This document shows positions 1 through 64,000 of a stretch of DNA of 64,000 bases, one piece after another. Made by a program: the position numbers and the translations under genes. The notes under the pieces are model-generated. The model was not told where the DNA came from and did no database searches. It saw nothing but the letters and a program-made list of their open reading frames with translations. Every line of letters starts with the position of its first letter. The stretch's first letter is position 1. Source of the DNA: Bradyrhizobium sp. 164 (GTDB lineage Bacteria > Pseudomonadota > Alphaproteobacteria > Rhizobiales > Xanthobacteraceae); the NCBI RefSeq assembly GCF_023073715.1, contig NZ_JADPKA010000077.1:1-64000 (forward strand), given 5' to 3'.

Positions 1-627
1 ACAGTTGCTCCCCGGGGAGCGATGCACTATTGCCCCCGTCGCCTTGCCGATGGCTGATGCCGCGGTCCGGTTGGGCCGCTCACATCACCGCAAGACTTGA
101 CGCACAGACCCCGGGCGTCAGGACCACACGCTTTTGCCGTCCGCGGACGTCCCTCCCACCCATTCGGAAGCTCGCGCGTGCTCGCCCCCGAACTCGAAAG
201 GAAACGCTGTGACCGCGCCGTGTCGATCCCGCGGATCGCGATGGCTCACAGGCTTAGCCCGCCCTGCCACCTCGTCACGCGCCGGCGCTGCCGCGTCCAT
301 CGCATCCCGGCCGACGTATCGTGACGATCGCGAAACGCCCCTTTGACGGGCCGGGATGTTTTGCGATTTACCCGAAAATACGAATTCGGTCAATCAGAAT
401 TTTTCCGCTCTGCCCCTTGACTTACATGTGGCGTGATTTGCCCGCCCGGCAAAGCGAGTAATTATGCGAAGGCGTTGGAGCGCGTCCGCCTTGGCAGATG
501 GAAGAAGGATGAACGCATCGTCACAACCGCCTTCGCATCGGCCGGAAGGCTGCCGGCCGCCGGTCGTCGACCAGCAAGGAATCCCGGCATAGCGATGGCA
601 AGGACGCTGGCGTTGGGAAAGCAACCA
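1..627. other. Non-coding or decayed stretch, no supported gene
   Basis: I find no convincing gene here. All open frames are short, overlap one another on both strands and resemble no family I recognise. Around 405-460 a dyad-rich stretch (GATTTGCCCGCCCGGCAAA) resembles a degenerate intergenic sequence that is frequent in Bradyrhizobium genomes, but this is recollection rather than a comparison I could run. The stretch runs directly into a truncated TPR gene fragment on the minus strand, which fits a decayed region. Confidence 0.5.
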
Positions 628-1500
628 TCATGACGTACCTTCCTTGTATTGGCCTAGACGAACATCAGCGTGACAGAGGAAAAAACGCCAAGTCCCAGCA
701 GGCGGATCTTTGGGGCTTAGGCGCAAAGCGATCTGAATCGGAGAAAACGCTTCGGCCGCGCGTCCCGCCGTAACAAGTACGATCCCCTTGGATGCATACG
801 CGACGGGCGAATTAGGATCTATTTCCAAAGCTGCGTCGTATTCAGGTAAAGCTTCCTCAGGATTCCCGTAGTTCAGAATGTTTCCCTTGGCTACGTGCGC
901 ATTTGCGATCGCTGGGCGTTTTGCAAGAGCTTGATCTATTAGCTTGATCGCCCTCTTCTTGTCCTCGACTACCGATGATGACCATCCGTAGATCACGCCA
1001 TCCGCTATGCACAACGTCTTGCCGATCATTGCATCTATGTTGTCCGGATCGAGGCGCAGTGCGCTGTCGAACAAGTCGTTTGCCTCTGCATTCGTCAACT
1101 TGGTCCGTGGGCCATAGCGCTTCGCCCAGCCGCGCATGCTGAAATCCACAGCGTCTGGATTGGTTGGTCTGTCCATTTGGCTGCGCCGGCTTTCGGCTTG
1201 GATGAGTTCGACGTTGAGAGAGCGGGCGAGCCGAGCCGTGACCTGCTCCTGTAGGGCCGTAAGATTTGACCGATCGCCGTCAAAGCGGTCCGACCAGACG
1301 TCGCGACCAGTCGACAGGTCGGAAAGTGATACGTTCATACGGACCCGATCTCCGGGCCGCTGCACCGCGCCCTGTACCGCCCATCGGATACCAAGGTCCT
1401 TGCCGAGCGTCTTCAAATCGACCTGCTTATTCTTATAGGTGAAAGCCGTCCCGCGACCGATCACGAACGTCAAACTTCCAGCAACCAACGACTGCCGCAA
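628..1500 (-). pseudogene. TPR / adenylate-cyclase-associated protein, truncated fragment
   Basis: The 290-residue frame matches the middle of the large proteins in which a class III nucleotidyl cyclase domain is followed by a TolB/FlgO-like segment and TPR repeats. Visible pieces are the segment around GTAFTYKNK and VQGAVQR (residues 15-50), the GRDVWSDRFD block, then three or so TPR units (about 140-270) including DPDNIDAMIGK and EIDPNSPVAYASKG. Intact relatives carry an N-terminal cyclase or DNA-binding domain before this. Here the frame begins with a TTG that directly follows an in-frame TGA, and the C-terminus stops at KEGTS where relatives continue. I read it as a fragment missing both ends. 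It could instead be a short TPR protein of unknown function. Confidence 0.6.
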
Positions 1501-1514
1501 TCACGATACGGCCG

Positions 1515-1978
1515 ATGAACGAGGGCAACGTCCCGGAGTTCCTTCGGCTAATGCGAGGGATCGTCAGCTTTGAGCGCGGTGAGAACTTCAGCCTCACCGA
1601 AGCGGAGCTGCTTCGCCGTGGCTTCGGCGAGCGCCCTGAGTTTGGCGCTTACGTCGCGGATACGGGGCTAGGGTGGCTTGCTGGAAAGGCGGTCCACTAC
1701 GAAATCCCGTTCATGCATACTCTGCGACCGCTTTTGATGCTGAAGTGGCTCTATGTTGAACCCGAGTGCCGAGGCGGCCGCGTCGGTCAAAGGCTCATGC
1801 GCCAAATGGCGCTACATGCGCGTACAACAGGGCACAAGTGCTTCTGCTGGTTCGTGCTGAACGACAATGGTTGGCGCAATCATTCTACCACGGTCTCGGT
1901 GCGACGGAGAACCTCGAGTGGCGGCGGTGGATCATGCCGTCCAACGCCTTGAACCAACTCGCGGACAGCGCAGATTGA
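1515..1978 (+). pseudogene. GNAT-family N-acetyltransferase, frameshifted
   Basis: The first frame (1515-1952) encodes a GNAT fold: the conserved acetyl-CoA-binding segment LYVEPECRGGRVGQRLM lies at about residues 78-94, followed by HKCFCWFVLNDN. GNAT proteins continue here with a helix of the type A-Q-S-F-Y-xx-L-G-A. That helix is present but in the next frame (AQSFYHGLGATENLEWRRW, ending at 1978). One base appears to be missing near 1872. In the uncorrected frame the C-terminus becomes an arginine/serine-rich nonsense tail. Substrate is unknown. The gene starts 14 bases from the 5' end of the truncated TPR fragment on the other strand. Confidence 0.7.
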
Positions 1979-2044
1979 CCATCTGCTAGCAAGCCTAGAA
2001 CACTGCCATCGCTACCGATCAGCGGCGATGCGGTCGAGACTCCC

Positions 2045-2417
2045 TTAATGGCCAGAGGACGCGGATGACGGATGCGCACACGTTGACGAAGTCGGCTTTG
2101 GGCAAAAAGCAAGAGATGGGCGTCGGTGGGAAAGCTCTAGCTTCCGTACGTTGGCCACGCATACATGAGCCAAATGCCGGGCAAAAGATCGATCGAACAA
2201 CTGCGTTGGAGTTGCCTTGTCATTGCCGACAAGCGCACGGAAGAACACGAGAAACAGCAGGATCGCATAGACCGCCAGGTTCAGGAGAGAGAGAGTAATT
2301 CATCAAATGCTGGGCACCGAGCGCGAGTGCAGCCGGTCCGATCAGCTGAAAGAATGCGGTGAAAACGCCAAGGACTAGGCCAGCAAGCAGGCCGCCCAGC
2401 GTGGAAAGTACATGCAC
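2045..2417 (-). pseudogene. Small membrane protein interrupted at a (GA)n tract
   Basis: A GTG-initiated frame (2417 leftwards) encodes one strongly hydrophobic segment (LSTLGGLLAGLVLGVFTAFF) and then AQHLMNYSLS. At the plus-strand tract GAGAGAGAGAG (2285-2295) the sensible sequence continues in another frame as LLNLAVYAILLFLVFFRAL, a second membrane segment, ending at TAA 2045. Adding exactly one GA unit would join both halves into a protein of about 123 residues with two membrane segments. I do not recognise the family. The gene is either a frameshift pseudogene or a slippage-switchable gene. Confidence 0.55.
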
Positions 2418-2690
2418 GGCCCCGTTTCCCTTCTTTTGCCTTCTCAGCTAGTCTAAAATCACTAAGTTCAGTGCATTGCTACTTCATTTCGCTCTCGAAT
2501 GCCCATGTCTGCAGTGGACATGAGCCATCGCCCAGCACTGGGTACTTTGAGGCCCGCTTTCGCGACGTGAGATGACCGCTTTGGGTCAACCTCTGCCGTG
2601 GCAGCCCGGCAATCGTCTGTTGCCTTCCGACACCCGACATTCACCTCTCGTTGTTGAACGGCAGCCTCGGGCCAGTAGCGGCCCTCGCAG
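2418..2690. other. Intergenic stretch with a degenerate repeat, no gene
   Basis: No coding frame is convincing. It contains one copy of the GACCGCTTTGGGTCAA repeat (2573-2596) and one copy of GGGCCAGTAGCGGCC (about 2669-2683), both of which recur elsewhere in the first 15 kb. The ArsR operator begins right after it. Confidence 0.5.
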
Positions 2691-2712
2691 TATTTCAGCA
2701 ATTACTGAAATA
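2691..2712 (+). promoter_or_regulatory. Palindromic operator of the ars operon
   Basis: Two perfect 8-base arms, TATTTCAG and CTGAAATA, flank a 6-base centre. The palindrome ends four bases before a TTGACA hexamer and lies 40 bases upstream of the arsR start. A further half-like copy, TTGAAATAT, overlaps the arsR start at 2745-2753. Position and symmetry fit autorepression by ArsR, which binds AT-rich dyads at its own promoter. Confidence 0.75.
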
Positions 2713-2715
2713 TCC

Positions 2716-2744
2716 TTGACATTAACCAATCATTTCCATATTCG
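2716..2744 (+). promoter_or_regulatory. Sigma-70-type promoter of the ars operon
   Basis: TTGACA at 2716-2721 and TATTCG at 2739-2744 are separated by 17 bases. Transcription would begin at about 2751, practically at the arsR ATG (2752). I see no Shine-Dalgarno sequence upstream of that ATG, so the first gene may be translated from a leaderless or nearly leaderless mRNA. Confidence 0.6.
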
Positions 2745-2751
2745 TTGAAAT

Positions 2752-3099
2752 ATGAAAAAGAAGGATGTTGTAGCAGCCCTAGCTGCTCTCGCTCAAGATA
2801 ACCGGCTTGATGTATTCCGGTTGTTGGTGCAGGCCGGGCCAGAGGGAATGTCGGCCGGTGCGGTGTCAACGGCTCTCGACCTCGCGCCAAATACGCTGAC
2901 CTTCCATTTGGATCGGCTAAGGATGGCGGGGCTTGTCACCGTGCGCCGCGATGGCCGCTCGATGATCTACGCTGCACAATTCGAGACCATGAATGAACTG
3001 CTCGGCTATCTCACCGAAAACTGCTGTGGCGGCACCATCGAATGCACGCCCGCCGTCGCCTGTAAGCCTGCGCGCAAGCGCGCGAAGGTCCCAGCCTAG
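2752..3099 (+). CDS. arsR: ArsR-family arsenic-responsive repressor
   Basis: This 115-residue winged-helix protein should repress the arsRIC-aqpS operon and release DNA when trivalent arsenic binds. The HTH lies at about residues 20-70 (GAVSTALDLAPNTLTFHLDRL) followed by the wing VRRDGRSMIYAA. Cysteines that could bind arsenic sit in the C-terminal part, NCC at about residues 90-92, with two more further on (ECTPAVAC). This matches ArsR proteins whose ligands lie near the C-terminus rather than in the DNA-binding helix. Length is typical. A perfect palindrome and a sigma-70-like promoter lie immediately upstream. The next gene starts 13 bases after the stop. Confidence 0.9.
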   Translation: MKKKDVVAALAALAQDNRLDVFRLLVQAGPEGMSAGAVSTALDLAPNTLTFHLDRLRMAGLVTVRRDGRSMIYAAQFETMNELLGYLTENCCGGTIECTPAVACKPARKRAKVPA

Positions 3100-3112
3100 A
3101 AGGAGTGATCCC

Positions 3113-3583
3113 ATGAAACGCCTGCATGTTCACGTCGCCGTTGATGATCTCAGCCAATCGATCGGCTTCTATTCGGCGCTGTTCGCCGCCCAACCCGCTG
3201 TCGTCAAATCCGATTATGCAAAGTGGATGCTCGACGATCCGCGCGTAAACTTCGCGATCTCTGCACGAGGCCGGGAAGCTGGCCTTGATCATCTTGGCAT
3301 TCAAGTCGAGGACGCCGAGGAATTGCAGGAGGTCTATACCCGCCTGCGCACCGCAGGCGGCAATGTAATTGAGCAAGGCCAGACGGCATGCTGCTATGCC
3401 AAATCTGAGAAGTCATGGATCGATGACCCGGCTGGCATTGCTTGGGAAACGTTTCTGACGACCGGCGAAAGCATCAACTACGGAGATGGCTCGGGCGAGA
3501 AAGAAGCCCGCATCGCGCACGAGAAGCAGAGCGGCGCGCGCTGTGCGCCCCAGCCAACGGCTAAAGCGTCGGCGTGCTGCTAA
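3113..3583 (+). CDS. arsI: ArsI-type C-As lyase (VOC/glyoxalase fold)
   Basis: Predicted Fe(II)-dependent dioxygenase that cleaves the carbon-arsenic bond of trivalent organoarsenicals such as methylarsenite. The 156-residue protein has the ArsI signature: His5 and His7 in the first strand, His60 in LDHLGIQV, Glu112 in WETF as metal ligands, and the vicinal pair Cys93-Cys94 in TACCYAKSEKSW that binds the arsenical. The start at 3113 is preceded by AAGGAG at 3100-3105. The C-terminal tail (about 120-156) ends in ACC, a second cysteine pair. The family was formerly annotated as cadmium-induced CadI; the ars operon context supports ArsI. Confidence 0.88.
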   Translation: MKRLHVHVAVDDLSQSIGFYSALFAAQPAVVKSDYAKWMLDDPRVNFAISARGREAGLDHLGIQVEDAEELQEVYTRLRTAGGNVIEQGQTACCYAKSEKSWIDDPAGIAWETFLTTGESINYGDGSGEKEARIAHEKQSGARCAPQPTAKASACC

Positions 3584-3585
3584 TC

Positions 3586-3969
3586 ATGGATGTCATTATC
3601 TACCACAACCTGGATTGCGGAACCTCGCGCAACACGCTTGGCATGATCCGCAATGCGGGGATCGAGCCGCACGTGATCGAGTACCTGAAAACACCTCCGG
3701 CACGTGCGCTGCTCAAACAACTGATCGAGCGCATGGGTGTGCCCGTGCGGTCGGTACTTCGCGAGAAAGGCACGCCGTTCAATGATCTCGGTTTAAACAA
3801 GCCGAACCTTACTGATGATCAGTTGCTTGATGCGATGATGGCGCATCCGATCTTGATAAATCGTCCAATCGTGGTTACGCCGAAGGCGGTGCGCCTATGC
3901 AGGCCTTCGGAAGCCGTCCTTGACCTTCTCCCGGCCCAACGCGGCGGTCAACGATCTTCGGCAACCTGA
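3586..3969 (+). CDS. arsC: Arsenate reductase, glutaredoxin-dependent type
   Basis: The 127-residue protein should reduce arsenate to arsenite in the cytoplasm using glutathione/glutaredoxin. Catalytic Cys11 lies in HNLDCGTSRN, and the conserved segment ILINRPIVVTPKAVRLCRP near residues 89-107 supplies the arginines that bind the oxyanion. The start at 3586 is chosen over 3574 because it gives the usual N-terminus MDVIIYHN. It begins two bases after the arsI stop, and its TGA overlaps the ATG of the next gene by one base (TGATG), so translation is probably coupled. Confidence 0.92.
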   Translation: MDVIIYHNLDCGTSRNTLGMIRNAGIEPHVIEYLKTPPARALLKQLIERMGVPVRSVLREKGTPFNDLGLNKPNLTDDQLLDAMMAHPILINRPIVVTPKAVRLCRPSEAVLDLLPAQRGGQRSSAT

Positions 3970-4652
3970 TGCCGACGCTTGCACAGCGCGCCTTCGCCGA
4001 ATGGTTAGGCACGGCGTTCCTGTTAGCGGCCGTGGTCGGCTCGGGCATTATGGCTCAAAACCTCGCGGGCGGGAACGTCGCGCTCGCGCTTCTCTGCAAC
4101 ACTATACCGACCGGCGCAATCCTCGTTGTATTGATCCTAATCTTCGGACCGATCTCAGGCGCACATTTCAATCCCGCTGTCTCAATTGCTTTCGGCCTGC
4201 GTAGGGAACTGTCGTGGCCTGACGCAGCGCTTTACATCGCCATGCAAGTCATCGGCGGAATGGCGGGCGTCTGGGCCGCGCATCTGATGTTTGACCTGCC
4301 GGTATGGCAATTCTCGACGACTGTGCGCTCGGGAGGCGGGCAATGGTTTGCGGAGGCGGTCGCGACCTTCGGACTTCTTCTTACGATTTTCGGTTGTGTT
4401 GCGCGAGCGTCGTCGGCGATACCCTACGCTGTCGGTCTCTACATCACCTCGGCTTACTGGTTCACGGCCTCGACTTCATTTGCCAATCCTGCCGTTACTA
4501 TTGCGCGGGCTACGTCTAACACGTTCGCGGGAATTGCTCCCGCAGGTGTGGTCGCCTTCATCGCGGCGCAGTTAGCCGGGATGGCTACGGCGGTGATTGC
4601 CGGAAAATGGCTCTGGGATGAAGGTAGCGACAATAATCGCGAGCCACGATGA
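3969..4652 (+). CDS. aqpS: Aquaglyceroporin AqpS, arsenite channel
   Basis: A 227-residue member of the major intrinsic protein family with two pore half-helices, FNPAV (NPA at 68-70) and FANPAVTIAR (NPA at 173-175), and about six membrane segments. In Sinorhizobium meliloti a homologous channel encoded in the ars operon lets arsenite leave the cell down its gradient in place of an ArsB/Acr3 pump. Here too no pump gene is visible, so AqpS is the likely exit route for arsenite made by ArsC and ArsI. It is the last gene of the operon; a palindromic repeat follows. Confidence 0.9.
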   Translation: MPTLAQRAFAEWLGTAFLLAAVVGSGIMAQNLAGGNVALALLCNTIPTGAILVVLILIFGPISGAHFNPAVSIAFGLRRELSWPDAALYIAMQVIGGMAGVWAAHLMFDLPVWQFSTTVRSGGGQWFAEAVATFGLLLTIFGCVARASSAIPYAVGLYITSAYWFTASTSFANPAVTIARATSNTFAGIAPAGVVAFIAAQLAGMATAVIAGKWLWDEGSDNNREPR

Positions 4653-4742
4653 GGCGCGAGGTCCGGTTTGGGTCAAAGGCTGCCTTGGCCCGCTCGGATC
4701 GCCTTGTTCGGGTCACCTTTAGTAAGCGGACCTCGCGGCGCG
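4651..4742. repeat. Palindromic (MITE-like) intergenic element
   Basis: About 90 bases bounded by inverted ends sharing GCGAGGTCCG / CGGACCTCGC. It contains the GGTCCGNTTTGGGTCAAAG motif that recurs at four or five other places in the first 15 kb. It sits directly behind aqpS, so a hairpin formed by it could also end ars transcription. Confidence 0.55.
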
Positions 4743-4804
4743 CTCAGCTGAGGTCGGCACGGGGCAACTTGCGGACTTCGTCATTCCAATTTCGGTGCCG
4801 ATAG

Positions 4805-5169
4805 CTATTCCACGGCCTTGCACAGTCCTTTTTCTTGCCAGCCGTGATCGTGTGCCCGATTGACCCAAGGTTCCCGCGTATCGTGCAGGACGAGCGCCAA
4901 TGCACGCCGTTCGACAGTGCCCGTGGCGGTCGGCTTGTGCGGGACGTTCGCGCGCACAATGACTGGCTGCCTCCCGGTCGGCCGATTTGCCTGCCCTCTG
5001 GCGTCTCCATGCATCCTTCGCCTTGTACGACGTGAATCAGCTCTGGTCCGGCGTGACGGTGAACCGTTGTGGTTGCACCGGGCAGCATGATCGCCTCAGG
5101 GCCAGTAGCGGCCATCATCGTTAACCGAAAGGATGCCCGAAGTTTACGCGGCGTGCCGCAGTCCCGCAC
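4805..5169 (-). pseudogene. Cupin-domain protein, frameshifted
   Basis: The first frame encodes the front half of a small cupin: PGATTTVHRHAGPELIHVVQGEGCMETPEG, with the metal-binding H-x-H and E of cupin motif 1. The second half (VIVRANVPHKPTATGTVERRALALVLHD, containing the motif 2 histidine in VPHKP) is in another frame ending at 4805. The shift lies around 4965-4980 and corresponds to one lost base. Uncorrected, the frame runs on to 4744 as a serine/arginine-rich tail. Function is unknown. The copy of GGGCCAGTAGCGGCC at about 5099-5113 lies inside the 5' part. Confidence 0.65.
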
Positions 5170-5233
5170 GACAATGCGCGAACGGCGCGCGAAATGAATT
5201 CGTCCGCCGCCGATGATCGTTAATTAGACGCGA

Positions 5234-6142
5234 CTATTTCAGTCCCTTTACAAACGCGAGGATTGTATCTGTAAGAGTCGTGTCTTCCGTATTCACTGAG
5301 TAAATTTCCGACATGTGGCTATGGCCTTTCAGCACCGCAAACGTTTGGCAGTGATTGTTAGCGCACATCGCAGCCTTCAGAGTTTCTGCTTGGTCGATGT
5401 AGTACGGAACATCAATTTCTCCGCGCACGACTAACAATGGCAGCTTTGATTGGGCCAAGCCATTTAGCGAGGATCGCTCCCGCCACAATTCGGTATCCGC
5501 GCCGAAATAAGATTTCTGCCCCGCCACTTCGATTTGGGGGCGAAGGTCATATGTGCCGGACACAAGTATTGCACCGACGACCACGGGCACGGCTGCGCGC
5601 GCTAGGTAACTGCCGACGTGCGATGCCCCGGCAGAGTGCCCCATCAGAAAAATGCGGTTTGGATCGCCCCCGTAGTCCCGGATTTTCTCCTTTGTCCATG
5701 CCACTGCCGACGCGACATCGTCCGCCGCCGCGGGCCAGGGATAGTCGGGCGCGAGCCGGTAGGTCATGTTGACTCCGACCATCCCATTCTTCGTCGCCCA
5801 CAACATGACATTGTCATAGTAGGGGCTTGAGCCGGCGCGCTTGTCGCCCCTCTCATATCCGCCGCCGTGAACGAAGATGAGAACGGGACGAGCCTCGGCG
5901 GTCGTTGCCCGAAACACGTCCAGCAGATTTCGCTCGTGTTGGCCGTACTTGATGTTTCGATCGACTGTTACGTTTTCATACGGCTCTTTCGCTTGCAGCG
6001 GCGCGTACAACTTTCCCGTTTCGGGAGCATTTATCACAGCGCCCATTGCCTTAACCGCCTCAGCTTTATCCGGAGGCATTGGACCCGCCGAGGCTGACTG
6101 AAGGCTGAGCAACGTGGTTGCAATGGCAATAGACCGACGCAT
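5234..6142 (-). CDS. Secreted alpha/beta-hydrolase (esterase/lipase-like)
   Basis: The start at 6142 gives a 302-residue precursor with a signal peptide (MRRSIAIATTLLSLQSASAG); the longer frame from 6247 adds a sequence that does not look like protein. The mature enzyme has the oxyanion-hole motif HGGG (92-95) after IFV, the nucleophile elbow GHSAG (Ser170) and a late histidine in GHSHMSE near residue 280. This is the layout of the hormone-sensitive-lipase / BD-FAE group of carboxylesterases. The likely location is the periplasm. The substrate is unknown. The next gene on the same strand ends 80 bases upstream. Confidence 0.8.
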   Translation of the reverse strand: MRRSIAIATTLLSLQSASAGPMPPDKAEAVKAMGAVINAPETGKLYAPLQAKEPYENVTVDRNIKYGQHERNLLDVFRATTAEARPVLIFVHGGGYERGDKRAGSSPYYDNVMLWATKNGMVGVNMTYRLAPDYPWPAAADDVASAVAWTKEKIRDYGGDPNRIFLMGHSAGASHVGSYLARAAVPVVVGAILVSGTYDLRPQIEVAGQKSYFGADTELWRERSSLNGLAQSKLPLLVVRGEIDVPYYIDQAETLKAAMCANNHCQTFAVLKGHSHMSEIYSVNTEDTTLTDTILAFVKGLK

Positions 6143-6222
6143 TTCCGACACCTCAAAATGGATTGCAGGATAATCTTCTTGGAAGGCAGGACCCTCAGCG
6201 CAAAATCCAGACGGCACTCGAC

Positions 6223-6666
6223 CTATGGTGAGTACCCTACAAGACAAATGTATCCCGCGATTTTGGTAACGAAAGCGACCTTCGAAACGGGTGTTTTGTC
6301 AGCACCGGGACGTGGCGATAGATAGCTGACTTCTGAAAAAACTCCCTCTTGGGCGCGAGCCAGTTCTTCCCCATACGGCTTGCCCGAGGCGTCTTTACTA
6401 TCCTTCTGAACAAGGCCGAGGCGCGCACGGTTGGGATTGGCCACCATCTTGCCGTCCGAGCCCGCGCAGGTCGGATACAAGTCCCGGTCGCTGAAGCTCG
6501 GGTCGCTCTTATTGATTTTTTCGATTGTTGCAGCCGGGTCGGCCTTAATGCCGGAGACGACCCTTTCAAGCATGGCGCGCGCCTCACTTGCGGTGCCGTA
6601 CTGTTGACCAATGGCTGCTTGGATGAACAGGACTGAGGCGACGCCAGAAAGAATGATCCTAATCAT
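6223..6666 (-). CDS. Secreted single-Cache-domain protein
   Basis: A 147-residue exported protein with signal peptide MIRIILSGVASVLFIQAAIG followed by one small Cache-type sensor fold. Recognisable blocks are ARAMLERVVSGIKADPAATI (about 28-47), FSDRDLYPTCAGSDGKMVANPN and the closing EVSYLSPRPGADKTPVSKVAFVTK...YICLVGYS. Such free Cache proteins are secreted small-ligand binders of unknown role, related to the extracellular domains of chemoreceptors and histidine kinases. It lies upstream of the esterase in the same direction and could be co-transcribed with it. Confidence 0.75.
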   Translation of the reverse strand: MIRIILSGVASVLFIQAAIGQQYGTASEARAMLERVVSGIKADPAATIEKINKSDPSFSDRDLYPTCAGSDGKMVANPNRARLGLVQKDSKDASGKPYGEELARAQEGVFSEVSYLSPRPGADKTPVSKVAFVTKIAGYICLVGYSP

Positions 6667-6824
6667 CGTTCGCCCCCGACTAAGATAATGAATTCAATCC
6701 CTTTCCCTTCGCAGCTTCGAATCGGCCTGTCGAGATGCAAATTTGTGCTTGCGCTGCGCGTTTGATGGCGACTGGTAAAGTCCGCTGTGGGGCCATTAGG
6801 AAGTGCATCGCCTGAATTTACCGG

Positions 6825-7775
6825 TCAGGGTGTTCGCTTGCCAGCGAGCGGCTTGGCTATCTCCAGCGCGCAGTCTATGAATAGCCGCCGCGCTGGATTG
6901 GGAGTTCGGCCCTTCAGCGTGATGATTCCGATCGGCCACATCTGCGCAGGCATTTCGACAGGCAAGATTTTCATCGACAGCCGCTTGGCGCTGAAATGCA
7001 GCATCGATGCCGGAAGAAAGCTCAGGAAGCGCTCCGATGACAGCAATGCCGACTGCATCAGAATCGAGTACACGGTCACGCTGGGCCGCGGCACCTCGAG
7101 TGCGGACGCGTGAAATGCATTAGCAATCCAGCCGCCCGGAAAACTTTCGCGCGGTGGCAGGCACCAGCGCTCGTTGACCAACTCGGCGAGGCGGATCTTG
7201 CGCCGCCGCACCCACGGATTGTTCAAGCCTGCAACGACGACGCCGCTTTCGTGCAACAGCTCCCGCACATCGGTGTCAGCAGCCGGCGCCGGGCTCGGCA
7301 GCCGTCCGATCATCAGATCGATATCGTGGTTGCGCAGATGCCGGTCCTGAAGCTCCGGCGGTTCGCCCTCGATGATATGAAGCGCGAGCCTCGGATATTG
7401 GCGGGATAGCCGATCGATGATGGCAGGCAGCAGGCCAGCCATCACAGGTTCCGTACTGCCGATGCGCAATTCGCCGGTTGTCGGATCAGCCAGCGCTTGC
7501 AGCTCGTCCACGCCACTTCGCAAATCGTTGCTCAGGGCGATGCTACGTTTGAGCAACGCCTCGCCATAGAGCGTGGGCGCCACCCCGAGACGGCTTCGCT
7601 CGAGGAGCGGAAGGCCAAGCGTTTGCTCGAGGCTCGCGATCATCTTGGAAATGACGGGCTGCGAAATGGCAAGGTGCTCGGCCGCCTTCGCCATGCTCCC
7701 GTGCTCGACGACAGCGATGAAGACATTCAGCTGCCGCAGCTTGATACGCTGACTAATCTGGGATGCGTCGAACAT
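6825..7775 (-). CDS. LysR-family transcriptional regulator
   Basis: A 316-residue LysR protein with the HTH at about residues 11-70 (LRQLNVFIAVVEHGSMAKAAEHLAISQPVISKMIASLE) and a periplasmic-binding-like effector domain from about 95. The start at 7775 was chosen because the frame extends far upstream without protein-like sequence. It is divergent from a Bug binding-protein gene with 117 bases between them, and two dyads in that gap, one with T-N11-A spacing, are probable LysR sites. It most likely activates the neighbouring binding-protein/dioxygenase operon in response to an aromatic compound. Confidence 0.88.
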   Translation of the reverse strand: MFDASQISQRIKLRQLNVFIAVVEHGSMAKAAEHLAISQPVISKMIASLEQTLGLPLLERSRLGVAPTLYGEALLKRSIALSNDLRSGVDELQALADPTTGELRIGSTEPVMAGLLPAIIDRLSRQYPRLALHIIEGEPPELQDRHLRNHDIDLMIGRLPSPAPAADTDVRELLHESGVVVAGLNNPWVRRRKIRLAELVNERWCLPPRESFPGGWIANAFHASALEVPRPSVTVYSILMQSALLSSERFLSFLPASMLHFSAKRLSMKILPVEMPAQMWPIGIITLKGRTPNPARRLFIDCALEIAKPLAGKRTP

Positions 7776-7783
7776 GCGACCCT

Positions 7784-7796
7784 TTCCGAAACGGAA
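7784..7796. promoter_or_regulatory. Candidate LysR box (T-N11-A dyad)
   Basis: TTCCG-AAA-CGGAA is a perfect inverted repeat with the T-N11-A geometry typical of LysR recognition sites. It lies 9 bases upstream of the lysR start and 97 bases from the Bug gene start. Confidence 0.6.
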
Positions 7797-7806
7797 TAGA
7801 AGGATC

Positions 7807-7823
7807 GGAAAATAGAACTTTCC
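7807..7823. promoter_or_regulatory. Second dyad in the LysR/Bug intergenic region
   Basis: GGAAA and TTTCC flank a 7-base centre (ATAGAAC), 11 bases after the first dyad. A pair of sites like this suits the recognition and activation half-sites of a LysR tetramer. Confidence 0.45.
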
Positions 7824-7892
7824 ATATATAGGTATCAGGAACAAGCTGCAAATCGATAGTGACTTCTCACTTGCGAGCTTTGGAGCAGCACC

Positions 7893-8882
7893 ATGTCGGA
7901 GATACCGTACTTCCGCCTGCCCCGTCGCACGTTCCTGCTGGGGGCCCTTGCAGCATCGTTGTCGGCCCGTCAGGTCGCCGCGCAAACCTATCCATCCAAC
8001 CTCATTCGAATTGTCGTCCCGACGAGTGCCGGCACGCCGCCCGACATCATCAGTCGCCTGGTGGCCGATGGACTTGCGGCCAACGAAGGTTGGCGGCTCG
8101 TCGTGGAAGATCGGCCGGGCGCTTTGCAAACCATCGCAATGAATGACGTAAGCGGCCGTCCGGCGGACGGCTACACGCTGCTCACCATGAGCTTGCCAAT
8201 GATGGTTACTCCGACCCTGCTTCCGAAGGCAGAGACACGACCCGACGCGGATTTCGATCCGGTCGTCAAGATATCGACGTCCTACACGGTGCTCGTCACC
8301 ACGCCATCGTTGCCCGTCAATTCCCTGCCCGAACTGGTCGCGCTGCTCAAGAGCAAGCCCGGAAAACTCAACTTCGCGTCCGCTGGCTTCGGCACACCTT
8401 CGCACCTGATTGGCGAGATGTTCGCATTGCAGGCCGGCGTGCACGCCACCCACGTACCCTATCAGCAGTTTTCGCAGGCTATCGCCGATCTGATCGGCGG
8501 CAACGTTGAATACATGTTCGTGACCACGCTTCCGGTCATCGACCTCATCGAGACCGGCAAGCTGCGCGCCCTCGCCGTCGCCGCGCCTGCGCGGATCGCC
8601 GCCCTCAAGAGCGTTCCCTCGGTGGCCGAAGCAGGCTTTCCAGATCTCGTGACGGCCGATTGGATCGGCTTTGCCGCCAGGCGAGGCACGCCCGCGGAGA
8701 TCACCTTGCAGCTCAACAAAGCGATCAACAAGGTTCTTGCTGAGCCTAAAATCCGCGCTTCGCTCGACAAGATAGGAGCCGTGCCCGTCGGCGGCACCGC
8801 CGCAGAATTTGGCGATGGAATCCGGTCCGATGTTGCCCATTGGGCCAAGATCGTCAAGGACGCGGACATCAAGCTACCCTAA
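7893..8882 (+). CDS. Bug-family (TTT) periplasmic solute-binding protein
   Basis: A 329-residue member of the Bordetella uptake gene family. The N-terminus carries a twin-arginine-like signal (PRRTFLLGALAASLSARQVAAQ). The typical start of the mature fold is YPSNLIRIVVPTSAGTPPDIISRLVADGL, and the family-typical late segments are VPSVAEAGFPDL and FAARRGTPAEI. These proteins deliver carboxylates or aromatic acids to TctAB-type transporters or act in sensing. No TctA/TctB is in the window, so this is an orphan binding protein, as is common in the family. Its stop overlaps the start of the dioxygenase gene by one base (TAATG). Confidence 0.9.
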   Translation: MSEIPYFRLPRRTFLLGALAASLSARQVAAQTYPSNLIRIVVPTSAGTPPDIISRLVADGLAANEGWRLVVEDRPGALQTIAMNDVSGRPADGYTLLTMSLPMMVTPTLLPKAETRPDADFDPVVKISTSYTVLVTTPSLPVNSLPELVALLKSKPGKLNFASAGFGTPSHLIGEMFALQAGVHATHVPYQQFSQAIADLIGGNVEYMFVTTLPVIDLIETGKLRALAVAAPARIAALKSVPSVAEAGFPDLVTADWIGFAARRGTPAEITLQLNKAINKVLAEPKIRASLDKIGAVPVGGTAAEFGDGIRSDVAHWAKIVKDADIKLP

Positions 8883-9493
8883 TGAGCGATGCCGGACCCA
8901 AAGGCCGGACGGGCCGCCGCGATGAAGCAGCATTTGCGATCACGCCGCCGCAGATCGTCGGCCCGTTCTATCCAATTCGGGAACGTCCCGACCTGGCAAC
9001 CAATCTGGCGCGCCCAATGGGCAGCGCCGCCGAGGCGCAGGGCCAGCTCATCTATGTCAGGGGGCGCGTGCTCACTCCTTCTGGAGAGCCGGTGTCGCAT
9101 GCACTCATCGAAATCTGGCAAGCAAACGCTGCAGGGAAATATCGTCATCCGAGCGATATGAACCCAGCGCCGGTCGACCCCAATTTCAAGGGTTTCGCGC
9201 GCCTGACCGCAGACGCGTCCGGCTGCTACAGTTTTCGTACGATAAAACCGGGCCGCTATCCGACGGCAGAAGGCGAAATCAGGCCGCCGCACATTCACCT
9301 CACCGTCGACGGCCAGTTCGATCGCCTGGTAACCCAGCTCTATTTCGCTGGCGAAGCCGAAAACCTGACCGACCGCTGGCTCAACGCGGCTCCGCACCCC
9401 GACCGACTGATCGTCAACTTGCAAGAGCCGCCATCCCACCTCGAGAAGCACGCGATGGTCGCGGATTTCGACATAGTCTTGGCCAGCGGATGA
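8882..9493 (+). CDS. Intradiol ring-cleavage dioxygenase (protocatechuate 3,4-dioxygenase-like)
   Basis: A 203-residue non-haem Fe(III) enzyme expected to open a catechol-type ring between the two hydroxyl carbons. All four iron ligands are visible: Tyr87 (GKYRHP), Tyr126 (PGRYPT), His137 and His139 (PPHIHL). The core HALIEIWQANAAGKY and GEIRPPHIHL are diagnostic. It is shorter than the separate alpha or beta chains with long N-terminal arms. The start at 8882 overlaps the upstream stop, so it is translationally coupled to the Bug protein, and one LysR regulator probably serves both. The specific substrate is not evident. Confidence 0.88.
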   Translation: MSDAGPKGRTGRRDEAAFAITPPQIVGPFYPIRERPDLATNLARPMGSAAEAQGQLIYVRGRVLTPSGEPVSHALIEIWQANAAGKYRHPSDMNPAPVDPNFKGFARLTADASGCYSFRTIKPGRYPTAEGEIRPPHIHLTVDGQFDRLVTQLYFAGEAENLTDRWLNAAPHPDRLIVNLQEPPSHLEKHAMVADFDIVLASG

Positions 9494-9789
9494 TGGCGGT
9501 GTAGGAGGGCTTCCAAGTCAGGCTTCGGGTCAACATCTGCCGTGGGAGTACCGCCCTACTCCAGTGATGGGGGTCGCGACCTCTGGGCGCAACGGGACTG
9601 CGACAGTCTCATACAGCTCTCGCATTCTGCGCCACACTGGCAGGTCCGCTCTGGGGTCACATGCTGAAGCGAAGAGACTTCACGGCCCTAATCCGCTCTC
9701 CAGCTGAAAGCAGACGGTCGTTGGATGGTCGGGCGAGGCAGCTAAGGGCCATCAGCGGCCATTCATTCCTGACCAATCCGCCGATAGAC
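9494..9789. repeat. Intergenic stretch with degenerate repeats
   Basis: No gene is supported. Two copies of the TCCGCTTTGGGTCA-type repeat lie at about 9527-9548 and 9642-9660, and GGGCCATCAGCGGCC lies near 9748-9762. The short plus-strand frame from 9661 opens with MLKRRDFTALI, which looks like the very beginning of an exported binding protein (R-R-D-F signal) but turns at once into unrelated sequence, so at most it is a relic. Confidence 0.45.
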
Positions 9790-12700
9790 TTATCGACATT
9801 CGGCATTGGATGCACCCCTCGCGGCCAGCGCGTGCTGGACCTGGTTTGCCGCATAATCGACCATCTCGCGGTGAGCCATCGCCGCACCATGCCGCTTGGC
9901 CTCCGCGAAGGCGGCCTCGCCCATCACATCGCGAACGCGGGCGAGAGTGTCGGGCAACTCCTGGAAGAAGCTGGTGGACGGGATCATTTGGGAAAGGGCT
10001 CCGCTAAGCGTGGCCGCGACCGTCGGGTGGCCGAGCCGCTCAAACAGCAAAATAAGGGTGGCGGTCGTGAGGGTCGCAAGACCTATCTCTGTTGACTGGC
10101 CCCAGATCTCGAGCATTCGCGGCAGGGTTCGCAACGTCTTGACCGGATCGCCGCTCCGCACCTGCAACTCCGCGACGGCGGGGATGATGACGATCTCCCA
10201 GTAGCGATTACCGGATGTCCTTGCATGAGCAAGGGCCATCTCCAACGCATCCAGGGCACACCTTGGGTTGGCCTCGCTAAAGGCTCTTCCCTTGGAAAAC
10301 AGCGCCGCGATGAGCGAACTTGGCGTTCGCGCGGCCGCAACCTTGTCAACGATGTCGTCGGCGATCGCCATCGCCTCGTCATGCGCGCCGGCCATCGCCA
10401 GGTAAAAAGGAAGCGTCGCCAGGCATTGCCGCTCGCGTCGGTCCGCCGGGTGCTCGGCGCCGGCACGCGCAAACTTGACAGCGCTTTCGGCATTGCCCTG
10501 TCGGGACGCAATCATGGCCAGAACAGAGAACGCCCAGACTGGCGGGTCGAAGTTGGCATTGCCTATCAGCGCTGTCGCTTCCTCGGCGTAGAGCGTCGCC
10601 TCTTGAACACGTCCCAGGTTCCAGGCCCTTTTTGCTGCATAAGTCAGCAGGGCGCCGAGCCGGCGATGGCCGGCGCGTCGTGCCGCATCGACGATCTCCG
10701 TCGGCCAATTGAGCGGTTCGCTGCGCACGCGGAGGACCGCCATGCTCGGGACCCTGGATGCGATCCGGGCCGCAACATCGATATCATCTTGGCTGCTCGC
10801 CCACCGAAACGCCGCGCGCAAATTGTCCACTTCCTGATCGAGCCAGACATAAGCCATCAATTGCTGCGGGCTTCGCCAAATCCTATGGTGCGTCTCAGCA
10901 TCCTCCGCGAAAAATTGCGCATGGCGGCCCCGAAAGACCTCTGTTTCACCCAGCATCGCGAGCCGCTCCTCGGCAAACTGTCTGATGGTTTCGAGCTGGC
11001 TGTAGCGAACTGCATTCCCGACCCGTTTGGCGCTGAGCAGCGATTTTCGTACCAGTGAGTCCAGGAGATAGAGAACATCGGCGGCCGCGATGTCGCCGCC
11101 GCTACAGATGCGCTCGGCAGCCTCCAGCCCGAAACCTCCGGAAAATACCGATGCGCGCGAAAGCACGGCCTTCTCGGATGGCGACAACAGGTCATACGAC
11201 CATTCGACGGCGTGGCGCAGCGTCTGATGTCGCTTCAAGACGTGTCGCGACCCGCTGGTGAGCAGACGGAAGCGTTCATGCAGGCGATCGCGGATCTGAG
11301 TGGGACTCATTGCCCGCGTTCGGGCTGCTGCGAGCTCGATGGCCAGCGGAATGCCATCAAGGCGGCGGCATATTTCACAGATCGTGTCGGCGTCACCATT
11401 GAGTTCGAAGTGTGGCTCCACGAATCGCGCGCGCTCCACGAACAGCTCCACCGCTGGCGCATCGATTCCGTCGCCGCACTCGAGGGGAAGCACCGGGTAG
11501 GTCCGCTCGCCGTGGACCATCAGCGTCTCCCGGCTGGTCGCCAGCAGGCTGACATGCGGGCATGTTGACAGGATCTCCCGTGCAAGGCCGGCTATCGCAT
11601 CGATCAAGTGCTCGCAGTTGTCGAGAATGAGAAGCAGGCTCCGTCCGGCAAGCGCATTGGCGACGCTTTGCTCGATCGTCTTGCCGGGTTGTTGTGTGAT
11701 GCCGAAGACGTCGGCGACGGCGTGACCGGTCGCATTGGGATCATCGAAAGCGGCAAGCTCCACCAGCCACGTGCCATCCGGATAGTTGTCACGCATCGTC
11801 GCCGCAAGCTGGAGGGCGAGCCGTGTCTTGCCGATCCCGCCGGGGCCGGTCAGCGTGACCAGCCGCGCGCTGGAAAGTATCCGGCCGGCTCTGGCGACAT
11901 CTCTGTCGCGGCCCAGAAAGCTTGTTGCCTGGACGGGGAGATTACCCGGCGCGGCATTCGCATGCACCGATGGCGGAATGCTTCTGCTCAGGCCTTCCGT
12001 GTCGGGCACTTGATCGATCCAGCCGACCGCACCCTGTGGCACCGAACTACATATCGCTGAGGCTTTGGGCTGCGTACGGTTCCACTCTCGCAAGAGATGG
12101 CGCTGCAATGTCTTGGTCTGCGCGTCGGGCTCAATTCCCAATTCCCTGGAGAGCAGTTCGGCGCAGGTTCGATACTGGCGGAGCGCCGCGCCCTGTCTGC
12201 CCTGCCGGGCATACAGCCCCATCAGGGTGCGATGAACACGCTCTTGCAGGGGATCTGCGGCAAGCAGGCGGGTCGCAATGTGAATGCCACGTTCGATCAC
12301 TCCTGCGGACAGGTGATGATCGAGCAGCTTCGCCATGCCTTCCAAGGCGAGTTCACGGAATCGCTGACGTTCCGCCGCTGCCCAGCTTTCAAATTCTGGT
12401 GCCGACACCTGAAAGCCGTCGAGGAATTCGCCACGATAGAGTCCGATGGCCCGCTCCAGGTTTGCCACGCCCGGCTCCGCGATAAGCTCCTCGAACACCC
12501 TTGCATCGATTTCGAGGGCGGCCGGCTCAAGGCGGATGGTGTCCTCCTGAGCGACCAATGCGGTAGGACAGATGTGCGACAAAGCCTTGCGCAAAAGGCT
12601 CAGCGCCTGTCGCAGACTGTCGCGGGCCTGCGCCTCATCGTGGTCGCCCCACAACAGCGCCGCAAGCTTTGGTCGCGCCTGCGGGTCGTCCGGGTGCAGT

Positions 12701-12810
12701 GCCAGATAGGCCAGCAGGGCTGTCGTCTTCTTGGTGGCCAACGGGATGGGCTCTCCGGTGTCCGTTTGGAGCCGGAAACTGCCAAGAAGTGCGAGGTTTG
12801 CCTTCGCCAT
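9790..12810 (-). CDS. SARP/AfsR-type regulator with NB-ARC ATPase and TPR domains
   Basis: A 1006-residue signalling regulator. Domains in order: an OmpR-type winged helix (about 1-95), a bacterial transcriptional activation domain (BTAD, about 100-245, ending in GIEPDAQTKTLQRHL), an NB-ARC-like STAND ATPase with Walker A GPGGIGKT (about 321-328) and LLILDNCEHL as Walker B, then helical TPR-like repeats to the end. The start at 12810 (MAKANLALLGSF) is chosen because the frame upstream overlaps the divergent gene. STAND regulators switch on when an effector relieves autoinhibition of the ATPase. The target is unknown, though the divergent secreted protein gene is an obvious candidate. Confidence 0.85.
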   Translation of the reverse strand: MAKANLALLGSFRLQTDTGEPIPLATKKTTALLAYLALHPDDPQARPKLAALLWGDHDEAQARDSLRQALSLLRKALSHICPTALVAQEDTIRLEPAALEIDARVFEELIAEPGVANLERAIGLYRGEFLDGFQVSAPEFESWAAAERQRFRELALEGMAKLLDHHLSAGVIERGIHIATRLLAADPLQERVHRTLMGLYARQGRQGAALRQYRTCAELLSRELGIEPDAQTKTLQRHLLREWNRTQPKASAICSSVPQGAVGWIDQVPDTEGLSRSIPPSVHANAAPGNLPVQATSFLGRDRDVARAGRILSSARLVTLTGPGGIGKTRLALQLAATMRDNYPDGTWLVELAAFDDPNATGHAVADVFGITQQPGKTIEQSVANALAGRSLLLILDNCEHLIDAIAGLAREILSTCPHVSLLATSRETLMVHGERTYPVLPLECGDGIDAPAVELFVERARFVEPHFELNGDADTICEICRRLDGIPLAIELAAARTRAMSPTQIRDRLHERFRLLTSGSRHVLKRHQTLRHAVEWSYDLLSPSEKAVLSRASVFSGGFGLEAAERICSGGDIAAADVLYLLDSLVRKSLLSAKRVGNAVRYSQLETIRQFAEERLAMLGETEVFRGRHAQFFAEDAETHHRIWRSPQQLMAYVWLDQEVDNLRAAFRWASSQDDIDVAARIASRVPSMAVLRVRSEPLNWPTEIVDAARRAGHRRLGALLTYAAKRAWNLGRVQEATLYAEEATALIGNANFDPPVWAFSVLAMIASRQGNAESAVKFARAGAEHPADRRERQCLATLPFYLAMAGAHDEAMAIADDIVDKVAAARTPSSLIAALFSKGRAFSEANPRCALDALEMALAHARTSGNRYWEIVIIPAVAELQVRSGDPVKTLRTLPRMLEIWGQSTEIGLATLTTATLILLFERLGHPTVAATLSGALSQMIPSTSFFQELPDTLARVRDVMGEAAFAEAKRHGAAMAHREMVDYAANQVQHALAARGASNAECR

Positions 12811-12952
12811 ATCCGCCGGCCCTGTACTCAGGGTGCAAAAAGACCCGGTCCGACGATTTTGCGAATTTATCACGCGCGCGCCGACAGGTCCATTGCGGCG
12901 GGTCGGTAGTCTACTCGCGAGGTCAGGGCCACCATTACCGATGGAGATTACG

Positions 12953-13243
12953 ATGTGGAATCGCTTGTCGCTTGCCGCCGCCGCAGCCCTCGTGATGGGA
13001 ACAGTCGGAGCCAATGCTGCAGAACTACCGACGTATGAAGTCCTGGGCTTTTCGATTACGCCGCACCAGTTCGTGATATTGGGACCGGCCAACGCGCAAC
13101 AGGAAACGCCTGCGGCTGGCATATCCGCGCCGGTCCTGATGCCGCGCCAAGGGGCACGCGATGAGCGGACCGCCAGCAGCGGAGGACGCGCGATTACAGC
13201 GCTGGCCCTCTCTCCCGTTGTTGCGATCGACCCCACGCGGTAG
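12953..13243 (+). CDS. Small secreted protein of unknown function
   Basis: The 96-residue frame from 12953 has a clean signal peptide (MWNRLSLAAAAALVMGTVGANA, cleavage after ANA-A) and a mature start LPTYEVLGFSITPHQFVILGP. I recall similar short exported Bradyrhizobium proteins with T-Y-E-V-x-G-F-x-I-T-P-H-Q, all uncharacterised. GGAG lies about 6 bases upstream of the ATG. The C-terminal 50 residues look less constrained, so the gene may be degrading. It is divergent from the SARP/NB-ARC regulator with 142 bases between the starts. Confidence 0.55.
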   Translation: MWNRLSLAAAAALVMGTVGANAAELPTYEVLGFSITPHQFVILGPANAQQETPAAGISAPVLMPRQGARDERTASSGGRAITALALSPVVAIDPTR

Positions 13244-13586
13244 ATCGCGCTGTCGCGTGGTGGCTGATCTCCAGCAGCCACCGCGCGGCAGTCGCACTTC
13301 GTGATATCGCTGCGCTCCTTGCCGGCGAGCGAACGGAATGGGCGGACTATTTCCGAGATTTCAAGCCCGATGCCTTGAGGTCGTCCGAGGCAGGCATTTC
13401 ATACCGGCGGTTCCACCGTCCGTCGAAGCAGCTGATCGCAACCTGTACACCCAGGAGCGTAGTAAGAGACCCGCTCCGCCCAAACCATCACTGCCGCGTG
13501 AACGAGACCGATTTGCGCGGCCACGAAGCCATCCCGAAACAAACTCGGCCTAGCGTCCTCACTGACCTGCAAAAGGAGCGACGGCC
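13244..13586. other. Intergenic stretch, no recognised gene
   Basis: One plus-strand frame stays open from about 13270 to 13590 and reads LRDIAALLAGERTEWADYF near its start, which looks protein-like, but it has no clear start codon or ribosome site and turns low-complexity. I consider it a possible relic and do not annotate a gene. Confidence 0.35.
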
Positions 13587-13976
13587 ATGATCGGCGCAAC
13601 TTGGAATCGCAAAGGACGCAAGCTCGTCATCGCAAATTCCCTGGCCGCTGCGGCTGCTTTATTGGTCGTGGCCGCTGCTCCCCGGCCTGTCTCGAGTGCC
13701 GCCCTCGGCAGTGAATGGCAATGTAGCAGGTCGGCGTTTGTTCTAACGACGTGCCGTCCAGCGTCTGAAGATGATGTGACGCGAAAGCCGCTGGCTGAAG
13801 CAAAGCCGCTGGCGGAAGCGCCGAGCTTAAGCGAACAGACCGGCGCCGGCTGGGGTGAACTTCACGTAGGTGTCACTCTCGTGCAACTCGAGCCAGCCTC
13901 GCTCGATCGCGAACTTGAGGCCGGCACGATACTCCGCTGCCGTGGCCTTATCGCCGAAATAGGAACAGGACGTTGA
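13587..13976 (+). CDS. Possible small exported protein (doubtful)
   Basis: AAAGGAG stands 8 to 9 bases upstream of the ATG, and the first 45 residues contain a hydrophobic stretch (ANSLAAAAALLVVAAAPRPVSSA) that could be an export signal. Residues 60-80 hold a repeated KPLAEA unit. From about residue 82 (13830 onwards) the frame is antisense to a recognisable remnant on the other strand, so that part is probably not real. I keep the entry because of the good ribosome site and signal-like start, with low confidence. Confidence 0.3.
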   Translation: MIGATWNRKGRKLVIANSLAAAAALLVVAAAPRPVSSAALGSEWQCSRSAFVLTTCRPASEDDVTRKPLAEAKPLAEAPSLSEQTGAGWGELHVGVTLVQLEPASLDRELEAGTILRCRGLIAEIGTGR

Positions 13977-14025
13977 ACTTCTCGATGTAATTCCGGCCAC
14001 ATGGACCGGCCCCGTTGTGGACCCG
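13827..14025 (-). pseudogene. Remnant of a conserved small protein (C-terminal part)
   Basis: Read on the minus strand, NYIEKFNVLFLF (about 14000-13950) and, after a frame change, GDKATAAEYRAGLKFAIERGWLELH...YVKFTPAGAGLFA end at a proper TAA (13827-13829). This has the look of the conserved C-terminus of a short winged-helix-like hypothetical protein that I recall as common in Bradyrhizobium. No start codon or N-terminal part is recognisable upstream, so this is a frameshifted, 5'-truncated remnant. Confidence 0.5.
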
Positions 14026-14282
14026 CGCCGAGACTTTCTCGGTCTCGTGCGCAGATAGCAATGCGAGTCATTAATCTCATACCCGCTTGAGTTACGTTCC
14101 GAGCCCGCGCAGGCTCGATTTCAATTGCGGAGTTGACCGCGCTGCAACGGAGCGAGGTCCGCCCTGGGTCAAACTGCGAAACTCAGGATGAGAAAATCTG
14201 GTCCGCTCTGCCGCAAAAGCCGGACCTCCATGACACGAGCCGTGACTTCGCCCAATAACGGACACGTACGCCTACGGGCGGC
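14026..14282. repeat. Intergenic stretch with two degenerate repeat motifs
   Basis: It contains GAGGTCCGCCCTGGGTCAAACTGC at about 14154-14177 and a second partial GGTCCGCTCTGCCG at about 14200, copies of the repeat seen at 2573, 4658, 9527 and 9642. No gene is supported. Confidence 0.45.
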
Positions 14283-14708
14283 CTACTTGCCCTCGTTCCA
14301 TATGTCGGTGGCGAGCTTCCAGTCATTTCCGACCTTTTCCCAAACAACGACGTACTTCCCAGTCACTTCCTGCGGTGTCGGCCCTTTGGTCTTCAGAGCA
14401 AACGTGCCGATCTCGCGTGCCGCCGAAGGGCCGAGCGACTTCACGTCAACAGTTGTGAGCTTCGGGTCGCCGACTTGATCCGCCATGCCTTTCCACATTA
14501 CTTCGATGGCTGCTCGGCCCTGCACCAACGAGGAGCCGGGCGGCATCGCGATCGCATCAGCGGTATAGAGCGAGCCGATACCAGAGAAATCGCCCTTGTT
14601 GAAGAATTCAATAAATTTGGTGTTGATCGCTTCAATCTCGGGCTTCTGAGCCAAAGCCGGAGCCGCCAGCGAGACCACGAATACCATCACCAGTACGATG
14701 TTGCGCAT
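14283..14708 (-). CDS. Secreted SnoaL-like / DUF4440 protein
   Basis: A 141-residue precursor with signal peptide MRNIVLVMVFVVSLAAPALA followed by a single NTF2-like cone fold: IEAINTKFIEFFNKGDFSGIGSLYTADAIAMPPG (about 25-60), GRAAIEVMWKGM, and the last strands GKYVVVWEKVGNDWKLATDIWNE. Such proteins are widespread; the reaction, if any, is unknown. The start at 14708 is preferred over 14801 because it gives the signal peptide. The gene is isolated between degenerate regions. Confidence 0.75.
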   Translation of the reverse strand: MRNIVLVMVFVVSLAAPALAQKPEIEAINTKFIEFFNKGDFSGIGSLYTADAIAMPPGSSLVQGRAAIEVMWKGMADQVGDPKLTTVDVKSLGPSAAREIGTFALKTKGPTPQEVTGKYVVVWEKVGNDWKLATDIWNEGK

Positions 14709-15076
14709 GATCGTCTCCAACTCAATGTACGATTCGATTGCAGCGCGGGTGTTGCCCACAGCGGAGGCGTCGAATGCCACATCCCAGACCGGGTTTGACA
14801 AAACAGCAACTCCGGGGAATTACCGTAAGAAATATTGACGAACTGAGTGCGACGTGGCGCCCTAGCCAACTCGCTCGGTCCTGAGAGCGACGAGAGTGAT
14901 TGCTCCTTGCCGTGGCGGCCCGCGCGGACGAGATGACGCGCCGTATCGCCAGCGTCGATGCGGAGCGAACAGCTTCCCATCTTGGTTCACGTCCGAGTTG
15001 CGTCATCAACCGACGAGGCCCGCAAGCTGGGCCACTTCCGCTCTGCCGCCGGAGGCCGTCGTTGACAGGTCCATGC
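14709..15076. other. Intergenic stretch, nothing recognised
   Basis: Several short frames overlap here on both strands, none with a ribosome site or recognisable family. The promoter of the SnoaL-like gene must lie in the first 100 bases. Near 15045 there is a weak partial match (TTCCGCTCTGCCG) to the regional repeat. Confidence 0.4.
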
Positions 15077-15481
15077 CTAAGCCGGCACGACCACCTTGCC
15101 GATCGGCCACAGCGCGATGCCTGCGAGCTTCAAATGCGCCCAGGCGAAGGGGATGCCGATGATGGTCACGGCGAGAACCAGGGCGGTGAGGAGATGGCCG
15201 AGGGCCAGCCACCAGCCGGCGAGCACGAACCAGATGATATTGCCGATCACCCCGAGCGGGCCGGTGCCGATATCGCTCATCCCGGTGACCTCGTCGCGCC
15301 GCACCGCCTTCGAGCCGAATGGCAGCAGCGTGTAGACGGCGATGTTGAAGGCCGCCCGCGCCCAGGGCAGGCCGATGATAGTGATGGCCATGATGACCGC
15401 GGCGATCAGCCAGCCGAACGCCATCCAGGCGCCGCCGATGAGGATCTAGAGCAGGTTGAGCAGGATGGAAACGGGAGCCAT
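15077..15481 (-). pseudogene. yccF: YccF-family inner-membrane protein with an in-frame amber codon
   Basis: The complete frame from ATG 15481 would encode 134 residues, the usual length for YccF proteins, with the paired motifs WLIAAVIMAITIIGLPWARAAFNIA and WLALGHLLTALVLAVTIIGIPFAWAHLKLA, each a membrane segment followed by I-x-G-I/L-P. Codon 12 is TAG (15446-15448) in the context L-L-stop-I-L-I-G-G, where relatives have tryptophan (L-L-W), so a single TGG-to-TAG change explains it. Re-initiation at 15424 could still give a 115-residue product with both motifs. YccF function is unknown. Confidence 0.7.
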
Positions 15482-15566
15482 GGGATGATCCGAAGGTGGA
15501 TGACGCCATCTATATAGGTTCGAAATCTGTCTCTGCGAAGACGGCTCGATACCCACAAAACGAAGC

Positions 15567-15635
15567 CCGGCTGCGCGAGGCGACATCCGGGACCTTGGCT
15601 CTCACTGTCCCGGGTATCGCCTTGCGCACCCGGCT
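15567..15635. terminator. Long imperfect hairpin behind the acyl-CoA ligase
   Basis: AGCCCGGCTGCGCGAGGCGA...CCGGGAC is followed, after a short loop, by its near reverse complement GTCCCGGGTATCGCC...GCACCCGGCT. The structure is about 70 bases long and sits right at the end of the ligase gene (stop at 15634). It may act as a terminator or be an intergenic repeat; no T-run is visible. Confidence 0.45.
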
Positions 15636-17178
15636 AGATCTTGCGTCCGGCCTGCTCCCAATAGGGATCGCGCAGGCGGCGCTTGAAGATTTTTCCGGAA
15701 TCTTCGCGCGGCAGCCCGCTGCGGATCTCGATGTGCTTCGGCACCTTGTAGTCGGCGAGCGAAGCCTTCAATCGCGCCCGGACCTCGGCGGCCTCGAGCG
15801 TGATGCCGGCCTGCGGCTCGACCACCGCCATCAGCGCCTCCCCGAACTCGGCATCGGGGATGCCGAACACGGCGCAATCATGCACGCCAGGCACTGCGTG
15901 CAGCACGGATTCGATCTCGGCCGGATAGATGTTGACGCCGCCTGAGATCACCATGTCGCGCTTACGGTCGCAGATGAAGACGTAACCGTCCTCGTCGATG
16001 TAGCCGACATCGCCGGAGGTGATGAAGCCATCGCGGTCGATCTCGGCGCGCTTCTCCGGCTTGTTGTGGTAGGTGAAATCGGCCATCCCGGCCATGCAGG
16101 AATAGATCTCGCCGACTTCGCCCACCGGAAGCACGCGGCCGTCATCCCCGATGAAGCGCAGTTCCGCGCCGGGCGAGATCCTGCCGACCGTGCCGGGCTT
16201 CTTCAGCGCATCCTCCGAGGTTGCGAAGGTGACCGCGCTGGACTCAGTCGAGCCGTAGAATTCGTAGATCACCGGTCCCCACCATTCGATCATGGCGCGC
16301 TTGACGTCGGCCGGACATGGCGCGGCGGCATGGATGACGTGGCGCAGCGAGGAGACGTCATATTTCCTGCGCACCTCTTCCGGCAGCTTCATCAGGCGGA
16401 TGAACATGGTCGGCACCATGAAGATGGTGTCGATCCTGTATCGTTCGATGAGTTCGAGAAATTCTTCGGCCTCGAAGCGCGGCATCAGCACCAGTGCGCC
16501 CCCGAGCTTGCCGGCGCGGATGCCGAAGGAGTTGGGCGCGGAATGATAGAGCGGGCCCGGCAACAGCGCGCGGGCGCCGGGCTTGAGGCCGTAGATCATC
16601 GCGCGCATGCGCTCGCCGGCAGCCTGCTGCTCCGGCGTCGGCGCATTGCGGCGGACGCCCTTGGGATGGCCTGTCGTCCCCGAGGTGTAGATCATGCTCA
16701 TCGGCTGCGGCACGACCGGGCCGTCATAGGGTTGTTGCTGGGCGAGCCAAGACTCAAAATCGATCGCGAACTCCGGAATCTTCAGATGATCCGGATCGAT
16801 CTTGTAATTGGACAGGATTTCCGGCGGCGTCGGCACGCTGAGCACGGTGACGCCGTTCGATATGGCACCGCGCAAGGCATGCAGCATGTCGGCATGTCCG
16901 ATCAGCACGGAGGTGCCGGTATCCTCCAGGATGTAATTGATCTCCTCCGGCTTGAAGTGCCAGTTGATGGGCACGCCATAGGCGCCGAGCCGCATCGCAG
17001 CATAGGCGGCCTCCAGGAAGGCGATGTCGTTGCGCATCAGCATGCAGACGCAATCACCTGGCTTGACGCCGAGCTCGGCAAGGCCACTCGCGATGCGGTC
17101 GGCACGGTCAGCGACCTCGGCGTGAGAGCGGCGACGGTTGCCGGAGACGATGCCCAGGAATTGAGACGTTTCGCTCAT
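15634..17178 (-). CDS. Acyl-CoA synthetase (AMP-binding), aromatic or fatty acid
   Basis: A 514-residue member of the acyl-adenylate superfamily that activates a carboxylic acid to its CoA thioester. Visible motifs are the P-loop-like YTSGTTGHPKG (about 163-173), YEFYGSTES (about 300), TSGDVGYIDEDGYVFICDRKRDMVISGGVNIYPAEIE, and the late catalytic lysine region SGKIFKRRLRDPYWEQ. The start at 17178 (MSETSQFLGIVSG) follows a purine-rich stretch. The very similar C-terminal RDPYWEQ / REPYWAG in this protein and the ligase at 19315 shows that they are paralogues. The upstream crotonase gene is on the same strand, 125 bases away, with a repeat in between. Confidence 0.9.
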   Translation of the reverse strand: MSETSQFLGIVSGNRRRSHAEVADRADRIASGLAELGVKPGDCVCMLMRNDIAFLEAAYAAMRLGAYGVPINWHFKPEEINYILEDTGTSVLIGHADMLHALRGAISNGVTVLSVPTPPEILSNYKIDPDHLKIPEFAIDFESWLAQQQPYDGPVVPQPMSMIYTSGTTGHPKGVRRNAPTPEQQAAGERMRAMIYGLKPGARALLPGPLYHSAPNSFGIRAGKLGGALVLMPRFEAEEFLELIERYRIDTIFMVPTMFIRLMKLPEEVRRKYDVSSLRHVIHAAAPCPADVKRAMIEWWGPVIYEFYGSTESSAVTFATSEDALKKPGTVGRISPGAELRFIGDDGRVLPVGEVGEIYSCMAGMADFTYHNKPEKRAEIDRDGFITSGDVGYIDEDGYVFICDRKRDMVISGGVNIYPAEIESVLHAVPGVHDCAVFGIPDAEFGEALMAVVEPQAGITLEAAEVRARLKASLADYKVPKHIEIRSGLPREDSGKIFKRRLRDPYWEQAGRKI

Positions 17179-17204
17179 TTGTTCTTCTTCTTGTTCAAAG
17201 TCGC

Positions 17205-17298
17205 CCTCATGGTGAGGAGGCGCAAAGCGCCGTCTCGAACCATGAGAGCCCGTGGCCCATCCCTCGAGACGCCGCTGCGCGGCTCGTCGGGATGAGGT
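17205..17298. repeat. Palindromic intergenic repeat, family B (copy 1)
   Basis: Contains CTCATGGTGAGGAGGCGC, CGTCTCGAACCATGAG and CCTCGAGACGCC...GGATGAGG. Two more copies lie at 28662-28800 and 31287-31385. It sits between two genes of the same strand and can form hairpins. Confidence 0.7.
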
Positions 17299-17303
17299 CT
17301 GTG

Positions 17304-18113
17304 TTAATCCGCAAACTTCGGCGCGCGCTTCTCCAGATTGGCCCGCACCGCCTCGGTCTGGTTCGCGCTGCCGATCAGCTTCTGCTGCTCGACGGATTCG
17401 GCGAGCAGCGCGGGGCCCGGATCGACCGAGAGATTGTTGAGCAGGCGTTTTGCCGCACGGATCGCGTCGGGACTCTTGCCAGCGATCTCGCGCGCGGCTT
17501 CCAGGGCCGCTGCGCGCGGATCGTCGCAGATGCGGGTGGCGAGGCCGTAAGTCATCGCCTCCTGCGCGGAGAAGATGCGGCCGGTGTAGGTGAGATCGCG
17601 CAGGATGTCGTCGCGCACCAGGCTTGCCAGGATCGGCGTGCCCGCCATGTCGGGCACGAGGCCCCATTTGATCTCCATGATCGACATCCGCGTATCGGGT
17701 GCGAGGAAGCGCATGTCGGCGCCGAGCGAGAGCTGGAAGCCGCCGCCGAAAGCAACGCCGTGGACGGCCGCAATCACAGGCACCGGAAGCTGACGCCAGC
17801 CCCACACCGCGGCCTGCGGAAAGTTCGCCTGCCCATGCGTGCGCTTGGTGAGGTCACGATTTTCGCCACCCGGAATTCCGTTGCCACCCTTCTCCTTCAT
17901 GGCGGCAAAACGCCCCATGTCGAGGCCGGCGCAGAAAGCGCGGCCCTCGCCGGACAGCACGACGACGCGCACGCCCTTTTCCTTCGAAAGCCGCTCGGTC
18001 GCAGCGACAAGGGCCTCGAACATGGCCTGATCCAGCGCATTCATCTTGTCGGCGCGCATCAGGCGCACGTCGGCGACGCCGTCCGAGATCAAAATCGAGA
18101 CGCGCTCTTCCAT
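17304..18113 (-). CDS. Crotonase / enoyl-CoA hydratase-isomerase family protein
   Basis: A 269-residue crotonase. The oxyanion-hole segments are FCAGLD (about 60-66) and VHGVAFGGGFQLSLGADMRFL (about 116-136), followed by the MEIKWGLVPDMAGT block where hydratases and isomerases carry catalytic acids. The N-terminus is VSILISDGVADVRLMRADKMNALD. It probably hydrates or isomerises an enoyl-CoA made in the same block. It is divergent from the dienoyl-CoA-reductase-like SDR gene, with a candidate operator in the 105-base gap. Confidence 0.88.
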   Translation of the reverse strand: MEERVSILISDGVADVRLMRADKMNALDQAMFEALVAATERLSKEKGVRVVVLSGEGRAFCAGLDMGRFAAMKEKGGNGIPGGENRDLTKRTHGQANFPQAAVWGWRQLPVPVIAAVHGVAFGGGFQLSLGADMRFLAPDTRMSIMEIKWGLVPDMAGTPILASLVRDDILRDLTYTGRIFSAQEAMTYGLATRICDDPRAAALEAAREIAGKSPDAIRAAKRLLNNLSVDPGPALLAESVEQQKLIGSANQTEAVRANLEKRAPKFAD

Positions 18114-18173
18114 GGATGAATTCTCCCCTGTTCTTGTTCAGTGCCGCTTTACAGGACGCTGGCGGCCGGATTT

Positions 18174-18193
18174 AGTCAATCGACCAATTAACT
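18174..18193. promoter_or_regulatory. Candidate operator between divergent crotonase and SDR genes
   Basis: AGTCAAT and ATTAACT flank a 6-base centre; six of seven positions are symmetrical and the surrounding GATT...AATC extends the dyad. Its place midway between two divergent catabolic genes suits a TetR- or MarR-type repressor responding to an acyl-CoA. No such regulator is adjacent. Confidence 0.45.
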
Positions 18194-18218
18194 GACAATC
18201 CCTACGGGGGAAACACCC

Positions 18219-19091
18219 ATGTTCAAGGAAAATCTTCTGGCCGGACGCCGCATTCTCGTGACCGGCGGCGGCACCGGGCTCGGCAAGTCGATGGCGGCGC
18301 GCTTCCTCCAGCTCGGCGCCGAGGTGCACATCTGCGGCCGGCGTAAGATCGTGTGCGACGAGACCGCGACCGAATTGATGGATCTCTATGGCGGCCGCGT
18401 CACCAGCCATGGTGTCGACATCCGCAACGCTCTCGCGGTGGAGGAGATGATCGAGACCATCTTTCGCGACGGTCCCCTCACCGATCTCATCAACAATGCT
18501 GCCGGCAATTTCATCTCGCGCAGCGAGGAGCTCTCGCCGCGCGGCTTCGATGCCGTCGCCAGCATCGTCATGCACGGCACGTTCTACGTCACGCAGGCGG
18601 TCGGCAAGCGCTGGATCGCCTTGAAGCAGCCCGGCAACGTCGTCTCGATCACCGTGACCTGGGTGCGCAACGGCTCGCCTTACGTGGTGCCATCGGCGAT
18701 GAGCAAGTCGGCGATCCACGCCATGACGATGTCGCTCGCCACCGAATGGGGCCGCTACGGCATCCGCCTCAACACCATCGCGCCGGGCGAAATCCCGACC
18801 GAAGGCATGAGCAAGCGGATCAAGCCCGGCGACGAGGCCGGCGCGCGCACCAAGGCGATGAACCCGATGGGCCGAGTCGGCACCATGGAGGAACTGCAGA
18901 ACCTCGCGGTGTTCCTGATCTCCGGCGGCTGCGACTGGATCAACGGCGAGACCATCGCCATGGACGGCGCGCAGGCGCTCGCCATGGGCGGCAATTTCTA
19001 CCAGCTCCGGGACTGGAGCGACGACGACTGGAAAGCCGCGCGCGAGAGCATCATGGCGCAGAACGAGAAGGACCGGGCCAAACGGGGATGA
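18219..19091 (+). CDS. SDR oxidoreductase, 2,4-dienoyl-CoA reductase-like
   Basis: A 290-residue short-chain dehydrogenase. The nucleotide site is VTGGGTGLGKSMA (about 14-26), with INNAAGNFIS at about 90. Instead of the classic Y-x-x-x-K, the active region reads SPYVVPSAMSKSAIHAM, the arrangement seen in 2,4-dienoyl-CoA reductases, which use a serine and lysine with a displaced tyrosine. Those enzymes remove a double bond from dienoyl-CoAs made from unsaturated acyl chains. The long C-terminal tail (about 265-290) also fits that subgroup. The gene stands in the acyl-CoA block, divergent from a crotonase. Confidence 0.82.
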   Translation: MFKENLLAGRRILVTGGGTGLGKSMAARFLQLGAEVHICGRRKIVCDETATELMDLYGGRVTSHGVDIRNALAVEEMIETIFRDGPLTDLINNAAGNFISRSEELSPRGFDAVASIVMHGTFYVTQAVGKRWIALKQPGNVVSITVTWVRNGSPYVVPSAMSKSAIHAMTMSLATEWGRYGIRLNTIAPGEIPTEGMSKRIKPGDEAGARTKAMNPMGRVGTMEELQNLAVFLISGGCDWINGETIAMDGAQALAMGGNFYQLRDWSDDDWKAARESIMAQNEKDRAKRG

Positions 19092-19100
19092 TCTCCCCCG

Positions 19101-19230
19101 TGCCCCGGACGCAGCGCAGCGCGCCGCCTTCGGCCTGGTGCGCTGCTGAGCGCCGGGGCCCATCTCGCCGGATGCTGGGTCCCGGCTGAGCAGCGCATCA
19201 CTTCGTGATGCGTCGCGTTCGGGGACACGA
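19101..19230. repeat. Palindromic intergenic repeat, family C (copy 1)
   Basis: Begins CCCCGGACGCAGCGCAGCG and ends CAGCGCATCACTTCGTGATG...TTCGGGGACACGA. Related copies lie at 32933-33063 and, partly, at 57091-57150. Confidence 0.7.
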
Positions 19231-19314
19231 AACCGCGGCTGATTTGTCCCGTCTTGTCTTCACCCGCGGATGACGCCACACTCTGCGGCATAAGAACAAG
19301 ACGACGGCAGAAAC

Positions 19315-20892
19315 ATGCCCACACAGCCTCTGGCCAATCTCGCCGACATGGTGCGCGAGCGCGCGAAAAGCCGCGGCAGCGCCATTGCCTACGAGTTCGA
19401 GGGCCGACTCACCAGCTTCGCCGAATTCGACGTCAACACCAACAAGGTCGCCCACGCGTTGATCGCAATGGGCGTGAAGAAAGGCGACCGCATCGCCTAT
19501 CTCGGCAAGAACAGCGACATCTATTTCGAGCTGTTGATGGGCGCCATGAAGGCCGGTGTGGTGATGGCGCCAGTGAATTGGCGGCTCGCGGGACCCGAGG
19601 TCGCCTTCATCGTCGAGGACTGCAAGGCGCCGGTGCTGTTCGTCGGGCCGGAGTTCATCGCGCTCGTTCGCCAAATCAAGGACCAGTTGCCGGGCCTGCG
19701 TACAATCATCACCACCGAAGGCGGCGCGCCGGAATGGCAGGATTTTGCGGCTTGGCGGGACACGCAGAGCGGTGACGATCCGAGGGTCCCGATCGACACC
19801 AAGGATATCGCGATCCAGCTCTATACGTCGGGTACGACCGGCAAGCCGAAGGGCGCAATGCTCTCGCACGCGAACTTCCTCAATCTGGTACAGACCGGTA
19901 ATGCCGAGGACAAGCCGGAGTGGAACCGGTGGTCGACCGATGATGTCTCGCTGGTGGCGATGCCGATCTTCCACATCGGCGGCTCGGGCTGGGGCGTGAT
20001 GGGGCTCTATCACGGCGCCCGCGGCGTGATCGCGCGCGAGTTCGATCCGACCAAGGTTCTGGACTTCTTCGAGCAGTCCGGGATCACGAAGCTGTTCATG
20101 GTGCCGGCGGCAATGCAGTTCGTGGTGCGGCAGCCGCGCGCGAAGACGGTCGATTTCTCGCGGCTGAAATACATGCTGTATGGCGCCTCGCCAATTCCGG
20201 CGGCGCTGCTGAAGGAGTGCATCGAGGTCTTCAAATGCGGTTTCGTGCAAATGTACGGCATGACCGAGACCACCGGCACCATCGTCGCGCTGCCGCCGGA
20301 AGACCACATCGAGGGACTGGAGCGGATGCGCTCGGCCGGCAAGGCACTGCCGGGCGTCGAGATCGCGATCCTGGACGTCGACGGCAAGCCGCTGCCGCCG
20401 CGCCAGGTCGGCGAGATCGCGACGCGCTCGGGCTCCAACATGGCCGGGTATTGGAACCTGCCCGAGGCGACCGCCGCTGCGCTTCGTTCCGACGGCTGGC
20501 TGCGCACCGGCGATGCCGGCTACATGGACGAGGACGGGTATCTCTATATCCACGATCGCATCAAGGACATGATCATCTCGGGCGGCGAGAACATCTACCC
20601 GGCCGAGGTCGAGAGTGCGTTGTGCGATCATCCTGATGTCGCGGAGGCCGCCGTGATCGGCGTGCCTGACGACAAATGGGGCGAGGCGGTGAAGGCCATG
20701 GTGGTCATGAAGCCTGGCAAGCAGGCCACAGCCACCGACATCATCAACTTCACCCGCGAGCGCATCGCTGGCTACAAGACGCCCAAGACCGTGGAGTTTC
20801 TGCCGGCGCTGCCGAGGAATCCGAGCGGCAAGATTTTGCGGCGCCAATTGCGTGAGCCGTATTGGGCCGGGAAAGAGCGACGGGTGAATTGA
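19315..20892 (+). CDS. Long-chain-fatty-acid-CoA ligase-like acyl-CoA synthetase
   Basis: A 525-residue AMP-forming acyl-CoA ligase. The signature YTSGTTGKPKGAML lies at about 170-183, MYGMTETTGT at about 312-321, LRTGDAGYMDEDGYLYIHDRIKDMIISGGENIYPAEVE at about 400-436, and the C-terminal lysine in NPSGKILRRQLREPYW. Substrate range cannot be read from the sequence. Among the ligases here it is one of two candidates for activating the starting acid of the 4-hydroxyacyl-CoA route proposed below (role of LvaE). Confidence 0.9.
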   Translation: MPTQPLANLADMVRERAKSRGSAIAYEFEGRLTSFAEFDVNTNKVAHALIAMGVKKGDRIAYLGKNSDIYFELLMGAMKAGVVMAPVNWRLAGPEVAFIVEDCKAPVLFVGPEFIALVRQIKDQLPGLRTIITTEGGAPEWQDFAAWRDTQSGDDPRVPIDTKDIAIQLYTSGTTGKPKGAMLSHANFLNLVQTGNAEDKPEWNRWSTDDVSLVAMPIFHIGGSGWGVMGLYHGARGVIAREFDPTKVLDFFEQSGITKLFMVPAAMQFVVRQPRAKTVDFSRLKYMLYGASPIPAALLKECIEVFKCGFVQMYGMTETTGTIVALPPEDHIEGLERMRSAGKALPGVEIAILDVDGKPLPPRQVGEIATRSGSNMAGYWNLPEATAAALRSDGWLRTGDAGYMDEDGYLYIHDRIKDMIISGGENIYPAEVESALCDHPDVAEAAVIGVPDDKWGEAVKAMVVMKPGKQATATDIINFTRERIAGYKTPKTVEFLPALPRNPSGKILRRQLREPYWAGKERRVN

Positions 20893-20901
20893 CCGCGTAG
20901 T

Positions 20902-21000
20902 GCCGTAGGATGGGCAAAGGCGCAAAGCGCCGCGCCCTCCATTCTTCGACGATTGCGGGAGAGGTGGTGGGCACGCTTCGCTTTGCCCACCCTACGGTGC
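20902..21000. repeat. Palindromic intergenic repeat, family G
   Basis: TGCCGTAGGATGGGCAAAGGCGC at one end and GCTTCGCTTTGCCCACCCTACGGTGC at the other form near-perfect inverted arms of about 22 bases. It lies between convergent genes (ligase and acyl-CoA dehydrogenase) and could terminate both. Confidence 0.7.
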
Positions 21001-21005
21001 TAGCG

Positions 21006-22280
21006 CTAATGCTTCCCCGGCCCCATATAGCCGAACAAGAACCCGGCCACCTTCCGCATCTGGATCTCCTCACTGCCCTCGGTGATGCGATAGCGCCGGT
21101 GGTGGCGGTAGATGTGCTCGAACGGCTTGTGGCGTGAGTAGCCCATGCCGCCATGGACCTGCATGGCGCGGTCGGCGGATTCGCAGCAGAGGCGGTTTGC
21201 CCAGTAATTGCACATGGAGACGCGATCAGAGAGCGTGCGCTCAATCTGCTCTTCGGTGAGCTGGTCCATCTCCCAGGCAGTCTTGCGGATCAGAAGACGC
21301 AGCATCTCGGCCTGCGTGGCGAGCTCGACCAGCGGGAACTGGATCGCCTGATTCTCGGCGAGCGCCTTGCCGAACGGCTTGCGCTCGCGGGCATATTTCA
21401 CGCTCTCGTTGATGCAGTAAACCGCGGCGCCGAGCGAGCTCGCGGCCTGGCGGATGCGGTTCTGGTGCACGAAGCACTGCGCCAGCGACAGGCCGCGGCC
21501 CACCTCGCCGAACAGCGCATCCTCGGGCACGAACACGTCCGTGAAGCTGACGCGGGGATGGTCGGTCGGCATGTTGAAGGTCCACATGTACTCCTCGACC
21601 TTGACGCCGTCGCTCTTCGCCGGCACCAGGAAACAGGTGATGCCGCGCGCATCGCCGTGATTGCCGCTCGTGCGCGCAAACAGCGCGCAATGCGTGGCAA
21701 CATGCATGCCTGTCGTCCACATCTTGTCGCCGTTGATGATCCAGCCCTTGACGTTGTCGCGGGTCGCCGGCACCGCGCGCGTCTCCATATGGGTGGCGTC
21801 CGAGCCGTGATGCGGCTCGGTTAGGCCAAAGGTGATGCGGTACTTGCCTTTGATCGAGCCGTCGATCATCGCCTTCTGATCGTCGCGGCCGTAGCGGTCG
21901 AGCATGGTGACAACGGGGAAATTGCCGACGATGGAATGCTCGTTCTGGAGATCGTTGTGCAGGCCGAGTCCCTTGGCGGCAAAATGCTCGCGGATCACGG
22001 CCATCCAGAGATTGGAGCCGTCCTTGCCGCCAAATTGCTTCGGCACCGGAAAACGCAGATGACCCGCGGCGTCCGCCAGGTCCTTGGCCTTGCGCAGCAG
22101 CGCCTCCCATTCGTGGCGCGGCAGGCCGCCATTCTCGAAATCGGTGCGCGCCCATTCGCGGCGGTGATCGAAGAAGCGGATGTTGTCATCGGCCTCCTCC
22201 AGCGGCTTGATCTCGCGCTCGATGAAACGGTCGAGCTCTCCGAGATAGGCGACGAGATCGTCAGGCAATGAGAAATCCAA
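21006..22280 (-). CDS. Acyl-CoA dehydrogenase
   Basis: A flavoprotein of 424 residues if it starts at the TTG at 22280 (LDFSLPDDLVAYLGELDRFI), which GGGAGA precedes at suitable distance. The frame runs further up to 22343, but without family-like sequence. Acyl-CoA dehydrogenase blocks are visible: FGLTEPHHGSDATHMETRA (FAD and substrate contacts), GDKMWTTGM, MQVHGGMGYSRHKPFEHIYR and YRITEGSEEIQMRKVAG. It introduces a 2,3-double bond into an acyl-CoA and passes electrons to an electron-transfer flavoprotein (not in the window). It is divergent from an enoyl-CoA hydratase gene. Confidence 0.88.
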   Translation of the reverse strand: MDFSLPDDLVAYLGELDRFIEREIKPLEEADDNIRFFDHRREWARTDFENGGLPRHEWEALLRKAKDLADAAGHLRFPVPKQFGGKDGSNLWMAVIREHFAAKGLGLHNDLQNEHSIVGNFPVVTMLDRYGRDDQKAMIDGSIKGKYRITFGLTEPHHGSDATHMETRAVPATRDNVKGWIINGDKMWTTGMHVATHCALFARTSGNHGDARGITCFLVPAKSDGVKVEEYMWTFNMPTDHPRVSFTDVFVPEDALFGEVGRGLSLAQCFVHQNRIRQAASSLGAAVYCINESVKYARERKPFGKALAENQAIQFPLVELATQAEMLRLLIRKTAWEMDQLTEEQIERTLSDRVSMCNYWANRLCCESADRAMQVHGGMGYSRHKPFEHIYRHHRRYRITEGSEEIQMRKVAGFLFGYMGPGKH

Positions 22281-22490
22281 GGGTCTCTCCCTCAATGATT
22301 TTTCGTTTTGCGTTAAGGCGCTAAGCGCATTCTTGCTTCGCACGATTAAGCGGAGAAGAGCGCATCCAAGTCAAGCAAGCCGAGACGTGTGAGGCACGCA
22401 AGGCGCGCTTGCGCATTTCGGTGGTGCTCAAGCGCACCCGCGCGCTAGTATGACGACAATATTCCTTCACGAGAAAATGCGGGAGCGATC

Positions 22491-23270
22491 ATGGAGCTGA
22501 AATTTTCCAAGGTGGAACGCAAGGGCCCGATCACGATCGTCACACTGTCGCGGCCCGAGGTCTATAACGCGCTGCACACGGACGCGCATTTCGAGCTCAA
22601 CAAGGTCTTCGACGATTTCTCGGCCGATCCCGAGCAATGGATCGCGATCGTCACCGGCAGCGGTGACAAGGCGTTCTGCGCCGGCAACGATCTGAAGTGG
22701 CAGGCCGCGGGCGGCAAACGCGGCTGGGACAAGGGTGGGTTTGCGGGCCTGACCTCGCGGTTCGACTGCGACAAGCCGATCATCGCCGCCGTGAACGGCG
22801 TCGCGATGGGCGGCGGCTTCGAGATCGCGCTGGCCTGCGACCTCATCATTGCCTCGGAGAATGCCACCTTCGCGCTGCCCGAGCCGCGCGTTGGCCTGGC
22901 CGCGCTCGCCGGTGGCCTGCACCGCCTGCCACGGCAGATCGGCCTCAAACGCGCCATGGGCATGATCCTTACCGCGCGGCATGTCAGTGCCAAGGAAGGC
23001 CTCGAGCTCGGCTTCGTCAACGAGGTGGTGCCGCGAGGCGAGGCGCTCGACGCCGCGCTGCGCTGGGCGGAGATGATCACCAAGAACTCGCCGATGTCCA
23101 TACGGGCCTCGAAGCAGGCAATCCAGAAAGGGCTTGGCGTCTCGCTGGAACAGGCGATCGAGCAGCAGCGGGAGTATCCGGCGGTGAAGGCGATGGTGGC
23201 GTCGCAGGATTACATCGAGGGCCCGAAGGCGTTTGCGGAGAAGCGACCACCGAAATGGGTGGGGAAGTAA
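22491..23270 (+). CDS. Enoyl-CoA hydratase
   Basis: A 259-residue crotonase with oxyanion-hole segments FCAGNDLKW (about 63-71) and VNGVAMGGGFEIALACDLI, catalytic-acid region ALPEPRVGLAALAGGLHRLPRQIG and the closing KRPPKWVGK typical of hydratases. It would hydrate 2-enoyl-CoA to 3-hydroxyacyl-CoA. It is divergent from the acyl-CoA dehydrogenase, which is a natural partner reaction; the 210-base gap holds both promoters. Confidence 0.88.
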   Translation: MELKFSKVERKGPITIVTLSRPEVYNALHTDAHFELNKVFDDFSADPEQWIAIVTGSGDKAFCAGNDLKWQAAGGKRGWDKGGFAGLTSRFDCDKPIIAAVNGVAMGGGFEIALACDLIIASENATFALPEPRVGLAALAGGLHRLPRQIGLKRAMGMILTARHVSAKEGLELGFVNEVVPRGEALDAALRWAEMITKNSPMSIRASKQAIQKGLGVSLEQAIEQQREYPAVKAMVASQDYIEGPKAFAEKRPPKWVGK

Positions 23271-23284
23271 ACGAGTCTTTCCCC

Positions 23285-23375
23285 CCGTCATTGCGAGGAG
23301 CTCTTGCGACGAAGCAATCCAGACCGCCTCCGTGGAAAGACTCTGGATTGCTTCGCTGCGCTCGCAATGACGGGG
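23285..23375. repeat. Palindromic intergenic repeat, family A (copy 1)
   Basis: CCGTCATTGCGAGGAGC...GAAGCAATCCAGA faces TCTGGATTGCTTCGCTGCGCTCGCAATGACGG. Copies 2 and 3 are at 46723-46811 and 55546-55633. Here it lies between two convergent genes. Confidence 0.8.
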
Positions 23376-23381
23376 AGAGAG

Positions 23382-23759
23382 CTACCCGCCTCGCGACAGC
23401 TCTCGCTTGTATGACGCGTAATTCGGCTGATCGACTGCGAGCTTGTCCATCGTGGTCTGCCAGAGGTGCTCGGCAAGGCCCGGCGTTGCGAGATCGATCT
23501 CGCCTTTGGCAATGCGCATCGCGAGCGTGCGGTTGAGCTCGATCAATGAACCGTCCATGCCCAGCAGCGCGCGCAGCCGCTCCACCTCCGCCGCATCGCT
23601 GCCCTCCTCCCGCGTCAGCTGCCGCGTCACGAGATCGAGGATGTTGATGGCGACGCGCAGCTTGAAAGCCTGGTGGCCGGAGATCAGCGGCGTGATCTCG
23701 TTGCGCAAGAAATCGGCGACTGACTTTGTCAGCTCGATCGGCGTGGGTTCGTCCTGCAT
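23382..23759 (-). CDS. DUF6285 protein, likely partner of the APH kinase (LvaB-like)
   Basis: A 125-residue, mostly helical acidic protein (PTPIELTKSVADFLRNEITPLISGHQAFKLRVAINILDLVTRQL...). I assign it to DUF6285 from memory of the family, which is found next to APH-type acyl-CoA kinases. It starts 3 bases after the kinase stop, so the two are surely co-translated. In Pseudomonas putida the small protein LvaB is needed for the activity of the kinase LvaA; this gene has the corresponding size and position. No catalytic motif is visible. That it is an orthologue of LvaB is my inference. Confidence 0.75.
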   Translation of the reverse strand: MQDEPTPIELTKSVADFLRNEITPLISGHQAFKLRVAINILDLVTRQLTREEGSDAAEVERLRALLGMDGSLIELNRTLAMRIAKGEIDLATPGLAEHLWQTTMDKLAVDQPNYASYKRELSRGG

Positions 23760-23762
23760 GCA

Positions 23763-24749
23763 TCAGCTCCCGCGCGGCGCCAGCAGCCGCAACAGATCGA
23801 TCTCGGTCTCGGAGGCGCGGCGTCCGATCATGGCGCGCTCCATGGAATGGTCAGGCCCCTCGCGAAACCGCTGCATCATGCCGCCGCACATGATGCCCCA
23901 GCGCAGCGTGCCCATTACTTCCCAGAATTTCACGCGCGGCGGATCGACCTTGCGGCCCGCGGCCTCATAGCCCGCAAACAGCTCCTCGCGCGAGCCGAAG
24001 CCGCCAACCGGCTTGTCGATCTCGCCGAAACGCCACGAGTTGACGCAGACCCAACCGAGATCCTCCATGGGATCGCCGAGATGGGCGAGCTCCCAGTCCA
24101 GCACGGCACGGATACCGTCGGCGCCGATGATAAGATTGCCGTTGCGGAAATCGCCATGTACCAACGTCTCCTCCGCCGAGGGACCGGGATCGTGGTCGCG
24201 CAGCCAGCGCAGCGCCAGCTCGAACACGGGCTTGGGCCAGTTCAGGCTGCGATAGTCGCGCTCGAACTCATCGACCTCCTTCGCCGCGGTCATGCGGCGC
24301 AGCTCCGGCAGCTTGTGCAGCGGCAGCTTGTGCAAACCGGCGAGCACGTCGCCGATCTGCCGCGCCAGCAGCGGCCGTGCGGCTGCGAACTCCTCATCGC
24401 GAAGGATCTTGCGGGCGATAGTCTCGCCCTCGATCCGCTGCATGATGAAGCCCGTGCCGAGATCGTCCTCCGGCGTGAGCACATGCATCACGCGCGGCGA
24501 CGGCACGCCAGCCTCATAGGCGAGCTGCATCAGCTGCGCTTCAGCGGCGAGGCCTGCCGCGCGCGTTGGCGCGGCGCCATAGCCCTTCGGCGAGCGGCGC
24601 AGGATTGCGCCTATCAGCCCATCGGGATGCACGATATCGAAGCGCCACGTTTCCTGACTGGCGCCGCCAGAGAGCTTGGCCGCGCCGGCGACGCCGGTCG
24701 CACCGGGACACCAGCGCGCGACGCTGCGGGAAAGCTCCGCCTCGATCAT
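23763..24749 (-). CDS. APH-family acyl-CoA kinase (ACAD10/11 kinase domain, LvaA-like)
   Basis: A 328-residue phosphotransferase with the aminoglycoside-phosphotransferase fold. The catalytic loop HGDFRNGNLIIG (Brenner motif, about 193-204) and the metal-binding VLDWELAHLGDP (about 210-221) are intact, and the N-terminal lobe includes LSGGASQETWRFD. Proteins of this type form the N-terminal half of mammalian ACAD10/ACAD11 and equal bacterial LvaA, which phosphorylates the 4-hydroxyl of 4-hydroxyacyl-CoAs. Its ATG overlaps the stop of the upstream crotonase gene (ATGA), and DUF6285 follows after 3 bases. Antibiotic resistance is not its likely job. Confidence 0.85.
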   Translation of the reverse strand: MIEAELSRSVARWCPGATGVAGAAKLSGGASQETWRFDIVHPDGLIGAILRRSPKGYGAAPTRAAGLAAEAQLMQLAYEAGVPSPRVMHVLTPEDDLGTGFIMQRIEGETIARKILRDEEFAAARPLLARQIGDVLAGLHKLPLHKLPELRRMTAAKEVDEFERDYRSLNWPKPVFELALRWLRDHDPGPSAEETLVHGDFRNGNLIIGADGIRAVLDWELAHLGDPMEDLGWVCVNSWRFGEIDKPVGGFGSREELFAGYEAAGRKVDPPRVKFWEVMGTLRWGIMCGGMMQRFREGPDHSMERAMIGRRASETEIDLLRLLAPRGS

Positions 24750-25534
24750 TTGCCTTTGAACTGCGCGGGGCGCTTCTCCAGGAACGCGCCGACGCCTTCG
24801 CGGAAGTCATCGGTGTCGCCCGCTCGAAGCTGGCACTGGAATTCGAGGTTAAGCTGATCCTCGAAAGAATTTTCCGGGCTGTCCCAGTAGAGTTTGCGGA
24901 TCAGCGACAGCGCCACCGTCGGGCCGCTGGCGAGCTCGCGTGCGAGCTTCATCGCCTCCTCCATCAGCACGCCGTCATCATAGACGCGGTTGACGAGGCC
25001 CCATTCCAATGCCTTCTCGGCCGGCAGCCGCTCGCCCATCAGCGACAATTCGATCGAGCGCGCCCGACCGATCAGGCGCGGCAAGAGCCAGGTGGAGCCG
25101 CAATCCGGCACAAGACCGATGCGGCGGAAGGCTTGCAGGAAATAGGACGAGCGCGCGCACAGGATCATGTCACCGAGCAGCGCGAAGCTCATGCCGGCGC
25201 CGGCGGCGGGACCGTTGACCGCGGTCACGATCGGGCAATGCAGGTTGCGGATGCGGCGCAGGAACGGATGAAAGCCGGTCTCCAGCGTCAGGCCGGCCTT
25301 GGTCTTCTTCGGCTGGTTGTTGCGGCCCTGGAGATTTGCCCCGGTGCAGAACGCCCGCCCAGCGCCGGTCAAAACGACGCAGCGCACCTCATCCTTCTTC
25401 TCCTCGATCGCATCCAGAGCTTCGGCAAGGCCGCCCAGCATGTCCAAGGAGACTGCGTTCATCACCTCCTGATGGTCGAGCTTGAGGATCGCGACCGAAC
25501 CATCGAGATCGAGCGTGACGTGTTTGAACTGCAT
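24746..25534 (-). CDS. Enoyl-CoA hydratase/isomerase (crotonase), first gene of the kinase operon
   Basis: A 262-residue crotonase, with FCTGANLQGR (about 63-72), VNGPAAGAGMSFALLGDMILCAR (oxyanion hole, G-A-G-M) and RRIGLVPDCGSTWLLPRLIG where PaaG/PaaB-type enzymes carry an aspartate. The closing segment is EGVGAFLEKRPAQFKGK. It could hydrate, or shift the double bond of, the enoyl-CoA left after phosphate elimination in the route proposed for the neighbouring kinase. The stop overlaps the kinase start by four bases. Transcription is divergent from the SDR at 25700. Confidence 0.87.
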   Translation of the reverse strand: MQFKHVTLDLDGSVAILKLDHQEVMNAVSLDMLGGLAEALDAIEEKKDEVRCVVLTGAGRAFCTGANLQGRNNQPKKTKAGLTLETGFHPFLRRIRNLHCPIVTAVNGPAAGAGMSFALLGDMILCARSSYFLQAFRRIGLVPDCGSTWLLPRLIGRARSIELSLMGERLPAEKALEWGLVNRVYDDGVLMEEAMKLARELASGPTVALSLIRKLYWDSPENSFEDQLNLEFQCQLRAGDTDDFREGVGAFLEKRPAQFKGK

Positions 25535-25699
25535 GGTTTCCTCGTCAGCTTGCCGCCTGCGTCAGTTTCGCAGACCGGAATTTGTTTTTCCGGGCGCATA
25601 TTTGATTTTTGGCGCGGTCTTGTCCATGGTGATCAGAGCATAGCAAGCAATCTTGCGCGCAGCGGCTGATCCGCCGCAGGCCAAAACAGGAAACGCGCC

Positions 25700-26479
25700 A
25701 TGAACCTTTTCGACCTTTCCGGCCGCGTCGCCGTGATCACCGGCGGCAATGGCGGCATCGGGCTCGGCATTGCGCAGGCGCTCGCCGGCCAGGGCTGCAA
25801 CGTCTCGATCTGGGGCCGCAATGCTGACAAGAACAAGGCTGCTGCCGCGAGCCTGGCCGGCCTTGCCGGCAAAGTTGACACCCGCGTCTGCGACGTCACC
25901 GATCCGGCCTCGGTCGATGCTGCGATGAAGGCGACGCTCGACGCGTTCGGTCGGGTTGACGGCTGCTTTGCCAACGCAGGCATCGGTGGCGGCGGGCGGC
26001 GCTCGTTCATCGAGCGCACCGAACAGGAATGGCGCACGATGTTTTCGACCAATCTCGACGGCGTATTCCACGCGTTCCAGGCCGCGGCAAAGCACATGAC
26101 CGAGCGTGCCAATGCCGGCGACCCCTTCGGCCGGCTGGTTGCGACCTCGAGCCTCGCCTCGATCTTCGGCACCGCGCGCAACGAGCATTATGCGGCGACC
26201 AAGGCCGCCATCAACGCGCTGGTGCGTGCGCTCGGCGTCGAGCTCGCGCGTTACGGGGTCACCGCGAACGCGATCCTGCCGGGCTGGATCAAGAGCGACA
26301 TGACCGCGGGGCTCATGGCCAACGACAAGTTCGTCGCCAACGTGATGCCGCGCATTCCGGTGCGGCGCTTCGGTGAGGCATCCGATTTCGGCGGCATTGC
26401 AGTGTATCTGATGAGCAAGGCGTCGTCGTATCACACCGCCGATACATTCGTGATCGACGGCGGCTATACGGCGTTTTGA
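25700..26479 (+). CDS. SDR oxidoreductase (candidate 4-oxoacyl/3-hydroxyacyl-CoA reductase)
   Basis: A classical 259-residue short-chain dehydrogenase: nucleotide motif ITGGNGGIGLGIA (about 13-25), ANAGIGGGG at about 92, and the Ser...YAATK catalytic set (HYAATKAAINAL, about 169-180). Its C-terminus DTFVIDGGYTAF is standard. Orientation is opposite to the crotonase-kinase-DUF6285 operon, with 165 bases between the starts. By analogy to the lva pathway it could correspond to LvaD, which reduces the 4-oxo group; this is inference from context. Confidence 0.85.
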   Translation: MNLFDLSGRVAVITGGNGGIGLGIAQALAGQGCNVSIWGRNADKNKAAAASLAGLAGKVDTRVCDVTDPASVDAAMKATLDAFGRVDGCFANAGIGGGGRRSFIERTEQEWRTMFSTNLDGVFHAFQAAAKHMTERANAGDPFGRLVATSSLASIFGTARNEHYAATKAAINALVRALGVELARYGVTANAILPGWIKSDMTAGLMANDKFVANVMPRIPVRRFGEASDFGGIAVYLMSKASSYHTADTFVIDGGYTAF

Positions 26480-26488
26480 TCTCGTTAA

Positions 26489-26562
26489 CCCGGATGGAGC
26501 GCAGCGTAATCCGGGACAGCCAAAAGCAAACAGACCCGGATTTCGCTGCGCTCCATCCGGGC
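26489..26562. repeat. Palindromic intergenic repeat, family D
   Basis: CCCGGATGGAGCGCAGCGTAATCCGGG and, inverted, CCCGGATTTCGCTGCGCTCCATCCGGG: two 27-base arms with almost perfect complementarity, separated by about 20 bases. It lies 25 bases upstream of the VOC gene. Confidence 0.75.
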
Positions 26563-26586
26563 TCCAAACTCGGAGGGAATGGGCAA

Positions 26587-26967
26587 ATGTTCTCGCACGT
26601 GATGATCGGCACCAACGATCTCGACAAGGCCAAGGCGTTCTACGACAAGCTGCTCGGCACGCTCGAGGTGCGGCCGGCCAGGGTCGACGGCCATCGCATC
26701 TTCTACATCACCAAGACCGGTGTGTTCTCGGTGTCGAAGCCGATCAACGGCGAACCGGCGACCTGCGCGAATGGCGGCACGATCGGCTTTGCCTGCAATT
26801 CGCCGGAGCAGGTCGAGGCTTGGCACGCGGCCGGAGTCGCGGCCGGTGCGACCTCGATTGAGGATCCGCCCGGTGTCCGCCAGGGCCCAGGCGGCAAGCT
26901 CTATCTCGCTTATTTGCGCGACCTCGACGGCAACAAGATCTGCGCGATGCATCGGATGCCGAACTAG
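26587..26967 (+). CDS. VOC-family (glyoxalase/bleomycin-resistance fold) protein
   Basis: The start at 26587 (MFSHVMIGTNDLDKAKAFYDKLLG) is preceded by GGAGGG and gives 126 residues, the usual one-domain-pair length. Histidine 4 and the late glutamate-equivalent region (RDLDGNKICAMHRM) occupy metal-ligand positions of the fold, though the usual terminal glutamate appears replaced. The family includes lactoylglutathione lyases, epimerases and dioxygenases, and the reaction here is unknown. The segment upstream of 26587 in the same frame is repeat sequence, not protein. Confidence 0.82.
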   Translation: MFSHVMIGTNDLDKAKAFYDKLLGTLEVRPARVDGHRIFYITKTGVFSVSKPINGEPATCANGGTIGFACNSPEQVEAWHAAGVAAGATSIEDPPGVRQGPGGKLYLAYLRDLDGNKICAMHRMPN

Positions 26968-26976
26968 GTCTGGGCC

Positions 26977-27068
26977 ATGCCCCGGCTTGCCGTCTCCGCT
27001 GAAGCTTCGCCGGCCGAGAGCGCTTGTAGGCCCGGCGTAGCCTATTAGCGGAGCCGGGACCGGGGCAT
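26977..27068. repeat. Large palindrome downstream of the VOC gene
   Basis: ATGCCCCGGCTTGCCGTCTCCGCTGA and TAGCGGAGCCGGGACCGGGGCAT are imperfect inverted arms around a GC-rich centre that itself pairs (GCCGG/CCCGGC). It begins ten bases after the stop codon, so it could also serve as a terminator. Confidence 0.6.
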
Positions 27069-27152
27069 CCGGTACGCCGCGGCTTTTCGGTTCAATCACC
27101 GTCGTCTCTGGAATACTGGATCGCCCGATTGAATCGGGCGATGACAGCGGAG
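27066..27152. repeat. Intergenic repeat, family E (copy 1)
   Basis: GTACGCCGCGGCTT, then CGTCTCTGGAATACTGGATCGCCCG and a short hairpin ending CGGGCGATGACA. A second copy lies at 43272-43377. The rest of the gap to 27319 holds the promoter of the following acyl-CoA dehydrogenase. Confidence 0.7.
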
Positions 27153-27319
27153 GTTGTCGCGAGCGCAGCGAAACCTCATCACCATTCAAACAACATTTCA
27201 AACGCCTTGGCGATATTCCATCGCGTGGCATGGCTCTGCGTGAAAAATGCGCGCTCGCACTTTGGCGGCGCTGCGACTATTCTTGCGCTCAGCGGAATCC
27301 TAGCGCTCCGGGAGGAACA

Positions 27320-28597
27320 ATGACAAAGCACACCTACATTCCCCGCACCACCAACTACACCCTCAATCCCGGCGACGAGCTCAACGACTTGCGCATGTCG
27401 GACCAGGTCCGCCCGCTCTACGACCACGTCAAGAAGTTCATCCGCGACACCGTCGAGCCGATGTCGATCGAGTTTGCCAAGGCCGGCGAGAACAAGGAGG
27501 ATCGCTGGAGCTTTACGCCGAAGCAGCTCGAGGTGCTCGAGAAGGCCAAGAACAAGGCCAAGCAGGAAGGCCTCTGGAACTTCTTCCTGCCCGATGACGA
27601 GACCGGCCAGGGCCTGAAGAATCTCGACTACGCCTATATCGCCTCCGAGCTCGGCAAGAGCCCGCTGGCATCCGAAACCATGAATTGCTCGGCGCCCGAC
27701 ACCGGCAACATGGAAGTTCTGGAGCGCGTCGGCACCAAGGAGCAGAAGGAGAAATGGCTGAAGCCGCTGCTCAACGGCGAGATCCGCTCGGCTTACGTCA
27801 TGACCGAGCCGAACGTCGCCTCCTCCGACGCAAAGAACATCTCGACCACGGCCAAACTCGTCGGCGACGAATGGGTCATCAACGGCGAGAAGTACTACAT
27901 CTCAGGCTTAGGGGACCCCCGCTGCAAGATCCTCATCGTGATGGTGAAGACCAATCCGGATGCGGCACCGAGCAAGCAGCAGTCGCAGATCCTCGTGCCG
28001 CGCGATACGCCCGGCGTCGAGGTGCTCGGGCCGATGTACGTGTTCGGCCAGGACCACGCTCCGCGCGGCCACATGCATATGCGCTTCAATAATGTCCGGG
28101 TGCCCAAGGAGAACATCCTGCTCGGCGAGGGCCGCGGCTTCGAGATCTCGCAGCTCCGCCTTGGCCCCGGCCGCATCCATCACTGCATGCGCACCATCGG
28201 CAAGGCCGAGAAGGCGCTCGACCTCATGGTGCAGCGCGGCCTCACCCGCGAAGCCTTCGGCAAGAAGATCGCCCATCTCGGCGGCAACATGCAAATCATC
28301 GCGCAGGCCCGCTGCGAGATCGAGGCGATGCGGCTGATGGTGCTGAAGGCCGCGAAGGCGATGGACGTGCTCGGCAACAAGGAGGCCCGCGTCTGGGTCT
28401 CCATGGTCAAGGCCATGGTGCCGGAGCGCGCCTGCAAGATCATCGACCAGGCTATCCAGATGCACGGCGCCACCGGCATCTCGCACTGGACGCCGCTGGC
28501 CGAGATGTATCAGGACGTGCGTCACCTCCGCTTTGCGGACGGTCCGGACGAGGTGCACTGGATGGTGGTGGGACGCCACGAGCTGAGCATGGCGTGA
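27320..28597 (+). CDS. ACAD10/11-type acyl-CoA dehydrogenase (LvaC-like)
   Basis: A 425-residue flavoprotein. The start at 27320 follows GGAGG. Diagnostic blocks are TEPNVASSDAKNIST (about 175-190), GEKYYISGLGDPRCKILIVMVKT (about 207-230), VFGQDHAPRGHMHMRFNNVRVPKENILLGEGRGFEISQLRLGPGRIHHCMR and IQMHGATGISHWTPLAEMYQDVRHLRFADGPDEVH. The G-D-P-R-C-K and LGPGRIHHCMR segments are those I associate with ACAD10/ACAD11 and LvaC, where the enzyme acts on 4-phosphoacyl-CoA and yields an enoyl-CoA. The APH kinase and DUF6285 genes stand 2.6 kb upstream. Confidence 0.88.
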   Translation: MTKHTYIPRTTNYTLNPGDELNDLRMSDQVRPLYDHVKKFIRDTVEPMSIEFAKAGENKEDRWSFTPKQLEVLEKAKNKAKQEGLWNFFLPDDETGQGLKNLDYAYIASELGKSPLASETMNCSAPDTGNMEVLERVGTKEQKEKWLKPLLNGEIRSAYVMTEPNVASSDAKNISTTAKLVGDEWVINGEKYYISGLGDPRCKILIVMVKTNPDAAPSKQQSQILVPRDTPGVEVLGPMYVFGQDHAPRGHMHMRFNNVRVPKENILLGEGRGFEISQLRLGPGRIHHCMRTIGKAEKALDLMVQRGLTREAFGKKIAHLGGNMQIIAQARCEIEAMRLMVLKAAKAMDVLGNKEARVWVSMVKAMVPERACKIIDQAIQMHGATGISHWTPLAEMYQDVRHLRFADGPDEVHWMVVGRHELSMA

Positions 28598-28661
28598 TCC
28601 GCACTCTCTGTTCCCTCCCTCGCTTGCGGCAGGGTAGTCGCATTTGGGAGAGCCCTTCTTT

Positions 28662-28800
28662 GTGGCCATCCTTCGAGACGCCCGCCGTTGGCGGGCCCTC
28701 AGGATGAAGGACCGAGTGCGCGGCAGCAGCTTCAACGGGCAAGTGCCGCTTAGCCTCATCCTGAGGAGACCGCGAAGCGGTCGTCTCGAAGGACGAGGCG
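28662..28800. repeat. Palindromic intergenic repeat, family B (copy 2)
   Basis: CCTTCGAGACGCCC...CCTCAGGATGAAGG and CTCATCCTGAGGAG...GTCTCGAAGGACGAGG are inverted arms about 60 bases apart. It lies in the 355-base gap between an acyl-CoA dehydrogenase and the convergent yghU-like gene. No gene is present in the gap. Confidence 0.75.
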
Positions 28801-28885
28801 CGCGCTCGGACGCCGCCAAAAGTCATATGCGATCGCGCCTGCCGCTCGCGATGAGAGGAGTCGACGCTGCACCTTCTCGCGGAGA

Positions 28886-28947
28886 CTCCCCCTCACCCGG
28901 ATCGCAAGAGCGATCCGACCTCTCCCCGCAGGCGGGGAGAGGTGAAG
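28886..28947. repeat. Intergenic repeat, family F (short copy)
   Basis: CTCCCCCTCACCCGGATCGCAAGAGCGATCCGACCTCTCCCCGCAGGCGGGGAGAGGTGAAG has two nested hairpins. Related copies are at 53355-53522 and 62882-62927. It directly precedes the 3' end of the yghU-like gene and may terminate it. Confidence 0.65.
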
Positions 28948-28952
28948 AAGCG

Positions 28953-29828
28953 CTACATCGCCGGCGAGAGCTTGTCCTGCGTCTTGGTCTCGAAATCGCT
29001 CGCGTCGTGGCGCTCGTGGAGCTGGCTGGCGGGATCGCCGGAGACACGATTGACCATGCGGCCGCGCTTCACGGCCGGGCGCTTGGCGATCTGATCGGTC
29101 CAGCGCTGCACGTTCTTGTAGTCCTGCACCGAGAGGAATTCGCCGGCGCCATAGACCAAGCCCTTGGCGAGGGCGCCGTACCAGGGCCACACCGCCATAT
29201 CGGCGATGGTGTACTCGCTGCCCGCGAGATATTCGTTGTCGGCGAGCCGCCGGTCGAGCACATCGAGCTGGCGCTTGGTCTCCATCGCGAAGCGATCGAT
29301 GGCGTATTCGATCTTGGTCGGCGCGTAGGCGTAGAAATGGCCGAAGCCGCCGCCGAGATAGGGCGCGCTGCCCATCTGCCAGAACAGCCAGGACATCGCC
29401 TCAGTGCGGGTCTTGACGTCCTTCGGCAGGAAGGCGCCGAACTTCTCGGCGAGGTAGAACAGGATCGAGCCGGACTCGAACACCCGGATCGGCTCGGGCC
29501 CGGAGCGGTCCATCAGCGCCGGGATCTTGGAGTTCGGATTGATGTCGACAAAACCGCTGCCGAACTGGTCACCGTTGCCGATCCTGATCAACCAGGCGTC
29601 GTATTCGGCGCCCTTATGGCCGAGCGCCAGCAACTCTTCCAGCATCACCGTCACCTTCACCCCGTTCGGCGTCGCCAACGAATAGAGCTGGAGCGGATGG
29701 CGGCCGACCGGTAGCTCCTTGTCGTGGGTGGGGCCGGCGATCGGGCGGTTGATGTTGGCGAACTGCCCGCCATTTTCCTTGTTCCAGGTCCAGACTTTGG
29801 GCGGCACGTAGGCAGGGGTATCGGTCAT
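28953..29828 (-). CDS. yghU: Glutathione-dependent disulfide-bond oxidoreductase, YghU-like
   Basis: A 291-residue glutathione-transferase-fold protein. The N-terminal extension with PPKVWTWNKENGGQFANINRPIAGPTHDKELPVG before the thioredoxin-like domain is the hallmark of the YghU group (nu-class GST). Further features are NGVKVTVMLEELLALG, VDINPNSKIPALMD, VFESGSILFYLAEKFG and WLFWQMGSAPYLGGGFGHF. Such enzymes reduce disulfides or peroxides with two glutathione molecules. The start at 29828 (MTDTPAYVPPK) is chosen over 29861. Its role next to acyl-CoA genes is unclear. Confidence 0.9.
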   Translation of the reverse strand: MTDTPAYVPPKVWTWNKENGGQFANINRPIAGPTHDKELPVGRHPLQLYSLATPNGVKVTVMLEELLALGHKGAEYDAWLIRIGNGDQFGSGFVDINPNSKIPALMDRSGPEPIRVFESGSILFYLAEKFGAFLPKDVKTRTEAMSWLFWQMGSAPYLGGGFGHFYAYAPTKIEYAIDRFAMETKRQLDVLDRRLADNEYLAGSEYTIADMAVWPWYGALAKGLVYGAGEFLSVQDYKNVQRWTDQIAKRPAVKRGRMVNRVSGDPASQLHERHDASDFETKTQDKLSPAM

Positions 29829-30148
29829 GCGAGAGGCTCCGGCGGAAAGATGCGCCTGCATTAATTAGCCCGCAAATGGCAGATGACAAGGGCTGCTCGA
29901 TCTGCGCCCGGCGCGGGCCTCAGGCTGGCGTCATGCGACCTCGCCTGGCTGCCGCCTGCGCCGGCGCTTCGGACTCCATCCCGAAGCCCTCCATGCACCA
30001 GGAGTTAGCCTGCGAGTGGAGCATCGCGCGGCGTGTCCACGCAAGATGCGCCGTCGAATCCGGCATGGCATCGCCAGCGACGATCCGCTAGCGTCGCTTT
30101 GCTTCGCCGCGACAGCAACGAGAACGCGAAGACCGCCGGGAGAGAGCC
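29829..30148. other. Divergent promoter region, no gene
   Basis: Between yghU (minus) and the nitronate monooxygenase (plus). The frames here are short and lack ribosome sites. GGGAGAGAGCC precedes the ATG at 30149. Nothing else is recognised. Confidence 0.45.
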
Positions 30149-31282
30149 ATGAAATCGCCAATTTGCGACATGCTGGGGATCGAGTTCCCGCTGCTCGCCT
30201 TCAGCCATTGCCGCGACGTCATTGCGGCCGTCAGCCGCGCCGGCGGCTTTGGCGTGTTAGGTGCCACCGTGCACACGCCTGATACGCTCGAACGCGAGCT
30301 GAGATGGATCGACGATCACGTCGATGGCAAGCCCTACGGCATCGACGTGCTGATCCCCGAAAACATCTCCACCGCGGGCGAGAAGAACGTCACCTGGAAG
30401 AGCCTGGAAACGCGCGTGCCGCAAGAGCACCGCAACTACGCGCGCGATCTCCTGAAGAAGTACGACATTGAACTGACGACCACTGAGGTCGCCGCCGACC
30501 AGCCGCAGCCGTTCGACGCCAAGACGGCGCTGGAGCTGCTCGAAGTTTCGTTCCGCCATCCGATCCGGCTCATCGCCAATGCACTCGGCGTGCCGCCGAA
30601 GGCCATGATCGAGATGGGCAAGACCCACGGCGTGCCCGTTGCTGCGCTTGTCGGCGCCAAGGAGCACGCGCTGCGCCAGGTCGCAGCCGGCGTCGACATT
30701 CTCGTGGTGCAGGGCACGGAAGCCGGCGGCCATTGCGGCGAGGTCTCGACCATGGTGCTGGTGCCGGAGGTGATTAAGGCGATCAAGCCGATCCGCGAAG
30801 TGCCGGTGCTGGCCGCCGGCGGCATCATGACGGGCCGGCAGATGGCGGCCTGCATGGCGATGGGCGCGGCCGGCGCCTGGACCGGATCGGTGTGGCTTGC
30901 GACCGTCGAGGCCGAGACCACGGAGATTTTTCGCGAGAAGATGATCGCGGCGTCCTCACGCGACGCGGTGCGCTCGAAGGGCCGTACCGGCAAGCCGGCG
31001 CGACAGCTCCGCTCGGTCTGGACCGATGCCTGGGACCGCGCGCCGGAGAGCCCGGGCGCGCTGCCGATGCCGCTCCAGAGCATCATCAGTCGCGACGCCT
31101 TCAACTCCATCGACCGCGCGGCGGCGAGCGGCAATGCCAAGGCGCGTGATCTCGTCAGCTATTTCGTCGGCCAGGGCGTCGGGCTGATCGACAGCGTGAA
31201 GTCGGCCGGCGCCGTGGTGCAGGAGTTCAAGCAAGAGTTTGCGGAGGCCGTCGAGCACATGAATGCGCTGGTGGCGGAATGA
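30149..31282 (+). CDS. Nitronate monooxygenase / 2-nitropropane dioxygenase-like flavoprotein
   Basis: A 377-residue FMN-binding TIM-barrel. The sequence opens with CDMLGIEFPLLAFSHCRDVIAAVSRAGGFGVLGA, and phosphate-binding blocks VVQGTEAGGHCGE (about 190-202) and VLAAGGIMTGRQMAACMAMGAAGAWTGSVW (about 220-250) are typical. Family members oxidise alkyl nitronates, and close relatives in catabolic clusters may act on acyl-CoA or unsaturated substrates instead. It precedes the thiolase-like gene by 134 bases with a family B repeat between. Confidence 0.85.
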   Translation: MKSPICDMLGIEFPLLAFSHCRDVIAAVSRAGGFGVLGATVHTPDTLERELRWIDDHVDGKPYGIDVLIPENISTAGEKNVTWKSLETRVPQEHRNYARDLLKKYDIELTTTEVAADQPQPFDAKTALELLEVSFRHPIRLIANALGVPPKAMIEMGKTHGVPVAALVGAKEHALRQVAAGVDILVVQGTEAGGHCGEVSTMVLVPEVIKAIKPIREVPVLAAGGIMTGRQMAACMAMGAAGAWTGSVWLATVEAETTEIFREKMIAASSRDAVRSKGRTGKPARQLRSVWTDAWDRAPESPGALPMPLQSIISRDAFNSIDRAAASGNAKARDLVSYFVGQGVGLIDSVKSAGAVVQEFKQEFAEAVEHMNALVAE

Positions 31283-31286
31283 TGGA

Positions 31287-31385
31287 CCCTCATGCTGAGG
31301 AGGCGCGCAAGCGCCGTCTCGAACCATGAGCGCCCGTGGCCTATCCTTCGAGACGCCTGCTTCGCAGGCTCCTCAGGATGAGGTC
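31287..31385. repeat. Palindromic intergenic repeat, family B (copy 3)
   Basis: CTCATGCTGAGGAGGCGCGC...CGTCTCGAACCATGAGCGCC and CCTTCGAGACGCC...CCTCAGGATGAGG; nearly the same as the copy at 17205-17298, including CCATGAGNGCCCGTGGCC in the centre. Confidence 0.8.
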
Positions 31386-31416
31386 GGAGATCTCAGAGAG
31401 TGAAGAAGCAAGAACA

Positions 31417-32925
31417 ATGACGACTGTTTCCCCAGACCGCATCCCCGTCATCGTCGGCGTCGGCGAGATTGTCGACCGTCCCAGGGAGATCACTGATGGC
31501 CTCGAGCCGCTCGATCTGCTCGAACAGGCGCTGCGGCGCGCGGAAGCAGACGCCGGCGCAAAGCTGCTGGGCGAGGTGCAGTCGCTTGACGTCGTGAACT
31601 TTCTGAGCTGGCGCTATCGCGATCCGGAAGCGCTGCTGGCACAGCGGCTCGGCATCTCGCCTTCGCATTGTTACTACGGCCCGGTCGGCGGCGAGAGCCC
31701 GATCCGCTATATCCACGAGGCTGCGAAGCGCATCGCGCGGGGCGAATGCACCGTGGCGGCCATCTGCGGCGCCGAGGCGCAATCGACCGCGACCAAGGCT
31801 GAGCGCGCCGGGACAAAGCTGCCATGGACACCATTCGCGCACGACGTCGAGGAGCCCAAGCGCGGGGCAGCGTTCCAGAAACCGCTGGCAGTGAGACTCG
31901 GCGTGTTCCGCCCCGTCACCGTCTATCCGTTCTATGAGGCGGCTTCGTCCGCTCATTGGGGCCAGACGCCGCGCGAGGCGATGGCGGAATCCGGGACACT
32001 ATGGTCGCGCTACTCCGAAGCCGCGGCGCAAAATCCCAATGCCTGGCTGAAGCGGCGCTATGCGCCTGACGAAATCACGACGCCGACCGCGGACAACCGC
32101 CTGATCGCATGGCCTTACAATAAGCTCATGGTCGCCAATCCCAGCGTCAACATGGGCGGCGCGCTGCTGCTGACGAGCGTTGCCAAGGCGCGTACGGCGG
32201 GCATTGCCGAGGGCAAGCTGGTCTATCCGCTCGGCGGCGCCTCGGCGGAGGAGCCGCGCGACTATCTCCTGCGCGACCAGTTCTACGAGAGCCATCCGCA
32301 GAACGCGGTTCTGAAGGCCGTGATGGATCTCGCAGGCGGCGACGGCAAGAGGTTCGACGCCATCGAGCTCTACAGCTGCTTCCCGTGCGTCCCGAAGATG
32401 GCGCGGCGCACGCTTGGCCTGGATGCCGACGTGCAGCCGACCGTGACCGGCGGCCTCACCTTCTTCGGCGCCCCGCTCAATACCTACATGACGCACGCGG
32501 CCTGCGCGATGGTGCGGCGCGTGCGCGACGGCGCCAAGCTCGGTCTGCTCTACGGCCAGGGCGGCTTTGTCACCAAGCACCACGCGCTGGTGGTGTCGAA
32601 AACGCCACCGCGCGAGGCGCTGGTGCAGGAGACGAGCGTGCAGGCGGAAGCCGACCGCAACAAGCGGGCCGTGCCGGAATTCGTCGCGGAGGCAACTGGC
32701 AAGGGCAAGGTCGAGAGCTTTACCGTGCTCTACGGCCGCGGCGGCGAGATCGAGCATGGCGTGGTGATGTTGCGGACGGCAGACGCTCGCCGCACGCTAG
32801 CGCGGATTCCAGCGAGCGACACGGCGACGCTGACACATCTGCTCAACATGGATCGCACGCCGGTGGGATCAGTCGGCGAGGTCACGATGGCGGCCGACGG
32901 CGTGCCGGAGTGGCGGGTGACGTAG
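31417..32925 (+). CDS. Thiolase-superfamily acetyl-CoA acetyltransferase-like protein
   Basis: A 502-residue protein of the type annotated as acetyl-CoA acetyltransferase in Bradyrhizobium. The N-terminal thiolase half is seen in IPVIVGVGEIVDRP, IHEAAKRIARGECTVAAICGAEAQST; the second half has FDAIELYSCFPCVPKMA, TVTGGLTFFGAPLNTYMTHAACAMVRRVRDG and GLLYGQGGFVTKHHALVVSK. It resembles SCP-x-like thiolases, but the usual N-terminal cysteine motif and the C-terminal C-x-G motif are not in standard form, so cleavage activity is uncertain. A C-terminal DUF35-like extension (about 430-502) is present. It probably acts on CoA thioesters of this cluster. Confidence 0.75.
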   Translation: MTTVSPDRIPVIVGVGEIVDRPREITDGLEPLDLLEQALRRAEADAGAKLLGEVQSLDVVNFLSWRYRDPEALLAQRLGISPSHCYYGPVGGESPIRYIHEAAKRIARGECTVAAICGAEAQSTATKAERAGTKLPWTPFAHDVEEPKRGAAFQKPLAVRLGVFRPVTVYPFYEAASSAHWGQTPREAMAESGTLWSRYSEAAAQNPNAWLKRRYAPDEITTPTADNRLIAWPYNKLMVANPSVNMGGALLLTSVAKARTAGIAEGKLVYPLGGASAEEPRDYLLRDQFYESHPQNAVLKAVMDLAGGDGKRFDAIELYSCFPCVPKMARRTLGLDADVQPTVTGGLTFFGAPLNTYMTHAACAMVRRVRDGAKLGLLYGQGGFVTKHHALVVSKTPPREALVQETSVQAEADRNKRAVPEFVAEATGKGKVESFTVLYGRGGEIEHGVVMLRTADARRTLARIPASDTATLTHLLNMDRTPVGSVGEVTMAADGVPEWRVT

Positions 32926-32932
32926 CTCTCGT

Positions 32933-33063
32933 GTCCCGGACGCGGTGCGGCATGCAAGGCCGCTCCGCAGAGCCGGGATCCGGCAAGAAACACGGTGCTT
33001 TGAGGCGAGACGAGGCCGGCTCAGCAGCGCATCACTTCATGCTGCGCTGCGTCCGGGGCACGA
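32933..33063. repeat. Palindromic intergenic repeat, family C (copy 2)
   Basis: TCCCGGACGCGGTGCGGC...CAGCGCATCACTTCATGCTGCGCTGCGTCCGGGGCACGA. It lies between convergent genes and ends just before the stop of the membrane fusion protein gene. Confidence 0.7.
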
Positions 33064-33069
33064 GGCGCC

Positions 33070-34266
33070 CTAGCTCTTCGGTGCCTGCTTCTCCGACGCA
33101 GTCGCCGGCTTGGCCTTGGCGCCAACCACGCGCACCGCATCCCCATCCGACAGTCCGTCCGGCGGTGCCGTGATGACGCGGTCGTCCGCTGTAATGCCCG
33201 AAGCAAGTTCGATCTCGCGGCCGAGGTCGCGCGCGATGGTCACGGTCTTGAACTGTACCTTGTCGTCCGGGCTGACCGTCGCAACGCGCAGGCCATTGCT
33301 GTTGAAGATCAACGCACTGGCGGGGATGCTGAGCGGCGCGGAGTCGCGCTGCAAGTTGAGCTTCACGCTGGCATAACCGCCGGGCATCAGCTCGCCGCTG
33401 GAATTGTCGAGCCCGAGCTGCATCCGCGTGGTGCCCGAGGCGACGTCGACGGACTGGGAGGAGGCTTCCACGGTCGCCTGGAACGACCGATTCGGATATT
33501 CCGGGAGCGTGATGGTGGCCTTGGCGCCGATCTTGACCGCCGGCACATAGTTCTGGGGCACGTTGACGTAAACACGCAGCTTGGTGATGTCAGAAACCAC
33601 GAACATAGCCGGACCCGCCCCGCCGCCGGCATTGATCAGCGCGCCGACGTCGGTGTCGCGGGCGGTGACGACGCCGTCGAACGGCGCGGTGATCTTCTTG
33701 TAGCCGGCCAGCGCTTCGAGCCGCTCCACGTTGGCCTGGCCCGAATGCACGGCAGCGTTCTTGTTGGAGAGATCGGCAGTGCGCTCGTCGATCTCCTGTG
33801 CCGAGACGAAGTTCGAGGCGACCAGCGTCTTGCGGCGGTTCAGCGTCGCTTCGGACAGCCTGGCGCTGGCCTGCTGGCTAGCGAGGTCGGCGCGGGCCTG
33901 CAAGAGCTGCTGATCGAGGTCTGGCGCCTCGATCTCGGCAATCACCTGCCCTGCCTTGACGCGGGCGCCGATATCGGCGCTCCAGCTCTTCAGGTAACCC
34001 GACACGCGCGCGAAGATCGGCGCGCGGTAATAGGCCTCCAGCCGGCCCGGCAGATCGATGGTGGCGTTGAGGGCCTTGGCGTTGGGCTGGGTCACCGCAA
34101 CGCTCGGAATGGCCTGATCATCGGTCCATTCCTTCAGCTTGGAGCCCTGCTCCTCGCGGGCACGGATGCCCGTGCCCACGACGAGGCCTGCCGCAATCAG
34201 CGCCACCACGCCGAAGATGCCCAATTTCCGGTGCGACACCGGGGAGCGGGTCTCAGTGGGCGACAT
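33070..34266 (-). CDS. RND efflux periplasmic adaptor (membrane fusion protein)
   Basis: A 398-residue HlyD/AcrA-type adaptor. An N-terminal membrane anchor (LGIFGVVALIAAGLVVGTGI), the first lipoyl half (RAPIFARVSGYLKSWSADIGARVKAGQVIAEIEAPDLDQQL), a coiled hairpin (about 125-190), the second lipoyl half (APFDGVVTARDTDVGALI) and beta-barrel/membrane-proximal domains follow in order. The start at 34266 (MSPTETRSP) overlaps the end of the pump gene by 14 bases. It connects the inner-membrane pump to an outer-membrane channel, which is not encoded in the window. Confidence 0.92.
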   Translation of the reverse strand: MSPTETRSPVSHRKLGIFGVVALIAAGLVVGTGIRAREEQGSKLKEWTDDQAIPSVAVTQPNAKALNATIDLPGRLEAYYRAPIFARVSGYLKSWSADIGARVKAGQVIAEIEAPDLDQQLLQARADLASQQASARLSEATLNRRKTLVASNFVSAQEIDERTADLSNKNAAVHSGQANVERLEALAGYKKITAPFDGVVTARDTDVGALINAGGGAGPAMFVVSDITKLRVYVNVPQNYVPAVKIGAKATITLPEYPNRSFQATVEASSQSVDVASGTTRMQLGLDNSSGELMPGGYASVKLNLQRDSAPLSIPASALIFNSNGLRVATVSPDDKVQFKTVTIARDLGREIELASGITADDRVITAPPDGLSDGDAVRVVGAKAKPATASEKQAPKS

Positions 34267-37200
34267 GCGCAGTCTCCAATGGGGCGGCGGCTTTGGCGCC
34301 TTGTTTCTTGTGTACCATGCTGAACACCACGGGAACAAACATCAGCGTGGCGAAGGTTGCAAAGATCAGGCCGCCGATCACGGCGCGGCCGAGCGGCGCA
34401 TTCTGCTCACCGCCCTCGCCGAGGCCCAAGGCCATGGGTGCCATGCCGATGATCATGGCGAGCGCGGTCATCAGGACGGGGCGGAATCGGACGAAACCGG
34501 CTTCCAGCGCAGCGGCGACGGGATCGCCGAGCTCCTCGTAGCGTTCACGCGCGAAGGAGATCACGAGCACGCTGTTGGCGGTGGCAACGCCCATGCACAT
34601 GATGGCACCGGTGAGCGCCGGCACCGACAGCGTGGTCTCCGTCATGAACAGCATCCAGACGATGCCCGCGAGCGCGGCCGGCAACGCCGTGATGATGACG
34701 AAGGGATCGGACCAGGACTGGAAGTTCACGACGATCAGGAAATAGATCAGCACGACGGCGCCAAGCAGGCCGAACAGGAGACCAGTAAAGGCGCTGTTCA
34801 TGGTCTGCACCTGACCGAGCAGCACCACGGACGAGCCCTTCGGCACCTCCTTTGCGGTGTCCGCGATCAGCTGACGGATGTCGGCGGCGACCGCCCCGAG
34901 ATCGCGGCCCGACGTGGTCGCGAAGATCTGCACCATCGACTGAATGTCGTACTGCGAGACCACCGCGCTCGAGGTCGAGCGCTTGATGTCGGCGATGCCG
35001 CCGAGGATCGGCGATTGCGCATTGCCGGTCGCGGTGATCGGCAGCGTCTGAAGCGCGCTGAGCGAGTCGATCTGGTATTGCGGCGTCTGCATCACGATCG
35101 AGTACGACACGCCGTTGTCGGGGTTGAGGTAGTAGGTCGGCGCGACCTGCGAGGAGCCGGCGAGATTGACGACGAGGCTGTTGGTGACGTCACGTTCCGT
35201 CAGACCGACATATTGCGCGCGGGTGCGATCAACATCGATATTGAATGTCGGATTGTTTGGCGATTGCTGGATGCGCGCATCGGCAACGCCGGGAATCTTG
35301 CGGACCTTGGCCAGCAGATTATTGGCGTAAACGAAATTGGCGCTGACATTGGCGCCGCGAATCTGGAGGTCGATCGGCGCCGGCGCGCCAAAGTTCAGGA
35401 TCTGGCTGACGATGTCGGCGGGCAGGAACGCGAAGCTGACGCCGGGGAACAATCGCGGCAGCTGCTCACGCAGCACGCGTACATGCTCTTCGGTCGGCTT
35501 ATGGCCTTCTTTCAGCTTGATCTGGATGTCGCCGTCCTGCGGGCCGATCACGCCGGTGTTGTTGTAGGTCATGTTGATGCCGGAGATCGGCATGCCGATG
35601 TTGTCGGTCATGGTCTCGATCTCGCCCGGGATCAACTTGCGGACCGCCTTCTGCACGTCGGCGAGCTGGTTGGCGGTCTCCTCGACGCGGGTGCCGACCT
35701 GGATGCGGACATGCATCAGGATGTTGCCGGCATCGACCGCGGGGAAGAAGTTGCGCCCGAGGAACGGCACCAGGGCAAAGGACGCGCCGACCACGCAGAG
35801 GAAGCCGATCACGAACACCGCACGCTGCACCAACGCGAGGCCGAGCAAACCACGATAGAAGCTGCGAATGCGCTCGAACCGCGCCTCGAAGCCGCGCTGG
35901 AACCAGACGAAGGGATTGCGCGACTTCGGCGGCCCGCCCTCGTGATGGACATGCGCATGCAGCAGGTAGTTCGCCATGGTCGGCACCAGCGTGCGCGACA
36001 GGATGAACGACCAGATCATCGCGAACATCACGGCTTCGGCCATCGGCACGAACAGGAAGCGCGCGACGCCGGTGAGGAAGAACATCGGCACGAACACGAT
36101 GCAGATGCAGAGCAGCGACACAAAGGCCGGCGTCACGATCTGGTTGGCACCATCGAGGATCGACTGTTCGACCGGCTTGCCCTGCTCCAGATGGTAATTG
36201 ATGTTCTCGATCGTGACCGTCGCGTCGTCGACGAGAATGCCGACGGCGAGCGCAAGGCCGCCGAGTGTCATGATGTTCAGCGTCTCGCCGATCGCCGACA
36301 GCATGATGATGGCACCCAGCACCGACAGCGGGATGGAGACCGCGATGATGATGGTCGAGCGCCAGCTGCCGAGGAACAACAGGATCATGACGCTGGTGAG
36401 CAGCGCCGCGATCACACCTTCGAAGGCAACGCCCTGGATCGCGCCGCGGACGAACACCGATTGATCACCGATGAAGCCGATCTTCAGTGCGTCGGGCAGC
36501 TGGTCCTTGACCTCGATGACCTTCTGCTTGATGCCGGCGATGATATCGAGTGTCGAGGTCGCGCCCGCCTTCAGCACCATCATCAGCACCGAGCGGTTGC
36601 CGTCGACATGGACGATGTTGGTCTGCGGCGGATTGCCATCGCGCACGCTCGCGACGTCGCGGACGTAGACCATCGCGCCGTTGACGGTCCTGATCGGCAG
36701 ATTGCCGAGCTCGTCGATCCGGAGCGGCGAGTTGTTGAGCTGGATGTTGTATTCGAACTGGCCGATCTTCTGGGTGCCGACCGGCGTGATGAGGTTCTGG
36801 GCGGCGAGCGCGTTGGCAACGTCCTGGCCCGAGAGGCCGCGGGCCTGGAGCGCGGTCGGATCGAGGTCGATCTGAACCTGGCGCTGCTTGCCGCCGAACG
36901 GGTACGGGATCGCCCCCCCGGGCACAGTGACCAGCGGCGTGCGAAGCTGATTGATGCCGATATCGGCGAGGTTCTGCTCGGTGAGGCCTTCACCCGACAG
37001 CGCCACCTGGATGATCGGAACGGTGGAGGCGGAGTAGTTCAGGATCAAGGGCGGCGTCGCGCCAGGCGGCATCTGCTTGAGCAGCGTCTGCGAGATGGCG
37101 GTGACTTGCGCGTTCGCGGTACGGATATCGACGTTGGGCTGGAAGAAGATCTTGATGATGCCGAAACCGTTATAGGAATTGGCAGTGATGTGCTCGATAT

Positions 37201-37432
37201 CGTTGACCGTCGTCGTCAGCGCGCGCTGGAACGGCGTCGTAATGCGGCCGGACATCTGGTCGGGCGGCAGGCCGGTGTACTGCCAGACCACGCCGATCAC
37301 GGGAATGCGAATGTCCGGGAAGATATCAGTCGGTGTCCGCAGCGCCGCCAGCGGCCCAATGATCAGCAGCAGCAGCGCGAGCACGACGAAAGTATAGGGC
37401 CGGCTCAGGGCAATACGGACCAGAGCAATCAT
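34253..37432 (-). CDS. RND efflux permease, HAE1 family (AcrB/MdtB-like)
   Basis: A 1059-residue inner-membrane proton-driven pump. It starts IRIALSRPYTFVVLALLLLIIG, has the proton-relay aspartate pair in GILVDDATVTIENI (TM4, about residues 400-410), two large periplasmic loops and twelve membrane segments. The C-terminus includes LMTALAMIIGMAPMALGLGEGGEQNAPLGRAVIGGL. The likely cargo is hydrophobic compounds. The permease precedes the adaptor in the operon, and 3' overlap suggests coupled translation. A strong antisense frame (34139-37525) is only its shadow. Confidence 0.95.
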   Translation of the reverse strand: MIALVRIALSRPYTFVVLALLLLIIGPLAALRTPTDIFPDIRIPVIGVVWQYTGLPPDQMSGRITTPFQRALTTTVNDIEHITANSYNGFGIIKIFFQPNVDIRTANAQVTAISQTLLKQMPPGATPPLILNYSASTVPIIQVALSGEGLTEQNLADIGINQLRTPLVTVPGGAIPYPFGGKQRQVQIDLDPTALQARGLSGQDVANALAAQNLITPVGTQKIGQFEYNIQLNNSPLRIDELGNLPIRTVNGAMVYVRDVASVRDGNPPQTNIVHVDGNRSVLMMVLKAGATSTLDIIAGIKQKVIEVKDQLPDALKIGFIGDQSVFVRGAIQGVAFEGVIAALLTSVMILLFLGSWRSTIIIAVSIPLSVLGAIIMLSAIGETLNIMTLGGLALAVGILVDDATVTIENINYHLEQGKPVEQSILDGANQIVTPAFVSLLCICIVFVPMFFLTGVARFLFVPMAEAVMFAMIWSFILSRTLVPTMANYLLHAHVHHEGGPPKSRNPFVWFQRGFEARFERIRSFYRGLLGLALVQRAVFVIGFLCVVGASFALVPFLGRNFFPAVDAGNILMHVRIQVGTRVEETANQLADVQKAVRKLIPGEIETMTDNIGMPISGINMTYNNTGVIGPQDGDIQIKLKEGHKPTEEHVRVLREQLPRLFPGVSFAFLPADIVSQILNFGAPAPIDLQIRGANVSANFVYANNLLAKVRKIPGVADARIQQSPNNPTFNIDVDRTRAQYVGLTERDVTNSLVVNLAGSSQVAPTYYLNPDNGVSYSIVMQTPQYQIDSLSALQTLPITATGNAQSPILGGIADIKRSTSSAVVSQYDIQSMVQIFATTSGRDLGAVAADIRQLIADTAKEVPKGSSVVLLGQVQTMNSAFTGLLFGLLGAVVLIYFLIVVNFQSWSDPFVIITALPAALAGIVWMLFMTETTLSVPALTGAIMCMGVATANSVLVISFARERYEELGDPVAAALEAGFVRFRPVLMTALAMIIGMAPMALGLGEGGEQNAPLGRAVIGGLIFATFATLMFVPVVFSMVHKKQGAKAAAPLETAHVAH

Positions 37433-37507
37433 GCGCCAGGCAATTCCAGGTCAAGCAAGAATGTGGAAATCCGCCCCCGGGGCGACCCCCATCTCCCTTT
37501 ACCCGAG

Positions 37508-37535
37508 CGCCGCCGGAAACGCTAACCTCCGGCGG
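37508..37535. terminator. GC-rich hairpin between MCP and RND genes
   Basis: GCCGCCGG and CCGGCGGC arms around a short centre. It stands about 70 bases beyond the MCP stop in its direction of transcription and could end that transcript. There is no T-run, so intrinsic termination would be weak. Confidence 0.4.
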
Positions 37536-37602
37536 CCTTCGCGCATTCACTTCCCTGCTACCGCACTGCGAAATCTACATCGCAGCCATGCGGCCGCGTG
37601 CC

Positions 37603-39294
37603 TCAGGCGGCGCGCACGTCGGACAGGAACTTGCCGACTTCATTCTTCAGCCGGTTCGAATCGTTCGACAGCATCTGCGCCGCCGAGAGCACCTGCGAGG
37701 AGGCCGTGCCGGTCTCGGTCGCGCCGCGCTGCACGTCGGTGATGTTGGCGGAGACCTGCTGGGTGCCCTGCGCCGCCTGCTGCACGTTGCGCGCGATCTC
37801 CTGGGTTGCCGCGCCCTGCTCTTCCACGGCCGCCGCGATCGCCGACGAGATCTCCGACAGGCGCTCGATGGTCGAGGAGATCTCCTTGATGGCGCCGACT
37901 GAATCGTTCGTCGCCGCCTGGATGCCGGATATCTGCTGGCCGATCTCGCCGGTCGCCTTCGCTGTCTGCTCGGCCAGCGCCTTCACCTCGGAGGCGACCA
38001 CCGCAAAGCCGCGGCCGGCTTCACCGGCGCGCGCGGCCTCGATAGTGGCGTTCAGCGCCAAGAGATTGGTCTGGCCGGCGATGGTGTTGATGAGCTCGAC
38101 GACGTCGCCGATGCGGGACGCCGCTTTGGACAGTTCGCTGACGCGCTCGGTGGTCGCGCGCGCCTGGCCGACGGCGTCGCCCGCCATCCGCGCCGATTCC
38201 TGCACCTGACGGCTGATCTCACCGACTGACGAGGCCATCTCCTCGGTCGCCGAGGCCACCGACTGCACGTTGGTCGAGGCTTCCTCCGAAGCTCCGGCAA
38301 CTGTGGTCGCCAGCCGCTGCGAGCGGTCGGCCGTCGAGGTCAGCGTCGAGGCGGAGGCTTCGAGCTGGGTCGAGGCCGACGAGACGGTCTGGACGATCTC
38401 GCCGATCATCGTTTCGAATTCGCGGGTGATGCTGTCGACGCGGCGGCCGCGCTCGATCTTGGCTTCGGCGTCGGCCGCGGCAGCTTCGTCCGCCGCCCTC
38501 TTGGCGATCAGCGCCTCCTTGAAGACCTGGAGCACATCGGCCATGGCGCCGATCTCGGTCTTCTCGCCGCGATGCGGGACTTCGGCACTGAGGTCACCCT
38601 TGCCCAGCGCCTGCATGGGATCGGTGATGGAGCTGATGCCCCGGGAGACGTCACGAACAAGATAAAAACTGACGCCGATACCAATGACGACCGCCGCACC
38701 GAGAATGAGTGAGACCAGCATGAAGGCATGATCATAGCTGTCGTCAGCGTCTCGCGCGGCCTGATCCGCGCCCTTGGTGTTGAGCTCGATGTCCCGCCTC
38801 AAAATCTCGTCCGCCTGCAGCCCGATCTTGTTGACCGTCTTGCTGTTCAACTCGTGCGCTTCGTGCGGAATCTTGCCGGCCTCCTTGCGCGACAGGGCCA
38901 TCACCTCCTGTGTGCCCTTCTTGTAGTCTTCCCACAGCTTGGACCACTCGCTGTAGAGCGCCCGTTCCTCAAGCGACGTGATCATGGCTTCATACGACTG
39001 CCGAAGCTTGGTATTCGCCTCGATCACGGTCCCAAGCGTTTTTTCCGCCGCCAGCTTCTCTTCCAACGTTTCGGACAGCATGTGCTCGCGGATCACGTTG
39101 CGATAGGTGATCACGCCGGCGCGCAGTTCGGCCAGCACGCGCACGCTGGGCATCCAGTTCGTGGTGATGTCGACGGTGTTGGCATTCATCGACCGCATCT
39201 TCATGACGGCGAGCAGACCCATGCCGGTCATTGCGACCAGCAGGAATGCCACGACACTGATGATCTTGGCGCGGATGGAAATAGTGGCGAACAT
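37603..39294 (-). CDS. Methyl-accepting chemotaxis protein
   Basis: A 563-residue transmembrane chemoreceptor. TM1 lies at about 10-30 ([20 protein letters not shown]), a four-helix-bundle periplasmic sensor at about 31-190, TM2 at about 192-213 ([23 protein letters not shown]), HAMP at about 214-266, and the signalling hairpin with the conserved tip [35 protein letters not shown] at about 440-475. The start at 39294 ([11 protein letters not shown]) replaces the longer 39345 frame. The sensed compound is unknown, but the L-threonate genes lie directly upstream on the same strand. Confidence 0.93.
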
Positions 39295-39461
39295 GAACTG
39301 GGTCTCTTTGTGCTGGCCGGTGCGCGTCCGGGAACTACGAATCAAACAAAAGGAGCAGCACCGACATCCGACACCAGAGCACCTGCGCAGATGTTAACTA
39401 CGACTCCGTACGAGTACGGAAAGCCGAAAGAAATGAACAGGCAGCTAACAATGCTCTGCGC

Positions 39462-40736
39462 TCAGCGCATGAGCTTAAGCGCGTCCGTGAAAAACTCCGG
39501 GCCACCGAAATTTCCGGACTTTAGCGCAAGCAGCATCTCGCCTGTCTCTGCACCGACCGCGCGCAACACCGGGACACCCGCCGCGATTTCCACTCCTACG
39601 AGAAATCCGGGAATCCTCAACCGGTCGACCACGGAGCCTGACGTCTCGCCACCCGCGACGATCAAGCGCCGAACGCCCGCCTGCACCAGGCCTTCGGCAA
39701 TGTCGGCCATGGCCTGCTCGATGGCATGCCCGGCCGCATCGCGGCCGTGACGCGCCTGAACGGCGGCAACGGCTTCCGGTGTCGCGCTCGAGGCGATCAG
39801 GACAGGGCCATCCGCCAGCCGCGGTCTCGCCCAGGCCAGCGCCCGCTGCGCTTCGCCGCCCCCCGCGACGATCTGCTCGGGATCAAGATGTAACACCGGC
39901 ATGACACGCTCGGCATTGGCGATCTGCTGAAGCGTTGCCTGGGAGCAGCTTCCGGCAAGGCAGGCCGCCGGCCCGCCAACCGCGGCGCCCGTCCCGCCTG
40001 CCGCCGTCGACTTGACCTTGCCTGTCGACACCAGCGCACGAGCGAGGCCAAGGCCGATGCCGGAGGCGCCGACCGAGAGCCGATGTTCGGCGGCGACGAG
40101 GCCGATCGTCTCGAGGTCGCGGTCGAACACGGCGTCGATGATCGCGGCACCGATGCCCTTGTCCGCGAGTTCGGCCAGGCGCGCCCGCACGGCGTCTGCA
40201 CCGCGCGAGACTGTGGCGAGATCGACGAGGCCGATTTGCGTCTTGCTCTGGCGCGCCAAGACGCGCACCAGGTTGGAATCGTGCATCGGGTTGAGCGGAT
40301 GGTCCTTCAGCGGGCTCTCGTTCAGCGGCACGGCGCCGACGAAGAGGTTGCCCTGGTAGACGGTGCGTCCTGTTTCCGGAAAGGCCGGCGTCACCAGCAC
40401 GGCGGTTTCGCCGCATTCGGCGCGCAAGGCGTCCATCACCGGCCCGATATTGCCGGCATCGGTGGAATCGAAGGTCGAACAGATCTTGAACAGCACGTGG
40501 CCCGCGCCGCGGCCGCGCAACCATGTCTCCGCCGCGCGTGAGCGCGACACGGCAACGCTGGCGTCGATCGAACGGCTCTTCAGTGACACCACGACGGCGT
40601 CGACCTCGGGCAGCGCGAGATCGTTCGCGGGCACACCGATCGTCTGCACGGTACGCAGGCCCGCTCGCGTCAGCGTATTGGCGAGGTCGGAGGCGCCGGT
40701 GTAGTCGTCGGCGATGCAGCCCAACGCAAGTATCAC
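39462..40736 (-). CDS. otnK: 3-oxo-tetronate kinase OtnK (four-carbon acid sugar kinase)
   Basis: A 424-residue DUF1537-type kinase that phosphorylates 3-dehydro-L-erythronate (or its D form) at C4. The sequence starts LGCIADDYTGASDLANTLTRAGL, the signature substrate/Asp motif, and continues with KICSTFDSTDAGNIGPVMDAL; the C-terminal ATP domain includes VAGGETSGSVVDRL. Its start overlaps the otnI stop by four bases (ATGA). Together with ltnD, otnI and otnC it forms a complete threonate route. Confidence 0.92.
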   Translation of the reverse strand: MILALGCIADDYTGASDLANTLTRAGLRTVQTIGVPANDLALPEVDAVVVSLKSRSIDASVAVSRSRAAETWLRGRGAGHVLFKICSTFDSTDAGNIGPVMDALRAECGETAVLVTPAFPETGRTVYQGNLFVGAVPLNESPLKDHPLNPMHDSNLVRVLARQSKTQIGLVDLATVSRGADAVRARLAELADKGIGAAIIDAVFDRDLETIGLVAAEHRLSVGASGIGLGLARALVSTGKVKSTAAGGTGAAVGGPAACLAGSCSQATLQQIANAERVMPVLHLDPEQIVAGGGEAQRALAWARPRLADGPVLIASSATPEAVAAVQARHGRDAAGHAIEQAMADIAEGLVQAGVRRLIVAGGETSGSVVDRLRIPGFLVGVEIAAGVPVLRAVGAETGEMLLALKSGNFGGPEFFTDALKLMR

Positions 40737-41515
40737 GGCTTCACTCCCGCGTAAGGCTCGAACCAGGCGAGCCCATCCGTTGTCTTGCCGCGCGGATTGT
40801 ATTCGCAGCCGACGAAGCCGGCATAGCCGAGCCGGTCGAGCTCAGTGAACAGGAACGGATAGTTCAGCTCCTCGCCGTCAGGCTCGTTGCGCGAGGGGAT
40901 GCTGGCGATCTGGATGTGGCCGATGATCGGCATCATCTCGCGCAGCCGCATGGTGACGTCGCCGTGGATGATCTGGCAGTGATAGATGTCGAACTGGAGT
41001 TTTAGGTTCGGCAGCCTCAACTCCTGGATCAGGTCGCGGGCGAAGCCGAAATCGTTGAGGAAGTAGCCGGGCACGTTGCGTGCATTGATCGGTTCGATCA
41101 CGATATCGATGCCGTGCGGCGCGAAGAACTCCGCGGCCCACGTCACCGATTTGTAGAAGGCCTCGATCGCGACGCGCTCGCCCCGATTGGCGATGCCGGC
41201 CATCAGGTGCAGGCGCTTGACGCCAGTCGCCTGGGCGTACGGCAATGCCCTCCCCAGGCTCGCCTTCAGATCGGAGAACCGCGCCGGTAACGCGGCAAAA
41301 CCCTTGTCGCCGGCATTCCAGTCGCCCGGCGGCAGGTTGAACAGCGCCTGGGTCAGACCGTTGCGCTTGAGCCGCTCGCCGACCGCCTCGGCCGGATGCT
41401 CATAGGGAAAGAGAAACTCGACTGCGGTGAAGCCCGCTTGCGCGGCGGCATCGAAGCGGTCGAGGAACGGCACCTCGGTGAACATCATCGAGAGATTGGC
41501 GGCAAAACGGGGCAT
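40733..41515 (-). CDS. otnI: 2-oxo-tetronate isomerase OtnI
   Basis: A 260-residue hydroxypyruvate-isomerase-family TIM barrel: MPRFAANLSMMFTEVPFLDRFDAAAQAGFTAVEFLFPYEH, then IEPINARNVPGYFLND (metal-ligand Glu), KLQFDIYHCQIIHGD and QIASIPSRNEPDGEELNYPFLF, all typical of OtnI/Hyi. It interconverts 2- and 3-dehydro-tetronates. The start at 41515 follows the ltnD stop by 16 bases. Confidence 0.92.
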   Translation of the reverse strand: MPRFAANLSMMFTEVPFLDRFDAAAQAGFTAVEFLFPYEHPAEAVGERLKRNGLTQALFNLPPGDWNAGDKGFAALPARFSDLKASLGRALPYAQATGVKRLHLMAGIANRGERVAIEAFYKSVTWAAEFFAPHGIDIVIEPINARNVPGYFLNDFGFARDLIQELRLPNLKLQFDIYHCQIIHGDVTMRLREMMPIIGHIQIASIPSRNEPDGEELNYPFLFTELDRLGYAGFVGCEYNPRGKTTDGLAWFEPYAGVKP

Positions 41516-41531
41516 CGGAATCCTCTCAGCT

Positions 41532-42449
41532 CTACTTGTCGCCGGGCAGCTTGACGCCGGTGACCTGCGCATACATCCGCGCCACCGAAGCGTCGTCGTC
41601 ACGGCCCATGCCCGCGGCTGACGTCATCAGAAACATCTGGAGCGCGGCGGCGGAGACCGGCACCGGGAATCTGGCGCTGCGCGCCATGTCCTGGATGATG
41701 CCGAGGTCTTTGACGAAGATCTCGACCGCGCTGCGCGGCGTGTAGTCGCCATCGAGCACGTGCGGCATCCGGTTCTCGAACATCCAGGAATTGCCGGCGG
41801 AGGCTGTGATCACCTCATAGACTTTGCGAATGTCGAGGCCCTGCTTGGCCGCGAACGCCATCGCTTCGCTGGCGGCGGCAATGTGCACGCCAGCGAGGAG
41901 CTGGTTGATCATCTTGAACGCGGCGCCCTGCCCTGCGGCGTCACCGAGCTCATAGACCTTTGCGGCCATGGCATCGAGAGCTGGACGCGCCTTGGCAAAA
42001 GCGGTGGAGCTACCGGACGCGAGGATGGTCAGCTCGCCTTGCGCGGCGCGCTGCGCCCCACCGGAGATCGGCGCATCCAGATAATGCCGGCCGGTCGCCT
42101 CAAACTGCTTGGCAAGACGCCGCGCGACATCCGGGTCCATGGTGGCCGAGGATATGAAGACGCTGCCCTTCGGCATGGTCTCGGCGGCGCCATCCTTGCC
42201 GAACAGGATGGCTTCGGTCTGGGCAGCGTTGACCACGACGCTGACGACGATGTCGGCGTCCTTGGCAGCGTCAGCCGGCGTCTTGGCGCCCGCGCCGCCG
42301 TCCTCCACGAAACGCGCGACGGCATCGTCGGAGACGTCGCACCCGGTGACGGCATGGCCGGCGCGTTTCAGCGAGGTCGCCATGCCAAAGCCCATCGAGC
42401 CGAGCCCGATCACGACGATGCGCTGATTTTGTGACGTGGAGGCGGACAT
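41532..42449 (-). CDS. ltnD: L-threonate dehydrogenase LtnD
   Basis: A 305-residue beta-hydroxyacid dehydrogenase. NAD-binding GLGSMGFGMATSLKRAGH (about 14-31), the substrate motif DAPISGGAQRAAQGELTILASG (about 119-140) with the S-G-G core, and the catalytic lysine in GAAFKMINQLLAG (about 170-180) are all seen. It oxidises L-threonate at C2 to 2-dehydro-L-erythronate, the first step. It is the promoter-proximal gene of ltnD-otnI-otnK; otnC is divergent 104 bases away. Confidence 0.9.
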   Translation of the reverse strand: MSASTSQNQRIVVIGLGSMGFGMATSLKRAGHAVTGCDVSDDAVARFVEDGGAGAKTPADAAKDADIVVSVVVNAAQTEAILFGKDGAAETMPKGSVFISSATMDPDVARRLAKQFEATGRHYLDAPISGGAQRAAQGELTILASGSSTAFAKARPALDAMAAKVYELGDAAGQGAAFKMINQLLAGVHIAAASEAMAFAAKQGLDIRKVYEVITASAGNSWMFENRMPHVLDGDYTPRSAVEIFVKDLGIIQDMARSARFPVPVSAAALQMFLMTSAAGMGRDDDASVARMYAQVTGVKLPGDK

Positions 42450-42553
42450 GCAACTGACCCTTGCGAACGTTTCCCGGACCGCCGCCCTTTGCGGCGGCTC
42501 GGCGAACCGATAACACGGCTTGGCCGCGCTGCCAAAGCGTGAGACAAGCAGGC

Positions 42554-43228
42554 ATGACGGCCATGAGCAACGAGACACGGCTGCGCGAGGATATCTGCCG
42601 CTTCGGGCGGTCGCTGTTCGAGCGCGGGCTGACGCCGGGCTCCTCCGGCAATATCAGCGTCAGGCTGGACGGCGGCGGTTGGCTGGTGACGCCGACCAAC
42701 GCCTCGCTTGGCTTCCTCGATCCGGCGCGGCTGTCGCGGCTCGACGATCAGGGCCGGCTGGTTTCGGGCGATGCGCCGACCAAGGAAGTTCCGCTGCACA
42801 CTGCGCTCTACGACACGCGCGGGAGCGCGCGCGCGATCGTGCACCTGCACTCGACCCATTCGGTTGCGCTCTCGATGCTGCCCGACATCGACCCGCGCGC
42901 CGCGCTGCCGCCGATGACGGCCTATTATCTAATGAAATGCGGCGCCACCGCGCTCGTGCCGTATTATCGCCCTGGCGATCGTGCGGTCGCGGATGCGATC
43001 AAAGGGCTGGCGGGGAAATATTCATCGGTGCTGCTCGCCAATCACGGCCCGGTCGTCGCCGGCGACACGCTGGAAGCGGCCGTGTTTGCGACCGAGGAGC
43101 TGGAGGAGACGGCGAAGCTGTATCTGTTGCTGCGCGGGATGAACCCACGATACCTCTCGCCGGATCAGGTGACGGATCTGGTGAAGGTGTTTGGAGTGAC
43201 GCTGCCGGAGCATAGGGATGGGCATTAG
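42554..43228 (+). CDS. otnC: 3-oxo-tetronate 4-phosphate decarboxylase OtnC
   Basis: A 224-residue class II aldolase/adducin-fold enzyme that decarboxylates 3-dehydro-tetronate 4-phosphate to dihydroxyacetone phosphate. Zinc-binding HLHSTHS (about 98-104) and the late histidine in LANHGPVVAGD (about 161) are present, with GLTPGSSGNISVR (substrate loop) near residue 27. Two starts, 42554 and 42563, are possible; I chose the first. It is transcribed away from the other three genes of the pathway, an unusual split. Confidence 0.88.
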   Translation: MTAMSNETRLREDICRFGRSLFERGLTPGSSGNISVRLDGGGWLVTPTNASLGFLDPARLSRLDDQGRLVSGDAPTKEVPLHTALYDTRGSARAIVHLHSTHSVALSMLPDIDPRAALPPMTAYYLMKCGATALVPYYRPGDRAVADAIKGLAGKYSSVLLANHGPVVAGDTLEAAVFATEELEETAKLYLLLRGMNPRYLSPDQVTDLVKVFGVTLPEHRDGH

Positions 43229-43271
43229 TGTCGTGCGGTCATCGGCGCCCTAACGCCGCCTCACCCAGCGC

Positions 43272-43377
43272 TGTCATTCCCCGCGAAGACGGGGAATCTA
43301 GTACGCCGCGGCTTGTCCGTATTTCACTGACGCCTCTGGAATACTGGATCGCCCGCCTTCGCGGGCGATGACACCGA
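43272..43377. repeat. Intergenic repeat, family E (copy 2)
   Basis: GTCATTCCCCGCGAAGACGGGGAAT, then GTACGCCGCGGCTT and CGCCTCTGGAATACTGGATCGCCCGCC...GGCGGGCGATGACA. It lies between the convergent otnC and livF genes and may terminate both. Confidence 0.75.
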
Positions 43378-43410
43378 GTGTGCGGAGCGTGAATGCCGCA
43401 CACGCCACAG

Positions 43411-44115
43411 TTACAGCCCCAGATACGCCTTGCGGACGGCCGGATTGCCTTTGATCTCCGCGGCCGCACCCTGCATCAGCACGCGGCCGGTTTGCAGGAT
43501 GTAGGCGCGATCGGCGATCTCGAGGCACTCGGCCATGCGCTGCTCGACGATCAGCACGGTCATGCCGGCATCGCGGATGCGCTTCACGGCCTGAAAGATC
43601 TCGTCGACCAGCTTCGGCATGATACCCTGCGAAGGCTCGTCCAGCATCAACAGCCGCGGACGCGTCATCAGAGCGCGGCCGATCGCGAGCATCTGCTGTT
43701 CGCCACCGGAGAGCGTCTCGGCGCGCTGCTCCAGGCGTTCGGCCAGACGCGGGAAAAGCTGGAAGACGAGATCGAGCGGCTCCTCACGGTTCGCCTCGCC
43801 GCGATAGAGATAGCTGCCGAGGCGCAGATTGTCGCGCACCGACAGACGGGGGAACAAGCGGCGGTTCTCGGGCACATAGGCAATGCCGGTGGCCGTGATG
43901 TGATGCTGCGCCATGCCATCGAGACGCTTGCCGTCGAATGTCACCGTGCCCGAACGCGGCCGCTCGGCGCCGGCAATGGACTTGAGCAGCGTCGACTTGC
44001 CCGCGCCATTGGCACCGGCAACGCAGACGATCTCGCCCTTCTGAACCTCGATCGAGACCGCGGAGATCGCGACCAGGCCCTGGTAGGCGGTCGTGACTTC
44101 ACGCACCGACAGCAT
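43411..44115 (-). CDS. livF: Branched-chain-type amino acid ABC transporter, ATPase LivF
   Basis: A 234-residue nucleotide-binding subunit with Walker A GANGAGKST (about 33-41), signature LSGGEQQMLAIGRAL (about 132-146) and Walker B LLMLDEPSQG. The short form ending in KAYLGL is typical of LivF. Its start overlaps livG by 17 bases. It is the last gene of the livKHMGF operon. Confidence 0.92.
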   Translation of the reverse strand: MLSVREVTTAYQGLVAISAVSIEVQKGEIVCVAGANGAGKSTLLKSIAGAERPRSGTVTFDGKRLDGMAQHHITATGIAYVPENRRLFPRLSVRDNLRLGSYLYRGEANREEPLDLVFQLFPRLAERLEQRAETLSGGEQQMLAIGRALMTRPRLLMLDEPSQGIMPKLVDEIFQAVKRIRDAGMTVLIVEQRMAECLEIADRAYILQTGRVLMQGAAAEIKGNPAVRKAYLGL

Positions 44116-44830
44116 GACGATCTCCCAGATATGCGCTGATCACCTTGGGATCGCGGACGACCTCAGCAGGCTTGCCTTCGACCAGCACCTTGCCGAGGTC
44201 GAGCACGATGGCGCGATCGACCAAAGGCATCACGATCTCCATGACGTGCTCGACCATCAGCACGGTGATGCCGGCATCGCGCACCTTGCGCACCAAGGCG
44301 ACGCCAGTCTGCGCCTCGGTCGGCGTGAGGCCGGTGAGGACTTCGTCGAGCAGCAGCAGCTTTGGCTCGGTTGCCAGCGCACGCGCGACTTCGAGGCGGC
44401 GCTTCTCGGCCGGCACGAGGTCGCTTGCGAGCACATCGGCGCGCGCGGCAAGGCCGGTGAATTCGAGCACCTCATGCGCCTTGCGGCGCGCCTCACGCAT
44501 CACGGTGTTGCGAACCAAGGCGCCGACGATGACGTTGTCGATGACCGTCATGGTCTCAAAGCTCTTGACCACCTGGAAGGTGCGCCCGATGCCGCGCTGG
44601 CAGCGCTCGGCCGCCGGCATGCGGGTAACATCCTCGCCGTCGAACCAGATCGAGCCTTGCGTCGGCGGCAGCACCCCCGCGATGAGATTGAACAGCGTCG
44701 ACTTGCCGGCGCCGTTCGGGCCGATCAGGCCGACGATCTCGCCGCGGCCGACCGAGATCGAGACATCGCTGTTGGCGACGAGCCCGCCAAAACGCTGCCA
44801 GACGCCACGGGTTTCGAGGAGCGCGGTCAT
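44099..44830 (-). CDS. livG: Branched-chain-type amino acid ABC transporter, ATPase LivG
   Basis: A 243-residue ATPase: Walker A GPNGAGKST (about 36-44), the LivG-type insertion with GIGRTFQVVKSFETMTVIDNV, the degenerate signature LVPAEKRRLEVARAL, Walker B LLLLDEVLTGLTPTE, and the C-terminal DPKVISAYLG. It overlaps livM by four bases. Confidence 0.92.
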   Translation of the reverse strand: MTALLETRGVWQRFGGLVANSDVSISVGRGEIVGLIGPNGAGKSTLFNLIAGVLPPTQGSIWFDGEDVTRMPAAERCQRGIGRTFQVVKSFETMTVIDNVIVGALVRNTVMREARRKAHEVLEFTGLAARADVLASDLVPAEKRRLEVARALATEPKLLLLDEVLTGLTPTEAQTGVALVRKVRDAGITVLMVEHVMEIVMPLVDRAIVLDLGKVLVEGKPAEVVRDPKVISAYLGDRHAVGA

Positions 44831-45813
44831 CGTGTGGCCCCCTTCGCCTTGGTACGTGAGAGCAGGCTCACCAGACCCTGCGGCAACGCCAGCGAGATCA
44901 GCACGATCAGGGTGCCGTAGACGATGAGGTCGACGCCGCGCCCGGAACCGCCGATATAGGAGCGCGTCAGCTCCGTCATCGGGATCAGGATGGCGGCCCC
45001 CAACACCGGCCCCCAGAGGGTACCGATGCCACCGAGCACGGCCGGCAGTGCCATCAGCAGCGAGAACTGGAAGCCCATCACGCTCTCAGGATCGATATAG
45101 GCAAGGAACTGCGCATAGAATGCGCCGCCGATGGCGACGAGGAAGGCGGAGACGGCTGCCGCGCCCATCTTGGAGTTGAACACGACGACGCCGAGGCTTT
45201 CGGCCGCCTCCGGGTTGTCCTTCACCGCGCGCCACCAAAAGCCCCATTTGGAGTCCTCCAGCCACCAGGTGACGAACCAGGCGAGGCAGCACAATGCCAG
45301 CGCGAAATAAAAGTATGGCAGTTTGGTGCGCAGAAACTGGAATTTCAGCCAGCTGTCGCCGCGGATCGGAATGGTGATCCCCATCGCCGCTCCCGCCCAC
45401 TCCCAGTTCTGGAACAGCAACAGGCCGATCTCGGCAATGACGATGGTCGCGATCACGAAGTAATGGCCGCGCAGGCGAAAGAAGGGATAGCCGAGCCCCA
45501 TCGCGATCAGGGCGGCAATCACGCCGCCGCCGAGCATGCCGAACCAGGGCAGCACGCCGAACTTGGTGAACAAGAGTTCGGTGGTGTAGGCGCCGATGCC
45601 GAAATAGAGCGCGTGTCCCAGCGAGATCTGTCCGCAATAGCCGGAGAGGATGTTCCAACTCTGCGACAGCGCCGCATACATCAAGGTCAGGATGAGGATG
45701 TTCTGAACGTAGACGTCCTTGACGAGCAACGGCGCCAGCGCTGCGAGCCCGGCCAATACTGCGGCAATGATGAGGTCGCGGCGGCGCCGCGCGGCAAATT
45801 TATTGTCCATCAC
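44827..45813 (-). CDS. livM: Branched-chain-type amino acid ABC transporter, permease LivM
   Basis: A 328-residue permease with about nine membrane segments; the LivM hallmark SGYCGQISLGHALYFGIGAYT lies near residues 53-73 and RAVKDNPEAAESLGV near 198. The start could be 45813 or the next codon (MM). It overlaps livH by four bases. Confidence 0.9.
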   Translation of the reverse strand: MMDNKFAARRRRDLIIAAVLAGLAALAPLLVKDVYVQNILILTLMYAALSQSWNILSGYCGQISLGHALYFGIGAYTTELLFTKFGVLPWFGMLGGGVIAALIAMGLGYPFFRLRGHYFVIATIVIAEIGLLLFQNWEWAGAAMGITIPIRGDSWLKFQFLRTKLPYFYFALALCCLAWFVTWWLEDSKWGFWWRAVKDNPEAAESLGVVVFNSKMGAAAVSAFLVAIGGAFYAQFLAYIDPESVMGFQFSLLMALPAVLGGIGTLWGPVLGAAILIPMTELTRSYIGGSGRGVDLIVYGTLIVLISLALPQGLVSLLSRTKAKGATR

Positions 45814-46688
45814 ATCGACCCGAACAGGCCACGCGGCCGGATGAAGACGACGAGCAGGTAGACGGCGTAGATGCCGACCGACTTCAGCGAGGGCGGCAGC
45901 ACCAAGGCGGTGACGGCCTCCACGAGGCCGACAATGATCCCGCCGGCAAAGGCCCCAAACACGCTGCCGAAGCCGCCCAGCGCCACCGTAACATAGGCGA
46001 TCAGCGCGAAGGACGCGCCGACATCGGGGTAGATGTAGAAGAACACCGCCATGATGGCGCCGGCAAGACCGACCAGCGCGGCGCCAAGGCCCCAGCCCAG
46101 CGCAAACACGCGGTTCTTGTCGATGCCGACGAGAGCCACCGCGCCGGGATCCTCACGCGTCGCTTCCAGCGCGCGGCCGAAATCGGTCCGATTGATGAAG
46201 AAATAGAGTCCGGCGAAAGCGAGAATCGAGACCAGCGCGCCGATCAGCTGCGGCTCCGGCAGGAAGATGCCGGCGACCGAGATGGTCTTGCCGCCGAGCC
46301 AAGACTGCGGAATGCTGCGATAATCCGGCGTGAAGAAGAACTGCGCCAGGCCGCGCATCACGATGGCAAGGCCGAAGGTGGAGAAGATCTGCACCATGCC
46401 GGCATTGGCTTTGGCCCGCATGGCGAAGCGGACAATCAATAGATAGACCACCGCTCCGAACACGAACAGCGCCGCGGCGACCAGCGGCGCCGACAAAAGG
46501 GGATCGATGGCGAAGAACGCGAACAGGAAGAAGCTCACATACATCGCGATCATCAGGAACTCGCCATGAGCGAAGTTCACGACGTCCATCAGGCCGAAGA
46601 TCAGCGCGAGGCCGACCGCGATCAGTCCATAGAGCAGGCCCATGAGCAGGCCGCTCGCGAGACTTTGGATAATGGCTTGGGCTGTCAC
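45810..46688 (-). CDS. livH: Branched-chain-type amino acid ABC transporter, permease LivH
   Basis: I place the start at GTG 46688 (read as MTAQAIIQSLASGLLMGLLYG), preceded by a purine-rich GGGGATCAGA; the longer frame to 46748 runs into the palindromic repeat. The resulting 292-residue permease shows GLIAVGLALIFGLMDVVNFAHGEFLMI, the LivH signature, and about eight membrane segments. Confidence 0.9.
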   Translation of the reverse strand: MTAQAIIQSLASGLLMGLLYGLIAVGLALIFGLMDVVNFAHGEFLMIAMYVSFFLFAFFAIDPLLSAPLVAAALFVFGAVVYLLIVRFAMRAKANAGMVQIFSTFGLAIVMRGLAQFFFTPDYRSIPQSWLGGKTISVAGIFLPEPQLIGALVSILAFAGLYFFINRTDFGRALEATREDPGAVALVGIDKNRVFALGWGLGAALVGLAGAIMAVFFYIYPDVGASFALIAYVTVALGGFGSVFGAFAGGIIVGLVEAVTALVLPPSLKSVGIYAVYLLVVFIRPRGLFGSM

Positions 46689-46722
46689 CTCTGATCCCCC
46701 GTTCGAAACGTCATCGTTTGCT

Positions 46723-46811
46723 CCGTCATTGCGAGCGAAGCGAAGCAATCCAGAATCTCACCGCCGAGGCAGTCTGGATTGCTTCGTCGCTACGCTCCTC
46801 GCAATGACGAG
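46723..46811. repeat. Palindromic intergenic repeat, family A (copy 2)
   Basis: CCGTCATTGCGAGCGAAGCGAAGCAATCCAGA faces TCTGGATTGCTTCGTCGC...GCTCCTCGCAATGACGAGG. It lies inside the liv operon, between the binding-protein and first permease genes, where a hairpin could lower downstream expression relative to the binding protein. Confidence 0.8.
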
Positions 46812-46855
46812 GCATTCACGACGACCTCGATCTTCTGTCCTGCTTCAGCAGCGTC

Positions 46856-48100
46856 TTACTTCATCGGCCAGATCGCCTCGGCGATCGCGGCCTGCGGCGG
46901 GAAGATGGTGACGAACTTGCCGCCAACATATTGCAGCAGCACCGGGTCGGCGTCGTTGTTCTGGCCCATCTCGTCGAACTTGACCCGCTTCCAGGGCATG
47001 ATGGTCTGCTCGCCCGGGATGTCGGTCGCCGCCAGCGCATCGCGAATCTTCTCGCCGTCGGTCGACTTGGCGCGGCTGATGGCATCGGCGAGGATGATCA
47101 GGCCCATGAACTGGCGCGAGGTGAGGTCGTTGAAGTCCTTGCCCGACTTCGCCTTGAACATCTCGTTGATCTTGCCGACCATCGGGCGCTTCTGCGCGAG
47201 GTCGAGCGAGAAGGTGCCGCGCGAGATCACGCCTTCGACTTTGTCGCCGACGGCATCATAAAGCGCCTTCTCGGAGAAGCCGGCATCCTGCGCCACGATC
47301 GCGTTCGGCTTGTAACCGAGCTCGGCCATGGTCTTGACCAAGAGGATGCCGTCGGTGGTGTAGCTCGACGGCATCAGCACGTCGGCATTGGCGGTCTTGA
47401 GCTGCTGCACCTCGGCCGAGAGCGAGGGCGAGTTGGCACGGTACTTGATGTCGGTGACGATTTTGTAGCCGCGCTCGCCGGCGATCTTGGCCTGGGCGTT
47501 GCCGGAGTCGGTGCCGAAGATGGTGTCCTCGTGGAACAGCGAAAGCGTCTCGATCTTGGTGCCCTTCTTCTTCATGGCATCGAAGAAGTCGAACATCGCG
47601 GCCGAGTACATCTCGTCATGCGGCGCGGCACGGAAGTAATATTTCAAGCCGCGGCGATGCAGGCTCGGCGAGGAATTGTCGGCGGAGACGAACGGGATCT
47701 GGTAGCGCTCGCAGATCTGGCTGACAGTGACGGCGACCGCGCTCTGATAGGTGCCGATGATGGCGGCGACCTTTTCCTGCGTGATCAGGCGCTCGGCCTC
47801 GGCACGCCCCTTCTGCGGATCGGCCTGGTGGTCGGCGAACACGAGGCGGACCTTGGCGCCGCCGAGGCCCGGCAGGCCTTCACCTTTCGCCAGCGGCAGG
47901 TCGAAATCGGTGTCCTTGTTGATGACTTCGAGCGCGGTTTCATAGGCCTTCTGCGCATCGACGCCCTGCTGCGCGCTGCCGCCGGAGAACGGATAGATCA
48001 CGCCGATCACGACTTCCGAGGTCTGTGCGCGCGCTGCCAGCGGCACCAGCGCGGCCGTAGCGGTAGCTCCTAACAACACGTCGCGGCGAGAGATCGTCAT
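46856..48100 (-). CDS. livK: Branched-chain-type ABC transporter substrate-binding protein LivK-like
   Basis: A 414-residue periplasmic binding protein. A twin-arginine-like leader MTISRRDVLLGATATAALVPLAARA precedes the type 1 periplasmic-binding fold VVIGVIYPFSGGSAQQGVDAQKAYE. ERLITQEKVAAIIGTYQSAVAVTVSQICERYQIPFVSADNSS and the LSLFHEDTIFGTDSG segment are typical. Ligands of this large family include amino acids, amides, urea and aromatic acids; the neighbouring amidohydrolase and DUF1445 genes suggest a nitrogenous compound. The start at 48100 is chosen for the leader. Confidence 0.88.
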   Translation of the reverse strand: MTISRRDVLLGATATAALVPLAARAQTSEVVIGVIYPFSGGSAQQGVDAQKAYETALEVINKDTDFDLPLAKGEGLPGLGGAKVRLVFADHQADPQKGRAEAERLITQEKVAAIIGTYQSAVAVTVSQICERYQIPFVSADNSSPSLHRRGLKYYFRAAPHDEMYSAAMFDFFDAMKKKGTKIETLSLFHEDTIFGTDSGNAQAKIAGERGYKIVTDIKYRANSPSLSAEVQQLKTANADVLMPSSYTTDGILLVKTMAELGYKPNAIVAQDAGFSEKALYDAVGDKVEGVISRGTFSLDLAQKRPMVGKINEMFKAKSGKDFNDLTSRQFMGLIILADAISRAKSTDGEKIRDALAATDIPGEQTIMPWKRVKFDEMGQNNDADPVLLQYVGGKFVTIFPPQAAIAEAIWPMK

Positions 48101-48188
48101 GGCAAAGTTCCCTGTACTGAATTTCGACTGATCGAATGAAGTGATTGATGGATGCGGTAAAGCCTGAACAAGCAGCATACGCTGCCCA

Positions 48189-49004
48189 TTAAATCACGGC
48201 CATGGTCCTGTTCTTGAGATCCGTCACCAGCATCAGGCCGGGCGAATGCGTGATCGCGAACGGCAGTTTGGCGGCATTGATCACCGATTGCGGCGTCACG
48301 CCGCAAGCCCAGAACACCGGGATCTCGTCATCGGCGACCGGAACGGGATCACCGTAGTCAGGCTTGGCAATGTCCTTGATGCCGATCAGATGCGGATGGC
48401 CGAGATGCACCGGCGCACCGTGCACGGCGGGATATCGCGAGGTGATCTGCACCGCGCGGATCACGTCCGCCGGCTTGAACGGACGCATCGACACCACCAT
48501 CGGGCCGGCAAAGGGGCCAGCCTCGCCGCAAGCGATGTTGGTGCGGTACATCGGCACGCGCACGTTCTGTTCGATGTGACGGATCGGCATTCCCTCCTCG
48601 AGCAGCGCCTCTTCGAACGAGAAGGAGCAGCCAAGCACGAAGGTCACGAGATCGTCGCGCCAGTAGCTCTTCACGTCGGTCGGCTCGTCGACGATCTCGC
48701 CGTCACGCCAGACGCGGTAGCGCGGCACGTCGGTGCGGATGTCGAGATCGACGCCGAGCGAGGGGATGTGCGGGCTGCCGACGTCGGACATGCCGATGAT
48801 CGGGCACGGCTTCGGATTGAGCTGGCAGAAGCGGTGAAAGGCGCTGGCACATTCCGCCGGGAGGATTGCCAGATTGCCCTGGACGAAGCCGGGCGCAACG
48901 CCGGCGGTGGAGGCGACCTGCCCTTCGCGATAGGCAAGCCGCGCCTTGCGGCTCGGGAGCGTGTCGGGCGTTTCAGTTTGCTGCGCTGCCACCAAAACAG
49001 TCAT
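48189..49004 (-). CDS. DUF1445 putative hydro-lyase (YcsI / D-glutamate cyclase-related)
   Basis: A 271-residue protein with the family blocks [37 protein letters not shown] (about 36-72), [40 protein letters not shown] (about 120-143), [22 protein letters not shown] and the closing [30 protein letters not shown]. The mitochondrial relative is D-glutamate cyclase; bacterial members are annotated hydro-lyases without proven reaction. The start at 49004 is chosen over 49049. It leads the liv operon (88 bases before livK) and is divergent from a LysR gene, implying a role in using the transported compound. Confidence 0.85.
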
Positions 49005-49086
49005 GGGATCGACCTGCCTATAAACTCGACAAAGACAAGCCAACACCAAGCATGCTATAAAGTCTAATCGTCGTTTCTAATCAAAC

Positions 49087-49107
49087 TCGATAAATTTTCT
49101 TTATCGA
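49087..49107. promoter_or_regulatory. Palindromic operator between hydro-lyase/liv and LysR operons
   Basis: TCGATAAA-TTTTC-TTTATCGA, a perfect dyad with 8-base arms, 17 bases before the lysR ATG. A related ACTCGACAAAG occurs at 49024-49034 on the hydro-lyase side. Location and pairing with the adjacent regulator suggest a LysR-controlled divergent promoter. Confidence 0.7.
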
Positions 49108-49124
49108 ATGGGAAGATCCTTCCA

Positions 49125-50042
49125 ATGCTGGACTTCAGATCGATCGAGACATTTCTCTGGGTTGTGAAGCTCGGCAGCTTTCGGGGCGCCGCGCAACGGC
49201 TCAACACGACCCAGCCGGCGATCTCCCAGCGCATCGCCCAGCTCGAGCGCGAGATGGGCGTAAAGCTCCTCAACCGCGATCATCGCGTGGCCTCGCCGAC
49301 CCCGAGCGGCCGGCAGATGATGGTCTATGCGGAGAAGCTGATCGGGCTGCGCGCCGCGATGATGGCGGAGATCGGCGACCGTTCGGCGATGCGCGGCGTG
49401 ATGCGACTCGGCGTCGCCGAGACCATCGTGCACACTTGGCTGCCCCGCCTGGTGAAGAGCATGAACGAGGTCTATCCGAACCTGTCGCTGGAGATCGAGG
49501 TCGACATCACGCCGAACCTCACCGCGCGTCTGCTCGCACAGGAGATTGAGCTGGCGTTCGTCGTGGGACCGCTGTCCGCTTCCGGCGTGCACAACCGCGT
49601 GCTCGCCGATTATCCGATCGGTTTCCTCGCCAGCCCCTCGCTCGGCCTCGGCAAGGGGCCGGTGACGCCGGCGGAGCTCGCGCGATTTCCGATCATTACC
49701 TTCCCGCGCAAGACCAAGCCTTACGAGGTCGTGCGCGAGGTGTTCGACCGGCCCGAGCTGCCGCCAATCCGACTGCATGCCTCCGCCTCGCTGGCCACGG
49801 TCATCCACATGGCGGTCGAAGGGCTCGGCATCGCCGTGATCCCCGACGCCATCGTCGAGAACGAACTCGCCGACGGGAGGCTGCAACTGCTCGACACCGA
49901 TCTCGCGATCGCGCCGCTGACCTTCACCGCGAGCTGGCTCGCCTCGCCCGACGTCGTGGCTATCGAGCGCGTCGCGGAGCTGGCGCGGCAGATTGCGCAG
50001 AGCAGCCTCGCGGTTGACGCGCCCGCGCTGGCGCGTCATTGA
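49125..50042 (+). CDS. LysR-family regulator of the liv/amidohydrolase cluster
   Basis: A 305-residue LysR protein with an N-terminal HTH (FRSIETFLWVVKLGSFRGAAQRLNTTQPAISQRIAQLEREMG, about 3-45) and effector domain from about 90. It stands between two divergent operons and starts the right-hand one: 32 bases follow before the M20 hydrolase gene. It likely binds the palindrome at 49087-49107 and controls both directions. Confidence 0.92.
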   Translation: MLDFRSIETFLWVVKLGSFRGAAQRLNTTQPAISQRIAQLEREMGVKLLNRDHRVASPTPSGRQMMVYAEKLIGLRAAMMAEIGDRSAMRGVMRLGVAETIVHTWLPRLVKSMNEVYPNLSLEIEVDITPNLTARLLAQEIELAFVVGPLSASGVHNRVLADYPIGFLASPSLGLGKGPVTPAELARFPIITFPRKTKPYEVVREVFDRPELPPIRLHASASLATVIHMAVEGLGIAVIPDAIVENELADGRLQLLDTDLAIAPLTFTASWLASPDVVAIERVAELARQIAQSSLAVDAPALARH

Positions 50043-50074
50043 AAAAGGCGCCGGACAATTGAGAGACTGACCGC

Positions 50075-51325
50075 ATGAGCCGAGCCGCCACCAACCTGCA
50101 GATCGATCCCGTCCGCCTCTGGGGCTCCATCCACGAGACCGCGCAGTTCGGCGCGACGGCCAAGGGTGGCGTGCGGCGGCTGACGCTCAGCTCCGAGGAC
50201 AAGCAGGTCCGCGATTGGTTCCGCAAGGCCTGCGAAGACGCGGGCCTGGAGGTGCATGTCGATGCGCTCGGCTCGATGTTCGGCCTGCGCAAGGGGCGCG
50301 ACATGACAAAGCCGCCCGTCGGCATCGGCTCGCATCTCGACACCCAGCCGACCGGCGGCAAGTATGACGGCATTTTGGGTACGCTCGGCGCACTGGAAGT
50401 GATCCGCACGCTGAACGATGCCGGCATTGAGACGGAAGCGCCGATCTGCATCGTCAACTGGACCAACGAGGAAGGCTCGCGCTTCGCACCGGCGATGATG
50501 GCGTCTGGCGCCTATGTCGGCGATTTCACCACCGATGACATTTTGTCGCGCAAGGACGCTGAAGGCATGACCGTCAGGCAGGCGCTCGACGGCATCGGTT
50601 ATCGCGGCGACAAGCCGGTCGGTTTCCAGAAGCTCCGCTGCTTCGTCGAATTGCACATCGAGCAGGGCCCGATCCTGGAGGCCGAAGGCAAGACCATCGG
50701 CGTGGTCGATTCCGGCCAGGGCGTGCTGTGGTACGACGGCAAGATTTCCGGCTTCGAGAGCCATGCAGGCTCGACACCGATGCCGCTGCGGCGCGACGCG
50801 CTGGCGACACTGTCGGAGATCGTGCTGGCGATGGAGGCGATTGCGAAGAAACATGGTCCGAACGCGGTCGGCACCATCGGCGAGGCCGTGATCGCAAATC
50901 CCTCGCGCAACGTCATTCCCGGCGAGATCGCCTTCACCATGGATTGCCGCAGCGCGGATGGCGCCATTATGGACGCGCTCGATCGCGATTTGCGCGCCGC
51001 GATTGCCGAGATCGCTGCGCGCCGCAAGGTCGAGGTCAAGGTCGACCTGGTCTGGCGCAAGCCGCCGACGCATTTCGATCCCAAGCTGATTGCGACGGTC
51101 GAGAACGCGGCGAAGATGCTCGGCTATTCCTCTCGCCGCATCACCTCCGGGGCTGGCCACGACGCCTGCAACCTCAACACCGTCATGCCGGCGGCTATGG
51201 TGTTCGTGCCCTGCAAGGACGGCATCAGCCACAACGAATTGGAGGATGCCACGCAAGCGGACTGTGCCGCGGGGACCAACGTGCTCATGCACACCGTGCT
51301 GGCGATCGCCGGCGTCGCGTCCTGA
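50075..51325 (+). CDS. M20 Zn-dependent amidohydrolase (N-carbamoyl amino acid hydrolase / allantoate amidohydrolase type)
   Basis: A 416-residue M20-family metallopeptidase-fold enzyme of the AmaB/HyuC/AllC group. Metal and catalytic residues are visible: His87 (GIGSHLDTQPTGG), Asp98 (KYDGILG), the Glu pair at about 132-133 (NWTNEEGSRFAP), HIEQGPILEAEG (about 192) and SGAGHDACNLN near 365. Members cleave N-carbamoyl groups, allantoate or beta-ureido acids, releasing ammonia and CO2. Substrate cannot be fixed from sequence. It lies between a LysR gene and two 2-hydroxyacid-type dehydrogenases, with short gaps. Confidence 0.9.
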   Translation: MSRAATNLQIDPVRLWGSIHETAQFGATAKGGVRRLTLSSEDKQVRDWFRKACEDAGLEVHVDALGSMFGLRKGRDMTKPPVGIGSHLDTQPTGGKYDGILGTLGALEVIRTLNDAGIETEAPICIVNWTNEEGSRFAPAMMASGAYVGDFTTDDILSRKDAEGMTVRQALDGIGYRGDKPVGFQKLRCFVELHIEQGPILEAEGKTIGVVDSGQGVLWYDGKISGFESHAGSTPMPLRRDALATLSEIVLAMEAIAKKHGPNAVGTIGEAVIANPSRNVIPGEIAFTMDCRSADGAIMDALDRDLRAAIAEIAARRKVEVKVDLVWRKPPTHFDPKLIATVENAAKMLGYSSRRITSGAGHDACNLNTVMPAAMVFVPCKDGISHNELEDATQADCAAGTNVLMHTVLAIAGVAS

Positions 51326-51337
51326 CCGGAGAGAACC

Positions 51338-52249
51338 ATGCGCGGAGTTTTCGTCGACGCCAATGAAACGCTGGCGGTGATCATGGAGCGGCTGGAGAAG
51401 CCCGGCGATCCCAAAGTGCGGATCCACAGGAATCCTGATATCAAGCCGGAGCAATATCCGGAGATTCTCGACGGCGCCGAAATCGCGATCATTGATCACA
51501 CTTCGCTTCCGACCGACGTCGCAAAGAAGTGCACCGGCCTCAAGCACGTCGTGTTCCTGGGCACCGGCGCGCGCAGCTACATGAACCCGGAGGAACTGGC
51601 CGAGCTCGGCATCTCCGTGCATCTGATCAAGGGCTACGGCGACACGGCGGTGGCGGAATCCGCGATCGCGCTGATGTGGGCCTCGGCCCGCGTCATCGCG
51701 ATGATGGATCGCGAGATGCGCGGCGGCAATTGGCTGCGCGAGGACGGTATGCAGCTCACCGGCAAGACGCTCGGGCTGATCGGCTTCGGCGGCATCGCCG
51801 CGGAAGTGGCGCGCATTGCGTCCGGCAGCGGCATGAAGGTGATCGCCTGGAACCGCTCGCCGAAGAGCCATCCTGGCGTAGAATTCACCGATCTCGATAC
51901 CGTGCTGGCAAGGAGCGACGTCGTGTCGCTGCATCTGCTGCTCAGTGACGAGACGCGCGGCATGATCACGCGCGAGAAGATCTTTGCGATGAAACGCGGT
52001 GTCATCCTCATCAACACCGCTCGCGCCGCGATCGTGGACGAAGCCGCCATGATCGATGCCCTGAAATCGGGCCACATCCGGCATGCCGGCCTCGACGTCT
52101 TCAACATCGAGCCGCTGCCCGGCGGCCATCCGCTGACAAAATTGCCGAATGTGACGCTGTCGGCGCATTCCGCCTTCCGCACGCCGGAGGCGAGCGAGAA
52201 CCTGATTGGCGCGGCGTGGGAGCACTGCCGCCGGATCGTGAAGGGATAA
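51338..52249 (+). CDS. D-2-hydroxyacid dehydrogenase (NAD-binding)
   Basis: A 303-residue member of the D-isomer-specific 2-hydroxyacid dehydrogenases. The cofactor site GLIGFGGIAAEVARIA is at about 146-161, NTARAAIVDEAAMIDAL (catalytic Arg region) at about 225-241, and the Glu/His relay in DVFNIEPLPGGHPL...LSAHSAF near 250-285. It would reduce a 2-oxo acid or oxidise the corresponding D-hydroxy acid. It sits 12 bases after the amidohydrolase stop and 11 before the next gene, so it belongs to the same operon. Confidence 0.88.
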   Translation: MRGVFVDANETLAVIMERLEKPGDPKVRIHRNPDIKPEQYPEILDGAEIAIIDHTSLPTDVAKKCTGLKHVVFLGTGARSYMNPEELAELGISVHLIKGYGDTAVAESAIALMWASARVIAMMDREMRGGNWLREDGMQLTGKTLGLIGFGGIAAEVARIASGSGMKVIAWNRSPKSHPGVEFTDLDTVLARSDVVSLHLLLSDETRGMITREKIFAMKRGVILINTARAAIVDEAAMIDALKSGHIRHAGLDVFNIEPLPGGHPLTKLPNVTLSAHSAFRTPEASENLIGAAWEHCRRIVKG

Positions 52250-52260
52250 CAGCAACAACA

Positions 52261-53334
52261 ATGGCCGATTACCGCACCATCAAGGCAGAGAAGCTCACCA
52301 GCGTCATCCATGCCATCGCCAAGGCGGGCGGATCCACCGATCGCGAAGCCGAATTGGTCTCCACCAACCTCGTCGAGGCGAACCTGAAAGGCCACGACTC
52401 GCACGGCGTCGGCATGATTCCGCGCTATGCCGAGGCGGTCGCCGAGGGCGGCCTCGCGGTCAACCAGCACGTCAAGATCGTGATGGACACTGGCCCCCTG
52501 CTCACCCTCGACGGCCTCACCGGCTATGGCCAGGTGATGGGCCAGGAGGCGATGGAGCTGGGCGCCGAGCGCGCCAAGCGCAACGGCGTGTGCGTCGTCG
52601 GCCTCTCCAACTCGCACCATATCGGGCGCATCGGCCATTGGGCCGAGCAGTGCATTGAGCACGGGCTGGTGTCGATCCACTTCGTCAACGTGATCTCGCG
52701 TCCGATAGTGGCACCCTGGGGTGGCAGCGATGCGCGCCACGGCACCAATCCGTTCTGCGTCGGCATCCCGCGCGCAGGCCACGAGCCGATCGTGCTCGAC
52801 TTCGCCACCAGCAAGATTGCGCAGGGCAAGACCCGCGTCGCCTACAACAAGGGGGTCGCGCTCGATCCCGGCACCATCATCGATAACGAAGGCAGGCCAA
52901 CCACGAACCCGCGCTACACCGTGATCGCGCCGCACGGCGCCATCCTGCCGTTCGGCGAGCATAAGGGTTCTGGGTTGGCGTTGGTGTGCGAAATTCTCGG
53001 CGGCGCACTTTCGGGCGGGCAGGTCGTCAAAGGCCCGGCCGACAGCAAGCGCCGCGTCCTCAACGGCATGCTCTCGATCATCATCGATCCGAACAAGCTC
53101 GGCACCGGCGAGAACCTCGCGCGCGAAGTCGAGAGCTTCGTCGCCTGGCACACCGGCTCGCCCCCCGCCCCGGGTGTCGACAAGGTGAAGATCGCCGGCG
53201 AGCCCGAGCGCGAGACCAAGAAGAAGCGGCTGGCCGAGGGCATTCCTGTGGATCCGAATACCTGGCAGGAGATTCTGGACGCCGGAAAGCGGTTCGGGCT
53301 CGATCAGGCGACGATTGAGAAGATTGCGGGCTAA
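52261..53334 (+). CDS. Ldh2-family malate/lactate/ureidoglycolate dehydrogenase
   Basis: A 357-residue NAD(P)-dependent dehydrogenase of the Ldh2 family (malate, sulfolactate, ureidoglycolate dehydrogenases). Key parts: NLVEANLKGHDSHGVGMIPRYAEAV with the catalytic His near residue 45, VVGLSNSHHIGRIGHWAEQC (about 115-134), VAPWGGSDARHGTNPFCVGIP and PFGEHKGSGLALVCEILGGALSGG. Start at 52261. In combination with an AllC-type hydrolase the AllD (ureidoglycolate dehydrogenase) role is tempting but unproven. Confidence 0.88.
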   Translation: MADYRTIKAEKLTSVIHAIAKAGGSTDREAELVSTNLVEANLKGHDSHGVGMIPRYAEAVAEGGLAVNQHVKIVMDTGPLLTLDGLTGYGQVMGQEAMELGAERAKRNGVCVVGLSNSHHIGRIGHWAEQCIEHGLVSIHFVNVISRPIVAPWGGSDARHGTNPFCVGIPRAGHEPIVLDFATSKIAQGKTRVAYNKGVALDPGTIIDNEGRPTTNPRYTVIAPHGAILPFGEHKGSGLALVCEILGGALSGGQVVKGPADSKRRVLNGMLSIIIDPNKLGTGENLAREVESFVAWHTGSPPAPGVDKVKIAGEPERETKKKRLAEGIPVDPNTWQEILDAGKRFGLDQATIEKIAG

Positions 53335-53354
53335 GCAGAGCGAGGCACGCTTGT

Positions 53355-53522
53355 CTTCCCTTCTCCCCTTGTGGGAGAAGGTGGCGCGAAGCGCCGGATG
53401 AGGGGTTCTCGCAGCGAGCAAAAACCCACAATGAGAGGTCTGCTTCTGCGGAGATAGACTCCTCCTCACCCGTCTTCGATGCTTCGCATCGAAGCCACCC
53501 TCTCCCACGAGGGGAGAGGGTA
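53355..53522. repeat. Intergenic repeat, family F (long copy)
   Basis: CCCTTCTCCCCTTGTGGGAGAAGGTGGCGCGAAGCGCCGGATGAGGGG at one end; CCTCACCCGTCTTCGATGCTTCGCATCGAAGCCACCCTCTCCCACGAGGGGAGAGGG at the other. Nested hairpins lie between two convergent genes and probably stop both transcripts. Confidence 0.75.
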
Positions 53523-53532
53523 AAACAGCGAA

Positions 53533-54606
53533 CTAGTCTACCATCTCCGCCACCGCCTTGCCGCAGGCGGTGGTGTCGGCATTGCCGCCGAGATCCTTCG
53601 TCCGCAGCGTGCGTTCGGCGAGCGTGCGCTCGATCGCGTCGACGATCGACTTGCCGGCTTCCTTCTCGCCGAGATGCTCGAGCATCATCGCGCCCGACCA
53701 AATCATGCCGATCGGGTTGGCGATGCCCTGCCCCGCGATATCGGGAGCCGAGCCGTGCACCGGCTCGAACACCGATGGGAAATTGCGCTCGGGATTGATG
53801 TTACCAGACGGCGCGATGCCGATGGTGCCGGTGCAGGCCGGGCCGAGATCGGAGAGGATGTCACCGAACAGATTGGAGCCGACCACGACGTCGAACCAGT
53901 CCGGATGCAGCACGAAGTTCGCGGTGAGAATATCGATGTGGTACTTGTCCCATTTCACGCCCGGGAACTTCTTGGCCATCGCCTCCACGCGTTCGTCCCA
54001 ATAGGGCATGGTGATGGAGATGCCGTTCGACTTCGTCGCCGAGGTCAGGTGCTTCTTCGGCCGCGACTGCGCGAGCTCGAAGGCGAACTTCAGGATGCGG
54101 TCAACGCCGGTGCGAGTCATCACCGTCTGCTGCGTCACGAACTCGCGCTCGGTGTCCGGGAACATGCGGCCACCGACGGAGGAATATTCACCTTCCGTGT
54201 TCTCGCGCACCACCCAGAAATCGATGTCGCCGGGCTTGCGATTCGCCAGCGGCGACGGCACGCCGGGCATCAGCCGCACGGGACGCAGGTTCACATACTG
54301 GTCGAACTCGCGGCGGAATTTGATCAGCGAGCCCCACAGCGAGACGTGGTCCGGAATCTTGGCCGGCCAGCCGACCGCGCCGAAATAGATCGCATCGTGC
54401 TTACCGATCTTCTCCTTCCAGTCATCCGGCATCATCTGGCCGTGCTTCTCGTAATAATCCCAGGACGAGAAGTCGAAATGGTCGAATTGCAGGGACACGC
54501 CGTGCTTCTTCGCCGCCGCTTCCAGAACGCGCAGGCCCTCAGGCATCACTTCCTTGCCGATGCCGTCGCCGGGAATGACTGCGATCCGGTATTGTTTCTT
54601 GCTCAT
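53533..54606 (-). CDS. ttuC: Tartrate dehydrogenase / D-malate dehydrogenase (TtuC-like)
   Basis: A 357-residue member of the isopropylmalate/isocitrate dehydrogenase family: YRIAVIPGDGIGKEVMPEGLRVLEA, NLRPVRLMPGV (substrate arginines), VVRENTEGEYSSVGG, DILTANFVLHPDWFDVVVGSNLFGDILSDLG (metal aspartates) and EPVHGSAPDIAGQGIANP. The YSSVGG version of the active loop and the RREFDQYVNLRP segment fit tartrate/D-malate dehydrogenases rather than leuB. Start at 54606 (MSKKQYR). It is divergent from an SDR gene with two palindromes between them. Confidence 0.85.
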   Translation of the reverse strand: MSKKQYRIAVIPGDGIGKEVMPEGLRVLEAAAKKHGVSLQFDHFDFSSWDYYEKHGQMMPDDWKEKIGKHDAIYFGAVGWPAKIPDHVSLWGSLIKFRREFDQYVNLRPVRLMPGVPSPLANRKPGDIDFWVVRENTEGEYSSVGGRMFPDTEREFVTQQTVMTRTGVDRILKFAFELAQSRPKKHLTSATKSNGISITMPYWDERVEAMAKKFPGVKWDKYHIDILTANFVLHPDWFDVVVGSNLFGDILSDLGPACTGTIGIAPSGNINPERNFPSVFEPVHGSAPDIAGQGIANPIGMIWSGAMMLEHLGEKEAGKSIVDAIERTLAERTLRTKDLGGNADTTACGKAVAEMVD

Positions 54607-54644
54607 CGAGAACGTCCTTGGTTGGTTTCGGCAGCCGCCTTTTG

Positions 54645-54657
54645 ATTGCACTGCAAT
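54645..54657. promoter_or_regulatory. Palindrome 1 upstream of ttuC
   Basis: ATTGCA-C-TGCAAT is a perfect palindrome around a central C, 39 bases upstream of the ttuC start. The sequence TGCACTGCAATG recurs in the second site 38 bases on. Confidence 0.55.
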
Positions 54658-54672
54658 GGACCAAACGCGGCG

Positions 54673-54696
54673 GCAGTGCAACGCTGCACTGCAATG
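54673..54696. promoter_or_regulatory. Palindrome 2 between ttuC and SDR genes
   Basis: GCAGTGCA-ACGC-TGCACTGC is a perfect inverted repeat, followed by AATG so that TGCACTGCAATG repeats the core of site 1. Two related operators in one divergent gap suggest a common repressor for ttuC and the SDR; the regulator is not adjacent. Confidence 0.6.
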
Positions 54697-54759
54697 TTGA
54701 CCGTGGCGCGACCGAGCGCCTACTGATCTGATCCTGTTCCCATCCTGCGAGTACCCCTC

Positions 54760-55536
54760 ATGGATCTGCATCTGCGCGGTAAGCGCGTCCTGATCACGGG
54801 CGCATCCAAGGGCATCGGCGCGGCCGCCGCCGAGGCGTTTGCCGAGGAAGGCGCGCATCTGCTGCTTGCCGCCCGCAGCGGCGAGCAGCTCAAGGCGCTG
54901 GCCGAGCGGTTGCGTTCCGCGCACCAGATCGACGCCGCGACGAGTGTCGTCGATCTGCGCAAAGCCGAGGACATTGCGCGGCTCGCCAAGGAGGCCGCCG
55001 GCATCGACATCCTCGTCAACAATGCCGGCGACATCCCCGGCGGGTCCATCGACAAGATCGACGAGGCGACCTGGCGGCACGCCTGGGAATTGAAGGTGTT
55101 CGGGTACATCAACCTCACCCGGCAGATCTACGCGCAGATGAAAGCCAAGGGTGGCGGCGTGATCGTCAACGACATCGGCGCGGCCGGCGAGAAGTTTGAT
55201 GGCAATTACATCTGCGGCAGCGCCGGCAATGCTGCGCTGATGGCGTTCACCCGTGCCCTCGGTGGAAAAAGTCTCGCCGACAACATCCGTGTGGTTGGCA
55301 TCAATCCCGGCCCTGTCGGCACCGACCGCCACGTCACCCTGCTCAAGACGCGGGCAAAGCACCAATTTGGCGACGAGAGCCGCTACAGCGAATTCCAGAA
55401 GAGTCTGCCGCTCGGGCGCCCTGCGCATGCGCGCGAGATCGGCGACCTCATGGCGTTCCTGGCGTCGGCTCGCTCGGGCTATACGTCGGGCGTGATCTAT
55501 ACCGTCGATGGCGGCATCAGCGCCGGGTGGGGGTAG
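54760..55536 (+). CDS. SDR-family protein lacking the catalytic lysine
   Basis: A 258-residue SDR fold: ITGASKGIGAAAAEAF (about 12-27), VNNAGDIPGG (about 85-94) and a C-terminal SGVIYTVDGGISAGWG. In the active region the sequence reads NYICGSAGNAALMAF: a tyrosine is present but the lysine four residues later in Y-x-x-x-K is a serine. The protein may use another residue, bind without catalysis, or act on a substrate with different needs. The gene is divergent from ttuC and followed by a repeat and an amidase gene. Confidence 0.82.
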   Translation: MDLHLRGKRVLITGASKGIGAAAAEAFAEEGAHLLLAARSGEQLKALAERLRSAHQIDAATSVVDLRKAEDIARLAKEAAGIDILVNNAGDIPGGSIDKIDEATWRHAWELKVFGYINLTRQIYAQMKAKGGGVIVNDIGAAGEKFDGNYICGSAGNAALMAFTRALGGKSLADNIRVVGINPGPVGTDRHVTLLKTRAKHQFGDESRYSEFQKSLPLGRPAHAREIGDLMAFLASARSGYTSGVIYTVDGGISAGWG

Positions 55537-55545
55537 GTCTATCCC

Positions 55546-55633
55546 TCCTCATTGCGAGCGCAGCGAAGCAATCCAGAATGCCTCTACGCAAAAGGTCTGG
55601 ATTGCTTGGTCGCTTCGCTCCTCGCAACGAGGG
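55546..55633. repeat. Palindromic intergenic repeat, family A (copy 3)
   Basis: CTCATTGCGAGCGCAGCGAAGCAATCCAGAATG faces GTCTGGATTGCTTGGTCGCTTCGCTCCTCGCAACGAGG. It is slightly more diverged than the copies at 23285 and 46723 (CAACGAGG in place of CAATGACGG). Confidence 0.75.
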
Positions 55634-55662
55634 AGCCTAGAAGAAGCACAGGAGTAAACTAA

Positions 55663-57081
55663 TTGTCTCAAGAGCTGATTCGCGAAACCGCGTGCACCGT
55701 CGTCGACAAATTGCGGTCCGGCGACATCTCCCCGCTCGAGCTGCTGGATGTGCTGGAGAAGCGCATCAGTGAAGTCGACAGCAAGGTCAACGCGCTGCCG
55801 ACGCTGTGCTTCGATCGCGCCCGGGATCACGCCAAGGCGCTGATGCAGAAGCCGGCCGGCGCACGCGGGCTGCTCGCGGGCCTGCCGGTGCCGATCAAGG
55901 ATCTGACCGACGTTGCGGGCGTGCTGAACACCCAGGGCTCGCCGATCTTCAAGGACAACATCCCGGCGAAATCCGACCTCATGGTCGAGAACCTCGAGGC
56001 CAACGGCGCGGTCGTCTACGCCAAATCCAACACACCGGAATTCGGCGCCGGCGCCAACACCTTCAACGAGGTATTCGGCGCGACCCTCAATCCCTGGGAT
56101 ACTTCGAAATCTGCGGCCGGGTCCTCCGGCGGCGCAGCAGTTGCGCTCGCCACCGGCATGGCCTGGCTCGCGCAGGGCTCAGACATGGGCGGCAGCCTGC
56201 GCAGCCCGGCGAGCTTCTGCGGCATCGTCGGCATGCGGCCGAGCATCGGCCGTGTCGCGCATACGCCGAAGGCAGGCATCGACCGCAATCTGGGCGTGCA
56301 GGGTCCGATGGCGCGCAACGTCGAGGATCTCGCGCTGCTGCTGGATGCCATGAGCGGCGACTATGCCGCCGATCCGCTGTCGCTGCCGGCGCCTTTGACT
56401 TCGTTTCTCTCGGCGGCGCAGTCCGGCAAGAAGCCGAAGCGCATCGCCTATTCGCCCGATCTCGGCATCACGCCGGTCGATCCCGAGGTCAAGGCGACCA
56501 CGCGCAAGGCAGCTGAACGTTTCGCCGAGGCCGGCGTCATCGTCGAGGAGGCGCATCCGGACTGGCGCGAGGCGCATGAATGCTTCCACGTGCTGCGCGC
56601 TTTCGATTTCGCGATCAGCAAGGCGCAACTTCTCCGGACCAAGCGTGACCTGCTCAAGCCCGAGGTGATCTGGAACATCGAGGAAGGCCTCAAGCTCACC
56701 GTCGAGCAGCTTGAGCGCGCCGAGGCCCAGCGCGTCGGCATGACCGCGCGCGCCGTCGAGTTCTTCAAGACCTACGACCTCCTGCTGGTGCCGACGACGA
56801 TCGTGCCGCCCTTCCCCGTCGAGCATCGCTATGTCGCCGAATGCGCCGGCAAGACGTTCGAGAACTATGTCGAATGGCTCGGCATCGTCTACGCTATCAC
56901 GCTCGCCTGCTGCCCGTCGCTGTCGCTGCCCTGCGGCTTTACCGCGTCCGGCCTGCCTGTCGGCGTGCAGGTGGTCGGCGCACCGCGCGCAGATGCGCAG
57001 GTGATTGCAGGCGCGAAGGTGCTGGAGGATATATTGGGCCTGCGCGGCACGACCCCGATCGATCCGAAGGTGAAGAATTAA
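55663..57081 (+). CDS. Amidase (amidase-signature family)
   Basis: A 472-residue serine amidase. The triad is visible: Lys79 (LPVPIKDLTDV), the cis-serine in AAGSSGGAAVALA (about 153-157) and nucleophile Ser178 in QGSDMGGSLRSPASFCG. The start is a TTG at 55663 with AGGAG about 9 bases upstream; no better ATG lies nearby. Such amidases hydrolyse aliphatic or aromatic amides to acid plus ammonia. It is not GatA-like in context, because no gatB/gatC accompany it. The gene converges with the ABC permease genes. Confidence 0.9.
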   Translation: MSQELIRETACTVVDKLRSGDISPLELLDVLEKRISEVDSKVNALPTLCFDRARDHAKALMQKPAGARGLLAGLPVPIKDLTDVAGVLNTQGSPIFKDNIPAKSDLMVENLEANGAVVYAKSNTPEFGAGANTFNEVFGATLNPWDTSKSAAGSSGGAAVALATGMAWLAQGSDMGGSLRSPASFCGIVGMRPSIGRVAHTPKAGIDRNLGVQGPMARNVEDLALLLDAMSGDYAADPLSLPAPLTSFLSAAQSGKKPKRIAYSPDLGITPVDPEVKATTRKAAERFAEAGVIVEEAHPDWREAHECFHVLRAFDFAISKAQLLRTKRDLLKPEVIWNIEEGLKLTVEQLERAEAQRVGMTARAVEFFKTYDLLLVPTTIVPPFPVEHRYVAECAGKTFENYVEWLGIVYAITLACCPSLSLPCGFTASGLPVGVQVVGAPRADAQVIAGAKVLEDILGLRGTTPIDPKVKN

Positions 57082-57090
57082 TCTCGCTCT

Positions 57091-57150
57091 GGTGCCCGGA
57101 CGCAGCGCAGCGCTCTTTCAGCGATGCGCTGCATCGCCGCGGCCCGAGCG
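57091..57150. repeat. Intergenic repeat, family C (partial copy)
   Basis: GGTGCCCGGACGCAGCGCAGCGCT...GCGATGCGCTGCATCGC. It overlaps the space between the amidase stop and the end of the permease gene, so it may terminate both. Confidence 0.6.
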
Positions 57151-58257
57151 TCACCGCGCGCCTGATGCCTCCAGACTCCGGCTGTAGCGCGACATCGCAA
57201 AGCAAAAGACAAAATAGATTGCGGCGACGAAGATATAGACCTCGACGGAAAACTGCTGCCAAGCGGGATCGATGATCGCGGTCTTCGCCGTCGTCAGCAG
57301 GTCGAAGATGCCGATGATCAGCACGAGACTGGTATCCTTGAAGAAGGCGATGAAGGTGTTGACCAGTGGCGGGATGACGTGGCGGATCGCCTGCGGCAAG
57401 ATGATCAGCCGGTGCTTGCGCCAGTAGGACAGTCCCAGCGCGTCGGCAGCCTCATACTGCCCGCGCGGTACGGCCTGGAGACCACCGCGGATGACTTCGG
57501 CAAGGTAGGCGCCCGCGAACAGTATGATCGCGATCTGTGCGCGCAACAGCTTGTCGATGTTGAACCCACTCGGCATGAACAGCGGAAACATCACGCTCGC
57601 CATGAACAAGAGGCTCACCAGCGGCACGCCGCGGATCAGCTCGACATAGAGCACGCTGAGCGAGCGGATTGCCGGAAGCTTCGAACGACGGCCGAGCGCG
57701 ACGAGGATGCCGAGCGGAAAGCCGAACGCGAGTCCAAACGTCGCCAGGATCAGCGTGACCGGCAATCCGCCCCAGCGGTCCTGCGAGACGAACGAGAGCC
57801 CGAGCACCCCGCCCCACATCAGCACGCTGATCAGCGCGAGTGCACCGATCCAGATGAAAACGAGTTCGCGCCGCCACAGTGCGCGGCGGGTCGAGAGATA
57901 GAACAGCGGAATGAACAGCACGACCGACAACGCCGGTCGCCACTGTTCGTCGAATGGATAGGTGCCGAACAGGATGAAGCGGTACTTTTCGGGGATGACA
58001 GCCCAGCAGGCGCCGATGCCGCGCACCGCGCGGCAAGCGCTGGAATCATTCGCCGGCGTAAGCCAGACAGCGCTGGCGATGCCCCATTGCACGAAGCTGA
58101 TCACGCCCTTCGCGAGCACCGCCAGCAGCACGATCGTGAGGATGCCGTTCGGAATCGACGAGAACAAGTTGCTGCGCAGCCAGCGCAGCATCGGATTACC
58201 AACTTGCGGGCGGCGAGCGGCACGCGGCACGTCCGGCATATCGCTGATCGCCGTCAT
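57151..58257 (-). CDS. Polar amino acid ABC transporter permease (AapM-like)
   Basis: A 368-residue inner-membrane permease of the His/Glu/Gln class. Extra N-terminal membrane segments precede the core, as in AapM. The core begins at about residue 165 (LPVTLILATFGLAFGFPLGILVALGRRS), with ELIRGVPLVSLLFMASVMFPLF and the ATPase-contact loop EAADALGLSYWRKHRLIILPQAIRHVIPPLVNTFI (about 300-330). It pairs with the next permease upstream, whose stop lies 2 bases away. No ATP-binding gene (AapP) is seen. Confidence 0.88.
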   Translation of the reverse strand: MTAISDMPDVPRAARRPQVGNPMLRWLRSNLFSSIPNGILTIVLLAVLAKGVISFVQWGIASAVWLTPANDSSACRAVRGIGACWAVIPEKYRFILFGTYPFDEQWRPALSVVLFIPLFYLSTRRALWRRELVFIWIGALALISVLMWGGVLGLSFVSQDRWGGLPVTLILATFGLAFGFPLGILVALGRRSKLPAIRSLSVLYVELIRGVPLVSLLFMASVMFPLFMPSGFNIDKLLRAQIAIILFAGAYLAEVIRGGLQAVPRGQYEAADALGLSYWRKHRLIILPQAIRHVIPPLVNTFIAFFKDTSLVLIIGIFDLLTTAKTAIIDPAWQQFSVEVYIFVAAIYFVFCFAMSRYSRSLEASGAR

Positions 58258-58259
58258 CC

Positions 58260-59447
58260 TCAGCGCTCTACCAGCGCGATGCGCGCATTATACCAGTTCA
58301 TGAAAAAGCTGATCCCGAGACTGATGGTCAAGAACACCGCCATGATCAGCGCGATCGCCTCGATCGCCTGCCCGGTCTGGTTCAGCGTGGTGTTGGCGAT
58401 CGAGACCACGTCCTGGTAGCCGATCGCGACAGCGAGCGATGAGTTCTTTGTCAAATTGAGATACTGACTCGTCATCGGCGGAACGATCACGCGCAATGCC
58501 TGTGGCAGGATGATCTGCCGCAGCATGAAGCTGCGGCGCAGGCCAAGCGCGTTGGCGGCGTCCCACTGTCCCCGCGGCACCGACTGGATGCCGCTGCGCA
58601 CGATCTCGGCGACGAAGGCCGAGGTGTAGGTGACGAGTGCGAGCAACAGCGCGAAATATTCCGGCGCCAGCGTCAGCCCGCCAACAAAGTTGAAGCCGCG
58701 CAGCTCGGGCCATTCGATGCTCCAGGATGCACCGAGCAGCACGGACGCCAGCGCCGGCAACGCAATCACCAGCGCAACCGCAAAGGGCCACGCCGACCGC
58801 GGCTTGCCATCGCGCATCTGCTGCGCGACCAGCGATCGCCGGACGATATAGAACACCGCGCAACCCAGCACGGCGGTGCCGAGGACCGCGAGCTGCGCCG
58901 GCCCGAACGGGATCGCCGGCAGGATCAGGCCGCGATTGGACAGGAACACACCCTCGACTGGTCGCCACGCGGCGCGTGCGGCCGGCAGCGCCTGCATCAA
59001 CACGTACCAGAACAGGAGCTGAAGCAGCAGCGGGATATCGCGGAGCGTCTCGACATAGACCGCAGCGAGCCGTGACAGCAGCCAGTTCGCCGACAATCGC
59101 GAAATGCCGATCAGCGTGCCCAAAATCGTCGCGAGCACGATTCCGATCACGGCAACGCGCAAGGTGTTGGTGACGCCGACGATGAACGCCCAGAGATAAG
59201 TGTCTCTCGGATTATAGGCGAGCAGACTGTCGGCGATCGGCATCCCGGCCTCGCGACCGAGGAAGGCGAAGCCAGTCGTGATGCGCCGAGCCGAGAGGTT
59301 CGTGACGGTGTTGGACCAAAGGAAAGCGACGACCGCTACCGCGATGCCGACGACCAGCACCTGCCAGAACAGGCCCTTCAGCTCGCGGCGCCCAAAGGCG
59401 CCGATGAAACGACGGCGTGGCGGCGGTCTCGGCACGTCTGATGTCAC
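58260..59447 (-). CDS. Polar amino acid ABC transporter permease (AapQ-like)
   Basis: A 395-residue permease, the larger partner as AapQ is. It has NTLRVAVIGIVLATILGTLIGISRLSANWLLSRLAAVYVETLRDIPLLLQLLFWYVLM (about 90-150), a long insertion, and the contact loop WDAANALGLRRSFMLRQIILPQALRVIVPPMTSQYLNLTKNSS near the C-terminus. Promoter-proximal in this operon, it is divergent from the RpiR gene, with 88 bases between. Confidence 0.88.
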   Translation of the reverse strand: MTSDVPRPPPRRRFIGAFGRRELKGLFWQVLVVGIAVAVVAFLWSNTVTNLSARRITTGFAFLGREAGMPIADSLLAYNPRDTYLWAFIVGVTNTLRVAVIGIVLATILGTLIGISRLSANWLLSRLAAVYVETLRDIPLLLQLLFWYVLMQALPAARAAWRPVEGVFLSNRGLILPAIPFGPAQLAVLGTAVLGCAVFYIVRRSLVAQQMRDGKPRSAWPFAVALVIALPALASVLLGASWSIEWPELRGFNFVGGLTLAPEYFALLLALVTYTSAFVAEIVRSGIQSVPRGQWDAANALGLRRSFMLRQIILPQALRVIVPPMTSQYLNLTKNSSLAVAIGYQDVVSIANTTLNQTGQAIEAIALIMAVFLTISLGISFFMNWYNARIALVER

Positions 59448-59498
59448 GGCACAAAAACCTTCTCAAAAAGGCAGCGATTTCCGGCAGCGCACGTCAAC

Positions 59499-59527
59499 TG
59501 TTGCACCAAACTTCAATCCATGCAACA
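59499..59527. promoter_or_regulatory. Inverted repeat between permease and RpiR genes
   Basis: TGTTGCA (59499-59505) and TGCAACA (59521-59527) are perfect 7-base arms with a 15-base centre, just upstream of the RpiR start at 59536. A divergent regulator next to transporter genes makes this the likely RpiR operator. Confidence 0.55.
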
Positions 59528-59535
59528 AATGTTTC

Positions 59536-60408
59536 ATGGTCGAGCCCGCGAAATCCTCGCCGTTGAGCGAGCTGCGTATTGCATTGCCATCGCTCCCGAT
59601 GCGCTTGCAGGAAGTCGGACGCTTCGTCGCCGCCAACGATTACGACGCCACCACCCGTTCCATGCGCGATCTCGCGGCGGAAGCCGGCGCCGATCCTGCT
59701 GCGTTCACGCGACTTGCGAAGGCGATCGGCTATTCCGGCTGGGAGGAATTGCGCGCGGCGCTGACCGAGGCGCGGCGGCCATCGCAGACCGCGCCCTTCT
59801 CCGGCCGCGCAAAGGGCCGTCGGCACGGGCCGAACGCCGATGTCGCGCTCGTCATCGACAAGCTCCAGGCGGAGGCCGCGGGTCTTCGACGGATCCCGGC
59901 GCAGCCGATCGCGGAAGCTGCCCGCGCGCTGCACGACGCCAAGCGGATTTGGATCGCCGGCTATCGAAGCTGCCGCAGCGTCGCGGAATTGCTGAACTAC
60001 GAGCTGCGACTGTTTCGACCCGAACAGGTCCAACTCGTCGGCGCTTCCGGGCCCGACGACCTCGATCTCGGCGCGTTCCGGCCCGGGGAAGCGGTCATCG
60101 TCGTCGGCTTCCTGCCCTACACGCATGCAAGCGTCCGCGTCGCACAGGCGGTCTATCGTACCGGCGCGACACTGGTCGCCATCGCGGATAGTCTCTCGGC
60201 ACCGATGGCAGAGGGCGCCGACCACGTGCTGCTGTTCGAGGCGGCCTCCTCCCCCGGCTTCTTTCCGAGCCTCACTGGCGCGATTGCGATCGCGCAGTCG
60301 CTCGCGGCGGTCACGTTCTCGCTCGGCGGGGTTGCCGCGAAGAAGCGTCTGGAAAGTACCGAGGCGCGACTCGCTGCGGCCTCCACTTACGTCCCAGAGA
60401 AAGGTTGA
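59536..60408 (+). CDS. MurR/RpiR-family transcriptional regulator
   Basis: A 290-residue regulator: N-terminal HTH (about 1-75; LQEVGRFVAANDYDATTRSMRDLAAEAGADPAAFTRLAKAIGYSG) and a SIS sugar/ligand-binding domain (about 125-255; KRIWIAGYRSCRSVAELLNYELRLF, AVIVVGFLPYTHASVRVA). The start at 59536 (MVEPAKSSP) was chosen over the long upstream frame that overlaps the divergent permease. The aminotransferase gene follows after 3 bases. It probably controls the divergent permeases and the downstream aminotransferase/binding-protein genes. Confidence 0.88.
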   Translation: MVEPAKSSPLSELRIALPSLPMRLQEVGRFVAANDYDATTRSMRDLAAEAGADPAAFTRLAKAIGYSGWEELRAALTEARRPSQTAPFSGRAKGRRHGPNADVALVIDKLQAEAAGLRRIPAQPIAEAARALHDAKRIWIAGYRSCRSVAELLNYELRLFRPEQVQLVGASGPDDLDLGAFRPGEAVIVVGFLPYTHASVRVAQAVYRTGATLVAIADSLSAPMAEGADHVLLFEAASSPGFFPSLTGAIAIAQSLAAVTFSLGGVAAKKRLESTEARLAAASTYVPEKG

Positions 60409-60411
60409 CCC

Positions 60412-61761
60412 ATGGCCGCCCGCACCAGCCGTGTGTTGCATCGCTCATTGCGCGAAACGCCGCCCAAGGCGATCGGCGGCGAAGGCGTCTATCTCTTCGC
60501 CGAGGATGGCCGGCGCATCATCGATGCCTCCGGCGGCGCGGCGGTCTCCTGCCTCGGGCACCAGCACCCGCGCGTGATCGCGGCGATGGCGAAGCAGGCC
60601 GCGACGCTTGCCTATGCTCATACGGCGTTCTTCTCCTCCGAGCCGGCCGAGGCGCTGGCCGACGCGCTGGTTGGGCACGAGCCCGGCGGTCTCGCCTACG
60701 CTTATTTCGTCAGCGGCGGATCGGAAGCGATCGAGGCCAGCATCAAGCTCGCGCGGCAATATTTCATCGAGCGCGGCGAGCCGCAGCGGCAGCACTTCAT
60801 CGCGCGGCGGCAGAGTTATCACGGCAACACGCTCGGCGCGCTGGCCGCCGGCGGCAATGCCTGGCGACGCGCGCCCTACGCGCCGCTGCTCTCGGCTGCG
60901 TTCAGCCACGTCATGCCGGCCTTCGCCTATCACGAGAAGCGCGAGGGCGAGGCGGACGCGCAGTTCGTCGCGCGCCTTGCCGCCGAGCTCGAGGCCGAGT
61001 TTCAGCGGCTGGGGCCCGACACGGTCGCGGCGTTTCTCGCCGAGCCCGTGGTCGGCGCCACCGCCGGCGCCGTGACCGCGCCGGACGGCTACTTCAAGGC
61101 CATGCGCGAGATCTGCGACCGGCACGGCGCGCTGCTGATCCTCGACGAGGTCATGTGCGGCATGGGCCGCACCGGCACCACGCACGCTTGGGAGCAGGAA
61201 GGTGTCGCGCCCGATATCCAGGCGATCGCCAAGGGGCTCGGCGGTGGCTACCAGCCGATCGGCGCGATGCTCGCGAGCGGCAAGATCATCGACACGATCC
61301 GCGCCGGCTCAGGCGCGTTCCAGCACGGTCACACTTATCTGGCGCATCCCCTCGCCTGCGCGGCGGCGCTCGCGGTGCAAAACGTGATCCGCGAGGACGG
61401 CCTGCTCGATCGGGTCAGGGAGCGCGGACGACAACTCGAGCAGCGGCTGACCGAACGCTTCGGCAATCACCGCCATGTCGGCGACATCAGGGGCCGCGGC
61501 CTGTTCTGGGCCATCGAGCTCGTCGCCGATCGCGCCAGCCGCACCTCGTTCGATCCGGCGCTCAAGCTGCACCAGAAAATCAAGGCGGAGGCGCTCGCCA
61601 ACGGGCTCGGCTGCTATCCCGGCGGCGGCACCGTGGACGGCGCGCGCGGCGACCACGTGCTGCTGGCGCCGCCCTATATCGCTTCCGCAGATGAGATCGA
61701 CCTGATCGTCGACAGGCTTGGCACGGCCGTCGACAACGTATTGCGTAATGTCAATCACTGA
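60412..61761 (+). CDS. Class III (omega/aspartate-type) PLP aminotransferase
   Basis: A 449-residue aminotransferase of fold type I, class III. SGGSEAIEASIKLARQYFIERG (about 102-123), the cofactor aspartate Asp245 in LILDEVMCGMGRTG and PLP lysine Lys274 in AIAKGLGGGYQPIGAML are in place. Relatives act on omega-amino acids or amines (GabT, beta-alanine/putrescine transaminases). Wedged between RpiR and the binding protein, it likely starts degradation of the transported amino compound. Confidence 0.9.
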   Translation: MAARTSRVLHRSLRETPPKAIGGEGVYLFAEDGRRIIDASGGAAVSCLGHQHPRVIAAMAKQAATLAYAHTAFFSSEPAEALADALVGHEPGGLAYAYFVSGGSEAIEASIKLARQYFIERGEPQRQHFIARRQSYHGNTLGALAAGGNAWRRAPYAPLLSAAFSHVMPAFAYHEKREGEADAQFVARLAAELEAEFQRLGPDTVAAFLAEPVVGATAGAVTAPDGYFKAMREICDRHGALLILDEVMCGMGRTGTTHAWEQEGVAPDIQAIAKGLGGGYQPIGAMLASGKIIDTIRAGSGAFQHGHTYLAHPLACAAALAVQNVIREDGLLDRVRERGRQLEQRLTERFGNHRHVGDIRGRGLFWAIELVADRASRTSFDPALKLHQKIKAEALANGLGCYPGGGTVDGARGDHVLLAPPYIASADEIDLIVDRLGTAVDNVLRNVNH

Positions 61762-61773
61762 GGGGAGAGTAGC

Positions 61774-62787
61774 ATGATTAGGAAAGTGGTTATCGCAGCG
61801 GGCGTGCTCGCAGCATCGACTGTTGTCGCTTCGGCCGCGACGCTCGACACGGTGAAGAGCCGCGGCACGTTGGTGTGCGGCGTCAGCGCCGGTTTTGCCG
61901 GCTTCTCCGCGCCGGATTCGCAAGGCAACTACAAGGGTCTCGACGTCGACTATTGCCGCGCCCTTGCGGCCGGCGTGCTCGGTGATCCCAACAAGGTGCG
62001 TTACGTCTCGCTGACTGCGCAGAATCGCTTCACCGCGCTGCAATCGGGCGAGATCGACGTACTCTACCGCAACTCGACCCAGACCTACTTGCGCGGCGTC
62101 ACGCTGGGCCTGCGGCAGGGTCCGATCAACTTCTACGACGGCCAGGGCTTCGTCGTGAAGAAGGACCTCGGCGTGAAGGAGCTCAAGGACCTCAAGGGCG
62201 CCACCGTCTGCGTGGCTCAAGGCACCACGCATGAGGTCACGCTGGGCGATTACGGCCGCGCCAACGGCATCGACTGGAAGCCGCTGGTGTTCGACCGCAT
62301 CGACACCATGTACCAGACCTTTTTCGGCGGCCGTTGCGATGCCATGACCCAGGACGCCTCCGCGCTCGCAGGTGCAGTGACCACCGCGGCGCCGAACCCG
62401 GCCGACTATGTCGTGCTGCCGCAGACCATCAGCAAGGAGCCGCTCGGCCCCTTCACCCGCAACGGCGACGAGGTCTGGAGCGACATCATCACCTGGCTGC
62501 ATTACGGCCTGATCGAGGCAGAAGAGCTCGGCGTCACGCAAGCCAATGTCGAGGAAATGGCGAAATCGCAGACGCCTGCAATCCAGCGGCTCCTTGGTGC
62601 CTCCGGCGACCTCGGCTCGCGGCTTGGGCTCGACAACAAATGGCTGGTCACGGCGATCAAGACCACCGGCAATTATGGCGAGATCTACGAGCGCAATGTC
62701 GGCAAGGCCAGCCCGCTCAAGCTCGATCGTGGCCTCAATGGGCTCTGGAGTAAAGGCGGCTTGATGTACGCCATTCCGTTCAAGTAA
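61774..62787 (+). CDS. Polar amino acid ABC transporter binding protein (AapJ-like)
   Basis: A 337-residue periplasmic protein with signal peptide MIRKVVIAAGVLAASTVVASA. The SBP type 3 fold is shown by RGTLVCGVSAGFAGFSAPDSQGNYKGLDVDYCRALAAGVLGD, NRFTALQSGEIDVLYRNST and FGGRCDAMTQDASALAG. It closely resembles AapJ/BztA in length and order. It follows the aminotransferase by 12 bases with GGGGAG as ribosome site and would feed the two divergent permeases. Confidence 0.9.
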   Translation: MIRKVVIAAGVLAASTVVASAATLDTVKSRGTLVCGVSAGFAGFSAPDSQGNYKGLDVDYCRALAAGVLGDPNKVRYVSLTAQNRFTALQSGEIDVLYRNSTQTYLRGVTLGLRQGPINFYDGQGFVVKKDLGVKELKDLKGATVCVAQGTTHEVTLGDYGRANGIDWKPLVFDRIDTMYQTFFGGRCDAMTQDASALAGAVTTAAPNPADYVVLPQTISKEPLGPFTRNGDEVWSDIITWLHYGLIEAEELGVTQANVEEMAKSQTPAIQRLLGASGDLGSRLGLDNKWLVTAIKTTGNYGEIYERNVGKASPLKLDRGLNGLWSKGGLMYAIPFK

Positions 62788-62881
62788 GGAGTTCACCTCT
62801 CCCCGCTTGGTCGGATTACGCAGCAATCCGGCTGAGGAAGGACTCTCCACCCTCCGACTGTCGCCATATGCGCTGATAGAG

Positions 62882-62927
62882 CCCCTCACCCCAGCCCTCT
62901 CCCCCTAAAGAACGGGGAGAGGGAGAA
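62882..62927. repeat. Intergenic repeat, family F (short copy)
   Basis: CCCCTCACCCCAGCCCTCTCCCCCTAAAGAACGGGGAGAGGGAG, a hairpin ending 12 bases before the next start. Some of the preceding sequence (62800-62870) shows no gene. Confidence 0.6.
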
Positions 62928-62938
62928 GCAGCGAAGAT

Positions 62939-63577
62939 ATGCGGATCGCCCTCATCCACGCCCTTAAGCATTCCATCGCCCCGATCGAGACGGCGTTCGC
63001 GAAGGCTTGGCCCGAGGTACGGCTGATGAACCTGCTCGACGACAGCCTGTCGGCCGATCTGGCGCGCGACGGCGTGCTCAGCGATACCATGACCGAGCGC
63101 TTCCTGGCACTGGGCGACTACGCGGCGGCAACGGGGGCGAATGGGATTTTGTTCACCTGTTCGGCCTTCGGTCCCTGCATCGAAGCGGTCGCGCGCGCGC
63201 ATGCACCGATGCCGGTGCTGAGGCCGAACGAGGCCATGATCGAACGTGCCGTGACCTTGGGTCAGCGCATCGGCCTGCTCTCGACTTTCCCGCCGACCCT
63301 GGCCTCGATGCCCGAGGAATTTCCGGCCGCCGTCGAGGTCGTACCGAAACTCGCCGAAGGGGCGCTGGCGGCACTCGACCGCGGCGATCGCGCCACGCAC
63401 GATCGGCTGATTGCAGACGCATCGCGCGACTTGCGCGATTGCGACGTCATTGCGCTCGCGCAGTTCAGCATCGCCGCGACGGCGCCGCTGGTCGCCGAGG
63501 CCACCGGCCGCCCTGTCGTAACTACACCGGAGAGCGCGGTCGACAAGCTGATGAGGCTGCTGAAAGCGGGAGCCTAA
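62939..63577 (+). CDS. Asp/Glu/hydantoin racemase-family protein
   Basis: A 212-residue protein of the fold that includes aspartate/glutamate and hydantoin racemases and maleate isomerase. The first catalytic cysteine region is present (ILFTCSAFGPC, Cys74). Where a second cysteine is expected the sequence reads VIALAQFSIAAT, so the second acid/base is lacking and a classic two-base racemisation is doubtful. The gene could still act as a lyase- or isomerase-type enzyme. It may extend the amino-acid operon ahead of it, though 151 bases and a repeat separate them. Confidence 0.78.
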   Translation: MRIALIHALKHSIAPIETAFAKAWPEVRLMNLLDDSLSADLARDGVLSDTMTERFLALGDYAAATGANGILFTCSAFGPCIEAVARAHAPMPVLRPNEAMIERAVTLGQRIGLLSTFPPTLASMPEEFPAAVEVVPKLAEGALAALDRGDRATHDRLIADASRDLRDCDVIALAQFSIAATAPLVAEATGRPVVTTPESAVDKLMRLLKAGA

Positions 63578-64000
63578 GCGCCGTTCTTTTTTCGCCGGGC
63601 ATCCTTGATCGCGACGGCCAGGGCGGCCTTGGTTTCGCTCACGAAGTCCTCGACCAATTCCTCACGCGTGGCATGCGCCGCCTCGCCGGTGAACAAGCCC
63701 TGCTCAGCAAGCATCACGACGCCGTGCAGTGCCGCCCAGATCTTGAGCGCTTGCCGCTCGCGCAAGTAACCGACCGCCGGAGCCTCCAAGGCCTCGATCA
63801 CGAGCGCAAAGGTTTCGCGCGTCGCCTCGTGCAGCTCGCTGCCCTTGGCGGCGCATGACACAGTGCGCGAGGCGAACATCAGGCGGTAGACACCGTTGCG
63901 ACGGAGGCCGAAGTCGAGCGTGGCCAGCGCGAGCCGCGACAGCTTCGATTGCTTCGACGGGCTTGCCATCGCCTCGCGCAAAATTGCACTGAGCTGCCGG
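63574..64000 (-). CDS. TetR-family regulator, C-terminal part (cut by window edge)
   Basis: The frame is open to the window end, so the N-terminal HTH lies beyond it. What remains fits the effector domain of TetR/AcrR proteins with a W-H-G-type C-terminal segment: ALATLDFGLRRNGVYRLMF, ALKIWAALHGVVMLAEQGLF. The coding end overlaps the end of the convergent racemase-family gene by four bases. Ligand and targets are not deducible. Confidence 0.75.
   Translation of the reverse strand, partial: RQLSAILREAMASPSKQSKLSRLALATLDFGLRRNGVYRLMFASRTVSCAAKGSELHEATRETFALVIEALEAPAVGYLRERQALKIWAALHGVVMLAEQGLFTGEAAHATREELVEDFVSETKAALAVAIKDARRKKNGA

Follow-up and report, generated by a model that had tools for sequence, protein, structure and literature searches.

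The gene order at one Bradyrhizobium locus, in which a gene for an APH-fold kinase adjoins a small DUF6285 gene and lies near genes for acyl-CoA dehydrogenases (ACADs), an SDR and acyl-CoA ligases, raises the question of whether it encodes a counterpart of the Pseudomonas lva operon (LvaA kinase, LvaB subunit, LvaC ACAD, LvaD SDR, and LvaE ligase, flanked by the gene of the sigma-54 regulator LvaR) and, if so, which dehydrogenase the kinase serves. The window, namely the whole stretch of 64,000 nucleotides analysed from Bradyrhizobium sp. 164, had been described in the original prediction as carrying an lva-like unit of the kinase P0002, the DUF6285 protein P0001, and the dehydrogenase P0006, with a 4-hydroxy or 4-oxo acid guessed as the substrate. 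The features discussed are collected in Table 1, and background was drawn from four papers (PMC12440821, PMC11342911, PMC6692424, and PMC8449060).

Table 1. Genes of the putative hydroxyacyl-CoA kinase locus, with positions in the window.
Feature	Position	Strand	Basis
Acyl-CoA synthetase	15634..17805	-	PRK12406; domain starts near residue 214 of the ORF
Acyl-CoA ligase, possible activator	19315..20892	+	PRK06187 subfamily; 33% to LvaE, the level of general family members
P0011 (ACADx), acyl-CoA dehydrogenase	21006..22343	-	Catalytic-Glu position, RIRQAAS helix, co-inheritance with kinase type
Second crotonase, between ACADx and DUF6285 genes	22491..23270	+	ECH_1, 213 bits
P0001, DUF6285/LvaB-family small subunit, 125 aa	23382..23759	-	Pfam PF19802, 110.8 bits
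P0002, APH-fold kinase, LvaA-like, outside the LvaA subclade, 328 aa	23763..24749	-	Pfam APH, tree
P0003, crotonase	24746..25534	-	PRK05981 equivalog, 485.9 bits (cut-off 351)
SDR	25700..26479	+	30% identity to LvaD, the level of general family members
P0006, ACAD11-type dehydrogenase	27320..28597	+	R626/H634/R637/D753 equivalents

Reading frames were intact in all the ORFs of the original prediction, among them those of crotonase P0003, the SDR, and the ligase at 19315, and the tight packing that it described was confirmed on the sequence, with a 4-base overlap between the P0003 and P0002 genes and a gap of 3 bases between the kinase and DUF6285 genes. The motifs reported for the kinase (HGDFRNGN and VLDWE) were found in P0002, and those reported for the dehydrogenase (GDPRCK and LGPGRIHHCMR) in P0006, whose mechanical ORF start is 27230; the start at 27320 is preceded by a better ribosome-binding-like stretch, as judged from the bases by eye. 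The ligase placed at 15634 is present within its ORF, but the ORF start lies about 210 codons too far upstream. Matches to Pfam were far above chance for the kinase (APH, 127.9 bits) and for P0003 (ECH_1, 188.5 bits), the nearest solved relative of the latter being 1,2-epoxyphenylacetyl-CoA isomerase (4fzw). Two genes absent from the list of the original prediction are those of P0011, the true start of which is probably near residue 22, and of the second crotonase, which runs on the opposite strand and parts the P0011 gene from that of the kinase. The P0006 gene lies 2.6 kb from the kinase gene.

The small protein P0001 had been proposed as the counterpart of LvaB. Both P0001 and the LvaB annotated in the lva operon of a P. 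aeruginosa plasmid (85.3 bits, E 5e-24) match PF19802, for which the gathering cut-off is 28.1 bits; because the annotated LvaB itself belongs to DUF6285, the proposal holds at the family level. This relation is visible by the Pfam profile, while pairwise BLAST found no match between the two proteins (Expect 2.7) and none of the NCBIfam models matched P0001, LvaB, or a DUF6285 protein of Thermus. A profile search of the source genome returned P0001 as its sole DUF6285 match, and the term "DUF6285" was absent from the literature searched. DUF6285 was also matched in the genome of Caulobacter vibrioides, where a kinase is linked to it.

The kinase P0002 shares 34% identity with LvaA, and the kinase tree sets the two on one side against the ACAD10/11-type kinases (SH-aLRT 98). 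The clade holding LvaA and P0002, apart from the ACAD10/11-type kinases, is referred to here as the superclade. The affiliation expected for the kinase was borne out in part: P0002 stands in a supported clade with LvaA (98), yet it falls neither within the LvaA subclade of 12 rows (support 99) nor within the clade of ACAD10/11-type kinases, which excludes LvaA too. A kinase of the ACAD10 type is encoded separately in the source genome, on contig C46, where it adjoins another ACAD11-type gene. A single ORF encodes both a superclade kinase and DUF6285 in ten of the surveyed genomes and at no fewer than 12 named loci. To our knowledge, LvaA is the only member of the superclade with a published assay.

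Two dehydrogenases of the window could follow such a kinase. The assignment of P0006 to the ACAD10/11 type proved sound, as it goes with ACAD11 (E 5e-117, vs 3e-39 for the next group) and carries all four diagnostic residues of ACAD11 and LvaC, equivalent to R626, H634, R637, and D753. The other dehydrogenase, P0011, defines a family to which we gave the working name ACADx, with membership set at E<=1e-100 to P0011 and possession of the RIRQAAS helix. This helix, which bears an invariant extra Arg and whose second Arg is R298 in P0011, was present in 31/31 ACADx rows of the surveyed regions, the window among them, and at 79 of the 80 named loci. ACADx shares its fold with ordinary ACADs such as CarC (6fah) and MCAD and keeps Glu at the standard catalytic position (E422 in P0011), but differs from them in the helix, in a YRHHRRYRITEG loop, and in its co-inheritance with the kinase. 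In structural comparison 6fah and ACAD11 were level within 1 Z, and in the tree ACADx clusters with LvaC and ACAD11 against seven other ACADs (support 98/97). P0011 has none of the four R626/H634/R637/D753 residues, which are the known phosphate-site residues; this counts against action of ACADx on a phosphorylated substrate, which is putative.

The two dehydrogenases also differ in the distribution of their genes. In the Pseudomonadota survey, ACADx (E<=1e-100) was detected in 30 of 398 genomes, and the identical 30 are kinase-positive, a term used here for genomes with a superclade kinase that does not belong to the LvaA subclade. Fisher's test gave 8e-46 for this association, and 2e-25 when genera were counted. 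The kinase and ACADx genes lie within one 20-kb region in 20 of these 30 genomes and apart in the other 10. Across the 80 named ACADx loci, mostly bacterial, the 6-kb flank held a superclade kinase in 59, DUF6285 in 55, and both in 54, leaving 21 loci with no superclade kinase in the flank. ACADx also adjoins kinases in actinobacteria and haloarchaea; on haloarchaeal plasmids with ACADx, a small protein and a phosphotransferase adjoin it in four of five cases, and profile comparison of this small protein with DUF6285 gave no clear match (probability 9.9, E 0.003). ACADx is an uncharacterised ACAD lineage co-inherited with LvaA-like kinases in Pseudomonadota. No treatment of the kinase and ACADx pair was found in the titles and abstract openings of the literature searched, where ACADx has no searchable name.

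The remaining genes differ from cluster to cluster around the kinase. The second crotonase is present in 10/10 regions of the window's genus (window included) and in genome G289, and an SDR match was listed in eight of the ten and in G289. Orthologs of P0003 and of a thiolase from a Sulfitobacter cluster were sought in 53 genomes (24 of the 30 kinase-positive genomes and 29 hand-picked others). Crotonase P0003 was rejected as a strict partner, with orthologs of at least 67% only in G000, G035, G217, G287, G289, and G191; the thiolase (at least 62% identity) was enriched, not strict, occurring in 20/24 kinase-positive genomes vs 6/29 others.

As the co-inherited ACAD of the kinase in Pseudomonadota is P0011, it is doubtful that P0002, the DUF6285 protein, and P0006 form a unit. 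An LvaA-like kinase, an LvaB-family protein, and an ACAD11-type enzyme are indeed present, as in the lva-like unit of the original prediction, but the pairing of kinase and P0006 as a conserved unit is probably wrong. The locus resembles the lva operon in the adjoining kinase and DUF6285 genes and in the nearby ACAD, SDR, and ligase genes; however, its kinase falls outside the LvaA subclade, and the ACAD inherited together with this kinase is ACADx instead of LvaC. P0006 is of the ACAD11 type known from mammalian ACAD10/ACAD11 and from bacterial pairs of ACAD10-type kinase and ACAD11, whereas P0002 lies outside their type of kinase, represented in this genome on C46.

It could still be argued that P0002 and P0001 phosphorylate 4-hydroxyacyl-CoA and that P0006 eliminates the phosphate, as do LvaAB and LvaC, with ACADx as an ordinary downstream step of beta-oxidation. 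Consistent with this are the four residues and nearby position of P0006, which adjoins the kinase in 10/10 regions of the genus, as well as the enrichment of its orthologs with the kinase (18 of the 20 genomes with an ortholog of at least 70%; Fisher 2e-21) and the occurrence of some ACAD11-type gene in all 30 kinase-positive genomes (Fisher 2e-16). In addition, a Nonomuraea plasmid encodes a kinase 50% identical to P0002 that adjoins an ACAD11/LvaC-type ACAD with all four residues, and on a Thermus plasmid a superclade kinase outside the LvaA subclade adjoins an LvaC-type ACAD. However, no ACAD11/LvaC-type gene was found in the surveyed Pseudomonadota regions around P0002-type kinases outside the window's genus, so that the linkage of P0006 to the kinase is limited to that genus in the survey, and 12 of the 30 kinase-positive genomes do not have a P0006 ortholog of at least 70%, whereas ACADx is in all 30. 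On a Sulfitobacter plasmid, no annotated kinase or DUF6285 gene lies within 8 kb of the P0006 ortholog, and ACAD11-type genes occur in 129/398 genomes, 99 of them without a P0002-type kinase. This route through P0006 appears unlikely. Partner choice of superclade kinases outside Pseudomonadota is not strict, and the pairing of one superclade with either LvaC/ACAD11-type enzymes or ACADx is what would be expected if ACADx performs the equivalent step.

A quite improbable reading is that the kinase acts on a hydroxylated compound other than a 4-hydroxyacyl-CoA, such as a tertiary alcohol, with ACADx as a plain dehydrogenase of the same route: ACADx has at its catalytic position the Glu that is standard among ACADs, the clusters differ in their remaining genes, and the predicted model of a kinase-DUF6285 fusion relative lies near the 25-hydroxysteroid kinase of Sterolibacterium (PDB 9fsg/9ft5; Z 23.1 and 22.7), yet this kinase is no closer structurally than 3dxp (Z 26.1), its sequence match to P0002 is weak (E 0.001), ACADx clusters with LvaC and ACAD11, and LvaA, of the same superclade, acts on 4-hydroxyvaleryl-CoA according to PMC6692424. 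As described in PMC8449060, the steroid enzyme is likewise an APH-fold kinase whose target hydroxyl is phosphorylated before elimination, but its substrate is a steroid alcohol (tertiary C25 hydroxyl), not an acyl-CoA. Within the fusion model, the DUF6285 region had scant coverage by the matches listed, which is no evidence of a new fold.

The evidence points, on balance, to an LvaAB-like hydroxyacyl-CoA kinase that probably feeds a third, uncharacterised ACAD lineage, ACADx, and not P0006. Counting against this reading are the lack of the four phosphate-site residues in ACADx, the loose partner choice beyond Pseudomonadota, the 21 named loci with no such kinase in the flank, the opposite-strand crotonase that parts the two genes in the window, and the enrichment of P0006 orthologs and ACAD11-type genes in kinase-positive genomes. 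P0002 and P0001 would form a two-subunit kinase, with the helical DUF6285 protein as the bound subunit, which would phosphorylate an acyl-chain hydroxyl of a hydroxyacyl-CoA and pass the product to P0011. There, E422 may abstract the alpha proton, with hydride going to FAD, and phosphate could depart by vinylogous elimination to leave an enoyl- or dienoyl-CoA, a putative substrate for the neighbouring crotonases and beta-oxidation; the overall course may be redox-neutral, as in ACAD10/11, or oxidative. P0006 would more likely be served by the ACAD10-type kinase located elsewhere in the genome. More tentatively, ACADx might possibly be a phosphoacyl-CoA-processing lineage of bacteria and haloarchaea, third of its kind, in which catalysis rests on Glu and the basic helix is another one, and which serves DUF6285-dependent kinases in a net oxidative reaction, yielding dienoyl-CoA with electrons passing to ETF, unlike the redox-neutral formation of enoyl-CoA by ACAD10/11.

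These observations set apart two kinase lineages, one LvaA-like with DUF6285 and one of the ACAD10/11 type without DUF6285 in the source genome, and give this domain of unknown function a testable role as a subunit of hydroxyacyl-CoA kinases. If ACADx acts on phosphorylated acyl-CoA, it would represent a third enzyme solution for the route of phosphorylation followed by elimination, probably with new substrates, and the flavin chemistry of ACAD10/11, which is proposed and not settled, could then be studied side by side in one enzyme with Glu and one with Asp.

The genes, coordinates and motifs of the original prediction were all present in the window sequence, and its family calls for these proteins were correct. 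Two genes were missing from it, a crotonase (P0008) and an acyl-CoA dehydrogenase (ACAD), P0011, whose family is given the working name ACADx here. For P0006, the start listed is more likely than one at 27230. A gene for a GST-like glutathione-dependent disulfide-bond oxidoreductase adjoins P0006, with a match in 9 of 10 genus regions.

Features of the window and of loci elsewhere that are discussed in the text
Feature	Location	Position (strand)	Family assignment or content
P0011, ACADx	window	21006-22343 (-)	acyl-CoA dehydrogenase
P0008, crotonase	window	22491-23270 (+)	ECH_1
P0001, DUF6285 protein	window	23382-23759 (-)	DUF6285
P0002, APH-fold kinase	window	23763-24749 (-)	APH
P0003, crotonase	window	24746-25534 (-)	ECH_1
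P0004, SDR	window	25700-26479 (+)	SDR
P0006, ACAD11-type dehydrogenase	window	27320-28597 (+)	acyl-CoA dehydrogenase
GST-like oxidoreductase	window	28953-29861	PRK11752 model
Ligases	window		AMP-binding
ACAD10/11-type pair	same genome, contig C46 (L103)	about 2768-5431	ACAD11-type gene, ACAD10-type kinase
Nonomuraea locus	plasmid (L154)	6658-8915	superclade kinase, ACAD
Thermus locus	plasmid (L057)	8345-8998	histidine phosphatase
Paracoccus locus	plasmid (L148)	6739-9229	LvaC-type ACAD, kinase, short protein
Betaproteobacterial MAG locus	L228	9326-10829	ACAD10-type kinase, DUF6285 match

The proposal that DUF6285 is the LvaB counterpart was right at the family level, because an annotated LvaB, that of Pseudomonas aeruginosa and not the P. 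putida protein, matches Pfam DUF6285 (85.3 bits, E 4.8e-24). This protein is annotated as 4-hydroxypentanoyl-CoA kinase subunit LvaB on plasmid NZ_MF344569.1, where the lva order is phosphotransferase, lvaB, ACAD, SDR, acyl-CoA synthetase and PrpR-type regulator; a plain BLAST of P0001 against it gave no match. According to PMC6692424, growth on levulinate requires lvaB, and LvaB binds LvaA. Kinase and DUF6285 were found in a single ORF of about 450-500 codons in 10 surveyed genomes (regions L090, L092, L094-L096 and L098-L102), and aligned fusions are also encoded at 12 named loci. The structure model of one fusion (mean pLDDT 86.2, pTM 0.86) showed the DUF6285 part as five helices. No mention of "DUF6285" was found in the literature searched.

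The kinase phylogeny agreed in part with the predicted lineage: P0002, which shares 34% identity with LvaA, falls in the same superclade, and lies outside both the LvaA subclade and the ACAD10/11-type kinases. In a tree of 58 kinases, a branch with SH-aLRT 98 separated the DUF6285-linked kinases including LvaA (48 rows) from the ACAD10/11-type kinases and solved relatives (10 rows); LvaA and its operon relatives formed a subclade of 12 rows (support 99), nearest to which were the kinases of Thermus and of genome G139. The tree was made by a quick method, its long branches join at the root, and the order within the superclade is unsure. The betaproteobacterial MAG locus, where an ACAD10-type kinase is followed by a DUF6285 match, is an exception to the split into two kinase lineages.

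DUF6285 was present in 39 of 398 Pseudomonadota genomes. Regions of up to 20 kb, some ending at contig ends, were taken around 40 DUF6285 places outside the window (38 genomes), and ORFs, including those of the window, were classified against references. Among the 10 genomes with LvaA-subclade kinases, 8 regions carried an ACAD of LvaC type that has the diagnostic residues. P0002-type kinase regions carried P0011 relatives (64-98% identity) instead, in 10/10 genus genomes (window included) and in 10 of the 20 genomes outside the genus; in the remaining 10, these relatives were located elsewhere in the genome, away from the kinase. No ACAD11/LvaC-type gene with diagnostic residues was found in the surveyed P0002-type regions outside the genus. 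Genome-wide, P0002 relatives (E<=1e-20) occurred in 46/398 genomes. When the 10 LvaA-subclade genomes were set apart, by neighbourhood first and then by tree, and six with weak matches (29-34% identity) were left out, the remaining 30 were exactly the 30/398 with P0011 relatives (E<=1e-100). The co-occurrence gave a Fisher p of 8e-46 by genome and 2e-25 when counted by genus (17 of 212), in tests that ignore relatedness. Families f1, f2, f12, f13 and f43 each included genomes with both and with neither gene, and agreement held throughout.

The original prediction had made P0006 the partner of P0002 and P0001, and this enzyme is clearly of the ACAD11 type, as proposed: it matched ACAD11 at E 5e-117 (next group 3e-39) and carries equivalents of R626, H634, R637 and D753, whose roles are taken from PMC12440821. 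ACAD11-type genes occurred in 129/398 genomes, including all 30 kinase-positive ones (Fisher 2e-16), and 18 of the 20 genomes with P0006 orthologs (>=70% identity) were kinase-positive (2e-21), which favours such a partnership. However, this enrichment is weaker than that of ACADx, as 12 of the 30 kinase-positive genomes have no ortholog at that level. The assignment of P0006 as the partner is probably wrong. The genome has two further ACAD11-type genes. One of them, on contig C46, is 56% identical to P0006 and adjoins a kinase of the ACAD10 type; together they form the known ACAD10/11-type pair as a separate copy.

ACADx has F, Q, S and E at ACAD11 positions R626, H634, R637 and D753. It also carries Arg at position 633, which is inferred to face the active site from its spacing along the helix relative to 626, 630 and 637. 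The motif RIRQAAS was found in 31/31 ACADx rows of the regions and 79/80 named loci, and RITEG-S/A-E in 75/80 named loci; two plasmid relatives vary (RIRQAAG, RIRQAAA). A careful tree of 27 ACADs gave ACADx as one clade (100/100) and LvaC with ACAD11 as another (98/97), the seven other ACADs being split from both at 98/97; in a wider quick tree (71 rows), ACADx joined LvaC and ACAD11 with support 94. The nearest structure to the P0011 model (pLDDT 84.7) was ACAD11 2wbi (Z 37.7, rmsd 3.4, 386 aligned); caffeyl-CoA reductase 6fah (Z 36.9) tied with it. A sequence search for solved ACADx relatives gave none close (best E 1e-45).

At E<=1e-70, P0011 relatives were found in 12 plasmid records (five Sulfitobacter, one Nocardia, five haloarchaea, one Rhodobacteraceae), adjoined by a kinase in 10, of which four Sulfitobacter and the Nocardia were judged by coordinates; no kinase was found within 6 kb of ACADx in Halomarina PSR21 and the Rhodobacteraceae record. 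On four haloarchaeal plasmids, ACADx is grouped with a phosphotransferase and a small protein of 157-159 aa that gave no clear match to DUF6285; the superclade profile scored the haloarchaeal kinases only slightly higher than the ACAD10-type profile did. The triads of L150, L151 and L157 adjoin hydantoinase/oxoprolinase genes, and L150 and L151 also an acetoacetate decarboxylase-family gene; these neighbours hint at ketone-derived substrates. At least 590 P0011 relatives were confirmed in the genome collection. Among the best 80 of these loci, a superclade kinase, by profile score, lay within 6 kb in 59, DUF6285 in 55 and both in 54; of the 21 loci lacking such a kinase, an ACAD10-type one is present in seven, and in six one flank is cut short at <3 kb.

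The pairing with ACADx has its main exception on the Nonomuraea plasmid, where a superclade kinase (50% to P0002) adjoins an ACAD with equivalents of R626, H634, R637 and D753; a DUF6285 gene lies about 4 kb from this pair. LvaC-type ACADs also adjoin the kinase of Thermus, which falls outside the LvaA subclade, and that of Paracoccus aestuarii (35% to P0002), which the tree did not include. The histidine phosphatase gene of the Thermus plasmid overlaps the DUF6285 end; such a gene is also described in the P. citronellolis lva cluster in PMC6692424. The Paracoccus locus lies near homogentisate genes, and its short protein, annotated as hypothetical, matched DUF6285 at E 1e-7 in one row. Cupriavidus and Variovorax kinases are accompanied by other ACADs. 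Regions L059, L061 and L084 (Cupriavidus, Variovorax and G379) hold a third kinase group with DUF6285 matches or annotation and a ligase; their ACADs have neither LvaC nor ACADx residues, that of L084 being a 25% match to LvaC without any of the four equivalents. This group is perhaps another pathway using the same kinase.

In the proposed course, a hydroxyacyl-CoA would be phosphorylated by the LvaAB-like kinase, a step supported by descent and by the small subunit. ACADx would then abstract the alpha proton, with hydride passing to FAD and phosphate departing as a vinylogous leaving group, a putative step for which the support comes from co-inheritance and clade position. For ACAD10, PMC11342911 proposes oxidation, phosphate elimination to 2,4-dienoyl-CoA and back-reduction; ACADx, with its Glu and other basic residues, could follow the same course or halt at the oxidised product. 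The crotonases would next hydrate or isomerise the product, the nearest solved relative of P0003 being an isomerase. ACADx is not the exclusive partner of these kinases. Our reading is that one kinase family works with ACADx or else with an enzyme of the LvaC/ACAD11 type, and its occurrence with both suggests that ACADx may carry out an equivalent step.
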